A stretch of 64,000 nucleotides of DNA from NCBI GenBank assembly GCA_019843655.1, contig JACDQD010000006.1, positions 26,864,246 through 26,928,245 on the forward strand. Reading direction: 5' to 3'. The stretch is from Lethocerus indicus. Lineage: Eukaryota > Arthropoda > Insecta > Hemiptera > Belostomatidae. The notes under the pieces are model-generated. The model was not told the DNA's origin and ran no database searches. It saw nothing but the letters and a program-made list of their open reading frames with translations. Positions 1-64,000 of this stretch are shown here, in pieces (positions within the stretch are counted from its first letter, which is position 1; every line of letters begins with the position of its first letter). The position numbers were made by a program, and so were the translations under genes.

Positions 1-2434
1 GAATTACGGCGGTTTTGCGGCCGGCCTTATAATATTCGCCGATCCCCAGGGTTAGTTTCAGTTCAGGGTCAATGGGCAGAGTAATCTGATGAAGAGAAAC
101 TTTCCTAAAACTTAGACTGTAATTGAACTTCAATTTGTGTACCTAATGAATGCACAGTTTCATTCACATTACAAAAGTAATTGTATACCTAATAGCTTTT
201 CCGTGCATTCGTTTTGGTGTCCAGCATGAATTTCTTCGAGGTTCACTACTCAGACAATAGTGTCCTTTACACATAGTGTACATTAAGAACTGATTGATTA
301 ATTTATGTTGCCTGACAATATTTCTTATACTTCACATTAATTAGGACGTTTAGAGCGTGCGTGAGCTAATTGGAAAAACTTGTAAATAGTTTTTTTTCAG
401 ACGAGCATACTGTAGCTTCTCTGGTTTACTCGGCTAAAATATTTTTAGACGAATTTAGACGAAAAATAGAAAACATCGCGGAAAAGTTTTAAAAGTAATA
501 CGTTAAAGATAACACGTTTAAATATCGTTTTTTGTTATCAGATCGCGTGAAAATTTGACCGAGGGAGAATTTAATTGGTGTAGTTGCACAAGTGTTATTG
601 TGTCGTTATCTGGACATTAGAGAGAGAGAGAGAGTGAGGTTTCTTTTATCGGAAATGCGTTAGCCAGAGACAGGAAACAATATTGCAAAATCAATCTCCG
701 CTTGGCTTTTAACTGCGCTTCAACAAAGCTTTCCACCGGCCCGCTGGCGATAAACGGGCCACTTTTCATTCAATACTCAGTAAATTACGGATATATATGG
801 CGAAAATATATCTCTACAGTCGAGGCAATAAAATCGCCACATTTTCACGAATGTAAGGTTTACGCGAGTAATCCAATTAAAATAATTATGGCGGTTTCAA
901 AAACGTACCGAAAATACGACAAAATGGTGTCACTTCCTTCCGGTATAGGATCGCCTAATTAGTTATTGTGTTCAAGCGAAGTGTTACGGGGAAGAATAAA
1001 CCGTTAAATAAATAATATTATTTATCAGTTAACTGAGAGTTAAGACAAAATTTTCGATGGTTTTAACTTGTGTGCTGTACAAAATTTTCTCGGTATTCGG
1101 TCCCCTATCGTATTTCAGTCCCTTATTAGGGTCAAACCAATAAATTCTGCCCTTGTCAGACGAAACTTTTCCACCCTTCCACCCTGTCCCTAAGGTCGTC
1201 CGGACACTGAGAGAAGTCGAAGCGAATAGTTCAGGGATTGAGAATTCTTCGAAAAAGGGGAAGTTGTTAGAGCATTTTGAAAACAGGAAAATTACGGGAC
1301 GAACGCTTCGACGCGTCGGGAAAAATCTATTCATCGCTAGAGACAATGCCCGCCCTAGATGTTTTCTTAAAGGCGGGCCCTACTGGGGAGGTTTTTCCTT
1401 TTCATATTTCACTGGAAACAAAGCACGTTTTCTCTTTGAAAACGGTAAAGGTAGGGCGGTGCCCGGGCAGTTCGGAATATCAAGCCTCTCATTCGGTTTG
1501 AACTCGATGGGACGCCAAGGTTTCAGTGTACTTAGTGGGATAAGTTCAATTGGCGATTTGAATGGAACTTCGAACCAAATCCCAAAGGAGCGAAGCGAGA
1601 TGGACGTTGTGAGGAAATAGTTTCTTTTAAAAAAACGAAATCGTGAACTTCGGTGAGGTGTACAGAGGCAACGCAGCCGTAGTTTGGGGGGAGCCGCACG
1701 CACGACGATAAACCCGCACGCAAACCCAAAACTCAAATCCACTTGTTCCACGTCCCGACTCCGCACCTGGAAAAGTTACTTTTACAGGGGAGAAAAACAA
1801 GGAATTCCTAAACGGTCCTTCAACACGCTTTAGTCTTTCGTTACCAGAGGCCTAGCCAAATGGAGACACGCCTCTTCCACATATAAATTCATTTATATTA
1901 TCGTAATTTTATAATTACCTTAATTAAAAAACAAACAGGACGCGTGTTTCGCCCAGGTATTTAGTACTGATAATAGTTTGAAGTACATTTTAGAAAATCG
2001 TTTTACCGGTGAGAAAAAAAGTTTTCTCCAGAAATGGTAGTCGAAGTAGTCGTGTGGTTTACGGGAGAGAACTGCCCTACGGCCCTCCAATCCCCTAATC
2101 AAAGTTTAACATCCCCCTCTCCAATTCCGATTTAATTATGCCGCCTCACGGACGCGTCCATGACCGCATGTCCGAGCGTAGCCCCTGACTGGAGGGACAC
2201 TTGGAACGCTTCACCGGGCCGTTCCAAGCCGACCCCTTGAATAATACACTGGACTTCCAACGGCTAATTCCGCCTCCGTTCCCCAATGGGCTTCTGTTTA
2301 ATTGAAAGGATACGCCGGCCGCCATCGATCGTCCGGTACCGTCGGTATGCCGCGTTCAAGACTCCTTGAATTCGAACCTAATTGAGGCACTCGGTATGAG
2401 ACGTACCATCGTACCGAAGAGCAATAAATTACCG
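1..2434. other. AT-rich non-coding stretch
   Basis: No gene is supported. The stretch holds a short (AG)8 run at 619-634 and an unsupported open frame of 155 codons at 1153-1620 (+) with no domain I recognise. That frame overlaps open frames on the other strand, as expected of locally stop-poor DNA. Confidence 0.6.
619..634. repeat. (AG)n microsatellite
   Basis: Eight uninterrupted AG dinucleotides, followed by a degenerate GTGAGG. Confidence 0.9.
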
Positions 2435-2843
2435 TCGATTTTGTCTGTTTCTGTCCCTTCTCGCCGGTTTCGGCTGCTCGCCATCTTCAGTAGCGGTGTT
2501 AGTCACTTTTGGCACTTTGCATGTCTTTCGGGCATCTCCACTGCACTGTCACTGCCTCTGTGCACTGTCAACAACAGTACCTTGTTACTCGCAGACCGGA
2601 AAACAGGTACTGTAAACTAATTGCAGTATAAGTGACAGTGGCAGTGCAGTGAGGAAAGCGCCGTGAGGAGTGCCGAAACCGGTATGTAAACTAGCAATAA
2701 ATTAGTTCAGAATTAAATGAATCATTACGGGTCCATTAAAGGTACAGTGAAAATCGTGAGGTCCTGAAACAACAATTATTTGTCTTTTGCTAGACCAAAC
2801 CAGCGAGATGAGGCGGAAACACACGAAATCTACGGTGTTTTTA
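2435..2843. mobile_element. Foldback Penelope-like element, degraded copy
   Basis: The left arm shows the family's order: a TTTCTGTC box, an antisense hammerhead-like core ending CTTCAGTAGCG, the GGGCATC box, then the ACTGCACTGTCACTG box. The right arm repeats these in reverse complement (AGTGACAGTGGCAGTGCAGT near 2632) and ends in AACCAGCGAGATGAGG. About 100 bases of unrelated sequence interrupt the right arm between roughly 2690 and 2787. The left ribozyme core reads GCCGAAACCGGC instead of GAAACCGGTC, so its cleavage site is lost. No direct repeat is visible at the ends. This is one of the oldest copies here. Confidence 0.75.
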
Positions 2844-5773
2844 AATTTTTAAAAATAGAATTTCACTTTCTGTTATCATCTCTAATGTCTTGTACATCGC
2901 AAATCATTTTAACCATAAATTTCAATACACTAATCACAACTCTTGTTTCGCTATTTCTGAACGTTGTTTTTAAATCAGTCGCAGCACTCCTCTTTGGAGT
3001 AGTTCTTTGGTTGTTGACACTTTGGAATAGATTCAGAGTTATAAATTGAACACTAAATGTAATTTTGTATTCTCTTGTCTTCAGTACAAAGTCAAATTTT
3101 CGCCTAGTCTGGAGTCAGAATGTTGGTTATTAAGCGAGATACATTTATTTCCAGCTAAACGCCGTTTCGGAAAACGCAGTTTTCTTGAGAATAAATCCCG
3201 CGGAACAGAAAACTCCCGGTGGGAACGATGTTAAAATTGAATGATGGGAGTGACGCGATGGGGTTGAATGCAGTGGATGATTTTAAGAAAGAAAAAGAAA
3301 CAATTTCCAGCTCTTTCTCCTTGTCAATAATGCATTTTCTCTTGTAGAAAGCAGTCGAGAATTTTTTTATGATTTATACTGAAGACTAATTTACAGGCCA
3401 CTCTAATTGGATTTATCGAATCTGACCGACAGATCGGACCGCAGGTATAACTACTTCATATTTAATGGATCATGTCTCTGTATTTTATTAATGCAATATC
3501 AAATTAATTTCTATTATGTATTAGATTGGACAGTTTTAGATGTCTTTGATTGCCAAGGCAGTTAAATTATTTCTATTTTATGTGTCCACGTTATATATTT
3601 TAAGATAATGCGGTTTAAATGATTAAATCTGATCGAATTTATGTTCAATTCAATATAGACTTGTTTGGTTGTCCCCACTTTCGCTTTCTTGATCCCTAAG
3701 CCGGCCATAGTTACACTGCGACTGATGCTGCTCTGTACTTGCGGTAGTAGTAACAGTGTAACGACTCACGGCATCAGTAAAGCAATGTTACTTACGATGA
3801 ACGTAAACCGTAACCAGTCTAGTTCAGGACCAAAAGGGTTGCAGGAAATATATGTATAGTTTGTTTTTGAATCGTCAGCCGATTTCCTGTTCATTTATTT
3901 CTTTTTTTTTCGTTTATTAAACGTTTGAGAGAGTGCTGAACGAAATATGGACCCACACATCCTGTAAAATGCCCAATACGAACAAAGTAAACGCGATACG
4001 GAAGATACCGGGCGTAAATGTACACAGTTCCTGTTTGATTTCCGATCTCTGCACCGTTCAATTTCCATTTCAGCCATTTCCTGATCTCTCACGACCCCTG
4101 TACTAATCCCGTGAAATCGGATATTTTTTCCGTGTCCGATACGAACGTTTTCGACGATAGAGATGTTTTTAATCGAGATATCGCGCGATGTCTTTCCTGT
4201 TTTTACAGCGATTCAACACATTAGATAACTCTTACACGTTAGATTTACGTAACGTTATAATCGATGTCACGATACTGCAGACTTTTATTAGAAGATAGTG
4301 CCCGAAATTGGAATATTTTTATCACTGCTGGGTGGGAACATATACCTTGTTTTATGTACCTACACGTCTCTGTAGATCATTGGGGCACTGGTTGGGGTCT
4401 GAAGGACGTTACATAACGAGCAGGTGATAACAAGCCCTCGTTATCAGTTGGGCCCGCCACCAAAGATTCTCTCTCATTTCTCTGTCTTTTTTTACCCGCT
4501 TTTTTCTGAATTCTCCATTTCTGAAATCATATTTCACCTTCCAGCCGTCCGTTACAATAATTATTATTTATATTTCTCGTTATTTTTCAATTTTTCTCCA
4601 AAAAAAATATCAGCCTCATGTAGACGCCGCATTCAAAGATTCCGTGCGGACGTTTGAATTTCTCAACTTTCGGATATTTTCGAGTAAAAAATTTGTTGCC
4701 AATAGTTTCTACCGACAGTCCGGAAATACACCAATATTAAACTGTAAAGGTCAATGGTCTTTGGTATCCTAAAAAAGTGGTCTTTGACAAATGTGTCTGT
4801 GATTGGGCAGGTGCCACAGCGAAATTGTCTCGCGCACCTGCGCCGTTCGTTAGCATATTTTAAAAGCGTGTGCGGATCACCTGCTCGCAGTTTTATATTA
4901 GAACAATTTAATGTTGCGCGAAGTATGTTTTTTTTTACGCCTCCCTAAAACGATACCAAACAGAACGGATTGAAGTTCGAACGTGGGTTTATAAGTAGAA
5001 AAAAAATCTCAAAAATTGATGTAACAAATGGATGCAACACTACAATGTTATTACATGCAATACAGAGCAACAGACGTTAAATATTAACAGGAATTGATCC
5101 GAATTTTTACAATATTTTCCTGAGAAGGAAAGATTAGAAGTACCGGTGTAGAAATTAAATTGTGGAATTCGATCCGCAGAATGGAGAGAGAAAAAAGGAG
5201 GAACGATTCTGTGGTCGTGGCCGGAGGTGATATTCGAGTGGGAGGTTGTTAATTTTGAATTAACCGTGTCGGTTGGATAAGACGGGAACGGACCGCAGGC
5301 ATTCGACCTTCCATCGGCCAAACTGAATTTCCTTCTCGTTACAAGAAGGATGCCCGTCGGCCCATTATAACAGAAGAACGGACGCCGTTTACCCAACGGA
5401 GATAGATCACGCATTTCCCTTTCGGAAAAACCGGGTATCGATAAAATTCCGTCGCTCTTTCTCACCGCTGTGCAACACAAAGTTGCAGCAATCTATCTTC
5501 AAGGATTTTTAGCGGTAATAATTGAAATTTTAATATATTTTTATTTAAAAGTTTCTTCCGACAGTTTTAAAGGGTTGTGCGAAACGTTGGAGGGTAATAG
5601 TTCTATACATTCATGTATTACCTAAACAAGTTGTTGCAATAATTCTAATATAGAAAGGATAATAGTCATTGAAACATAACCACTGCAACTAGTATTCTAT
5701 GTGTATAATACTGACGGATAGTTGAAACGTGAAACCGGTTAGTCCAGTGCTACTACTAGCTGTAGGGGGCAGA
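2844..5773. other. AT-rich non-coding stretch
   Basis: No gene or named repeat seen. It contains a 146-codon open frame at 5040-5480 (-) without recognisable motifs or splice context, plus several T and A homopolymers. I treat it as non-coding. Confidence 0.55.
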
Positions 5774-6052
5774 GAGGTTCGTGGTGTTTCTGTCTCCTCT
5801 CGCCGGTTTCGTCTTTTGCTAGGCCGATTTCGGCCGCTCGCCATCTTCAGTAGCGGTTTGTTAGTCACCTTTGGCACTTTGGATGTTTTTGGGCATCCTC
5901 ACTGCACTGTCACTGTCACCTGTACTGTAATTAGTTTAGAGTACTTGTTTTCTGGTCTGCGAGTCCAAAGTGCCAACACTGACTAACAGCGCTGCTGGAG
6001 ATGGCGAGCGGCCGAAACCGGTCTAGAAAAAGACGAAACAAGCGATCGCAGA
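5774..6052. mobile_element. Foldback Penelope-like element
   Basis: Left arm from GAGGTTCGTGGTGTTTCTG through the antisense hammerhead core and the CACTGCACTGTCACTGTCAC box. Right arm from the TCCAAAGTGCC box to the sense core near 5988-6028. The two arms pair over most of their length with about 50 bases between them. Both ribozyme cores are altered: the right one has CTGGAGA in place of CTGAAGA, and the left one has lost the U of the cleavage triplet. Beyond the right core the sequence diverges from the family. Confidence 0.8.
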
Positions 6053-7549
6053 CGCAAATCTGCAACGCGCCCTCCCCAATTTGGAAACGGCCGTTATCTT
6101 GAATAATAAAGGCGGCGTTCGGAGCGGCCGGTCTCATCAAATATCGACAATTATGAGCGGAGATTAGTCCCAGTTTAGTCGGCTAATCGCCCGGCCATTA
6201 AGTCATTTAATATGCTTCAGAGCCGGCCATCGGTTAAATGGAAATACCTATGGAATTAAAAGGAGCGAATGTACCGGCGGTTTTAGATTATATCTCTTTT
6301 TTTTCGCTTGCGCAACAGCAATAACGCTGTATAATGACGAGAGGTTTTGTGATATTATGCCGTTTGGCTCTCAGTCGATGTTCCTCGGAATACGCTAGTG
6401 TTTATGGAAAGCATAGTTTCCCACCACAGCAGAGTTTCCTAATTCACGAACATGTTGTTTATCCAAATTTCTAATGTTAGTTTTATTAACAGCAAGATTG
6501 CGCTTGTGGATTAAATGTATCGGGATGGTAATTTCCAAACTTTCTTCTACCTCCCATTAGAGACTCTTAAATTAATTATTAATCCCGTACTCTGTTAAAC
6601 TTTTTTTGAAGTTATTAACCCCGAAAAATTGGATAGTAGAGTAAAAAGAAGGGGGGGGGCCGTAAAACGTCGGGCTAATAACATTAAGAGAGGGCGTTAA
6701 ACCTTATCAGCTCGGGACACAACTCGGGACTTACACTTGGGTAAACTTCAGGAAACTTCGCTTGAGGATTTTAATAGTGACTGAAGACTTCGGGGTTTTT
6801 TTTTTTAAATTAGCATTTACTACAGAACTTGAGAGTGCGTCTTTTCAGATTTTAGAGGCGTCTACGTCATAGTACTAGTACACTGTCGAAAATTAACGTA
6901 CGCGTTTTTGCGCCCCGTTAACCGTACACGGAAGTGATATAAGTAAGGCTCGTGTACGAAGTGGATCGGGTGAACGAACGAACAGTTTTCGGATTTCACG
7001 TTTGCGAGGCTGTCATTGTTTCTCACACTTTCGTTTTCCGAAATCCGACCGCGGCGCAAGTACCAATATTTATCCACCGTTGAGTGGTAACCAGTATCCG
7101 GTAATTGGTCGGTAAACTCGGGCTTTCGGTCCGTACCGCTCCAGGCCTCCAGCGGACTAAGAACGTCGATATTCCCTACAATTATACTGAGATATTTCAG
7201 CGTTGAACCGTCGAAATAACGACGTGTACGAAATGGTACCGGCGTGGTACCGGCCGGTATATCCTAATCCCTAATGAAGCCCCAATGAGGCGTCCAGTTA
7301 AAACGAAAATTTCCCATCCCGGCCATTCAATCCTCCACTATAACGTTCTTTAAATTATTTACAAAAAAAAATGTGAGTCGTACTTATAAAAACGGTCGAT
7401 ATGTGTCCTCAGCCTTGATGATATTTGATTACAGTAACCGTAATTCAGTGGAAGCGTTGTACACAGATCGGTCCAAAAATATGTACTTTAGCATGAAATT
7501 GAATCTTTTAAATACGTAAATTTCGCTATCTTACGGTATACAGAGCTAT
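6053..7549. other. Non-coding stretch
   Basis: No gene seen. A run of nine or more G lies near 6650-6659. Base composition is more even in 7080-7330, but with no open frame or repeat match inside the window. Confidence 0.55.
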
Positions 7550-7778
7550 GGACGTCGCTCGCATCCAGAGATTTCAGTCAAAAGTCCTTCGCACCATCCT
7601 TAATGCTCCCCCCGGTATGTTTCTAACCACACAATCCACCATGACCTCAACATACCGACAGTGGACGAAGTCGCAAAATCCCGGTTCCTGAAGTTCCACT
7701 CCCGCCTACATACAGCGTTTGTACTTACAACATTCAATGTTGATTGTACAAAATAAAAAAAGGTTAAAAAAAAAAGGG
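7550..7778 (+). mobile_element. Jockey-clade LINE, truncated 3' end
   Basis: This is the extreme 3' part of a non-LTR retrotransposon. The translation carries the C-terminal reverse transcriptase signature of Jockey-type elements: DVARIQRFQSKVLRTILNAP, then YVSNHTIHHDLNIPTVDEV and FLKFHSRL. A one-base insertion in the run of C at about 7609 breaks the frame after NAP. The sequence just before the tail is shared with the minus-strand copy at 16.6 kb (TTCAATGTTGATTGTAC) and is followed by an A-rich tail. The 5' end is truncated, as is usual for target-primed insertion, and about 100 bases are deleted between the coding end and the tail. It is a dead relic. Confidence 0.85.
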
Positions 7779-8806
7779 TTTTTCCCGGCTTTCACGTGCG
7801 ATATTATGCATAGTAAAATCCCAAGTGGTTTTTTTTATGGCAATTGTTATTAAGACAAACATTATTTTAAATTACTGAAACCTTTCTCGCCATGTTTATC
7901 GATCTTCTCGTTTCTCCAGAAACGGTTACGATTAATTATCGGGTTCTCAGATTTACGCTTTCATCGGCCAGTGACACTTTCAAAATGAGCAACGCGGATT
8001 TGCATCGGGGCTGTCTATTTCTTCAAAGCCGACTGGTTCGTTTTAATATTATTCATAAAGTTTTTTTTTTATCAGTACCAGTTATCATTCTTAATATGTT
8101 TGCCCGGCATGTAATAATAAATCTAAGAACGACCGGTCGTATATCTCCCGTTGATAAGTCTATTAATTGCCGTTTACGTCATTTGCGCTCGTATCATTTC
8201 TCGAAATGAATTTTTCTAAACGCACTAACCGCTCGTATTTCCAGATTATTTTCCCGTCTAGTTTTCTAGTGTTATTTGACCTCAACTCGTATACTTTTAT
8301 AATGATTGAAAAGTGACGCATCATAGAATCGAATTAAACACATGCGATTCAAAGCCGGGTTACCTTGTACTGTATCATAAACGGAAACATATTCCACTAT
8401 TTTATAGATTATTTTTTAATGCGATTCCCGACGACGCGCTATTCTTCTTCCCAACAAGGAGTTCGTGTTCAGGCGTGACACTGTTTTCGGCCCGTTTGGA
8501 ACTCTGACAAAAAAAAAACCCTATAGCTGACCCTGTTTTCTGTTGGCGAGGACGATACGCCCATTTCAAATCCACTTCCTGTTCAAAAGAGAGAAATCCT
8601 CCAGCCTAGTTTCCCAACACTGCCGCCGTTCGTCATTTCTGCAAGGAAAATTTGTGTAATCCAGAAATCCCTCCCTTTTAATTGGCGGTCTTTTCTTCCT
8701 GCTATCCCAAGGGAATTTCGTCCGTCTATCCCAACACGACCTTAAAAGTATAAACTATCCAGCACAATTTACTGCATGAATAAGTTAATTAAGTTTCTTA
8801 ATTTAT
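7779..8806. other. AT-rich non-coding stretch
   Basis: Nothing recognised. A 105-codon open frame at 7892-8209 (+) has no domain features, and its composition is like the surroundings. Confidence 0.5.
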
Positions 8807-9026
8807 CCCTCTATGGGCCGAATTTTTATTTTAAATCCAAAAAAAATTGGTGGAACGAAAAATCAGCAATTATAAACCTATAAAAAAAATTGATATTGAT
8901 ATCGGTTGTCTTGACAACGTTATAGGATTAAGATTTATGAGCCATCTCACGAAAAAAACTACAATTATTCGGTAAAATTTCGATAAATTGAAACGTGAAC
9001 TGAAAGTTACACGGGCCCATAGAGGG
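8807..9026. mobile_element. piggyBac-like MITE (TTAA target)
   Basis: A 220-bp element whose ends are inverted repeats: CCCTCTATGGGCC at the left and GGGCCCATAGAGGG at the right. The right end is followed by TTAA (9027-9030). The left end is preceded by TTAT (8803-8806), one base from TTAA. A TTAA duplication and CCC termini are typical of piggyBac-superfamily elements. There is no coding capacity. A second copy in the opposite orientation lies at about 35405-35597 and shares internal blocks such as ATTGATATTGATAT and TTTTATTTTAAATCC. Confidence 0.75.
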
Positions 9027-9030
9027 TTAA

Positions 9031-12000
9031 ATTGTATGATTAGATCGAGACATCAAATGCGATGCATAAATAACTCTCATTTGGTTTGGTTACGAAACTC
9101 CGTTCGTTAATGAATGAATATTGAAGACAATGTCCTCAATCGAGATTAAAATGGCCGGGGGGGAGGGGGTTAATATTGTCAAACGTTTGCGCAAGTTGGA
9201 CCCGGCAAACTGTTGCCGCGATTATTTGACTGTTCATTAGAAGTGAAAAAAATCCCAAACTGTGTCCACACAAGATCTGTGTGCCGCTGTGTGGAATTTG
9301 TATATTGATCTCACGTCAATGTCACAACACCCTGTACAAAATTACATAATGAGAAGAGTTCGATTCTTCGTTCGCGCGAACTTTCGTCGAACTATTGTTC
9401 AATTGACTCGAGCCTGGGGGCCTGATTTGAACAAATATATAGGAAAAAATTGAGCCTGACTTATTTCTTACATATATTTGAATTTAAGCTCTTCAGCTAC
9501 TTTCACCTCCTCCCTTATGGCTTGCAGAGTGGGGATTGATTGGGAATATCAAAACTAGATTTGGAAATTGAAGAACCCCAGGGTGCGTTAACTGGTATTT
9601 CACCAAAATTAATACCATAGTTTTTTATTGTGGTTGTATATTATAAGGTATCAGCATTCTACATGTTGCTGCAATACTTTTATTTTTTTTTTTAAATTCA
9701 ATCTCTCATCCGGCAAAAGTTTTGCTCTCAATACTGCATGGCGAGGCGTTCGCTTTACTAGCGAAAGAGCTACCGAGGATGGAGGAACAGCCGAAAGTAT
9801 ATGAATATGCCGAGTGAGCCCCAATTAAAGTCCCGGCAGAATTTGCACCCCCATTTCGGCGCTGTGTTCAATTAGCGGCTTGTGTTTTGAGGCTCGCATC
9901 GACCGGCTCCGGGGGTGTTCGTTGCTTAACGCTCGCGTCGTCTTTAACGCTCGTTAGGGCCGGCCGAAGGCCTCGTTAGCGGCCGGCTTAAATTCCGAGT
10001 TGCACAATAGCGCCGGTTTTTGCGTCACTTAAGGCGCCCTAAGTCCGTTGTCGTCGAATCGCTCGGTGTCTCGAGGAAAAATTTTGAAAACTAACTGAAG
10101 AATTCGAGAAAAATAACTGAAAGGGATAGCGATTTCTAGAAAGTATGTAAATTGCTTTCTACACCAATACACGCATGATGTTTAAATGAAAAGGTCTGGA
10201 TTCTCGCTTGACTTCCATTTTTCATTATTGCTGCCTGAAATTTCCTGCAATTCTTTTTTTTTACATATTACCACACATATACTGTACATATATTTTACAT
10301 ATTATTACAATAATACATCATATTGCACAATACGGCGTATTGTGACTGGAAGTTTCGACGCAGTGTGCAAAAGTGGGTCACCGAATTGCGATGTTCCCAA
10401 ACAAGGTCTTTCCCATGTTTCATTTCTTCTCTTTTTAAATTTATTTCTAAGTAATCCTCAATTTAATCTTATGTACTCTCTTATGTATTCACTGAATAAT
10501 TTCTTTAATCAGAGGGGTAATGTTGATTTGCCGGTTGGTTTATTCCGTTTTGAATCTTACACTGATGATTGGTATAATTAGATCAATCTAGAAATACCAC
10601 ATTAAAAAAATATTGTTATAACTTACACACTTACAGAGATGTACTATCTAAGTGTATTCCTGTGACATATGTTACATGTATGCAGAAAAAATTGACAGAT
10701 TTTTCCAATTTACTTCTAGAAACCTGATTTATGGATATAGACAAATTTTTATTATCTAATACAAATTTATTGAAGGTGGCGATTGCGGTCTACCTGGGGA
10801 TTTAAAAAGTTCATACCCTCGGTGTTTAGGGTGTTATTTTCGATTCGGACCATGCTCAATGTACGTATTCTGCCTTCGCCCGTAAATCTGTGTCGGAAAC
10901 CGGATAATTAAACGATAAATACATCGTTTTTAGTATACAAAACCCATCTTGTAGAAGAGGCAATCACTGTGTACGTAACAGGTTCCGTTCACGGTTCGTT
11001 TATTCGCCTCGACCGTTCGAGTCCGCACGGGGTTTCGCGCTCGTCGTCTCGCTCGGTTCATTCCGTACAATGGGAAATTGGATTGCTCATACGGTTTTTC
11101 TGGAAGCTAGCCAGAATTTTAGCAACCGAGAGCGGGATAAACATAGGCCGGAGTTCCGGGAGTCGACTGCCGGAAAGGGGAGTTTCAAAATCATCATTTA
11201 GGCTCGGCAGACCTCATTTAAATAACAAACTATAATGGATTTTAACATGAATTCATTGCTATTGCAAAGCTTACTGTACTGATATTTCCTAACTTTTAGT
11301 TTAATAATGTGTGCATATTTATGTATTTCTCTTTATTTCCTTCACTTGCAATGTTATTCTTATCGTAGAACTCGGTTTTAAGTCTAGGCCTCCCTTCTGC
11401 ATACTTTACAAGATAATTTTGTTCATATCAAAGTGAACGAGTGGATTGATAAGGAGGAGCGGATGAAGATATTGATAATAACATAGATGTTTGCATACTT
11501 ACATTTTATGCTTTGAACCCAAGCGAACCGTCTCTTAACTTAATAAGAATGCTTCTCCAATTATATCGAGTGCAATACTCTTACGACCAATATATATATG
11601 GCACGGTGCCATTCCCGTTCTCTTACTGGAACCAAACGGATTATTTTATTATAGAAAAACAGCTACTGTTTCAAGGAAATCGTAACATTTAAAAAAAATC
11701 TACTTGAGTATATAAAAACTTTTCAATTATTTATCTTGATACAACAATAATACAGTGACACCATTTTCTGACGTTTTACCAAGTAGTTTATCTGAAACGG
11801 AATAGATTTCGGCTCTAACCAAGAAGAAAAAAGGACAATTTTGATCGCATTGAAGAATTTTTTTTGGACTTGGAAATGAACTTTGTTATATTATAGTTTG
11901 ACTTTAAATATCAGTATCTGATGTGGAGGGGAACTCAACTGAGTTAGCAAACGAACCGTAACGTGCAGAGTTGCGCAACTATTTCCCTCCTGCAGAACAA

Positions 12001-15000
12001 CTCCAGTGTCCCATTACCATTTTATAATTGCCGAATTAAATTATTGGTTATTTAATTTCGTTTTTACGACTATTCTTTTTTATATGATTCCTTTTGAAAT
12101 ATCTCTTGCCGCCTTCTGCCAAGTCCACTCACTTTTTCGTATAGGTCCGTATCGTTTTTATGGTTTTATTGACTGCAACACAAGTATAACAAAATGCATA
12201 TTTAACAGCCATCCATATTTTATCTAGTTTTCAGTCTTCCCAGCCATACTTCGTGCCCAGTACCGAATTCATAATTAATAGTGTCCCATCTGTTTGTCTA
12301 CGGTAATTTTCGTTGGGCAGCGGAACTTATCGGCGACTGAGTGCCAACTTATCAGAGATGCGCAAATGGAAAGCGGCGGACTTGATACAAGCCCCGTGAA
12401 TAAGTTACGCCGTTGTTATTTTAAGACCGGTCCCGGTTTCGTGCCCCGCCCCTTGTCTCACTCATAAATGTTTCCACTGCGAAATTGTGCCTGTTCTTCG
12501 CCAGTTCTCTCAGTTTTGTTATTTCACTCACTGTTTAATTGAATTATATTAGGCTTAATACAAAGAGTTAGCTGCTACAAGCTCTATTTATAATGTAACA
12601 GTTTAATTCGCCCGAACAGATCATTCAGAGTTACCCGGGATATCCAACTTAAATTTTCGTTTAGCGCAAAGAAATGTAAATAAATAATTAGTGTAATTAA
12701 TACTAAACACTATATGTAATTACTGTAATATTTTTCGTAAATAACTATAAAAAACTAACGATTTTATTGAAGTACTGGATACGGCGCTATGCCGAAACCG
12801 GCCGAATAAGGGATCGAAAACGCGAGTGGTAATACGTAGCTTTGATAATTTTTTCCTACAATAAACATGTAGAATGATGAAGGAAAGGGATATTAAAACA
12901 AAATGAATAATAATATCTAAAAATGAAACAAACTAGTTTTTGCTTTTGTCCTACAACTCTTTCTTGTCCAATATTGTGAAAGGTTCCATCCCGTGGAACT
13001 TTGAGATGAAACGTTCGAAATTTTGGTTACAAAATAGTTATCGCTCGACCCCCTGTATTGGCGCGAAACACGTGAAGTGAATGTGGGATCGTTATATGAA
13101 ATTATACGGCAGCGATATAAACAATTATTATAAATTCAATAGCCCAGGCTTTGTGTCTTCGCGTACACGTTACGCCGTAAATAGGTTTCTTTTGTCTAAA
13201 CTCTACAATTATTCATAACTCCAACTGTGCTCATACGAACAGGAAGTTTTTTACCCGCGAGGGCGATTGAAGTACACTAATTATTGGTTTCGTGATAATA
13301 GCCTTCGGGTTCACCGACCCCGATAAGCGAGTACGGAGAGAAAACGCGTTTTCGTGACTCCTCCTATTAACATTAGAATGTACTAGTTCGTAAAGAATTT
13401 CTATTGTAAACCTTTTCGTATACAATTTATGATTGTAACACATTTCTATCAAAGTGTAAAACTGTGTTTGACAGGAGTTTGGAGCTCCAATTTTTTATTG
13501 TATTTAATTCTACATAAACGCAGAAATGGCGCGAAGAAAGCCTTAATATACTTTATCATCGGACGTCTAGAAAGTCGGACAGTGGATCGGATTGCCATTT
13601 TTAAGACAATGACTCGGAATCCACGTTTAACAAACAATGAAATTGAACAGAGTAACCGATGTTTGTTCGCTGTTAATTCTAACGATGCTTTAATTGAGGA
13701 AAACATCAGTTTTTAATTGGCGCCATTTCGTTTCTTTTTTCCCCTTTTGCCTTTGTTGTGTTGTTATACTTTTCGCCGTTAAAGACATTCCAGGACGTGC
13801 AAGTGGAACAGAAATAAAGGTCTCTGCGCCTAATCCGGTGCCGATTCCCACGTTTTTTTTTTTTTAATAAAACTGGGACAAAGGATACCCCTCGTTTCCT
13901 TTTATGAGGACATAAATCGTGCTTAAATTAGAGATTCCTCCGGATTTCTCAGGAATCACTTGCGTCGCAGCACTCCTTAAGGTTATACAATTCCTTTTGG
14001 TAATGTTCGCATTCCAACTTACAAAGTGCCGGAACCACTACTTGAATTGAATTGCTAATGGCCGGACTTTGCATAATGGGATCTTTCGATAAGCCTGCTG
14101 TGCAACAAGTAGTTTTAAGAATTTTTTCTGTGTTTTAGCGTTTTTGGTTTTCTGATTGAATGGTGCTGTTGTCGCTTTTGAATTTCGACTGAAGCGACTG
14201 TTGAAAACTAACACGAATTAAAACCGAACAAAGGAAAACTGTATGAACTCGTACATAGTTCGTTAGTTGTTAATGCACAAAAGACAACATATAAGTCAAT
14301 TATTGGGTAAAATCGAGTTTTTTCTATATCTCCTCTACTGTCCTCGGACGCTAGACACGTGTCTAGTTAAGAAATTATTTATAATTAACTACAAAAGCAA
14401 GTTTAATGCAAAAACGGACAAAAACACAGTGATTCAGTATTATTATAAACAAAATAATATAGAAAATTAATCATGGCTTTATTGGGTATTTTAAACAGAC
14501 GCGGTGGTCTTGAAACCTCCGTCGATCGAAACCAAACTGTCCTAACAAGTCATTAATATTAGCGTTCATAAAATGCTCAAATAATACTTCCGATACGGTT
14601 TTAGGGTCAGTTTCCCGAAAGGATTGGCCGTAAGCGAAACGTCCGAGGTCAGTTTCTTCGGAGTGTGTCAAGTTCGGCCCAGTTCGTCAGCGGACAAATG
14701 AGAGGCTGTTTATAATAATCTAGGCATAGTTGTGTGACACTATTCCCCTTTGGAGGGGGAGAGGGAGAGAGAGGGAGGGAGGGAGGGAGGGAGGGAGAGT
14801 GATTGGAGGTGAATTCCGGGCCAGCTTCCACCAGATCCTTGACACACATCCTCTAGACAGGATCAGCCAGGTCTACTCGAGATAGTCGCAAATCCGACCC
14901 ACTGTTTACACCATCCGCTCCCAGTTAGCTTTCCCGGGGATTCGGTCGGGATATCTATGGATCCCCGGAGACGTCTTGAACTCGGTCTTCTTCAGAATAA

Positions 15001-15262
15001 ATTACCTGTCTTCTATATTTAAGAATTTCTTGTCCATCACATATATATTCCGCGTCCTCATCAGTTTACACTATATCTTACTAAAATGTCACCAACCCTA
15101 CGTAAAATATAAAATTTCAACTGGGGGTGGGTACTCATGAATCATGACTTAAATACTGAAAAAAAAATATCACTATAAACATAACACTGATGATATACGC
15201 CTGGATTAGTTAGTACCCTTATAATTATTTTTTCTTATGATAATACTTCGTAAGTTAACATA
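9031..15262. other. Long non-coding stretch
   Basis: About 6.2 kb without a supported gene. A locally GC-rich block at about 9830-10050 contains repeated GGCCGGC motifs (for example near 9959 and 9980). A GGGA-type simple repeat lies at 14756-14798. The longest open frame (131 codons, 10186-10581, +) is low-complexity, rich in Phe, Leu and Tyr, and not convincing. Confidence 0.5.
14756..14798. repeat. (GGGA)n purine-rich simple repeat
   Basis: An imperfect GGGA/GAGA tract of about 43 bases, all purine on the + strand. It is similar in kind to the longer tract at 31308-31372. Confidence 0.9.
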
Positions 15263-15451
15263 TTGGGTGTACCCAAAATTTTGGTCTTCAGGAGTTCCTC
15301 AAGAGGGAATCGAAAATTTGCCGGAAAAGTGGCAGAGAGTTGTCGATAATATCGGCGAATATATTGTGGATTAATAATTAAAGTTTTTTTTTTAGCAAAA
15401 TAAAATGAATTCCAAAGCCCCAAAATGTCGATTACTTTTGGGTACCCCTAA
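15263..15451 (+). mobile_element. mariner-type MITE with transposase tail, copy A
   Basis: Inverted ends TTGGGTGTACCCAAAA and TTTTGGGTACCCCTAA are bounded by TA dinucleotides, the Tc1/mariner target. Inside, the left end runs directly into sequence encoding the last roughly 30 residues of a mariner-like transposase (EEFLKRGIENL..KWQR, then DNIGEY and a stop). The element is therefore an internal-deletion derivative that kept only the C-terminus. In this copy the GAGGGG of the other copies is one G short, which breaks the frame. Related copies lie at 21732, 27832 and 60952. Confidence 0.85.
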
Positions 15452-15453
15452 TA

Positions 15454-16591
15454 TTTAAAGAAAACTACAAATTTCGGTACACACTTCCTTTTCAACAATT
15501 TCTCTTGAAATACATTAACCTGTATATAATATAAATATAAGATATGTCAGCCTTTCAAATGTAAATATTTCCATAAATATCTTATAACCAATTTCTTGGA
15601 TAAATTCAAGAGCGTATTTAATTCATAATCCGGTAACATCGAAAATTTGGGTCTTCTGTGAACTGAAAATTCATAAATCAATACGGTAAATATTATTTAT
15701 TTAAACGCTCAACGCATTTTATAGTAATTCTGTTTCTATTAAGAAAAAACTACTTTTTAAAAAAAACTGATTTTTTTCGTAAACCCGTTTTGGAATTCCT
15801 TATCAGGGAAGAGATAGGCGGGTATATGAATTTGAATTTGAAACGTTTTCTTATATAATTCTTCGATATGATCCGTAATTTCATTTTAAACTGGATTTTA
15901 AACGGGCCTTTCCAGAGGCGAACGGTCATCGGCACGACATTATTGATAACCTGTTGTGGGCGGTTGCATAATTGGTTTTTGCACAAAATCAACTTTCATA
16001 TTCGGCCGTCGGAATGTTCGAAATTATAGAGGCCGCTGGAATAATTTATCATTTTTATGAATGGAATTTCTTTACGCCGCTATTGGGGCGGTGTCACAAC
16101 GCGGCTTTTATTTCTGTTTTAAAACAGTTAGTCCTCACAAAATTGTTCAAGAAATTATAGGTACTTTTCGGATATGTTTGCTGGAGCAGTTTCGCTATTG
16201 TGACGGCTCCTACTAAAGAGGGAAAGTTACTTACGATTCAAAAACCCTCAAAAGCAGGTGAAATTGTTGCCGATGAGTTTCATCACATAAACGCTAGATC
16301 TAAACGGCTGGATCGACGTTCTCCGTCTGTAACAAACGTTAATGGGAAACACGTGTACTCGATTCTCAGCGGTGCAGAACTCATTGCGTCAGAGATGACC
16401 CGGCTTGATACTTGAAAGCGAAAATTGCGCCAAAATTGATTGCGGATAGTTCGCGGTATTAAAAAAAAATTGAAGCGATTAATAGTTTTAACGGATGGTC
16501 ATAAACCGTTACACATTTCTAGTCTACAATCTTACTTCAAGTGCTAAACAGGAAATATTTTGAATAAGTGGAAATAAAAAGACATACTCAT
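15454..16591. other. AT-rich non-coding stretch
   Basis: Nothing recognised. Only short open frames are present. Confidence 0.5.
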
Positions 16592-17042
16592 TTATTTTTT
16601 TTTATTTTGTACAATCAACATTGAATGTTCAAGTACAAATGCTGTATGCATTTTTTTCACACGTATTTCGTGATAAAAGGAAACACCTAATGATGGGGGG
16701 GGGGATAATGGGTTGGTAAGAGAGGAAAGGGACTAAACAAGTGGATTGGGATGAGGAGAAAGGCTGGAGTGGAACTTCAGGAACTGGGATTTTGCGACTT
16801 CGTCGACTTTCGGTATGTTGAGGACATGGTGGGCTGTGTGGTTAAAAACATACCGGGGAGCATTAAATTAAGGATGGTACGAAGGACTTTTGACTGAACC
16901 CCTGTTATAGCTGTATAACGTATGTCCGTGTCGGTATAAGTATGGCTTTGTATATTGTCAGTTACTTAAGGTCAATTTCGATGTCCGTTTTAGTAACGGC
17001 CTTATGAGGCCAAATTTTCTGTTTAAGTCGGGCTATGCTGCT
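16592..17042 (-). mobile_element. Jockey-clade LINE, truncated 3' end
   Basis: Read on the minus strand, this gives the thumb and C-terminal region of a Jockey-type reverse transcriptase: an LKQK block near 17030, the QSKVL(R)TIL block, then the FLKFHSSLSPHPNPLV block near 16740. A 3' UTR follows that matches the copy at 7.7 kb (TTCAATGTTGATTGTAC), and the element ends in an A-rich tail (T-rich on +, 16592-16605). Frame changes and a small insertion (TTAA at about 16865) show that it is dead. The 5' truncation falls at almost the same place as in the copy at 42.4 kb. Confidence 0.85.
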
Positions 17043-18487
17043 TAAATTGTGCTTACAGTATATAACATAAGGAGTCTATATATTTCTACTCACAATATCT
17101 TGAATTATCTCATAATCCCAGTTATTGGTTCCATTAAATGTATAATTTAAATAATAAAACATATCGGTCCTAGTTTCAGGAATCATGGCTACTCTGTCTG
17201 GAGTATCGACAATTTAAAAACAATAATATTTAAATGAAACGTATAAAATTAGATCCACAAATAGATTTATTTTTGAGGCCCAAACAAGTGTTCTACATTC
17301 AAACGACGAAGTTCTAGTATCGGACGAGAGAAGCTTCGAGGTATACAAGAAACCGACTTCAAATAATTCTCAAACGGGGACGCGGATCAGAGTAGAGCGT
17401 CCGTGAAAAATTTTAATATTGAACAATTTTTTTTTTAGGTACAAAACCGACCGGAACCGACTGGAAAAAGAAAAAGCCGACAGGCATTTTTGCTAAGTGA
17501 GTTCACTTCTGAATTGGTCTACCGACCGAACGGCTTACATCACCCTGAGGTGTTACGCGACCCGAGTCAAGTTCCAGAATAATTTTATATTACTATTCGT
17601 ATCGATTACATTTCATTGACTTCCAAGAACCTATTTTAAATTTTATAGGTCGTATACCATTTTATTGCGTCGTGCATTTTAATCCGATAATACTGAAATA
17701 GGGAATACGTCAGTTTACGTTTTCCTTATAAACTTTTTTCTTAGCCTATAATTTGTTTCAATTTTCCACAAAATCCATGATGGAACGTCGAGATGGATGT
17801 TTCATTAGTAAAATAATACACAACCAATAGATTAGATTTTTAAATGGGGGTATGAATGCCTCAAAAATTGTTCAAAAATGCTGGTCCCCACATTATTTAC
17901 CTACTGAGGCGCGTTACATAAAACTGTTTTTTGTATATATTTAGGTTATTCAACGTTTATTTATCCCCGATTAATCCACTCGAGAGATATTTATTTGCTG
18001 TATCATTCCGACGTCCACTTAAACGAATTAGGTCGGTGATATAACGCAAGATTAATGGAATCTTCTGTTCGAGTCACAATCAATTTCTGAAACCGAAATT
18101 GCTCTTGGCGCCCCCCGCCCCCCCCCCCGCAGTTACTCTTGGGCGAAAACAGAAGAATGAAAAAGACGGGAAATGATAAACAACGGCCCTCCGGACAGTT
18201 TTTCTACCTTCCCGATTGATATCGAAGTGGCGGCGTGGTAAATGGCTTCTCGCCGGTCTCGTTTAAAGCGGAGCGTGAAAAATGGAACAGAAAAAGAAAA
18301 TCCCGTAAAAATTTACACCGAAAACGTCGTCATGGTCGGCGCCGCTCGTCCGTGAAGTTCAGAGAATAAGGTCATCAGTATCACATTTTGTTTTTTTTTA
18401 CAGTAGCCCCACTCCTTTTTTCCTTCGACCTCTCGTTAATAGAGGAGCAAATCACGATTGGATCATTGTTAATTTTAACGTGATATA
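17043..18487. other. Non-coding stretch
   Basis: No gene seen. A cytosine-rich tract lies at 18110-18130. The composition becomes GC-richer around 18180-18360 but has no open frame of note. Confidence 0.5.
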
Positions 18488-18596
18488 TTGGGTCGGCAAC
18501 TAAATAATTGAGGATTCTTCTCATCTTTGGGCGTCTGCATCCTTATTACGTCGTGCATTTTTTGGTGTTGGGGCATGTAATAAACATTTCAGAATA

Positions 18597-18645
<49 letters not shown>

Positions 18646-18696
18646 TTTGAAGATGTAAACACGCGTACAAATACAAATAACGCCATCTCCATCTAG
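18488..18696. mobile_element. mellifera-type mariner MITE, right end lost, with TA expansion
   Basis: Starts TTGGGTCGGCAACTAAATAA after a TA, which matches mellifera-subfamily mariner ends. It shares its interior with the complete copy at 25392-25595 (read on the opposite strand), including TAATAAACATTTCAGAATAC. At the place where that copy has CTATAGAG, this copy carries a long (TA)n run at 18600-18643. Homology stops at CCATCTCCATCTAG, about 35 bases before the expected right inverted repeat. Confidence 0.85.
18600..18643. repeat. (TA)n microsatellite inside a MITE
   Basis: About 43 bases of uninterrupted TA repeat, lying exactly at the CTATAG site of the MITE. Confidence 0.95.
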
Positions 18697-21600
18697 TGTA
18701 TTAGAAATAATATTGAACGCGTTCTATCTCCTGGCAATATAGAGTAGTACTCTGTGGGAAAGTTATAAGTGCGATTGCTTCAAGTATCGTCCTGATATGA
18801 TTCTCATGACAGAGATATGACACATCATCGACTTGTTATTCTAGACCACTAAGACTAACGGAGAAGATCTCTGGGCCAGCGGCGTTTAAGCCATAATGGA
18901 TGGGTAACGGAGGAAGGGATTGAGGATTGTTCGAAGGACTTCTTCTATTGGACTCTATGCCAGGGCGGATCCCCATAATTTGGTCCACGTATGTTTCACT
19001 GTATCTTCCTATATTATCAATTTGTTGGCCACAGTTAGTATCGAAGACCTTCTCATTGGCGTGAGGACGGCAATTTTGGTTGATACTGCGCAGAAGATGC
19101 AGTCTGAGCTTAGGCCCACTTAGGCCGAACATAAATTCAAGCCCGACCTACATACTGCGTATACCGCCTTTGGGGCCGAATCCTGGTATCGACCGTCGGT
19201 ATACATCCCCCCGGCACGCTCAGCATCCTATAAATATCTCCAAGTCTCCGTCCGGTCTTAGACTATTCATAGCGCGCCGTTTAAGTCGGCGTACAAGTGC
19301 GAAACGTTATCTCTTTAAAGTTAAATCTGTTATAGAATTCTAATCCGACGAATAGAAATCGGTTCGCGACTATAATATTATCCGTAGCTTATGTCTGCGA
19401 TTAGAAAGGTTTCAGTTTCCCACCCTCCGCCAGTAGCATTTCCACAATTAGTTGAAAAAAAAGAGTAATCGGAATTTTATATTAGACATCCGCCGCATTA
19501 AGCTGCAGTTTCCCACGAGAACGCACTGCAGTATGAAAGCAATCGAGTGTAGGGACAAGCAAATTTGATTTCTCTACGCGTAAAAACCGTATATACGAAT
19601 ATTCGCTGACTAATTGGATAATATTTCCACAATTTCGACACAATCCTCTACTACATTTATTCGGAACTAGAATACTGTCTGGTGGGCCCAATTTGACCGA
19701 ATTTGCCTAATTAATCGACGGCTTAATGATTCGGTCATGGATAAATTTAATTTTTTTTTAGGCCGCGAGCATTGCACTACTGTGCAAGAAAAATGTCCAC
19801 TGTTTTCCGTTAACACTCAACTTTCAAGCTTTATTAATAGAGATTACAAACTGAAGATATTGAAAGCGACCTGCTCCCCTATTAAGCTGTTTTATTGAAC
19901 TGTACTTCACAAAACTGTTTTTGAAAAACAAAAAAACCCTCTTTGCAAAACCGCCGCTTCGTATAATATTTCCTAATGGTGCCAGCGGTACAGTTACCAG
20001 GTGAATACGGGGCCGACGACAGTTGTTCATCGTGGAAACGTTTATTCCTGGAGTCCGTTTAGCTCCAGCGATCCTCCACCACCCCCACCCCCCCCCACCG
20101 TACTTTGTTCCAAACCCGACGTTTCCGTTTCATTTCTGTCGCCTCCCTGTTCCGCCGGAACAGCCAAACCACATGACATAGGACACTGAGTAAACGCTTT
20201 CGGATAACGCTGAGTAAACACTCTTGTTTTCAAAAGTGTAGTTTTACAGGTAAACTCCTGTTTTCGTAAGAGAGAAAACCGATCGAATCCCGTCTGACGA
20301 CTAAAAACAGGTTGATAAAAGTATTTTTTCAATGTTAAGCGAGAGAAGAATTGTAATATTGGAATGCTACAATTTTCAATGCTTGTAGTATCGATCATCA
20401 TTCAATAACATTTCACTATAAGCAGACCTGGAAAAATGTGTTTTTTTTAATTGGTGTAGATTAATTAAAAAAAATTAATAAATGGTTTTAACTTACGTAC
20501 AGAATGGTTTCGTGATCTGTTAGGAAATTAATACTGGAATATCATCACGTTTTAATCCCTAGACCATTCTTTTTTATTAATTAATTTAAGATATGTCGAT
20601 CCGAACAGTTCATTTATATGGGGGGAAAAATTGTTAGACGTTGGGGACGTTTCAGACGGCGCGGTCTCTTTTATTTGGGTCGACTGGAAATTGCTTTTGA
20701 ACTAATTAGGACAATAATTAGAAATTGCCATAATTTACTTCGGAGACGGCCTGTTCTTGGAACACTCATCTCTTAAATTGAGCCGACCATTTAAACATTA
20801 TAAAGGCCCCGGATATCGCCCCACTTTCCGCCGTTTCCGTTTTGCCAACTTGCTTTTTGTCCATTTGAATAAAGAAAAATACCAATTTCGTAATAAATAC
20901 CGTGGCCGATTGATCACTCCTAACTATAATTGAAGAATAGGGTTGTTTCTGTACATCCGGAAAGTATCAATTAACAAAATTTAATTTTCTCATTCCGCAT
21001 CTGTTTTATCGACTTTTTTGATCTTCACTCGCCAAATTCCCACAGAATAAAACTCCGGTTTTTAAAGTATTTACACAATTTTGTTATAAATAAGATATTG
21101 TTAGTACGAGCGCGTTGAGTGAAAAGCACTTGAGGAAAAATTTTCAAGTGCACCGCACTTCAAACGGTATTTATTCATTTATAGAGCTATAAACCGATCA
21201 CTTCAACTTTATGCAATCAAAAACTTTTTACGATTTTATACAAACGGCGTAAATAGCATAAATATATCTATTTTGGCTTTAGGTTCTCAAATGTTGATTA
21301 ATATTAAAAAATCAAACTGAATAACTGGTTACTGCTAATTGTCCGGTAAATGAACATGTTTTAATTGTTCATTGTATTTAATTACACTTTGTATTTAACG
21401 CCGCATCGTCTGTGGGCGATTTTATTTGAATTCGACCCTCGTGCGTCGGTGTCACGAAAATTTCAATATTCGATTCCCTTCCGTTTCGAAACACGAATCA
21501 CGTTTGGGCCAGCATCATCGATTGACGCTTTCGGAAGTGAATAAATCTGCGACCGTTTGGATTGTAGTTAGCGTGGATCGGACGATCCATGAATTTTACA

Positions 21601-21731
21601 TTGTTTCCACGGTTCATTTAAATGAATGTCCTTGTCGACGCGCGATGATGTAACGAACAGAAACGAAAGGGAATTTTAATTTTTTGACGTCTGCAGTATC
21701 GGACATATCTCACCGCCAAACAGTCATTGTA
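18697..21731. other. Non-coding stretch
   Basis: No gene supported. A C-rich tract lies at 20083-20099. Overlapping open frames of up to 119 codons around 18836-19343 and 20042-20401 have no recognisable motifs. Confidence 0.5.
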
Positions 21732-21931
21732 TTAGGTGTACCCAAAAGCAATCAACAATTTGATACGATGTATTCTGGTCTTGAGGAGTTCCTCAAGAGG
21801 GGAATCGAAAATTTGCGGGAAAAGTGGCAGAGAGTCGATAATATCGGTGAATATATAGTAGATTAAGTTTTTTCTAGCAAAATAAAATGAATTACAAAGT
21901 CAAAATGTTGATACCTTTTGGGTACCCCTAA
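21732..21931 (+). mobile_element. mariner-type MITE with transposase tail, copy B
   Basis: TA-bounded, with ends TTAGGTGTACCCAAAAG and CTTTTGGGTACCCCTAA. This is the best-preserved coding remnant of the family. An open frame runs through the left end and gives SGLEEFLKRGIENLREKWQR, then VDNIGEY and a stop, matching the C-terminal consensus of mariner transposases (Leu-Pro-x-x-Trp-Gln, Gly-x-Tyr). The catalytic domain is absent, so it could only move with help from a full-length relative, which is not in this window. Confidence 0.85.
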
Positions 21932-21933
21932 TA

Positions 21934-22670
21934 TTTCGCGCCATTTTATCATTCTATATTTTGAAATGAATCCAATTTTAAGCCCTACCCTCTGTTGTTA
22001 TTAACATAAAATCCCGTAGTGAATCGTCATTCTTCTATCTCGCTTATTTCGATTAATTTCCAGGCTCGTTTCGAGTTCTCGAAACTAACAGATTAAACGG
22101 AAAAATATTACAAGTATGCTAAAGCATATTTAAAGTGTAGTTGATGCGTTTATCGCGCTAATATGCCCTGGGCACGTATTCATAAATTTTTCTAGAGCTC
22201 TACCAACTTGAGGCGAGTGGAAGGAAATTGATGGAATTTCATTGACGCCTCCGAAACTCGGTATTTTAAAATTCCATCGGGGCGAATCGAAAATAAAAAT
22301 AGAAAACAATGGTAGGCGACTTGGATCGGTGACCTAATAAGGGGTCGAGGATATCGAACGTACTTTGAGATGTGGAGCCAACCTGCTTCATCAGTAGTCC
22401 ACTCCGAACCCGCGGCGGGCGCGTGGAATTTAAACCGTAGCATCGATTTAACGCCGGAACTCGGCATGGACATTGCATAATTTAGGTAGGCCTTATTGGG
22501 AGAAACCAGAACGGAATGGAGTTACCGCGATCTCTGCATTAAATTACAACTATAAATTGGGTGGTTAATTGAGTTGAGGACCTTATTATTTACCCATTGT
22601 ATTGATGTTAAAACGTCAGAACGTTAACGAACAAGGTGTATCAATTTATATTTCTGAGTTTAGAGACAAT
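21934..22670. other. Non-coding stretch
   Basis: Overlapping short open frames at 22192-22478 (-) have no domain signature. No repeat match was found within the window. Confidence 0.5.
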
Positions 22671-23095
22671 TTGCAATTGAATAACGCGCTCTCCAAGTTT
22701 TTGAAGTAATTCATAGTTTATGCTGTAAATGCGGATTTTATGCCTCTTGCCTTTTTGGCATTTCAGACCATTTTGAACCGATTACTGGGCAAGAGTGAAA
22801 GTTTCACTCTCATATTGCCCGACGACTACTGGAGTTCATTATAAATTGTGAGGTCCGGACTAATTTATCTGTCAGTGTAGGAACTAATTAGTTGTGTAAG
22901 TGACTTTCCGGAACTGTCACTACTAAAATTCTTAGCACTGCTGTAACTGGGATAGCTCTGTACTCTGTACTGGAGAGGTCAAAAAACCTTGAACTAACTC
23001 AGCAACAGTGTAAAGAGTCGAGGAATAGAAAGCCGAGCGAGTGATGATAATAAAGGTAATATATTGTATTAACAAAAAAATTTACATACTTGAAT
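22671..23095 (+). repeat. Unnamed interspersed repeat X, copy 1
   Basis: A block of about 425 bp that recurs in inverted orientation at 25598-26062. Shared landmarks are GATTTTATGCCTCTT, CCATTTTGAACCGA, GTGAAAGTTTCACTCTCATA, AGGTCCGGACTAATTTATCT and GAGTTAGTTCAAGG (the last on the opposite strand). Both copies abut a mellifera-type MITE at the same base. Copy 1 lacks about 50 bases present in copy 2. I see no convincing protein and cannot assign it to a known family. Confidence 0.7.
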
Positions 23096-23097
23096 TA

Positions 23098-23264
23098 TTG
23101 GGTTGGCAACTAAATAATTGCGGATTCTTCTCATACGCACGACGAATAGTCGGTATGTAATAAACATTTCAGAATACTCTATATAGATTTGAAGATCTAA
23201 ACATGAAAATGGAGTCATCCCAATCTAGCGACGAAACCCGCAATGACTTAGTTGCCGACCAGGA
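23098..23264 (+). mobile_element. mellifera-type mariner MITE
   Basis: A 167-bp element with TTGGGTTGGCAACTAAATAA at the left and a degraded inverted end GACTTAGTTGCCGACC at the right, flanked by TA. It has an internal deletion relative to the 204-bp copy at 25392: the TTTGGGCGTCTGCATCC segment is missing. Confidence 0.85.
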
Positions 23265-25389
23265 TATAATGATTTGAGGGTATGCGTCTTGCGATTTTCT
23301 CCATAAAGACGGTAGAAAAAATTCGGAAATTGGAATTTTCGCAGGATTACTCTTCAGAACTTACTTGATAAAATGTTCCGTACTATTTTCTGTATTTTGC
23401 CATCGCTATTTTTAAGGTAGCCTTTGATCAAGGGGTCATGGCCGAATTTGAAGGGCACACAGTTGAGCGCCCACAAATAGGCTGCGGACCGATTGTTCCC
23501 CCGAACTGCGTCTGTCTGTTTGTCTGTTTGTTTACGCGATTTGGGCAAACAAACGGACGAGAACTAACCGGCCAGAGGCCGGCCAATAACTCTCTAAAGA
23601 ACGCCGGGGTTTCTCGAGGTCTCGGGCGGTCTATTTCGAAAACTTTACTGCCGACGGGTCCCCTATTAGAACTGTGTACCGGCGGCATACTTAACACGGA
23701 GGCATATTATTCCCGATATTAGAAACGACGTTTGTCTCTATTCGATCGTGTTTTAGTATATTTAAAATGCTTCGTCCGCATATAATATTGTTTCATTATC
23801 GAAACTTGTTCTTGATAAGAGAAAACCGTAGTTTTCTCCAACTTCTCTCTCCTCTCGTTGGTTCGGTCTTTTGCTAAACCAGTCGGTGGACTCTTGGGTT
23901 AGTCAAAGACTAGATAAATATCGGGAAAAAGGTGAGTATAATGCTTCTCTTGTGACGATAGTAGCGAGTTATGGATCCACTGCGTGTGAGTACTTACCCT
24001 TAAGTACACTTTTTTCTTGGCGTCGGCCGAATCTTTTCTAACGGTACCAACGCCGTTTTCACTTTTTCATTTCACTGTATGCGCGATTATCAATTTTCCG
24101 TTAGCAATTAGTTAAGTCAGTAGCGACCTGTCGTTGCACGGGGTTTAACGGCCGGCGATGATACCCTGGGCTCTCTATCTATCTGTGCGGTATTATCAGA
24201 GCACGACGCCTCTAATTGCCCTCAGGACCCACTGATTTATACCCCGGGATCATCCAGCGTGTCCGACCAATTACCGGCTAAAGCGTTACAAGCGGTTTTC
24301 TCAAATTATTAATACCGACCAAGGAGTAGTGGTCGGCTAAATCGCAGGTTAACAAAAGGACGGCTTTCCAAATATATTTATACGAAATACAAACTTACAT
24401 AAATCTAATAAGTAATTTTTTTAACGCCATGCGGTGTTTTCACATCGCTAAAACATAATTTTTAATCTGTAACATTATAACGATAACTCTTAAGTGGATG
24501 GCGCGACTTATTCAAGTAGGTTCCAGTATCTTTTCCGCTTAGACCGGAAGAAAGACTTATCCGTGTGTTCATTCCTTCCTCAATCAGTCTCGCGGATTTA
24601 TAGGCGAGTGTTTGCTTTCGTTATTAATTCAATCTAATCTTTATAGCTCAGAGTAACTTCGGTGAAAGTGAAAACAACTTTTCACTTCCTCGTCTAGAAA
24701 ACGTTCCGCGACGCCGCCGGTACGTTGGGGGGTAAATTTCGTTAATATTTTCTTAGAGTAACGCGAATGTGTCAAACATGGAAAATACACGAACTCGAAT
24801 TCAACTCAATTGTTTTCAGATATCGCAGGAACAAACAGAAAAAAACCCTCTTGCAATATTTATCAGCGGCCAGAACACTCCATATAATCTCGTGTGTAAA
24901 CATTGCATCGAATCGCTTAATCTGACCGATTTTTTTTTATTGTTCTGTACACATCTCTTATATTCGATCTTTATTTAATCGGCCTGCAGTAATGACGACC
25001 GAAATAAGATTAGCCGGAGGAGTGGCAATTTAATTTTAAGAAAAAACAACGGTCGTTTTCTCCTCGTTCTCCGCTATTCAATACGTCGGTTTCGGTCCAA
25101 ATCTGGGTTAAGTAATTATCTCCGTATATGCATCGATCGGTCAAGGATAAAGGTGATGCGAATTGACCGAATTCGGTCGTCCCGTCCAGTACTTCGTGTT
25201 AGGGTAGCTAACTGAAACGCTTGTAATAAGCAATTACATTATTTGTAATTATTCCCTTCATTTTTAGCGCCTTTGAGGACGATAGGAATTCAGAAATTGA
25301 GAATTATTTCTACTTTGAAATTTTCTTGTATGCGTTGCTTCAGTTTCTACACAGCTGAAATTTTTAATATATTTTTAAAATAAACATTA
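23265..25389. other. Non-coding stretch with a repeat fragment
   Basis: Holds a short foldback-element fragment (23846-23886) but no gene. Open frames around 23354-23722 overlap on both strands and lack motifs. Confidence 0.5.
23846..23886. mobile_element. Foldback Penelope-like element, arm fragment
   Basis: Matches the outer part of the family's left arm (TCTCCTCTCGTTGGTTCGGT, then CTTTTGCTAAACC). The ribozyme core and the other arm are missing. Confidence 0.55.
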
Positions 25390-25391
25390 TA

Positions 25392-25595
25392 TCGGGTCGG
25401 CAACTAAGTCATTGCGGGTTTCGTCGCTGGATGGAGATGGCGCTATTTGTATTTTTACGCATGTTTACATCTTCAAACCTATAGAGTATTCTGAAATGTT
25501 TATTACATGCCCCAACACCAAAAAATGCACGACATAATTAGGATGCAGACGCCCAAAGATGAGAAGAATCCGCAATTATTTAGTTGCCAACCCAA
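25392..25595 (-). mobile_element. mellifera-type mariner MITE, complete
   Basis: A 204-bp element with ends TCGGGTCGGCAACTAAGTCA and TTATTTAGTTGCCAACCCAA and a TA duplication on both sides. It is the most complete of the family here and serves as the reference for the others. It has no coding capacity. It lies directly against repeat X copy 2, at the same junction as in copy 1. Confidence 0.9.
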
Positions 25596-25597
25596 TA

Positions 25598-26062
25598 ATT
25601 CAAGTATTTAATTTTTTTGTTTATACAATATATTACCCTTATTATCATTACTCGCTCGGCTTTCTATTCCTGGACTCTTTATACTATTGCTGAGTTAGTT
25701 CAAGGTTTTGACCTCCCCAGTACAGAGTACTATCCTGTTAAAGGAATACTAAGAGTTTTAGTAGTGACATTTCCGGAAAGTTACTTACACATCTAATTAG
25801 TTCCTACACTGACAGATAAATTAGTCCGGACCTCACAATTTATAATGGACTAGTAGTCGTATGGTAGCAATATGAGAGTGAAACTTTCACTCTTGCCCAC
25901 TCACTAGTCGGTTCAAAATGGTCTGAAAAGCCAAAAAAGAGAAGAGGCATAAAATCCACATATACAGCATAAATTACACGTGTTACACTGCATATCCGCC
26001 AAGTGTACAAAGAATTAATTGTAAAACGGTTATAGAAAATGATGGAGAGCACATTATTCAAT
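25598..26062 (-). repeat. Unnamed interspersed repeat X, copy 2 (inverted)
   Basis: Reverse complement of 22671-23095 with scattered mismatches. It includes about 50 extra bases around 25965-26040. Beyond it, at 26085-26147, lies another mariner-type end, so on the minus strand the order is mariner end, repeat X, complete MITE. An open frame in it (25840-26061, -) gives a 73-residue product I cannot identify. Confidence 0.7.
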
Positions 26063-26084
26063 TGAAAATTATTATATTATTATA

Positions 26085-26147
26085 CGACATAAGGGTGTAG
26101 ACGCCCAAATGTTAGAAGAATCCGCAATTATTTAGTTGCCAGCCCAA
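26085..26147 (-). mobile_element. mellifera-type mariner MITE, one end only
   Basis: Matches the last 60 bases of the family (GTAGACGCCCAAATGTTAGA, then TTATTTAGTTGCCAGCCCAA) and is followed by TA. The other half is replaced by repeat X. Confidence 0.8.
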
Positions 26148-26149
26148 TA

Positions 26150-26640
26150 GCAACATAGCAAATGATTTTATGCTCTCTCTCTCTCTCTGTAATCCGACAG
26201 GACTGTTGTACTCGTCGTATTGTCGCAATTCTCCTTATGAATGGGTTCAATTTGTTGGCTCATTTTAAGATAAAATCAGGATGCGGGGGGGGGCGGCTTT
26301 TGGCCGGGGTTGATTGGACGGTCGGATCCAATACCGATAAGCGGATCGGTCTGTTTGTGCGGGTCTCGGGGCTGGATATATTGAGCCCCCCCCGGGTCTC
26401 CTATTCAGACGGGAGCGGGGTCCGGGGACGTTTCCGCGAGCAATTTACGCGCCCATTGTTGTCCCCGACGGAGTACCGATGACGGTCACCGCAAATCGGT
26501 CACAGCCGGCCGTGAACCCGCACAATGCCCCGGATTCAAAACACTGTTTGGGCACGCTAAATCCCGTCTGAATATTGTCACTGTTGCGAAATAGGAATTG
26601 TCAGTAGTTTGTATCGAAAGTGTTTAGAATTCCGCGGGTT
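26150..26640. other. GC-rich non-coding island
   Basis: Contains (CT)8 at 26172-26188, G-rich runs near 26285 and C-rich runs near 26386. The segment 26270-26530 is clearly GC- and CpG-richer than its surroundings. A 106-codon open frame (26162-26482, +) has no motif I recognise. Confidence 0.5.
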
Positions 26641-26689
26641 CCTGTCTCCTCTCGCTGGTTTGGCCTTTTGCTAGAATGGCCTTTTGCTA
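26641..26689. mobile_element. Foldback Penelope-like element, arm fragment
   Basis: TGTCTCCTCTCGCTGGTTTG followed by GCCTTTTGCTAG, part of which is repeated in tandem (GGCCTTTTGCTAG twice). It lies immediately before the 126-bp duplicated segment. Confidence 0.65.
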
Positions 26690-26815
26690 GGAATGGAAGC
26701 ATGAAAGTATTTTAGTGCCTGCTTGTAAATTTATCAATCACCGGCGTTTCAATTATAAACATAATATCTATTAGTTTTGTAGTTTCATTCAAGAGTCAGA
26801 TTATTCAACCACTTA
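26690..26815. repeat. 126-bp segment duplicated at 32755
   Basis: Nearly identical to 32755-32878, with about two differences. It covers GTGCCTGCTTGTAAATTTAT, ATCACCGGCGTTTCAATTAT and TTCAAGAGTCAGATTATTC. In both places a foldback element follows at the same base (CAACCACTT, then GGTTCGTGATG). Confidence 0.85.
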
Positions 26816-27050
26816 GGTTCGTGATGTTTCTGTCTCCTCTCGTTGGTTTGGCCTTTTGCTAGACGGGTTTCGGCTGCTCGCCGTCTTCAGTAGCGGTGTT
26901 AGCCACTTTGGATGTTTTTTGGGCATCCTCACTGTAGTGACACTGTCACTTGTACTGTGTCTGTTTTTCGTGTGTGTGTATATATGTCTTCTTAATGTGT
27001 TTTTGGGGATGTTGTTTGTCATATTTGCGTTCTTACTGGAGACATATTTA

Positions 27051-27198
27051 TTGGATTCGTAACTAAATAATTGCAGATTCTCATCTTTGGGTGTGTGCAC
27101 CCTTATGCCTTGCATTTTTTGGTACGCACGACGAATAGTTGGGGCGTGTAATGAACACTTCAGAATACTCTAAGGCGATGACTTAGTTGCCGTCCCAA
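27051..27198 (+). mobile_element. mellifera-type mariner MITE nested in the foldback element
   Basis: A 148-bp deletion derivative, TA-flanked, starting TTGGATTCGTAACTAAATAA and ending GACTTAGTTGCCGTCCCAA. It shares TACGCACGACGAATAGT with the copy at 23098. It interrupts the spacer of the element at 26816-27381. Confidence 0.85.
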
Positions 27199-27273
27199 TA
27201 TATATAGACAACCACCACAGTACAAGTGACAGTGACAGTGCGGTGAGGATGCCAAAAAAAGTGACTAACACCG

Positions 27274-27310
27274 CTACTGAAGATGGCGAGCAGCCGAAAC
27301 CGGTCGAGCA
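27274..27310 (+). ncRNA. Hammerhead-like ribozyme motif
   Basis: GCTA, CTGAAGA, U, a GGC/GCC hairpin, GAAA, CCGGTC, then GAGC. The core and the cleavage triplet are intact, but the stem I pairing next to the cleavage site is weakened (G replaces U). Confidence 0.5.
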
Positions 27311-27381
27311 AAAGACCAAACCAACGAGAGGAGATAGAAACACACGAAATCTACGTCATCCCAACCCCTCGCAGACCACAA

Positions 27382-27831
27382 GGGATGTGATCTCTCTCTA
27401 ATATCATCCGTTAGTTCCCCACTTGTTCGGTTAATTTGAGGTTGTTTGACATTAATCCCCTTTTTTGTCCCGAGAAGGGGTGGGGGGAGATTGGAACTCT
27501 AACCACTAATCCGGCCAATACAATGATAATAATAATAACAATAAAAATAATGTCGAAACATTAGATTGTTCCCAACATCCCCTGTACGGTGTTTCGAATG
27601 CGTTTGAGCTAACCGCACCCAGACCAAGCGACCGACCGCTAAGTCCGGTAGACCGCCAGTGCTCGGTCGGTGTAATCGCTAAGGGGGAAACTTTTACGAT
27701 TCGCCACCGTTACACACCGACCAATATGGAAAATAAGCTGAATCTGAAAGATTTAAATCAGAAATTATGATAACAATCATAAGTAATTGTCAAAAATTTA
27801 AATTCGTGACGAAACAACAGGGACCGAAATA
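27382..27831. other. Non-coding stretch
   Basis: Contains AAT-rich simple sequence at about 27519-27551. No gene seen. Confidence 0.5.
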
Positions 27832-28016
27832 TTAGGGGTACCCAAAAGTAATCAACATTTTGACTTTGGAATTCATTTTATTTGGCTAAAAAAAAAACTT
27901 TCAACAAACAACTCTCTGCCACTTTTCCTTCAAATTTTCGATTCCCCTCTCTGGGAGAATTCCTCGAGACCAAAATACGTCTTATCAAATTGTTGATTAC
28001 TTTTGGGTACATCTAA
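27832..28016 (-). mobile_element. mariner-type MITE with transposase tail, copy C
   Basis: TA-flanked, with ends TTAGGGGTACCCAAAAGTAA and TTACTTTTGGGTACATCTAA. Read on the minus strand it has the same transposase tail as copies A and B, with small indels that destroy the frame around TGCCACTTTTCC. Confidence 0.85.
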
Positions 28017-28251
28017 TATATTCCGATATAGTAGTAAAAGAGTTGTTGATAAAAGTTATACTCGTGGGTACATTTAGGTTCTGTGTTAGTGTTATTTAGT
28101 CGTTTTGCCGAGGCCCTAGCCGCTACGCCTCTTTTCTATATTCGGTAAGACCGCTGCACCGATAACATTCCTTTTCGGGCCACGACGTCGGTTCTCGGGG
28201 CGCTCCATTTTCGCGTTTACGCTGTTCAGATTTGGCGGGCCGAAAATCAAA

Positions 28252-28405
28252 GTTTGCTAGACAGGTATCGGCCGCTCGCCGTCTTCAGTAGCGGTGTTGG
28301 TCACTGTTGGTTAGCAAACAGCGCTACTGAAGATGGCGAGCGGCCGATACCGGTCCAGCGAACGACCAAACCGGCGTCAGGGGACAGGAACACCGCAAAC
28401 CTACT
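28252..28405. mobile_element. Foldback Penelope-like element, compact near-perfect hairpin
   Basis: The two arms here are separated by only about 20 bases. GGTATCGGCCGCTCGCC (28264-28280) pairs with GGCGAGCGGCCGATACC (28335-28351), and the pairing continues into CTTCAGTAGCG / CGCTACTGAAG. Both ribozyme cores carry the same change (GAAA to GATA), as if one arm had been copied from the other. The outer parts of the arms (GACCAAACCGGCG, AGGGGACAGGAAC) diverge from each other. Confidence 0.85.
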
Positions 28406-29662
28406 ACAAATCGATAATTTACGAAACTGATTTTCGAAACCGAATCGAGAGTTCTGGGGATCCACCCTGCAACTCCTACAGAATTCCTATCGATAATCCT
28501 TCATAATGTTTGTGACCGCATAATCGATTTCGATTCGAAAGAACCGTCCGTTCACGAACCGGCGGCTTCTCGACATGAATCCTTCAATTCCAAATTATCC
28601 CTTCACTCAAATCCTTTAATACGACAGCTCAAGGGCAGGAGTACGATCGACGGCTGTAATCTCCGACAAGTTCGTGTCGTCAAATCGCACTGTCACTGAA
28701 TATAATTAAAAGAATTTAGTCGTGACTTAAAATAAAAAGTTAACTTTATTAGACGTGTTTTTTGACCAACAATTGAATAACAGCCAGAAACCCTTCATCG
28801 TAAAACGGAATGCTACTGAACTTGAGGACTAGAAGACAGTAAGGGTTCTAAGTACAGTGAATGTTTGCACGTAAGTGACCATTCAAATCAATCTTCCGTT
28901 AGGTTTATACGTAAGGTGTCGTTTTTATAGATCTGTTTGTTTGTTCGTTAGGCCTACCCTTACCGCTGTGTTTGTTTCGGTCTCAAATATCATTTGCACT
29001 GATGCAGATGATAGTGCTGTGTGTATACAGCACGCTGTTTTATAGAACCGGATATCGATTTCGCGTTTAGCCGGCGAAGCCACGAGCAAAACGGCGTATT
29101 TGAATTACAAATTTGTGCGTTCAATTCGAAACGCAAAGCCCGAATCAAATTGCTGCTATAAACAATGCGAACTGCGCACGGCGAGTACAATAAACATGCG
29201 GAACTGTTCCTTCAGCGCTGTTTCAGTTTTTGTACTTTTGGGAAAATTTACTTCGAGAAAAAATCCGAACCGGTTTCAGGGTACGAATGTCACATTTTGA
29301 CCGCCTCGTTCATAATTTACGATTTAAGTATGGTAATAATTTCGATTTTCTGATACTCGTGCCCATACGGAAAATATGTGACGTTCGAAAGCGCCTATAC
29401 GTATTGGTTCGATAATTTAATTTGATCTTACAAAAAGAAATATCGGTGCCATTTTATGACGCAGTTCCTGCACGCAAGAAAACCTGTAATGACGGCGTTT
29501 GAGCAAATTACGAAATCAATAACTGCCATTAGGGACAGGCGTACTGTGTTGGTTGGCCGGTTCTGTACGGAAATACCGGCCATTGTTCCTCTAGCAAGGA
29601 TACGAAAACCTCTAAAACCTTTCATTTTAAAACTCGCATTAACGTTGTCTTTAATAGTTGAA
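28406..29662. other. Non-coding stretch
   Basis: No gene supported. Short overlapping open frames around 28990-29415 on both strands lack motifs. Confidence 0.5.
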
Positions 29663-29680
29663 TACGATTATGGTATTAGT
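29663..29680. repeat. Target-site duplication, left copy
   Basis: TACGATTATGGTATTAGT, repeated exactly at 30014-30031 on the other side of the element. The first three bases may belong to the element end, so the true duplication is 15-18 bp. Confidence 0.85.
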
Positions 29681-29766
29681 TTAATATACCTGTTTTGTGG
29701 CCTGCGAAGGGGTTGGAATACCGCAGGTTCGTTGTGTTTCTGTCTCCTCTCGCTGGTTTGGTCTTT

Positions 29767-29805
29767 CGCTAGACCGGTTTCGGCCGCTCGCCATCTTCAG
29801 TAGCG
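29767..29805 (-). ncRNA. Hammerhead ribozyme motif, left arm
   Basis: Read on the minus strand: CGCTA, CTGAAGA, one unpaired U, GGC-GAGCG-GCC (stem II), GAAA, CCGGTC, TAGCG. The five-base stem I is perfect. Stem III could only be the six-base palindrome ACCGGT, as in minimal hammerheads that work as dimers. Predicted cleavage follows GGTC. Confidence 0.65.
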
Positions 29806-29933
29806 GTGTTAGTCAGTCTCGGCACTTTGGATATTTTTCGGGCATCTGCACTGTCACTTTCACTTGTACAAGTTGCTCACTCGTGCACTGAGAATGCCCG
29901 AAAAACATCCAAAGTGCCGGCATTGACCAACAC

Positions 29934-29972
29934 CGCTACTGAAGATGGCGAGCAGCCGAAACCGGTCTAGCG
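29934..29972 (+). ncRNA. Hammerhead ribozyme motif, right arm
   Basis: Same layout as its partner on the other arm, with the stem II loop GAGCA. All conserved core positions are present: C3 to A9 as CTGAAGA, GAAA, and U-C at the cleavage site, predicted after base 29967. Stem I is CGCTA/TAGCG. The neighbouring GGTCT and AGACC can form a competing hairpin. Confidence 0.65.
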
Positions 29973-30013
29973 AAAGACCAAACCAGCGAGAGGAGACAGA
30001 AATACCACGAACC

Positions 30014-30031
30014 TACGATTATGGTATTAGT
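30014..30031. repeat. Target-site duplication, right copy
   Basis: Exact repeat of 29663-29680. Confidence 0.85.
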
Positions 30032-30110
30032 ACGAATGTTCAGTAGAAATTATTATAACTCATAAAGATCTAAACTGACAACGCATTCTGTTTCATCTTC
30101 ACTCTATCAA

Positions 30111-30138
30111 ATGGTCTTTCTACTAGACCGGTTTTGGC
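30111..30138. mobile_element. Foldback Penelope-like element, arm fragment
   Basis: TGGTCTTTCTACTAGACCGG followed by TTTTGG. It matches the sequence around the ribozyme cleavage site only. Confidence 0.4.
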
Positions 30139-31307
30139 CATAGTCACTACGCATTCCGTCAATAAAGTATTACTGTGGTTGCACCGATTCAAGACAGGTC
30201 ATTTTTATTATCTAATATGTAGTGCTGTGAACGAATTTATAGACAATAGCATTGGCGGCCTTAAGCGCTTCACAACGTTGGCGACGCAATTCGAAAGGAG
30301 ATTGTGAGAAGGCGAGATGTTGGGCTTAGAACTGAACATAGTAACATTGAGTATATTATTATAGATTCGTACAGATGTTCTTTCAGTCGGTAGTTATCCG
30401 TCCTCCGCTCCATCGCCTTCTCAATAGACCGACTTTCCCCGACCATTCATCCTCTCTGAGCTCTATTCATTATAGGGTCGTTTTTTTATTTTTCCACCTC
30501 TTCCTGAAGCGATCCCTCCGCATGACGCAACCGACGTGCTGTCACGATTCTCCTCCCCGATCGCCCTTGGGGGCTTCGGTCATCGCCGGCTTCAGAACGG
30601 CTCCTGCAAATGCGCACAATCCACTGGATGATACCGTCGATTAAAACCTGTATAATAATTTTTTTACACGGCGTCCCGTTTCAGTCGTATTTCACTGAAT
30701 AATTATCTGCCAGAATCGTTCCAACCAGTTTCCATGCCAGGCGAAATAATATTAACTAGTTTACCATTGCCATCTTGACCATAATCCAGTTAACTTTCGT
30801 GATACACACGGTCGATGTAAATAAAGAATCAGTTCATTATTATGAATAATTATCCTAAATTTTTTAAATTAATCCATTGCTTTTTACCGAAAAAATATAG
30901 GAATGAAAAGAGGTCAGGTTGACTATTTGATACTTATAATCACATATAATGGATTTTTAACATTTCGAATTTTCTTTCGGTATGTTAATGCTGTACCACA
31001 AGCAAGAATGGATGGGTAAAAACAGGAAAATATCTCGACTGACAAAACTAACAATGTAACAGTGGTTACCGGCCGTTTGAACCCGTCTAGTTCAAGGGGG
31101 AAAGTTAGACCTTTTTTGCTGATCTAAATTCTAGACCGGTTTCTCTAAAACTGAACTGCGTGCGGCTCGAGATCGTTCGTCGAGCCGGTCCGAAGTCGGC
31201 GGTGTTGTTGGCAAAAACTAGCCACCGTAGCCGCAACAGGTTTTCAGCGAAGGAGAATTAAGGATAAGTTCACGAAGTGCGGGCAAGATAAAGTTCAGAA
31301 GAGCGAG

Positions 31308-31372
31308 AGTGAGTGAGGAGAGAGGGAGGGATGGAGAGGGAGAGAGATGGAGAGGGAGGGAGGGTGGGAGGA
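31308..31372. repeat. (GGGA)n purine-rich simple repeat
   Basis: GAGGGAGGGATGGAGAGGGA-type repeats over about 65 bases. No hairpin or coding features. Confidence 0.9.
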
Positions 31373-32754
31373 GGACTGCACTCTTTTAATTCTAATGCAC
31401 CGACTCACCTTGACCTCAACTCCTATCCCAGTTGGAATTCTCCAACTCGCCTTGTCTTCTTGCACCAACTTCCAACCAGCCCTTTTGTCTATCCGACATT
31501 TTGAAGTATTATACGCTTCTGGAAAATGAAGAGAAAAATAAAAATTGCTACTTCATTTTCTTCACTTATGGCCGCAGGAAGTCAATTTTCCCCATTATTT
31601 CAGACGATACACTCGATTTATATTTATGAAATATTGCCGGTTTCTCGTTACGGCCGTTTTTGACATAATTCGGTCAGAGTAGAGCCGCCGCCCGACATTG
31701 AACCGGTATAAATTTTCATCGCCACCTTGGACTAGAAATTCGAAAAGTTTCACGAACGCTCCTAATTATACAACTATATGGAGCGATGGTAAGGCTAATT
31801 GCAGTCAAAGTCAAATGGTGGAGGTTAATGGCGCTCGAAAATTACAAAAAAAAAAAAAAGAAATAGCAACCCTTCAATTCTAATGCACCCACTCACCTCG
31901 ACCCCTCGCCCCAATGCACCTGACCATTTCGGTAATCGGACGAAGGCTGGATTTCAACGTTTTTAAAACATTGTCCCGGTCGATGGACAAAGAAATCCGA
32001 AATTTTATCTCCAAACAACGCGTAACCAATTTACACAACTTGCCATATTTATTCATCTCGCCATTCTCTGTCCCCATTCAGTTTTTCCATCTCGATACAG
32101 CGAGTACTTCGAGAAGTGTTAAGACGGCGGACTCAAGATGCGCCCTCTTGGGTCATGAAATCGCCGGAGTTATTCGACTTCGAGCCTTGTAAAACACTAA
32201 TACTTCGAACTTGGTAAATCGCGAATTCCAAGAAGACAGATCACAACGTATTTCTCCGGATTCCATTCGAGGACGGCCTCGAACACGGGAATCTCATCCG
32301 TCAGTTGTGTTGTTACCGCAATAAAATGGCTATATATCTCAAGTAATTGAGAAGTTTCGGACTGAAATCAAGTTGTTTTCGATTCTAAGTCGCGGCTGAT
32401 TGCAAATTGCTAACTCTCTACTCCCAAAATCAATAATCGAATATCCGTTTATCATATTTGTCCTTTGGGCGGATTACAATATTTATTAAGTACAGGGTAA
32501 TAACCGATTAGTTTCTATTTGGAGATAACGGTGTCCGGTTCCGATAATGCGTTCAGTCGACGTAGTGAGGCCGTCAAAATATAACGGATTTAAATGAAAT
32601 TTTTTCCTCAATTTGAACACGATTCCCCGTCCGATTCTACCGTCTCAGATGAGTATTATTTTGATTATGGGGGTCGAATCCTGAAAGACGCAACGAGGCC
32701 GAGGTTATACCGCAGACAACGCCCCTTTTTATCCCACTGGAGAATGCAGACTTG

Positions 32755-32878
32755 GAATGGAAGCCTGAAAGTATTTTAGTGCCTGCTTGTAAATTTATCA
32801 ATCACCGGCGTTTCAATTATAAACATAATATCTATTAGTTTTGTAGTTTCATTCAAGAGTCAGATTATTCAACCACTT
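32755..32878. repeat. 126-bp segment duplicated at 26690
   Basis: See 26690-26815. Its last 12 bases, ATTCAACCACTT (32867-32878), are repeated with one change at 33457-33468, so here they act as the left target-site copy of the following element. Confidence 0.85.
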
Positions 32879-32920
32879 GGGTTCGTGATGTTTCTGTCTC
32901 CTCTCGCTGGTCTGGTCTTT

Positions 32921-32959
32921 CGCTAGACCGGTTTCGGCTGCTCGCCATCTTCAGTAGCG
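32921..32959 (-). ncRNA. Hammerhead ribozyme motif
   Basis: Intact on the minus strand, with stem I CGCTA/TAGCG, core CTGAAGA and GAAA, stem II GGC-GAGCA-GCC, and cleavage site GGTC|TAGCG. Confidence 0.65.
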
Positions 32960-33113
32960 GTGAGTTAGTCACTGTTAGCTTCTGCACTGTCACTTTCGCA
33001 TGTACTGTAATGTTTTTATGTCTTTTATATATAAGTGTTCTGTTATTGTTATTGGGGTTATGTTTGTCTTCGGATTTTGTTAATCCGTTTTCTAAGTGTG
33101 AGTCAGATTGTCG

Positions 33114-33405
33114 GAAGGGGATGGTGTGATCCTTTAAGAGGATTATATGGGGTAAATATCGCGTCACTCTGGAAATTAATTTTCTCATTTATAATGTTGC
33201 TTTTCTTATGTTTGAAAATTTCCAGGTTTTCTATAATATCTAATTCTTTTCCTTTTTTGCCCGGGTGTAATAACTTTAATGATCTTTTGATGTTCATTGT
33301 TTCCTGCCCGGTGTTTATGATATGGTTGGCGAAATTGGAATCTGTTTGTGTATTTTATGGCTTTTATATGTTCCTTGTATCTGAATGGCGCCAACCATAT
33401 CATAA
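33114..33405 (-). pseudogene. GIY-YIG-type C-terminal coding fragment of a Penelope-like element, frameshifted
   Basis: On the minus strand, RYKEHIKAIKYT is followed, after a one-base frame change near 33347, by DSNFANHIINTGQETMNIKR, then KGKELDIIENLEIFKHKK and NPL, with a stop near 33104. The pattern (R-x-K-E-H-I, then A-x-H-I-x-x-T-G, then E-x-x-E-I-F/Y) is what I know from the region after the GIY-YIG core in proteins of Penelope-like and related retroelements. The GIY-YIG motif itself and the whole reverse transcriptase are absent. It reads inward from the long terminal end. It is non-functional because of the frame change and missing parts. A similar C-terminal domain from another retroelement class cannot be ruled out. 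Confidence 0.6.
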
Positions 33406-33407
33406 AC
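33313..33407. repeat. 19-bp perfect inverted repeat
   Basis: GTTTATGATATGGTTGGCG (33313-33331) is the exact reverse complement of 33389-33407, with 57 bases between. The first copy lies inside the coding fragment (ANHIINT) and the second at its junction with the element's terminal sequence. Confidence 0.9.
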
Positions 33408-33468
33408 GAACCTACGGTATTCCAACCCCTCGCAGACCACAAAACGGGTATATCAAATTCAACTACTT

Positions 33469-35404
33469 AATTGTACTCCGACTAGCTTATTTAGTTTGAA
33501 AATAGACCAATTTCGGTTTCTTACCATCGTCTGCAGCATTCCATTACCAGAAGTGTAATCGGAAATCATGAAACGCCATAAATAATATCAGTGTACGGTC
33601 GATTTTTTCCATAAACAAATTATATTTAGCACGAAATAGTGGGTTTTTCTTTACGGTCGGCTGAGATATTTCCCAGCGGATTTTCTTCTTTGGCGTAGGG
33701 TAGCTCGCGATACGAATTTTCGACCAGCAGAACGAGGATGGATTCGAGGGATTTTTACGAAACTTTTCGTGAATTTTAATAAGTTCGGGCATCCGTATTC
33801 GGCGAAGATGCCCGACAGGTACCAACAGCCGCAGATACCTGTTTGTTGGGGGGGAAAAAAAATGAAGGCAGCTGCCCCAAGGCACCTGCTCTCACTTTCA
33901 GAAAACACTCGCCCTTGAATCAATCCAATCGCGACGCACTTTGAACGGTATAAAAAAATTATTTCTTAAATACTGTTTCTCACTTCCATCAGTACTTGTG
34001 TGTATAGCGCTTTCTGTTACCACAGAGTCAAATTCATTACAATAAGATATGATCCATTCCGAATATTTCCCAATAACGTCATTGATGTTTTTTCTAACTT
34101 TTTTTTACAACAAATGCTAAATACAATAATTCGTGCAGTTTTCAGGCGTCCGCAAGGAATTTTCGGAATATCGGGAGATGTCCAGATCGGTTTAAGTGCT
34201 GTAAAGTAATTTATTGTTCAAACCTATTTTGGTTTATATTGAATGATTTAGAATATAGTGTGGGGCAAGTGTCTCGTCCAAGTGATAACTTATGGTCTTG
34301 TCCAGATTTCATCTTGTTAACCATATTTCAATTAAATAATATAAATACGCCTAAAACCGCTAGACAGACAACTGTTCGCTGTGACGCGTCTTCTCAGGGT
34401 CTTTTCAGATATTTCGTCTATGCGAATGAATTTCCACTGAGGCATATTGAAGATTTTCTCCTCTCAGGCGCGCCTTTGAAGTCCCATATTCGCGTAAGGA
34501 CCTTCAATCCATGCTCGTGTGGAAAGCATTCCTTGAGTGGGACAACGTAAATTGGGAAAAATTCAACTAGAATGTTAGAAAAAATAAATACCTGTGATTA
34601 TTTTCTTCTCTCTGAAATTTACATTTTACTCCTATAGTAAATCTCTTATTAGTGAAATACACGACTTATAAAGTCATAGAGCTAAAAAAATTTTCTCCTT
34701 TAGCAATATATGTTGCCCATTCCTATTGATTTCCTATTGATTATGAGTTGAAAAATTCACCGTATTCTTTAACTGCAGTATAACACGTGAAGATAAGTTC
34801 AGTCCGCTGTAAAAATAATGTAAGGACACTGAATAATAGTATCGCGATCGGCCTTATGCACGATTCTCGCATTTGAAATTTGACGGAGCGTAAAATCTCG
34901 TGCAGCGTGGGAGGAAACGTTGGCGACGTGTATATTGTCGACCCCGTCCTATAGATAAAGCCGGTTTCGGGTCACCGGTGACCCGTTAGAGCGTCACCCT
35001 TCGAATAACAGACGGGAGAAATATTTGTTTCCCGCCAAAAATGTTTAATCTCATAATATCGGTCGTCGCTACTTTCGCGATACTATCTCTGCGGTTCCGT
35101 CACCCGTAAAACTCCTGTTATATCTTGAGTTAAGAACATTCAAACTCTAGTTTTAACTCTAGAGTCGTACTCGTCTGGAGTTGTACTCTAGTTTCTAATA
35201 GAAAAAAGTTTATTAAACAAAATAAATATCGATAACTTTTCGGCCGGGGCTATATTGACAACAGTGCTCCGTAAACAACCGAAATTATTATTATTTCTTT
35301 TGACGCTTTTATTATTTTTTTTTACAGTTTACTGCAATGCTACTGATGATATCGGGAAACCGAAATCAGTCCAGGATTGGACGACGCGCCTAAGATTGTA
35401 ACGC
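33469..35404. other. Non-coding stretch
   Basis: No gene supported. A 113-codon minus-strand frame at 33544-33885 lacks domain features. AT-rich elsewhere. Confidence 0.5.
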
Positions 35405-35597
35405 GACGAGATGGGCCCGTGTAACTTTTTCGAGATTTTACCAAATAATTATAGCTTTTTCGTGATATGGCGCATAAATTTTAATCCTCCTAGATATCAA
35501 TATCAATTTTTTTTCATTCGCATATACAGGTTTATAATTGATGATTTCTCGTTGCCCCAATTTTTGGATTTAAAATAAAAATTCGGCCCACAGAGGG
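35405..35597. mobile_element. piggyBac-like MITE (TTAA target), second copy
   Basis: Inverted relative to 8807-9026. The right end GGCCCACAGAGGG is followed by TTAA (35598-35601). The left end is degraded (GACGAGATGGGCCCGTGTAA). Internal matches to the first copy include ATATCAATATCAATTTTTTT and GGATTTAAAATAAAAATTCG, read on opposite strands. Confidence 0.7.
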
Positions 35598-35601
35598 TTA
35601 A

Positions 35602-38600
35602 GTTCCATAATTGAGGGATGAAATCAAATTTTTTTCTCCGAAATTTTTCCTATAAAAAAATTTTTAATCGATGACTGTTTGAATTTGTTATGGGTTCCAC
35701 TTCGTGATTGAAACTCTCCCTTCTTATCCGACCATAAAACATAATTGGCTTATTAATCCTTAATATTACATGAAGATCTGGGTCCAATTTCTGCTCCGAT
35801 GCATTCATCTAAATGATATGCGTTTGGTAGAGTTTCGAATAAATAAATATTTCGACAATTTCCACGTACTCCATTAATATTGTCTATTAAGGCGGTTTAC
35901 CCCCCCTGCGATAAGGGGTTGTTGGTTCGGTGCGGGGGTGTCTGTTTGTCACGAGGGGATAATTAAACCGTTGACTTGTTTACAGAAAAGCAACCCTCGT
36001 GACAACAGATCCAAATTTATTGAAGTCCTATCTCTCTCTCTCTCTTGTGTAACTTCTCTCACCCTTCAGGCCCGATTGATTCATCAATTGAACGCCCACA
36101 CTTCTCAATTCGACAAATACAGGCCCCCAATTGGAAAACTGTACACTTCAATATACATCCCTCTAACATTTGAGCAATATAATTACACTTTCACTAACAT
36201 TTATTGCGGTTACGATAAGCTGTAATACAGTGTAGCCGTAGTGGATGTTAACAGTTTCGGTTTAGGGAATATAGGAAGGGTCATGTGCTTGATTTCCGTC
36301 CTGATTCAACCACCACTTTCATTCATAATTTCTAAAATGTTATGATTGTAATATACCTTGTTATATACAAATGCGAAATGGTGCTTCTTAAGCAAAAAGC
36401 GATTATGATTATGACCAAAAATTTATGATTTATGATTCTAGTTCTACATCACATGAAACAATGATGTATAAAGTCAGCATAAAATGCGATAATTAATTGC
36501 ATGTTTCGCTTCTATCGTGTTTTTGAATCGACCTTCGTCCGTCTAGCCTTTTTCTCATTAATCATCGCAATTAATTCGGCCGTTGTAAAAAGGTATGCTT
36601 AGAATTTATAGAAGGGTTTCTCACTACATTCTATGCTAATTTAATTTTACATCCCGATAAGGAAGGAGAACAAAAAAGAAGCCGAGAATTCACCCTTGAA
36701 AAAAAAGGAAACGGCGAATTCGAGGAGTATTTGTTCGGCCTTTTGCCATAAGTGGTAACCGGTGAAATACAACCCGCCCTATTACAGCGTTATTTGCATA
36801 CGGCTTGATGTTTATTTTTGCCGTTTTCTGTTTTTTTGTTTTTTTTTTGGTATCTATCTTTATCCCCGAAAAGCGTATACCTTTAAGCGTCTCATTTACA
36901 TTTATTTCCACTCGTCTTAAACCGCCCGGAAGGGAGGGTGAGGGCGGAGGAGGCGGCTGTTGGGTCCCGAAAATAAAATCAAAACAATCCCATTCGGTTT
37001 TTTTGAATCCCGAACTTCAAATCGAATTCGAACGAGCCCCCGACTCTGTTCCGAATCGCTCGAGTTAAGACCGTTTTAAGGGGCCTAATAAATTCGCTGA
37101 AGTACATTTACGACCGCGTATTCATTTTGTTAAATCTTTTGTATTCGTGTATATATTGACAATAAGCTAATTAATATGATTAATATAATAAATTCAAGAC
37201 AATACAATAAACTAGCTATTGCTACATATTTAAGGCCATAAATGAACTGATGTTAACATATTTTGTGGCAGTAAAATTGATATAATATTTCCCCATAATA
37301 TATATTGTGAAGCCACTTTTATATTCGACTGAGTGTATGTTTTGTGTATTTTGTTGAATACAAAAATAACCGCGTATTTTATGTTGCGTTTTCGACTTTA
37401 CGTTTTTACCATTTCGTCGACCTTTTGTACAATCGGATTATGTTTCACCGAGTTATGTCTTTTGACCGAGAACAGAAATATTTAACTGTCCTCGACCTTA
37501 ACGGGGAAAAAATCTTGATAGTGAACCCGCTCCGGTAATAAGCCTGTGAAATGAAATGAGTTTCAGTTTTTACGGCCGGCGAAATCACAGTTTCTTCACG
37601 GCTCACAACGTTGGCTATTTAAAATTATCGATTATTTTTCTTTTATACTTCTTTATTGTGGAACTTAAATATTGAAATGTCGTTTAGTCATGGACAATAC
37701 AGCGACTGTATTGTGATACAGTGACGTAATGAATATAATTTTTTATGAATCCACTCACTACCCAATTTCTAGTTATATAATAATAATAAGACAGTATTTC
37801 TTAAGTACATTTCAGATATTACATATAATTTAAATTTCACTATAATTTAGCAGATTGTTTGGTTTGTATTCTTAAAATTCTTAAGTTATAAAAATCTATT
37901 CCAACAGTACAGTTTGAAGGGCCGAGTTAATGTAAGGCGAAATCATAAATTACGGTCTTTGGCATTAAAAAAAAAAATTCTCGGGTTCGACCAATTGAAA
38001 ATTTGAATTTATCGTAATTATTCCAATATTGCCGTTACAACCTGTTGTAAAATGTGGGTTTGATTTCCCCAAAACATTTTTCATATGATTTAATGGTGTA
38101 AAACTTTAAATCCAATTTCAACAACCCGCCGAATCGGACTGCATAAGTGAATAATGTGCCGAATGTAATCCGAATAATGGGGTATTTAAAATTATAGTGA
38201 AAATTATGGTGAGCGTTTAACTGTTCTACCTTCGATCGAACGGCCTTTCCTTGAGCGTTTCTAGATCTATTTTAGCTGGCTGACTCCTGCCTGCGGGTTA
38301 GACCCGACGCCGCCGTCTTTCACTTCCAATAACCTTCAAGGATATTTCTCTTCTTCCCTTCAACGTTTTATATTTCCAAGTAAATTCCATTTCCGGGTGG
38401 AAAGTTTTATATCTGAACTGCGTTCGGTCACTATGACGTCCTCCTTCTAAGTTGGCATGTACGTACAGTGAAAGAAGTTCACGCGAAACAGTTTTGATCC
38501 GCAAACAAAAATTGTTTGCATATACGTGCTTGAAACATACAAAATAACTAAATTACGATTTATTGGCAATACAGGGTGCTTTCGGACGCATAAAGTCGTT

Positions 38601-40858
38601 AATATTCTAAGGCTAATATGTTTGCTCAGTACAGTACGGGTTTTGAGTTGGCTAAAATATTTCTTTCTTTATGTTTCAGGTAAGTTATGGTTCGAGATTC
38701 GAGAAACGAGTGAGTTATATTTAAAAAGAAATTAATTACAGCGAAACCAACGGCCGACTGGACATTTTCGTACGTGAAACGACCTCGTCTCAATTTTCTG
38801 GACCTTTTCAATGGAATCGGCGGAAGGTTAAATTTAATCACTATAATTTTCCAATATCCAGTATTATAGAGGCCCCGGCCAGTAGGTTTATTACGGATTA
38901 CAGACTGTTTTGTCCTTCGCTGTCTCCGATTAACAAGACTTATCTCGATCATTCTTATACGCGTATATCTGACTTTTATTTACACATTCGTATATAGTAA
39001 TATAAGAAAGAGTGCGCTCGTTTCGTGTCATCATCGAGGCGAAAATTAATAGAGAGATATCAATTTGTAATAATATTCAGAAGATCTAGCACCCGTTTAT
39101 TGGGTAGGTGAAAATATTAAATTTTAAGTAAAATAGTCTGGGTAACGCACCCCATATTTTTAATGCCCATGTTTTTTTTTGTGGAGCGCATACTGTAAGT
39201 GTGCCGAGTTTCGTTGTACGGTTTATGAAAAGTAATATTAAGAGGGGAATTGAGAAGTTGTGGCATTTTTAATTTCGAATTCCTACCGCGATGAGAGAAA
39301 CCCCCTCCCCCTACCCCGAGGCGTCTCATTCAGAACGCGAATTCGCAATGTTGGTCATTCCTCACGATTGCTGTAAATCTGTAATTATTTTTTTTAATTA
39401 AACCCCCCCCCCACAGTAAAATGATATTAACAAATTCCGCATGTTTTTATGTCGTCAAAATTTATTCCGATCCAGTGTCACACTTCTATAAAATGAGAAC
39501 TTATAAAACGTTGGAATTTTTTTTGGATAACCGTACTTCGTCTAGATTAAAATAAAATATATAACTTTAAAATTTATTATTCATATAAACTTAAACATGC
39601 GTATTTACGAATAGAATATCTATAAAACATTTTAGATCTGCTTACGCCTCAATTATGTGTTATTGGATGCATTCGTTTTTCTTTATTATGACAAGAGCCC
39701 TCGTTCCAAGCTGAGGTCAGAAAATATTTCTATATATTATTTTGATTGTAGTAATATTTTCTCTGATTGAAATTTTTCGGCGGATAAAATGTCTTTTTCG
39801 CCATTGTAAATATTATAGTTCTACGGGTCGTTAGGAGGGCGCGTTCTCGGCCCAATACTCTGTGGGACAGCCTTGACCTTTAGGGGAGAGTTGGTTTGTG
39901 TCACTCTCGCGGAGGTACAGCCGAAGTATAGTTTAATGGAAATTGTGCGCGAGACTGTGGGAAAATGGTAGATTCGGTTGGTCAACCTTCATTTATTGAC
40001 TACAAATTTTGTATTTTTTTATTTACCCGGCGCAACTTTATATGTGTACTTAAAGGCCGGATATCTCTGGTGAACGGTGAAGGTTGGATTCAGTAATGAA
40101 ATTTAACATTTCTGGCAATGTTTAAATGTACACAGTGAACAAAATATCGATTCGTTATATTTTTTTATAGCAAGTAATTATTCTTTAATTAAAGAGCTAA
40201 TTGCGTTATCTTTATGTGAACTGGTATAAATGCTAGTTATTCCATTTGTAAACGTCCTCCAGTCTTACTTGTGATTTGTGTCCACGTTTTGGTGATTTAT
40301 AGTGCACTGAATTAGTGTGTCTCAGTGCCTAACGTTGACACTGAGAAGTAGGGCAAAGTTTACATGGTTTGCATTAATCAGTTGTACCTACAAAATGAGA
40401 TTGCTACGAGCCTCCCCCACAAGTAACCCTCACCTCTTTAGCTAATTAATGTTAACGTCTTATGTCAAAATTTAATAAATTATACTTTCAGCAGTTCTCA
40501 CAAACATTAGTCTTCTTCTTTAAATATTTAATTTCCGATCCTCACACAGTTTATTAATTCGGTTCAATCATTATCCTGACCGATAGTCGAAGGCCGAACT
40601 GACTCGTTGACCAAACAATCCCATACAAAAAGGATTCGGTACAATCCGTCACTTTATCCACGGCCATTGTTTGAGCTGCGTGTTACAGTGAAACCAATCT
40701 GTGAACTGAATTGTCCGTCCGAACAATGCAACATTGTAATTAGAAGTTTCGTTCGTATAACAATTTTCAACTCATAGGGCGATTGTCGATAATAAGAGGG
40801 AGGATGAAAAATAACGAGATTGACGAACATAAATCGTATCAAGGAAAATTATATGCGT
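35602..40858. other. Long non-coding stretch
   Basis: About 5.3 kb with no supported gene. Contains a TC dinucleotide run of about 15 bases at 36031-36045 and several A/T homopolymers. Open frames up to 108 codons (38626-38952, -) have no recognisable domain. Confidence 0.5.
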
Positions 40859-40992
40859 TCAAGTGACAGTGACAGTGCAGTGAGTAGGCCCGAAAAACAT
40901 CCAAAGTGCCGACAGTGACTAACAGCGCTACTGAAGATGGCGAGCGGCCGAAACCGGTCAGCGAGAGGAGACGGAAACGCAACAAATCTATG
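40859..40992 (+). mobile_element. Foldback Penelope-like element, right arm only
   Basis: From AAGTGACAGTGACAGTGCAG through ACATCCAAAGTGCCGACAG to GCGAGAGGAGACGGAAACGC. The hammerhead core at 40925-40963 lacks the U after the cleavage site (GGTCAGCG). The left arm is absent. Confidence 0.75.
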
Positions 40993-42082
40993 ATTATTAT
41001 TCCTTTATTCTATATTGATGAACGAAAACAACTGTTTATGAATTGTTTAATCGTTTCACCCTGGTCTATAGACCGGTATATATATATAGAACGGCTATTC
41101 AAGGGAACGATCCTTACTTTTATCTCAGTTTGAAATGTTGTTGATGTCGCCGGAGATGTTTCGGGTCTAGCCAAGGATTTATATTTAGGTTAATGAGGCC
41201 GAAACAACCGGGTCCTCGGGGCGCACACTCCACTACTTTATACACTAAAAAAAAAAAATTCCGTGATTCATAAATACACAACTCTATTCATGAATGGTAG
41301 TTTCGATTCGAAGAGTAGTGTGGGTTTTGTTCCAGCAAAACGTACGGATGTTTGAGACGTTTAAACTTTGGAAAATACTATATAAAAAGAAAAATGTTAT
41401 GGGGTAAACTTTAAAGGTTTGGCAGAGTTATCCGGGTAACAAAGTATAACTCATTGAAAAGAGATAACGTTTGAATATCATAACTAAGATCCCGATTTTT
41501 TATCCTTACTTGACCTAATCATTTTCAATACCATTGCATTTTTATTTTAGCCGCGATCGGCCTCCGTGCAGCGGAGTTGGTCGTATCGGATGAAAGTGAG
41601 AACAGATCGTTAGGTATAAAATTGAAAGATCTGTTGAAAGGTGTGCGGCGCTACCGGTATTGGTCTGGAACTGGTCCACGGAAGAACGGGTTAGCTACTG
41701 TGGAACTCACTCCATTATTATCCGGCAGTCCGTTTCGACTTTACGATCGTACTACAGTTATATTTCTCGCTATAATTTAACTATCGGAGTTTTTACTATT
41801 AATTTGCGCAAAATGTCGAAACTTAAAAAATGTTCTTATACAAGGCGCCTCGGTGGTATTTATTGCAGCTAATGACGTTGGCGGTTGCTTATCCTTCCAC
41901 TGTAAAACAGACGCGGCAGCTAATTGCACACGTAATAGCGTAAACGATTCTAACTGTCTTAAAATCTACTGTTAATTTCATCCGAACGTTAACGTTTTAA
42001 AACAATATTTTCATTCCTCTGATCTTTCGTCTCAATTAGCTAATTTTGTCATGTGCTACCGGTTTCGGTAAAGAAACCATCC
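40993..42082. other. Non-coding stretch
   Basis: No gene or repeat recognised. Short open frames only. Confidence 0.5.
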
Positions 42083-42430
42083 GATGATGAGGTGGAACCC
42101 ACTGAACGAGTGGATTGGGATGAGGAGAAAAACGGGAGTGGGACTTCAGGAACCGGGATTTTGCGACTTAGTCGACTGTCGGTATGTTGAGGTCACGGTG
42201 GATTGTCTGGTTAGAAACATACCCTGGGGGGATCATTAAGGATGGTACGAAGGACTTTTGACTGTAATCTCTGGATGTCCATGTCGGTTTGAGTATCGCT
42301 TTGTATATTGTCAGTTTGTTACTTAAGGTCAATTTCGATGTCCGTTTCAGTAATGGCCTTAAGAGTCCAAATTTTCTGTTTAAGTCGATTCTTTTGAGTC
42401 GGCTTGAATCTTTTTATTATTTTTAAGCTT
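42083..42430 (-). mobile_element. Jockey-clade LINE, truncated 3' end
   Basis: The most readable LINE fragment in the window. The minus strand gives SSRLKRIDLNRKFGLLRPLL, then KRTSKLTLSNKLTIYKAILK and PTW, matching the Jockey-type stretch before the YG-x-x-LW motif. That motif has been lost by a deletion joining PTW directly to the next block. After it come QSKVLRTIL, YVSNQTIHRDLNIPTVD and FLKSHSRF, ending near a HPNPL-like segment. A stop (GACTAAGTC) and small indels show it is dead. It is 5'-truncated, and I see no A-tail at its 3' end. Confidence 0.85.
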
Positions 42431-43127
42431 TAATGTCGAGAAATACGTTTGAACTTATTGACCGTGTAGGTAAATAAGTGGGCTGTTGTTGGATCTATTC
42501 CCTGCGAGGTGTGTAGGCGACGTATAATATTGTAAGAACGCTGGCACGCTATCCAAGGTTAAAGCACGGGTTAATCGCCTCTACACAACTATTATAGTCG
42601 AATAGGGAAGCGCTCGCTCTCTTGACGTACGATCCCGTGTATCAAGATCAAGATTTACGGCGTAACAGTTTGAACGTTGACGCGCTCGAATATTCCGTCG
42701 AGTTTTATCTCGATCGTGGCCACACAACTGTTATTTTCCTTTTGTTTTCATATTAATTGGTGGGCGATTTTATGCTCGATATCAGTTCGGACTTGGTTCT
42801 AATCCATGTGTTGTGTGTGTGTGTTCCAACCCATTCGTGTCAATCTCGCCCCCACATCTACAAACTGAAATCCAATCTTCTAATTGGAAGGTATACAGGA
42901 TATACGTATCCTGGACGATATACGGCTGCAGATTGCCGGTTATGAAAAAAACATACGTGAGTTTAAGTACGCAATTAATTAGGCAGAAAATAACTGGAGT
43001 TGTTTTAATTAAAATAAATTTCTCAATTTAGAACGAAACAAGATAGCATCTGCTCTTCTGATTACCGTATGAAACTCGTATGTTTTATTTAATATACATA
43101 AGTTGAATGAATTTTAATTCTATTAAG
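42431..43127. other. Non-coding stretch
   Basis: Separates two LINE fragments in the same orientation. No gene seen. Confidence 0.5.
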
Positions 43128-43525
43128 TTTTTTAAACGCCAGGGGGGGGATAATGGATGGGTAAGGGAGGAAAGGGACAGAACTAGTGGATAGGGATGAG
43201 GAGAAAGGCGGGAGTGGAACTTCGGGAACCGGGGATTTTGCGACTTCGTCGACTGGCGGTATGTTGAGGTCATGGTGGATTATGCGGTTAGAAACATACC
43301 AGGGAGCATTAAGGATGGTGCTTAGGACTTTTGACTGGAATCTCTGGATGCGGGCGATGTCGGATTTCTTGGCGGAACCCCCATAAGTCCGTAAGTCCGT
43401 GTCGGTTTTAATACGGATCTGTATATTGTCACTTTGTTGTCTATTGTAAGTTTTTATGTCCTTTTAAAAAAAAGGTCTTAGGAGTCCAAATTTACGGTTT
43501 ACGTCTATTCTTTTCAGAGATTTGA
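43128..43525 (-). mobile_element. Jockey-clade LINE, truncated 3' end
   Basis: The minus strand gives KSLKRIDVNRKFGLLRPFF, then frame changes, YGLMGVPPRNP, ARIQRFQSKVLSTILNAPWY, VSNRIIHHDLNIP, FHSRLSPHPYPLVLSLSSL and THPLSPPWRLK before a stop. The end WRLK corresponds to the RRLKR-like C-terminus of Jockey proteins. It keeps the segment around the YG motif that the neighbouring copy lost, so the two are separate insertions or have decayed independently. Confidence 0.85.
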
Positions 43526-44945
43526 CGTATTTCAAGTTCCTGATAAAAGAAAAGATGATTAAATAAGCGTAATTCTTTGAAAATTTCGGTTCATGAACTG
43601 ATATAGACACTGAGGTTTCGGTGGGAATAGGGGGTTTTTTTCCAAGGGACTCCAGGCCTATCTTAAATAGGCGTACAAAAGCGCCCGAACCGTAATCATT
43701 CTAATAATAGTGTACGGCCTAATAATAGAGTTTCCGTCGGTGGAATAGGGATCATCGCCGGCACAACTTTGGCCCTGAGTATAATTGTCATTTAAAATTA
43801 AATTATGACCCATAACGGGGGTGGGGGTGGATAATGTGTAATGGTTATTTCGAATTACGGTTTATTCTTGGCGGGCCTCCATTCGTGTTATTGGTACACG
43901 TACTACTCACCTAATACTAATCTGACCGGAAAGATATATGTGTACCTGGGCATTATAGAGCTATAAATTTATCGGGTAATATATTCTGATACGTTGATTG
44001 TTTCGAATTTTTTATTTAATGACCCAACTTGATTGATACGTTTAAAATTAGTTTTATACAGTTTTTATTGCGTGGGACGAATTATATCATTCATACTTGT
44101 CCGGAAGAGTAAATAGTACTGAAAAATGTTCAGTTCATTTTATATGTAATTTTCAAACAGTTTTCTATCTTCAGTCGTCTAAGTGAGGAACACACAGAAC
44201 ACAGTGGACACCAAAGAAATTTATATTTATTTACTGTGGTACTGCACACTTTGGTTTCAGCCTACAAGTAGAATGTTAATGGTGAATTTGTTAAGTCTAG
44301 ATGGTGGTGCGAATGCGTTTAAATTCTTTTTAGATCAGTCGACTCATTGTATTCTAATGAGAGTGCTGAAATTAATGAACCTCTTGTCTTGCAAATTCAA
44401 TTCGAATTTGCCCTCCGAAGGCGAATTCGGTCCGCAACCTTGAGCAATCGAACTCCGTCTCCCCTTTCGCCGCCACACCGCCAGTCTATTTACTTCATAA
44501 TTCAGTAGTTTGTTCCCGGACAACCGACGCAAGGCCTCAACTCTGTATATAAGTGCAGTGGGTTGCTGGCAGGAGAAAGTCTCACCGATCACAGAGACAG
44601 ACTGTATCCAGAATTACAGTGACGGGTAAAATTTTTGTTTTAATCCACGATTTTAAAACAGACTCTGTACTGGTTTCGGATATTTGTTAAAACGTTGATG
44701 GGGAGGGCATCGGATTTTCTTTTGGCCGGCGCTTCGAACTCATTCGCGAGCGACGCCTAAACGCATTAAACGCTCTGCGTTTCTCTGTATTTAAATTCAG
44801 CCGGTCGCCGCTCTCGTGTTTACCCGTTTAGCGGACAGTTAACGACATTTTCGACACGATAAATACGGGGTTTCTTAGTACCGTTTGTTTTTTTTGCTCC
44901 CGAACGCGCATCCACCGTACGACTATATGGGTACTTCTATATTAA
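43526..44945. other. Non-coding stretch
   Basis: No gene supported. A G-rich run (GGGGGTGGGGGTGG) lies near 43818. Confidence 0.5.
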
Positions 44946-44959
44946 TTGTAGCAAATTCC
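44946..44959. repeat. Target-site duplication, left copy (imperfect)
   Basis: TTGTAGCAAATTCC, matching CTGTAAAAAATTCC at 45313-45326 in 11 of 14 positions. Confidence 0.5.
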
Positions 44960-45312
44960 GTAGGTTCGTGGTGTTTCTGCCTCCTCTCGCTGGTTTGGTC
45001 TAGACCGGTTTCGGCCGCTCGCCATCTTCAGTAGCGGTGTTAGTCACTGTTGGCACAATACACAAAACACAATAAGAAGACACGTATATAGACACGACAA
45101 ACAGACAACCGCCACAGTACATGTGACAGTGACAGTGCAGTGAGGATGCCCGAAAAACATCCAAAGTGCCAACAGTGACTAACACAGCGCTACTGAAGAT
45201 GGCGAGCGGCCGAAACCGGTCTAGCAAAAGACCAAACCAGCGAGAGGAGGCAGAAACACCACGAACCTACGGTATTGCAACCCCTCGCAGAGCACAAAAC
45301 AGGTATATTAAA
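44960..45312 (+). mobile_element. Foldback Penelope-like element, plus orientation
   Basis: The short end GTAGGTTCGTGG is on the left, and the long end (GCAACCCCTCGCAGAGCACA, then AACAGGTATATTAAA) on the right. The left core at about 45000 has lost its stem I partner through a six-base deletion (GGTCTAGACC). The right core at 45189-45225 is intact. The spacer is a plain AC-rich stretch with GTATATAG, the same place where the copy at 56.6 kb has a long TA run. Confidence 0.9.
45189..45225 (+). ncRNA. Hammerhead ribozyme motif
   Basis: GCTA, CTGAAGA, U, GGC-GAGCG-GCC, GAAA, CCGGTC, TAGC. All core positions are intact, with predicted cleavage after 45221. Confidence 0.65.
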
Positions 45313-45326
45313 CTGTAAAAAATTCC

Positions 45327-48300
45327 TTCTTGCGTCAAGTAGGTTTTGCCATATAAATACAGAAAGAAGGTAGAGAAAAATGAAAGTATTTAAGGTATTT
45401 ATATGGGGGTAGGCGAAAGTTCGGAATATTCTCAATTGCGTTAAAGTTTACATTGCTAATTTAAAAATAATGGTGGATATGAAAAAAAGTCAGTTTTGGT
45501 CACTTTGGTGTACAGGAACAGAGAAATAATAATTTTTTTTTAGAATATACGAACTGATCTGTTATTGTTAGGCGGAAAAACGAATTTAGAGCGAAGAAAG
45601 CGCGGGGTTTGCCCCTCAAATTAGTCCACTAAAGACTAGTTTGCCTCTGTTCTTCTTTACAGTTTTCTACTCCGGTTTTTTTTACTGAAGAATAAGCTCG
45701 AAAGGAAATGAAATTGACGGGCTTTCCCTTTCGGAGGAGGCGGGGGGGAAAAATTCGCAAAATAGCAGTTTATCGAAGTTTTTAAAACGATGCAATAAGT
45801 CTCTAATAGGCCGGTCTTTATTTCTGTCAATTATCATTTCAATTAGACGCTAAACGATTCAGGAAGGGGGTAAAAGTTTTTTTTTTTTTTTTTAATTGGA
45901 ATTTGAAATCTTAACGTTTCCTTTTTAAAATAGTCGAATTTAAAATCCTTCTAAATTTACAATTAAGGACCAATTAAAGAACTTTGCGCTGCCGAGCGAA
46001 TCGAAAAGGGATGCGGAGAGCGTGGAGACGCGAAAAAATATAATATCTGCCTCTTCGGTGCCAATTAGCCGGGAATTATCGTCCCGGCTTACTCCTCAGA
46101 GGGGTCGACAGCCTCTCTCAGCCTTTCAGTTATCCCATAACGTTTTGTTCCCAATATTACTTGGAATTGTTTGGGTTAATGGCCGATAAAGCCTGGGTGG
46201 GGGCGGGGGGCTTAAACCCCATTCATTTCTGAAAAAAATGACAGTGGTCGGGAAAAAAAAAATTAAATTTTTATTTCAAAATGGCTGGCTAACACCTGCG
46301 GCCGTACCGTCGCCAACAAGCTGTTTAAATAAACGATCGGACGGAAATATCCCGAAGAGATATAAAAGACAGACGCGAGTTTATCTTAATATTGAAAAGT
46401 AATTTATATTGCGGTAGTTTAGGCTCGTTTCCCAGTTATGCTGTGTTTACCCGCTTGATGGAGATAACGCGTATTCTCGCTTGAATTTTCTGCTAGAAAA
46501 AATTAATGGAAACATGGGCGCGGCTAGATGACTTTATCCAGACACCGATTAGATTAGTTCATCACAGCCGAAGCGCTATTTTGAAACTTCTTCTACACAT
46601 CGTCATTTCGCGCTTCCCAATCCCTGTGGTATCACTTACAGTGTGGACGTCCTATGCGGGCAACACAATAGGCCTTTCACTATTGCTTTCCCAGTCCAGC
46701 CAATAACACTGGGACAAATAGGCCTATTCAACTATTTACGGCTTTCCCTTATGCGGCTGTAACTTAAACAAGGTCAGTACAACGCTATCTTACTTTATGC
46801 CAATTCACGTTTCAGTATCTATATTCATTCATGTTTCGTTACTATGATTCTAAATGCTTGTTGGGTACGGCCGTATTAAGGATTTTGTAGGATGTAGGCC
46901 TTCAGTCCGTAATTTCCATTGAAAGTTTTGTTTCATAATATTGATTTGTTCCATCCAGACCGAACGCCTTTATTGGGCTAATCAATTAAGGTAGTCCACA
47001 CTTCTGTGCCTAAACGTTTAATTTAAATATATTATGGAGGCTCCATTCACAGTCAATTAAAATTTGCAATTGAATCTGCCGTTGATTTCACCTGCTGGTA
47101 ACAATGAAGGACGATTCATCGGGTTTTACGGGTAATTACAGAATTTTTTTCAGATACAAATTTATGTTATTTCTTTTATGATTTTTATTGCATTTAATTT
47201 CAGAAACTCTAAAATATCTCAGAAACATTTTACTACAATGGAGTTTTCAGCCGTTTCCTTCCTGGATTTATTTTTGAGTCTACCAGGAAACTGGGACTGT
47301 TCCCGGGCGAATTTCGAGGTCCGCTTTTTTTCACATTGTGAAAAGCGCAAAAAAAAAAAATAGAGGCCGCTGTTTACCGACATCTTTGTCCCCAATTCAA
47401 CTCCGGCATTTGGCAACGGTCGGGGGGGAAAGAAGAACGGTCATTGTATCGCGGGGCTTGAGAGGCCGCCCCCCGGCTTCTTCCCCTACTTAGAACTCGG
47501 CGAAGTAGGCCTCGAAATAGGGGCGGAATTTTTCTCTTTTTATTCTCCCTTTCTCTCGCCCTCGCGTGGGCGAAACATCTCCCGGTTTAAATTCGTCATT
47601 ATTCACATCGCCTCGGTATTAAATCTGAATTAAGGTGCTGGTCGCGGTGATCTTTTCATGGCATCGTTAGAAGTATATTCCTGGGCAACCTTTGTCTTAT
47701 AAATCCTTTCTCTTTTCGCCTTATTTTTACATCAGGCATTCGTGGCAGTTTTGGGAATTAATTAGTGAGATTTCTACTAGTAAGACATCAATGAAAGAAC
47801 GGGAAGAATCATCGCCATTCAAGACAACACGCTGGGCTACTGACGATGGGAGAAAATTTATTGTAATACAAAATAATATTACTAAATTCTTGGTCAGTGT
47901 ACCATAAACCCACTGAACACGGCAGTGCTGTTAATAAAACAGAACAGAAAAGTGGATAAAAGTTAAGCCGATTTTAGGGAGAATTTTACAAGAATCCCCC
48001 CCCGCAATATCTATAATTATTGTCTTCCTGAATTCCATTGTCGCAGGAACTGTATTATTTTCCCCGTTGTCTACAAGTCAACTGCGGTCTATTTCAAACC
48101 GGTTCAATCGTGTTTACAAATAGATTTTTACATATTTACAGGCCGGTAAAAGTAAAATGTCGGCTCGGGTTTTGCGTGTCGGCTGTGGCGCGTGTCCGCC
48201 ATGAATATTTATGATATTCCTTCTGTCCCTCCGCCACCTCTAATTGACGCCTCTTAATATACATATACGTGTTATGGTGCAATTGTTGCGCAACAGGGAC

Positions 48301-49296
48301 CGTGAACTCCCTTGTTTTCCACTCTCATTATTACACACTAGTAGTGGGTTTAGTTAATCCATTAACTGAAATTTTCCTGTATGCAATACATGTTTTACAG
48401 TTTATATACCCCATGGACGAGAAATCATAAGATTAAGTTTATTATCAGTTATGAAAAAACATTGTAGTAGATGACCTACTGCTTCCATAAAATATTGAAA
48501 ATTAAAATCGTTCTATGGAAGATGCCGGAGTTCAGTTCTTAATATCGTACAACGCAAGTTGCGAAATTTAATCCATCCAACGAGTAAATATGAATACAAC
48601 GTCAATAGTGCTGAAAATAAATTGAAAATAGCATATAAAGTGTATTATGCAAATATAACTCAGAGAGATAAACTGCTCCGGTAGCTTATCGTCGTCCACG
48701 TGTAAAGTTGTGTCTACTTATGCAAACTGAAGTATTGATTGCGACCGAATTGGGTCACAGAAACCTTACGCGTTCTATATTATTGCTTTCATCACCAGGG
48801 GCGACATCAACTTCGCCGATTGTGAATATTCTCAATTTTATTATGGACAGGAACAATAAATTCAGCGTTTTATACGTCCCTAATTTCAGATTTTTCAGAA
48901 GCGTGTTAACAACTTCAAACCGCTAAGGCCATCCGATATGTCTATGAAGCGTACAGTAGAAAACCTAGATCTGTTCAATAGTGCCCGTTTAACATCAATT
49001 GAATGATACCTCGGTGGAACAAAACATTTTCCTCGTATTTTTAGCGTTTTTATTATCTTAAATGTAAAAAAAAAATGCATCGCAAGCTCACCGAATGTCG
49101 TGTTACGTGATGAAGCCTTAAAAGAACTTCAGTGTCAAAACTTCACTGTTGAACTTAACTGACATGTTGAACTGTGCTATAGTACTAGTTCCTGCTTAGT
49201 AATTTTATTCAGAAAGGACCAAATAACAACATCAAAGAATCTTTTATCTGTGCAAAGATGTTGACGTACTTAAAACTATGTACAACGCCACTTGGT
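45327..49296. other. Long non-coding stretch
   Basis: About 4 kb without a supported gene. Includes T16 at about 45878-45894, a G-rich run near 46197-46210 and A-rich runs. Composition is GC-richer at 47280-47600 but not coding as far as I can see. Confidence 0.5.
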
Positions 49297-49328
49297 GAAA
49301 TCCGCAATTACTTAGTTGTCAACCCAAT
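49297..49328 (-). mobile_element. mellifera-type mariner end, isolated
   Basis: AAATCCGCAATTACTTAGTT followed by GTCAACCCAA and TA, which is the terminal inverted repeat of the MITE family, alone. Its TTACTTAG form is closer to the standard mellifera-type end than the other copies here. Confidence 0.7.
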
Positions 49329-52022
49329 AGTTATAAGTCCATCTGAAAAAACCATTATCAGAACGATCCTTTACGTTTACTGTAAATAATGTAGGCCAAA
49401 CATAGCCAATATTTGTTCGAAAATATTATATTTGCTCAACGTTGTTTCCCTCAATTTATCCGATAGCATTATTCCTGTTACTGCGCTCGAAAATTTAATT
49501 ATTCTCAGGGCACAGTCCAAATTTAATGGAAACTGTTTTCCACCCATCGCCACGAGAAGAGTGCGGGACCCAAATAGATTTATAATTTCATTAGATTGTT
49601 ATAACTATCGTACATTAGGTATTGCTTCAGATTTTAAAGATATTTTCTTATATATATATATATAGACAATTTAATTTTGAAGACTGAAAAATTGTGAATA
49701 GATGGACCTGCCAAATGATAAATTTATTATTACTTCTCGAATTCTAAATAATGCAATATTATAATTCTGATTGTATATTATAGTATTGAATAGGGCAGAG
49801 GTCGTCAGCTGCTGACCCCCGTGAAATTTCATCGATAGCCAGCTCTTGGCCGGGGCTATGATTTATTCATGAGCACTGAGCAGAGTGATTAGAGCGCGTT
49901 AACCCCCGCCGGATAATGCGCCAGTGATAGGGCCCTCCTCCCTGTGTAACTGTAGGTCGATGGCCGTTACTCCGTCTCTCGTTGGTGATTTACGAGGATA
50001 AAACGGGCGGAATCGTGGCCCAAGCCACCAAAGTTTAGTTCACAGAGCTTTCATCCGACTGTACCGAAGTTCGACTTCCACTTCATACAATCAAGGAATA
50101 AATAAGGATTGGAAGGATGTAACGTTTTCGGCAGATTTTGTGAAACCACGAGATCGGGAGATACTATGTAGAATCAAATTTTTTTTTTTTAATTCTTACC
50201 CTACTCATCGTTATATTCATTTGGTTGCATTGTTTAGCCCCTTATGAATTTGAAAACTTAAACATTTAAAGCACTCATGACACCCTGCGCTTAAATTACT
50301 GCGGTTACATGCGCAATTAGGAATATGGAAAGTTCGATGAACCGTAATGAGCAAACGCAGGATCTCGTTGTTTTTCCTTTTACCAATTGGCCTATGAGTT
50401 ATGTTTTAATTGAAACAACAAGACGTAGACACGCGTCTGTCCGTCCTGCGAAACGTAATTATGATGATTCATTTTGATGAGGTTAACGTACTTAGTTCAA
50501 TTGCGCCAGTTGATACGATTAAAGTATTAATTAGAACTTACAATTGATTGTATTCAACAGTTTATATGATTAAAATTTATTTCCCTTATCTGTTCGAACG
50601 GCGGGTCTATTTTAGCACGAGTTATTTGTATATTTGCGGGCGATGTCTTTATCGGTAGTCTACATTCTGTAGCGCAAAGGTTAGAGATGATAAGACATGT
50701 TTCTAAACGCGGAACTCTATTTGTTTCTGATTATTTATTTTCCGTCCCCGGCGTTGTAAAAAAACTCGGATAATAATGCTCGGGACTTAGTCCGCTGTTC
50801 ATTACATCTTCTTTATTGCAGTCGTACGTACCGCTTTTACTGCTGTACGCGGAGTGTACACTTTGGAACGAGTTCTTTTTACGGCTGCCCCGCTTTAATT
50901 ATTACCGTTATAGGCAATTTAAAAAATCTAATCCCTTTTATTGCCGAGAAATAACACAAAGCGCAACCCCCCCGATTTGTGAGTATTTTGTGAGTATTTG
51001 CGAGAGACAAACTTACTCACTCCGAGTTCACAGTGACGCGTTACGCGCTGTGTGAGTGAGTTGGCAAAATCTCTGAACGGGACCAAAGCAATTGGCCAAA
51101 ATGTCCTGTTGTAGCTGTAACTGTAAGCCAGGAACTAACTGTACAATGCTACGTGTCCTACAACACTGATTTTAGGCAATTGTAAAATTTCCTCAACGCT
51201 TTAGTCCAAGTCCCTTTTACATTATTCAATTTCTAGGCCTAGATAACGCTTCATTTTATTATATCCCCAGAAACTCATTAAATGTAGGGTTTTCGTTTTA
51301 TAATTAATAAACTGAATACGAACAATATGACAGTGGGCTATTTCATATATAATTAAAATGATAAATTAAAATAAATTATTATCCTTCCTCTCGGACCTTC
51401 AGCTTCTCGCCTTCTCCATTTAGAAGATTTGAAACAGTAATATAAATTAATTAATTAGACCATAAAATATATCTAGTTCTAAATTGTTTCTCGCCATATT
51501 AATCCTTACCAAAAATTGAATTCTTAGACAAATTTGGAATATTCTTTTCAAGAATTTCCGATTTTCTCGCCGGAAAATGATTTCAGTTTGAGTTCTGTAC
51601 GAAATTATTAGTGCTAAAAATAAATGGAAAAAAAAAATATAAAACTGCAGGTCAGAAATAAAAATGACTATTACCTTACGAGTACACGCTATTAGTGTCG
51701 TAAACAATCGTTCAATCGTGATGATGATTAATGGAAATGTTTCTTATTAACGCATCAATTGCCAGTTATTATTATTAGTCGGAGTAACAAACCAATGGTT
51801 ATGTATTGCGCGGTTTTTAAATTCAGCGGTATTACATAACTTCCGGCAACAACGGTTGTACAATATGATTTGTATTGTCTAAATGTGCTGCTTTCAGAAC
51901 AGCTCCCCTTCAATACATAGACGTGTCATGGAATCAATGTTCCTTCTGTATTGCGATATAGTAGCATTTCTTTTATTCCATAATTACTTGCGTTTTCGGT
52001 TATTATGAAATTTTAAGTATAC

Positions 52023-52080
<58 letters not shown>

Positions 52081-53494
52081 GCCGTTTATTGGCCGTAATG
52101 TCGCCATTAATTAGAGCTCGTGTTCCAATTTCACGAACCATCGATCTCAATATTCCGCCTTCTCATTTCCCGTCGTACGTTCCAAGCTCGCGTGGGCTTT
52201 AATCTATAGCCATTTGGGCAATTTATAAATCTCGTATATATCCGCATTAGCATAAATTACATTGTTTTCGTATCCTTGCTTTCGTATCATCGCTTGTTTC
52301 GTTTTTTTTTTGAAGTTACGGATCGTAGAAGTGTGTTTTAATTTGCAATATTTTTTCGCACTCGGTTACGCCGCCGCGAACACAATTCCCCATTTTCGCC
52401 TCCTTAAAGTAATTGATCGTGTAATTGTGAATATTCATGAAGCGCACTATGTTTCATTTCCGCCCCGACAAGTTTGTAACGTCGCCGCGACGAAATTATG
52501 ATTCGGGGATTTAATTAAAGTCTCACAGTGGAAAGTTTCAAATTCTAATTGAAGGAAAATTCGGTCCACCCCCCAGAATTTTCATTTGGGACTGATTAAA
52601 CGAAAGGAATTCATAAACTCCTGTACAGTCAATTGTAAAGCGAGTTCCTACTTATTAATTTTTCTTTGAAATGGAAATTCGGGGTCTTTTAATTTCTTAA
52701 TCGCTTTTTACAATATAATTTTTTATACAGCTCTTTCCTACCTTGAATTACTCCAAAATTAAATTTACCTGTCTGTATTTTCAATGCTCACAATATTGGG
52801 TATTCCGATTGTCAACGATTTATTTCCTACATTCAACAGCTAATGAGTAATGCTGACAATATTTTTGTTCATTTATATCAACATTTAAATTCTTGGTTTA
52901 ATGTGGTTTCGGATCTCAGTTATTATTAATTTATTTTCACATAGGTCAATGTTAGATTGTAATCCAAAATTTAGACGATAAAATGGAAAGAGACAAGAAC
53001 TCGAAGACCCTTAAAATCCAATTTGTTGTAATTGGTAATATAAATTGCCCGTTTTATTCTTTATTATTATTCTTATTCCCTGTTTTTAATATATATGAAG
53101 CAGACAGGAGAAATGAATTCATTCGTTAACACAAAGCGAGACCCTAAAATTTTACTGTTTCGTATAAGATTATTCCCGAAAATCCTTCCTGTTTTCACAA
53201 AGTGTTAATCTCATAGAATGTTATACCTCCCCCCCCCCTCTTGGTTTTCGCCGTTATCCAATATATTAAATTCGAGCTCAACACTTTGCAGGGCTATTGA
53301 ATCACGAATATCACGATCTATAATAATGGGCTGGTGTGTAGCGCGGCTGTGACGGTTTACAATGAACCATATAATTTCATTCCATCACGCCCAGCCGTAC
53401 CGTTATTTATTTTCCAACGTAAATCTCCGCATAAAACGCTATAAAACCAGGTTCGGTAGCCTAATGTTGGTCTATTTTCCGGTTCGCTTGTAAC
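49329..53494. other. Long non-coding stretch
   Basis: No gene supported. Contains TA runs at 49651-49665 and 52026-52077. The block 52080-52500 just after the TA run has denser homeodomain-like ATTA sites, but this is only suggestive. Confidence 0.5.
52026..52077. repeat. (TA)n microsatellite
   Basis: About 50 bases of TA repeat. Unlike the runs at 18.6 and 56.8 kb, it is not inside a recognisable element. Confidence 0.95.
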
Positions 53495-53505
53495 AAGTAC
53501 ACATC
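53495..53505. repeat. Target-site duplication, left copy
   Basis: AAGTACACATC, repeated exactly at 53745-53755. Confidence 0.75.
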
Positions 53506-53744
53506 CAATTTGATATACCTGTTTTGTGGTCTGCGAGGGGTTGGAATACCGTAGGTTCGTGATTCTTCGAATCTGTGCAGCCGAGACAGCGCATGTGAAA
53601 GTGACAGTGGGCAGTGAGGATGCCCAAAAAACATCCAAAGTGCCTAACAGTGACTGACACCGCTACTGAAGATGGCGAGCGGCCGAAACCGGTCTAGCAA
53701 AAGACCAAACCCCAGCGAGATGAGACAGAAACATCACGAACCTA
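53506..53744 (-). mobile_element. Foldback Penelope-like element, left arm mostly deleted
   Basis: The long end is on the left (GATATACCTGTTTTGTGGTC, then GCGAGGGGTTGGAATACCGT and AGGTTCGTGAT), after which the left ribozyme arm is missing. The right arm is complete and ends CACGAACCTA at the short end. An exact 11-bp direct repeat flanks it. An intact sense hammerhead core lies at 53662-53698. The loss of one arm leaves a single ribozyme. Confidence 0.85.
53662..53698 (+). ncRNA. Hammerhead ribozyme motif
   Basis: GCTA/TAGC stem I, CTGAAGA, GGC-GAGCG-GCC, GAAA, CCGGTC. Core intact, with predicted cleavage after 53694. Confidence 0.65.
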
Positions 53745-53755
53745 AAGTACACATC
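53745..53755. repeat. Target-site duplication, right copy
   Basis: Exact repeat of 53495-53505. Confidence 0.75.
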
Positions 53756-56613
53756 TCTTTTAACCGCTCGAACGAAAATCCTGTTCTAGACAACCCAATA
53801 TATTTCTACAAATTGAAATTTCACAATGGACTAAAGATATTGTAGTCGCTATTTTCGACCTGATCATCCTTTACGAACAATGTGCTGTCAAAAATACAGA
53901 CTCTCGTTAATCATCTTACGACTTGGGCACATATCCTTGACACCATTCGTTGTACGCTTTCCGCAATCGTTGCCGTGCAACTTTACGGCAGCTCGTCCCA
54001 TGTATTTAGAGGTTTCGAAATGTGCAAATAATGCTGTAGGAATTCGCGTTCTCGATTAATTTTTTTTTTTTTTTTTAGCCGACCTATCTCCTCGGGCCGA
54101 ATGTGGCCGCTTGTTAAAATTCCATCGCGTTATCTGCGCCGGAAAATGCCGTCCGGATGTTTTAACTGGAGGTTTTTTCCTGTAAGCTTATTCGAAAAGA
54201 ATTCAGACCCGAGTAAGTCATTTTATGCTAATAATGAATAGCAATTTTATCGAGTCCGCTGTAAAATCGTTTGTGCTGAAGGATATTCGGGACTGAACAA
54301 ACTCCGGAACTCTGTCTTTTATTCCGGAATTGTAAACGCAATGGGCGCGCAAATTGGCCGACGACCAATTTATGGCCCTTTCCGCATTCTGAAATGTGGC
54401 AATTTCGCTCTGATCAAGCGGGTCGATATCTCTCTTTTTTTTTTTTCAAGGTAGAACGCGCCATCGTTTCCAAAGCCAGATAGATGGGAGTTCACCGGAC
54501 ACAATCGATAAATTATTCCCCGTTTCGCAATGTGATGCAACTGAAGTGATTATGGAATTATTTCGGTCCGCGAAAACGGAAATGACGTAACGTTCGTGCC
54601 CTTCCTCGTTTCCAGCGTTCTCGACCACCCCCTCTCCCCGCGTTCAATATGTCACAATTTTAATTAGGAAATTTTATTATTTTTATAATTCAATTTCAAC
54701 ACGCGATATAACGCCTTGTCCAATCTAATATATTTTCCGTCAAGTTTCAGAATAAGAATATATTGTGATTTCTGTGGCGCAATTGACGACCCACATTGCT
54801 ATTGTTTAGGGTCCAGGATTCGTCGTAGAATTCGTCATTGGTTATTCGAATGAGCTGTTCCAACTTAGGTCCGGTTGCCTACGTAGACATTTTTGGACAG
54901 GCGGCCCAGTTTCGCGTCTTCCATTAACGCGAGTAGAATTTGAGAGGAGGTCAAGACGTGCCCAATTGTGGCAGTTAGCGCCTCTTGTGTCAGTTGTGCC
55001 CTTGCCAATTGTACACCTAGAGGTGAATTGCCCGATGACCTATGTCGGCGGGCTTATCCCGTCTCCTCTATCCATTTCTACGAGTTAAATAATATTCATT
55101 CAGTTCTGTAATTTTTCTATTATTTAGCTAAACTAGGCTAGATATTTATTTTTCTAGATATGTTCTTATAGTTCCCCTCTATTGGTTCGTAGAAACCTCC
55201 TTCTTTAAGGGTGGCGAGAATCAGAAATAGGTCTAGATTTTACCTTCATCAATTGCGTAAAATAAGACTCATACAGTTTGAGGAACCAATTGATTAATCC
55301 AATTGGTATCTTCGAACAATTCAGAGGGTTCCCTTAGTATAAAATACATGGTACATCTATGGATTTTTTTTGTATATTTAACTTTATTTCACAGGTGAAT
55401 TACTATTTCGGTTGTATATTGCCGACGCGGGTAGTGTTTATAACTAAGTTCATCCCGAGTTATTGTGGGATAACTTATGTCTCTCGGTATACGCGGGCAT
55501 AAACTGTGATTCGGAAGGTCGGCGACCCTTGTAAGAGGGCTCGTTTGCCGGCGTAACGGCCCAATTAACCGAAGTTCTTTCAGAATTTCTTATTTAACCC
55601 GGCTTGCCTCTTGCCTTATGCAAATACATAATAAATACACCGGGGCCCTGATATTCTCTTTCTTACGTCCGGTAGAATTTATGAAATATTTTATATAGTG
55701 GAACTTCAGTGTGGACAGCAACGTTCGGGACATTGCGTAATTGTATTCAACAGAACATTTGAAGTTGCTGTATGATTTATTTGAATGAGCTACAGGGGAT
55801 TAGAAGAAATATATATAACAGGGGAAATAGTCAAATATATAATAATATTATGATTGTCTTACCTAAATCTTCATTGCCTAAGAGTTTATTGTCACTAATT
55901 TATCGAATAAGAAAACACAAGTTAAGGACAAAAGGAACCTCCCTATAAATATAATAACATCTAACTTTTTTTATAGTAATTATTATAGCTGCTATAGTAA
56001 GTTAGCTTGGTAGTTCAAATGAGTTGCGAAATTTCATTCATTAGGTGATTAATCTGTAACAATATTTATAGTGAGAAGGGTGTCTGTGAAACAGTTTTAG
56101 TAATGGGGGTTAAGTAATTGACTTAGTGAAGTTGGAGCGAAGGGTCCCAACTCCCAGTGGACTAATCAGAGCTCGGTGGCTGGATTTCACCCCCACCCCG
56201 GGGGATTGGGAGCAGCTTCGCCACTTTATTTCCAGTCCATCCCTCCTCTGACCTACCCCGAGGATCGATCTGTGACTCCATTTAAACGGACGTCACAGTA
56301 GCACTTTAATATTGTCGAAGAATTTAACAAAATCTACCCGATCTCGTCCCACAACACTGAGCCTGTTTTCGAGCCGACGCTTTGATTACGTTAAACCAGC
56401 TATCGTAGATTGGCATCATAAACTTCTAGGAGCTTACAGTAATATTTCGATCACATAAAGAAACAAATATCTACTGAATCAGAGGCCATTTGAGTTGGAG
56501 AAAAATTGTTCGTCCTTGATTACCTCTAGGTCCACTCGTTGTGGCGTTCCAAAAGCCGGTGATCTTTTGATTAGCATCATTCATGAGCATCCAGCGTTCC
56601 TCTGTAAAATTAC
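53756..56613. other. Non-coding stretch
   Basis: No gene supported. T16 at about 54061-54076. A single octamer ATGCAAAT at 55618-55625 lies in AT-rich surroundings. Confidence 0.5.
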
Positions 56614-56766
56614 AGACCTGTTTTGTGGTCTGCGAGGGGTTGGAATAACGTAGATTTTTTGTGTTTCTCGCTGGTTTCGTCTTTTGCTAGACCGGTTTCG
56701 CCAGCTCGCCATCTTCAGTAGCGGTGTTAGACACTATTGGCCCAATACACGAAAAACACAATAAGA

Positions 56767-56817
<51 letters not shown>

Positions 56818-56940
56818 CCAAAGTGACTAACGCCGCTACTGAAGATGGCGGGCAGCCGAAACCGGACTAGCGAAACACTAAACCAGCGAGAGGAGACAGA
56901 AACACAAAAAATCAACGGTATTACAAACCTCTCGTACAGC
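56614..56940. mobile_element. Foldback Penelope-like element with TA expansion
   Basis: The left side has the long end (GACCTGTTTTGTGGTCTGCG, AGGGGTTGGAATAACG), and the right side also ends in a degraded long-end sequence (ACGGTATTACAAACCTCTCG). The arms have diverged. The left core at 56686-56722 has a disrupted stem II (GGCGAGCTGGC), and the right core at 56834-56872 has GGAC in place of the cleavage GGTC. The spacer contains a (TA)n run at 56769-56811. Confidence 0.85.
56769..56811. repeat. (TA)n microsatellite inside the foldback spacer
   Basis: About 43 bases of TA repeat following AATAAGAAGA, at the position of GTATATAG in the copy at 44960. Confidence 0.95.
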
Positions 56941-59254
56941 TCGTTTTCCGAACAATAAAATTTTATTACTCGCATTATGACTCTCGCTTGAAGTTACGCT
57001 GTGATCCCAAGTTGTATACAGAATACACAACTTATTGGAGGTCATTTTTCTCAGACCCCCAGTCGAGAAACACCGATTTCCCAGTACAATATATTATTAC
57101 AATGATTCCTGTAAACTTTAAAAATTTGAAACTGTCGGATTCTTTTTATAGTCTTGTAAAGCGTACGGTCAATTGATTGTAGAGATAGAGTTTTATGGGT
57201 TAGTTAATCGAATTCATTTGCACAGTGACCAATTCGTGTTCGGCTCTGAAATTCGTCAGAATTTAATCCCAGGGGAGAAAGTTGAAAGATGAATTTTTTT
57301 AAAAAACGACGCTTACCCCACCGGGCACTAAATATATTGGACGACATTTGTCCGATTCCGGAACCGAGTTGGGAGTTTTCCGAGAGGAAATTGAACTTTG
57401 AAAGGATAATAAGTCCACATCGGAAGGATTTTTTTATTAAAGTTGGAAGAAAAATATAATGACACTCAGCACCCGCCAGTAACAATGCTACTGCTACTGC
57501 AGTACCGATACAAGATGCTCAGTTCAGTATACCACCGGTGGAATGCTACTGACCCTGACCGGTAACTGAAACCGGTCTACCTTAAGACCGTATAGGCGAG
57601 AGCACGAAACGAGAGGGGAAAAAAATCGCTCTATTGGGGGACATCACGAAACACGAAAGAACTGGTTTTGCCATTCGCGCCATTCAAATTTACATACTAA
57701 CCTGTTGTCGAACGACGAATGTATCAAAGTCAAAATTAATAAATCAATATTTAGAAAATCGGTATTACACTTCAGTCCACTTTCCGAGTTAGAGCCGTCT
57801 ACAAAAAAAACAAAAAAAAACATTATTTTATTAAATACCGTGTAGATTGAACCTCATGAAATTGGTTATTTCACTAATGGTTTTCAATATCTCTCAAACA
57901 AGGATTAAATCTGTTATTTATTTCTGGTGCTGTAAAATCGCAGGTTATTATTCCAGTTACCGGAATATTCTTTCTGAATATACGTTGTTAGTAACGTTTA
58001 AATGGATTAAGTTTATTCATTGCATTCAGTTTATTACAACATATTTCTCTCCCTGTTTTAGGATTCTCCCGTATCCCAATGGATCCGGACCGTCGTTTAA
58101 ATACAGTTTTCTTTCTTATTTTCACCAAATTGTTAACAGTTTTGAGTGATCGTAATTTAGAAAAAGGCAAAGTGAAAGCGGGAAATTTTCAGCATTATTA
58201 CGCCACTAAAACCATGCGGATTATCTCCAATTGTGAATATTTAGGCCCGATTTTCTTTCTCGCCTTGTTTTTTAGGCCGAACTGTTTGTTCCGGCGTTGT
58301 TTTAACGTTTCGAAACGTTGAGACTCAATTAACTTTTAATTTGGACCTCACCGCCGATCTAGGCGGGGTTTCAGACAAACAAACAATTCTTATTTAAAAT
58401 GAACATACAATTCTGACAAATTCATAATTCTAAAAACTGTAGTTCAATGGATTCTGTACTGCATCCTTGATCAATATCAAATTCGATACCAAACATTGCT
58501 AGAATTACATAAAGAGTGTGCGAATTTTGAACTGTTAATAACTCGATAAGAAAATTTCCAACTCACTCTCCGACTGAGATATGTAGGAAACCACTTCCGT
58601 TACAAAAATTAACGGCGACCTTATTAAACAAAATTGTGAATTAGATAGAAACAAAACTGACGAAACTCTTATTGGATTTGCGCCGGTGTTTCAGGGTTTT
58701 TCGAAATTAATCAGCGCTCGGAATTTATTGATACAGTTTCGTGACCGACTTTCCCTCTGCAGAGGCATTGACCTTCCTGCCACGCGGAAAACAGGAAAGT
58801 GGGAAAACCTTAATTTCGTTATTAGTTTTTCCCGTTCTGACCTCCAGCCGATAGAGCGTTTAAATTAATGTCCGACTGTGGCCACATGCCCTACCATTGG
58901 AACACGTGGCCTTATACCACTATCGAATCATTCGGACCATTCCCCCAGTCTTTTAAAGTAGAGTAGAGGATCTTTCATAATTTGAAAGATTAGACATTTT
59001 AACATCCAGTTTCAAAAACCTGATACTTATAAGATTATTGGTTAAAAGCCAAAAAAAAAAATTAATTAATCGCCTGATCACAGTTGTTGTCACTGATTGT
59101 CACAAGATATGTTCCTCAAATGAAAATTGTTTTAAATTAAGAAGGGAAGTTCTCATTGTTTTGTTAGTTCGAAATGGAAACTAAGAAACGCGATGCCCAA
59201 TTGAATTATGTATCGAACTAATATTAATCCCAGTTGAATATTTATTGTCTAAAC
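56941..59254. other. Non-coding stretch with a repeat fragment
   Basis: A degraded piece of the foldback family lies at about 57555-57612 (GAAACCGGTCTAC, AAGACC, GCGAGAG). The open frame at 57847-58149 (100 codons) lacks recognisable domains. Confidence 0.5.
57555..57612 (+). mobile_element. Foldback Penelope-like element, arm fragment
   Basis: GAAACCGGTCTACCTTAAGA resembles the sequence from GAAA through the cleavage site and the AGACC arm. The CTGAAGA half is gone. Confidence 0.45.
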
Positions 59255-59266
59255 AATTATTTTTCG
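59255..59266. repeat. Target-site duplication, left copy
   Basis: AATTATTTTTCG, matching AATAATTTTTCG at 59574-59585 with one mismatch. Confidence 0.55.
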
Positions 59267-59573
59267 TTTAAATCGTCTCCTCTCGCTGGTTTGGTCTTTT
59301 GCTAGACCGGTTTCGGCTGTTCGCCATCTTCAGTAGCGGTGTTATTCAGTTTTGGCACTTTGGATGTTTTTTGGCCATCCTCACTGCACTGTCACTGTCA
59401 CTTGTACTCTGGTGGTTGTCCGTGTGACAAACGAAAAAAACCAACCTTCAAACCCAAATGAGACCAAAAAAAACAGACAACCACCACAGTACAAGCTACT
59501 GAAGATGGCGAGCAGCCGAAATCAGCAAAAGACCAAACCGGCGAGAGGAGACAGTAGCACGACCAGTCTACGA
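59267..59573. mobile_element. Foldback Penelope-like element
   Basis: Left arm from TCGTCTCCTCTCGCTGGTTT, right arm to GCGAGAGGAGACAGTAGCAC and a short-end-like CCAGTCTACGA. A 12-bp near-identical direct repeat flanks it. The left antisense core (59301-59337) is intact. The right core lost ten bases after GAAA, so its cleavage site is gone. The spacer is A-rich. Confidence 0.85.
59301..59337 (-). ncRNA. Hammerhead ribozyme motif
   Basis: Minus strand: GCTA, CTGAAGA, U, GGC-GAACA-GCC, GAAA, CCGGTC, TAGC. The stem II loop differs by one base from other copies, while the stem is kept. Confidence 0.6.
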
Positions 59574-59585
59574 AATAATTTTTCG

Positions 59586-60751
59586 ATCCGGTTTGTTTCT
59601 TAAAATGATGGCTGTTGATATATTTCTGAACACTTTTGACGTTTTCACTTTCTTCGGTCGCGCAAGTGTCGACACTGAGCTTTCTCCGGTCCGCAAATTG
59701 GGAAAAGGAAAAGAAAGTCGGCTCTGGGGAAAAACCGAGTCCGGGGATTTCACGAATTTTCAGTCGAGAAATAGATAGATTTCTCAGGAATTTTTTTAAA
59801 AATTTATTTATTGAAATTTGAATGTAATTTTGGATTCTTACAGCTATTGTAAAAAGTGTGGCGGTACATCTCCGGGGAGAAGTTCCAAAAGCGGTGTAGA
59901 CGGACGCAGTCGATAAGAAACTATGCCGCGACTGGTCCGTTATTCATTCAAACACAGTCACCAAATTGGTTTTATGATAATCTTAACAAAGTCTATTGAA
60001 TGAGAGGAAGGTCAGTGGAAAAACAGATAATTTCGCTTTTCAAAACACTTCGGCTCGTCCGTCTACAAACTTTAGTATTCCCTGGATAAAAAATAATTTG
60101 AGAATTATTCCTGCCTGTTGGTATATCGTCACTGGTATTAGCACGAAATCTTCACACCCCAGTAAACTCTCCTTAGCGTTCTGCTAGCGACAGGCCGAAT
60201 TAACGAAAGTTCAACTCCGAAAGTTTGATCGAAAACCCGTAGTGAAAAAAGTTTTTCTTCTAACGTCGGCCGAACTCATTTCGGGCTTCATTTGTAGCCG
60301 CCGGATGTTATCCGGCCCCCTTTGGAAAATCTTCAATTGAACCGTTTATAGTTTCGGCTCTCGGCTTCAATTATACTGGGCAGATAGAAACGCGGATTAA
60401 GCTCAGTCACGTGCCCGCTTCTCGCCGGACTTTTGTTCTTCTTCAGCTTTCCATTGAGATTTTATAACGGTGCGAAAATGCGGTGCAGTTTTACTTTTAT
60501 TTCGACCGCGTTCTCTTTTTCACTTTCGGTTCCACAATTAGACGGTTTTCTTTTCGATATAATCACTTACAATTGGAAACAGGTGGAGGTTTCGAAAATT
60601 GCAGTGGAATGCATTGAAATGCAATGAATTGAAGGACTGACAGTGGAAAACATGAAAAAAATCATTCTCGTTACCAACTACTCGAAGGAAACAAACCTAA
60701 TTAACAAAATATAACACAGCAAAAAATACAATTACACCTAATACACTTGTA
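59586..60751. other. Non-coding stretch
   Basis: No gene supported. Overlapping open frames of about 61 codons at 59568-59821 show no motif. Confidence 0.5.
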
Positions 60752-60890
60752 CTAGTACAAGTGTGACAGTGACAGTGCAGTGAGGATGCCCGAAAAACAT
60801 CCAAAGTGCCAACAGTCTACTGAAGGTGGCGAGCGTCTGAAAGACCGGTCTAGCAAAAGACCGGCGAGAGGAGGCAGAAACACCTACAAA
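60752..60890 (+). mobile_element. Foldback Penelope-like element, right arm only
   Basis: From TAGTACAAGTGTGACAGTGA through ACATCCAAAGTGCCAACAG. The core is degraded (CTGAAGG, GCGTCTGAAAGACC) and the element ends GCGAGAGGAGGCAGAAACAC. No left arm. Confidence 0.75.
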
Positions 60891-60951
60891 AAATACTATG
60901 GTGATATTGATGTAACCAGGGATTTTTGTATTCCGTAACACTGTGAATATA

Positions 60952-61115
60952 TTAGGTGTACACAAAAGTAATCGACAATTTGATAAGATGTATTTCGGTC
61001 TTGAGGAGTTCTTCAAGAGGGGAATCGAAAATTTGCCGGAAACGTGGCAGAGAGCTGTCGATAATATTCGTGAATATATAGTAGATTAATAATTAAAGTT
61101 TCCTTTTTAACAGAA
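60952..61115 (+). mobile_element. mariner-type MITE with transposase tail, copy D
   Basis: The left end TTAGGTGTACACAAAAGTAA follows a TA. The transposase tail is clear (EEFFKRGIENLPETWQR, then a stop after the EYIVD segment), but the right inverted end is missing. Confidence 0.8.
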
Positions 61116-62288
61116 CTCCCCAAAGAAATAAAGAGTAGAAAAAATAAACAGCCTGAATTATTTGCTATTAGCCTAGATTCAGTAGTATAGCGTTCAGAAA
61201 TTGCAGGTTTAATGGATATTTATTTCTACTAAGTTAATGCCGAGTTGCTCTCGACGGCGGTTGTTGTTCGCCACGGTCCAGGGAGCGCTCCAGAGTTTTT
61301 TCGGATTTACTTTCGGACAGTGGCCACAATGAATTTGTGCGGAATTAATGGTCCACGGAACGGTCTCCACGCTCCATTCGCCGGTCTCCAACCGTCGGAG
61401 ACGTTTATATTTGAACCGGATGATTGATGGATTCGTCCTCTTCTGGTTCCACTTGAGGGGTGGGGCGCTCATTGATCCCTTTTCGTCGGACCGTCGGTGC
61501 ATTTCACGGTTTATTAATTCCTATCGTAAATGTTTTATTTATTTCACTCAGTCTATTTCACTTCTCCCTCACGGTCTCTGCTTCTGTGGCGGTAGCTGTG
61601 ACCGATTGTCAGTTGTGTTCAATATCTGATATTTGAGTACGCGTAAATACACCCCTCGGCTTTATAATTTAACCAATTAATAATGCCGAGGCACGGTTTC
61701 GATTATAATTCCGTTGTTGTTATTGTTGACCCGACAAATGTTGCCAGCGCGCGGAAGGGTCCGAAACAACCCCACGAACACTCGTTAATGTGTTTCGCAG
61801 ACAGATATTAATTGGGAGATTCACCCTCACCGTTAAACCTCCCCCTCGTTTTCACCCCCTTTGACAGTGCGCTGACCCTCAATCAGCCTGATAAGGCACG
61901 GTTTGTCTGTGATAAACTGACATGTACATAGTACATACACCTATACATAATGGGGAAGGTTGTATCTTTCACAGTATAGTGCTATATTCTTGTTTTTTCA
62001 CAAAACTCTGTCTACAGTGTAAGTCGGAAAATAAACAATAGATTTAACTGAATTTTTAGAATTTAACAAATTTTTATGCAACAAACTTACTTTAGTTTTA
62101 GCCAGAATTATCAATTGCTTAAGACCGCATTGGACTTGATTTTTCCCATCAATTTAACAGTCCAAACTGTTTCTCGTACCATTGTCGCTATTGCACCGAT
62201 CTTGTTTCCTCTTTACTGGCGTATCTGTGTATAGTCGTTATCTGGTCCGCTGATAAAGAGGGACTTTGTCGGATGAGGGTTCTGGAGG
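61116..62288. other. Non-coding stretch upstream of the candidate first exon
   Basis: Open frames at 61209-61629 on both strands overlap and lack motifs. No TATA box is evident before 62289. Confidence 0.45.
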
Positions 62289-62336
62289 ATGGCGGACGTG
62301 GATACCGCCTGTCACTTGAGACGCCGGTCGTGCCAG
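62289..62336 (+). CDS. Candidate first coding exon (tentative)
   Basis: ATG in a favourable context (GGAGG before, GCG after), with an in-frame stop just upstream at 62274. It encodes 16 residues, MADVDTACHLRRRSCQ, and ends in CAG followed by GTACAA, an acceptable splice donor. It ends in phase 0, and the exon from 63781 opens in phase 0, so joining them across a 1.44-kb intron keeps one frame. No protein similarity is recognised for so short a piece. It could be chance, since the frame also stays open past the donor to 62489. It is the nearest plausible partner for the downstream exon. Confidence 0.3.
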
Positions 62337-63780
62337 GTACAAAAAAAGGTATTTCGGTCTGAAATACAGCGCTCCATTAGGGGAAGATTGGATTTCATTA
62401 CTCCGAACGATGGGGGAGTCTTCGATTATTCGGGCGAAACCTCTTCTCCAGACAATACGCCCGAGAGAGCATTATTATGCCCCGGGTAAAAACCTTCAAT
62501 TCTTTTCATTTTATGATGCTGGAAGTTTAAAATTTGGGAACAAAAATTAATTCATAGAGAGTTTTAATGATTCGGGGTAGCGTTATGAATTCTGCGTGTT
62601 TTTATTGGTTTATTTTTTTTTAATGGAAAGTACATTAAATCATCCTTCTTCAATGTTTACTCGTAGAAGATAGAATCAGGATCCGAGCAATAGTTCATCC
62701 CGACGTCCCCTCTTCTTCCAACGGTTTAGGGGCGTTTTCCCTCCTCTGTCTGCGAACTAAATCCTTACTAATTCCCCGCGTCTAAAGCGGGGGCGGGTTG
62801 GTGCCCTCCAACATGACTCACCAGTCTCCTCCTGTTCAACATCCCGCCTCATCATCCCCCATCAGTTTCCCTCGAGTCGGCCTTACGGTCAGTGTCCATC
62901 CTAGTCCAAACCCACCCTGATACAACGCTAGGTGTTAATACCGCGAATTCATGTGATGAAATGTCGATTGGACGAAAGCAGACATCCTTATGACAAATTT
63001 TAGAGATAGTAAGTAGTGTTCCCAAACTGGAGTTTTTTTCGAAGACTACACGATGGTTTAAGGTGGGCCTTATCTGCGTTATACAAGCCTCTCTCTTATC
63101 TCTTTGCGTAACTATTTACAGATTGGCCAGCTAATTATACGCAATTAAATTCATTTATTCCATTTTGCTGTTGTAAAGGCACGTGGCTCGTTTGTTGTAA
63201 AATTGTACGACGTAGATGTTTTATTTTTCCAATGAATTCCATTTTGAGCTAATAAACCGATGTATACATAATCATAGTTTGCTGTTAGCAGCTTCGATCC
63301 CATTCAGTCGATTTTTTACTACTATTCACACTGTTGTTTCATCCTAAATTGTTTCATTAAAACTAGAAATTTGAAATTTCCCGAAGTCATTTTTGCGGTA
63401 TATGATCTAATCCAAAAGGACGATGACTTGAAATGAGATCATTGAAGGAGTTTAATGTGCGCTCATGACTCATCATTGCCGTTATTCAGGGAATGTCACA
63501 CGTCGAAAAGTGACACTTGCAATGTCCGCCCCCCCTAATGCAGCTTAATATCTCGGCGAGGTTGTTGTCATTTGTGCACTCGCTAGAAACCTCTTTTTTT
63601 CTGTTCAGGACGTCATCTTTAAAAGCTATTTAGGAAGCCGCCGATTAAAGGTATTATCGTTTAAGGATGACGTACAATTTCTTTTTCATTTTTTTCACCA
63701 AATTTGTCTCATTTCTCGGGCTCGATTAACTGGAAAATGTATTTTTTATTATTTTAATAGAGTGTTATATGTTGTTGCAG
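62337..63780 (+). other. Presumed intron
   Basis: An AT-rich stretch between the candidate first exon and the acceptor at 63780. It ends in TTTTTTATTATTTTAATAG and, 20 bases later, GTTGTTGCAG. Both AGs are possible acceptors. No repeats recognised. Confidence 0.4.
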
Positions 63781-64000
63781 GCTTCAGGGGAGAGCAGGAT
63801 CCCCGTGTTGGGGAAGACGGTGTCGCCGACGCCGCTGAGCTCTCGGCTGGTGAGCCTGTCGCACAAGGTGCGCGCCCACCTCACCAGTAGCCAGGGCCAG
63901 GGCCAGGGCCAGCCGGCCGACCCGCCCAAGATCAGGTCCGGCTCCTCGGGGGGGATGCTACTGGGCTTCCTCGGACCGGGATCCAGGAGTAAGGCCTCCA
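63781..64000 (+). CDS. Internal exon of an unidentified host gene, partial at window edge
   Basis: Follows an acceptor (TGTTGTTGCAG) and is open for 73 codons in one frame, while the other two forward frames hit stops. Base composition jumps to strongly GC-rich with G/C at most third positions, unlike everything upstream. The product begins ASGESRIPVLGKTVSPTPLS, then SRLVSLSHKVRAHL, a (QG)4 tract from a CAGGGC repeat, and a Ser/Gly-rich tail. SRIP fits the S-x-I-P motif by which many microtubule plus-end proteins bind EB1, set in a basic, Ser/Pro-rich context. That is only a hint at a cytoskeletal adaptor, and I do not recognise the family. A possible donor GTAAGG at 63989 would end the exon at 63988. 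Otherwise it continues past the window. Confidence 0.7.

Follow-up and report, generated by a model that had tools for sequence, protein, structure and literature searches.

Penelope-like retroelements (PLEs), as described by Cervera and de la Pena in 2014 and by Lunse, Weinberg and Breaker in 2017, reportedly carry small hammerhead ribozymes in which stem III is nearly absent, and action as a dimer is said to have been proposed for them. In human L1, priming on both target strands (twin priming) occasionally results in a 5' inversion. The PLE literature already covers minimal hammerheads, their likely action as dimers, inverted pLTRs and tails (PMC7761336, PMC6155905, PMC8969392, PMC3846280). 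In the Poseidon element PAc of Anolis carolinensis, the ORF begins at stem II and the ribozyme cuts 26 nt into the ORF; RT starts internally, 111–118 nt in, and the "tail" is the stretch between two RT starts. In vitro, the PAc protein cleaves the target on both strands and extends each of them; RT started alike on the two strands, and RNA-seq detected no cleavage ends (PMC11167929). In Pen2a_Av of Adineta vaga, pLTRs are inverted head-to-head, with an optional 31-bp tail on one of them, and the pLTR holds the first 12 codons of the ORF (22 with the tail). The Adineta vaga PLEs also have variable target duplications and palindromes at the inverted junction. In 2013, inverted pLTRs were suggested to originate when a cDNA primes itself on an antisense template, but the matter was not settled (PMC3846280).

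We analyzed a stretch of 64,000 nucleotides from Lethocerus indicus (the window), in which short palindromic elements with divergent hammerhead motifs had been predicted from the sequence. The element at 29681–30013 has the following features:

29663 to 29680, no strand: left target-site duplication TACGATTATGGTATTAGT, from direct-repeat comparison
29681 to 29869, minus strand: long ("tail") arm with PLE-like leader, ribozyme and 114 nt from the ATG (nhmmer arm model, columns 3–195)
29681 to 29794, minus strand: ORF start overlapping the ribozyme in the long arm; ATG at 29794–29792, tail frameshifted, stop at codon 38
29767 to 29805, minus strand: minimal hammerhead, opposite strand; predicted cut between 29772 and 29771
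29870 to 29881, no strand: head-to-head junction; a 30-mer across it, at up to 3 mismatches, has a single genome occurrence
29882 to 30013, plus strand: short arm, the same sequence up to about nt 69–72 from the ATG (nhmmer arm model, columns 20–157)
29934 to 29972, plus strand: minimal hammerhead with stem I 29934–29938/29968–29972, CUGAAGA from 29939, stem II GGC/GCC, GAAA and ACCGGU; predicted cut between 29967 and 29968
29945 to 30013, plus strand: the same ORF start in the short arm; ATG at 29945–29947, open for 23 codons
30014 to 30031, no strand: right target-site duplication; its first 3 nt, TAC, may belong to the arm too

The inverted repeat comprises two arms of 124 nt (29722–29845 and 29894–30017) that are 93% complementary and separated by a spacer of 48 nt. 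Perfect 18-bp direct repeats abut both edges of the element, and because TAC and ACT at the edges fit the element end and the target alike, the true duplication may be shorter than 18 bp. The original prediction of a palindromic element holds for the inverted arms, but the repeat is asymmetric, as the left arm bears a tail of about 44 nt that is absent from the right arm. Similarly, each strand carries one motif as claimed, but both ribozyme sense strands run from the centre outward and not outward-in. A solo ribozyme-arm fragment, CTAGACCGGTTTTGGCC, lies just beyond the element at 30123–30139.

Examination of the ribozyme-sense arm revealed that it reads CTGAAG followed by ATG GCG AGC, with the ATG at A9 of the core, and the extra U noted earlier before stem II is present and is the U of this AUG. 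The predicted cut, after GGTC, falls at nt 23 from the A of the ATG. In the family profile the frame has no stop over its 38 codons up to the tail end, and the outer ends fall at about nt 114 of the ORF for the tail class and about nt 68–80 for the short class. The ATG is kept in 34 of 39 tail arms that span the ORF start, 26 of which are open to the end; for the 42 short arms these numbers are 35 and 30. As in PAc, the ribozyme spans the ORF start, with the cut at nt 26 in PAc and nt 23 here, and RT starts at 111–118 nt in PAc against tail ends at about nt 114 here, PAc being the one element used for this comparison. The tail likewise lies between two RT starts, with extension of both strands demonstrated for PAc in vitro and proposed here. 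The two systems differ in that the RT start is independent of strand in PAc, whereas here a tail and a short end are mostly paired, and the available portions of the PAc study do not mention genomic foldbacks that result from extension of both strands (PMC11167929). With Adineta vaga the element shares inverted pLTRs, one tail, the first ORF codons, variable target duplications and junction palindromes; there, however, an inverted pLTR flanks an ORF copy and copy number is low, whereas here there are two pLTR heads only and the core occurs in thousands. Since head-to-head inverted pLTRs with one tail are a described PLE layout, the foldback is probably no separate class, and the earlier notion of a separate non-coding foldback probably fails, given that the arms hold an ORF start and the layout is that of a described PLE insertion (PMC3846280). 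The link to PLEs that had also been suggested is supported by the inverted pLTR and tail layout, the ORF start in the arms and the PAc-like spacing.

To describe the motif, we performed a strict scan of the window (CUGANGA, a 3-bp stem II, GAAA, ..UC and at least 4 of 5 stem I pairs). Results demonstrated seven sites, at 29939, 45193 and 53666 on the plus strand and at 26890, 29800, 32954 and 59333 on the minus strand, compared with none in 100 dinucleotide shuffles, which supports the type I hammerhead layout. All six cores listed in the original prediction (29767, 29934, 32921, 45189, 53662, 59301) are present. A loose-pattern hammerhead at 35343 on the plus strand failed the strict scan and was rejected. 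In an Rfam search of the element no family reached its gathering threshold, hammerheads included; the best ribozyme match, RAGATH-1-hammerhead (RF03152), aligned with the core in register but scored 16 bits against a threshold of 56.3, making the motif a non-member by the Rfam criterion; a covariance-model search was one of the checks proposed with the original prediction. Rfam matches to miRNA precursors at the element, far under their gathering scores, were dismissed as effects of the long hairpin. A (TA)n run occupies window positions 56744–56810, in the centre of one foldback copy, where it gives rise to long AT hairpins that mimic miRNA precursors.

A single additional U separates A9 of the core from stem II, and stem III consists only of the 6-nt palindrome ACCGGU. 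The motif resembles the small PLE hammerhead variants in its minimal type I core and nearly absent stem III, and dimer action has been proposed for those variants; by description, it is set apart from them by the 6-nt palindromic stem III and by the U of the AUG after A9. As a homodimer joined through ACCGGU, the modelled double hammerhead reaches −27.9 kcal/mol against −29.9 kcal/mol for the best dimer fold (plus copy) and −28.1 against −32.2 kcal/mol (minus copy). These values suggest that a double hammerhead is energetically possible and support the earlier view that the weak palindromic stem III points to a dimer; shuffled homodimers average −24.7 kcal/mol (sd 4.4), so dimer energy alone is no proof. 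The monomer hammerhead lies at about −9 kcal/mol against a monomer optimum of about −13 kcal/mol, and the optimal monomer fold is not a hammerhead (z −1.8 and −1.3).

The exact 33-nt core CTGAAGATGGCGAGCRGCCGAAACCGGTCTAGC has 2182 + 2270 = 4452 occurrences in the whole genome (427 Mb, 209 contigs), and the reversed control has none; these counts are somewhat inflated, because contigs C4/C99, C8/C99, C9/C100 and C8/C123 repeat matches at constant offsets, and the assembly seems to contain second haplotypes or duplicated stretches there. Together with the anatomy of the element, this abundance confirms a foldback repeat with ribozyme motifs. To delimit the arms, we built an nhmmer profile (23 copies aligned, 70 arm seeds) and searched 43 non-duplicate sequences (337 kb), resulting in 108 arm hits; eight of 51 sequences (L001, L005, L015, L021, L025, L026, L027, L030) had been left out beforehand because they duplicated a place or sequence already present from another contig. 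Sequence L047 contains a wnt exon, which marks the genome as an animal's. The window holds 25 arm hits covering 2887 of its 64,000 bases, and in a random control arm hits were found in 8 of 20 10-kb stretches, covering 2532 of 200,000 bases. The family is far larger than had been noted. Its other members in the window, by the arm model, are:

2420 to 2839, no single strand: arm 2420–2558 (minus) plus arm fragment 2792–2839 (plus)
5773 to 6058, no single strand: head-to-head copy, decayed
26807 to 27384, no single strand: minus and plus arms about 260 bp apart, probably a head-to-head copy with a longer leader; outside the 38 pairs described below
28253 to 28408, no single strand: head-to-head copy, both arms 5'-truncated
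32874 to 33456, no single strand: short minus arm (ribozyme at 32954, minus) and a tail-only plus arm, about 400 bp apart; outside the 38 pairs
40857 to 40995, plus strand: single arm
44953 to 45311, no single strand: head-to-head copy, short arm minus and long arm plus (ribozyme at 45193, plus)
53510 to 53769, no single strand: head-to-head copy, long arm truncated to columns 138–195 and other arm from column 2 (ribozyme at 53666, plus)
56612 to 56939, no single strand: head-to-head copy with (TA)n in its centre
59275 to 59576, no single strand: head-to-head copy (ribozyme at 59333, minus)
60755 to 60889, plus strand: single arm

The copies with outer ends at 26807 and 32874 have nearly the same outer flank (26687–26806 and 32751–32870; 120 bp, 98% identity), reflecting either local duplication or insertion into the same repeat.

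Neighbouring arms no more than 120 bp apart were head-to-head in 38 of 41 cases, with three in plus-minus order and none in tandem. Twenty-two of the 38 head-to-head pairs came from the foldback query and 16 did not, the query element being one of these 16. The outer ends of the 108 arm hits fell into two classes, 33 at column 195 ("tail") and 43 at columns 154–166 ("short"); the arm model stops at column 196 because its seeds did, and similarity in the flanks is lost 1–3 nt beyond. One tail and one short end were combined in 27 of the 31 pairs with both ends classified, and in 8 of 10 classified pairs after setting aside the 22 query-selected pairs and the query element. The 15 independent pairs thus comprised eight of the tail-and-short kind, one with two tails, one with two short ends and five with a decayed or unclear end, and the 22 query-selected pairs comprised 18, one, one and two, respectively. 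Flanks shared a common word of at least 7 nt in 65% of 31 pairs (the remaining 7 of the 38 having an end outside both classes), compared with 13% of mismatched flanks, and the best such words were 10–18 bp long.

These observations bear on two explanations that do not involve PLE insertion. A foldback or MITE-like DNA element multiplying as a unit would account for inverted repeats, duplicated flanks and thousands of scattered copies. We nevertheless regard it as very improbable, since the ends of the copies are not mutual inverted copies and only one bears a tail, the common flank words vary and extend up to 18 bp, the arms contain an ORF start, tail and short arms are not separate lineages, and there is no inherited common centre, the centres being different and the one junction tested being unique. 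An animal retrozyme, in which small tandem repeats with type I hammerheads spread via RNA circles, would explain a type I hammerhead in short repeats, and many animals have retrozymes (PMC7229834). This origin can hardly be credited, however, as none of the 41 adjacent arm pairs (up to 120 bp apart) is head-to-tail, the units being inverted, and the ribozyme has the short stem III of the PLE type.

We consider that the foldbacks are best, and probably correctly, explained as minimal insertions made by a Penelope-like retrotransposon of the Penelope/Poseidon type, produced by twin priming. As template we propose the leader RNA: it would begin at a 5' end that often lies close to CAGTAC, include the hammerhead and run on to about nt 114 of the ORF. 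The nuclease of the element would nick both target strands, and RT would then be primed by each 3' end at a site within the beginning of the ORF, near nt 114 for one strand and near nt 68–80 for the other, with each nicked strand priming on its own leader RNA, so that two template RNAs would be used. The two cDNAs would run toward each other, stop at different 5' points and join head-to-head; each copy would then be a foldback that has its target duplicated, bears a single tail and possesses a junction of its own. Human L1 offers a likeness in that an inverted copy arises by both-strand priming, which for our elements we infer; there the event is occasional, whereas our elements would arise in this way regularly, from two constant internal start points.

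The structure of the copies is consistent with such a process. Centres vary from copy to copy among the foldbacks, and the junction of the window element, searched as a 30-mer with up to 3 mismatches, occurs once in the genome, this being the single junction of the 38 so tested. Inner arm ends are cut back at differing points while outer ends keep their classes; in L023:1325–1446, for example, two stubs (columns 130–194 and 106–158) retain both outer ends. In many arms the join to the partner lies at CAGTAC or close by, and this may be where the RNA begins. Several others reach upstream of model column 1 (for example window 45058–45114 and L031 after 4130) into further common leader, which ends in GACAAACAGACAACCACCA or similar, followed by CAGTACAAG.

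A comparison of partner arms allowed us to weigh twin priming against snap-back self-priming, in which one cDNA extends to the 5' end of the RNA, folds back and generates the second arm by copying itself. For the inverted pLTRs of Adineta vaga, junction palindromes had led to the proposal of self-priming, there on an antisense template (PMC3846280); some centres in our elements also carry short palindromes such as CTTGTACAAG or GTGCAC. Partner arms are 7.8% apart, closer than the 11.3% found between elements, and the own partner is nearest for 9 of 58 arms. In L022 both arms share a change absent from the other arms of the 86-arm set, and in L019 they share a change found in four others; these common changes indicate that some pairs derive from one source locus or one molecule. 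Self-priming should, however, make the second arm a duplicate of the first; instead, in the 29 pairs compared (the other nine of the 38 having too short arms), partners differ at 44 of 225 (19.6%) non-CpG subfamily sites and 33 of 185 (17.8%) CpG-type sites, about three times the rate at other columns (158 of 2669, 5.9%). Arms of different elements differ at 35.6% of non-CpG subfamily sites, and partners, above baseline, at about half that. These differences at subfamily sites suggest that a substantial fraction of elements drew on two templates. In addition, L003 and L029 have a 2-nt variant on one arm only that is known from other elements, and a snapped-back copy should include the tail, yet two tails occur in only 2 of 31 classified pairs. 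Tail and short arms form no separate lineages (permutation p 0.19), as expected if both arms were drawn anew from one RNA pool. Self-priming as the general explanation is therefore unlikely in our judgement; it is possible that it accounts for part of the elements, and twin priming on two RNAs is preferred.

The missing autonomous element is the largest gap in the case for a PLE, as no RT–GIY-YIG ORF joined to the leader was found. The GIY-YIG profile PF01541 had no matches in the whole genome, whereas RVT_1 (PF00078) gave 150 scored matches among 611 candidates, including frames of 949, 920 and 900 aa, that are not assignable to PLEs as such. A large share of the 150 lies on contig C1, reflecting biology or search order. 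A search with the N-terminal peptide returned no homologue, a Pfam search of the six frames of the window gave no lead, and no common continuation of the ORF past the tail end was seen in the flanks of sampled copies.

PLE insertion leaves room for the possibility that the hammerhead is inactive or irrelevant, and persists only as leader plus N-terminal codons. The Rfam result is compatible with this, as are the 86 arms of our set (22 of the 108 arm hits, which do not span the ribozyme, being omitted), among which a compensatory change in stem II occurs in 1 of 86 and a U-A pair at the outer position of stem I in 3 of 86, broken pairs being commoner. The compensatory changes in stems I and II that the original prediction had proposed as a check are thus nearly absent, as expected for dead copies. 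L022:1501–1846 bears C3 to G in both arms, yet was inserted. That change killed the PAc ribozyme in vitro, and cleavage was not needed for PAc insertion in vitro (PMC11167929). However, all 13 core nucleotides are kept without insertion in 54 of the 86 arms, 37 of which also retain 4 bp of stem I and 3 bp of stem II, and the double-hammerhead dimer appears energetically possible. Because the copies are dead (young, and under no selection), sequence conservation cannot tell whether the ribozyme acts.

Arm truncations can stand in, weakly and indirectly, for the 5'-OH-aware sequencing that the original prediction had proposed. Of the 108 arm hits, 102 begin upstream of the predicted cut, indicating that most templates were uncut there; cleavage of a minority would be expected to leave arms ending precisely at the bond. 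Requiring four mismatches immediately before a chosen start, we counted copies across the genome: 98 were truncated at the predicted bond, compared with 19 at two nt upstream, 44 at one nt upstream and 39 at two nt downstream; one nt upstream, some 25% of the 98 would be expected by chance. Once places that recur on another contig are removed, the numbers become 91, 19, 40 and 36, respectively. Among the 32 bond-truncated places with their letters listed, four had TCAG before the cut and two more had NCAG, which suggests TAGC microhomology in place of cleavage; when the bond count is reduced by this proportion (6 of 32), about 74 of the 91 remain, against 40 (p 0.002, simple binomial). The peak is suggestive of cleavage of a minority of templates in vivo, as far as genomic copies can speak to it. 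A stop of RT at stem III is also possible as its cause, although such a stop would be expected at column 105. With truncations piling up at the predicted cut in this manner, an inactive hammerhead is an explanation that we doubt, while giving it some weight.

The interpretation from which this analysis started is partly supported overall. PLE hammerheads and inverted terminal repeats are already known, but the scale of the foldback family and its mechanistic footprint seem new; in the literature consulted, which largely excluded subscription papers, we found no pLTR-only foldbacks at such scale and no link between inverted pLTRs and priming on both strands. It is conceivable, although we would put little trust in it, that the stem III palindrome is a dimer clamp, holding two leader RNAs as a double hammerhead in one dimeric PLE ribonucleoprotein. 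If so, each nicked strand would be extended on its own RNA, head-to-head insertion would be the normal outcome, and cleavage at GGUC^U would serve template release; the foldbacks, with their own leader start in the centre, could then be SINE-like passengers whose transcripts are re-copied. A truncation peak at the predicted bond would offer a route to ribozyme action from DNA alone, whereas the RNA data on PAc gave no sign of it. With so many short foldbacks whose ends, centres and arm variants can be read, the origin of the inverted repeats becomes a matter of counting, and the both-strand extension observed in vitro gains a possible genomic footprint.
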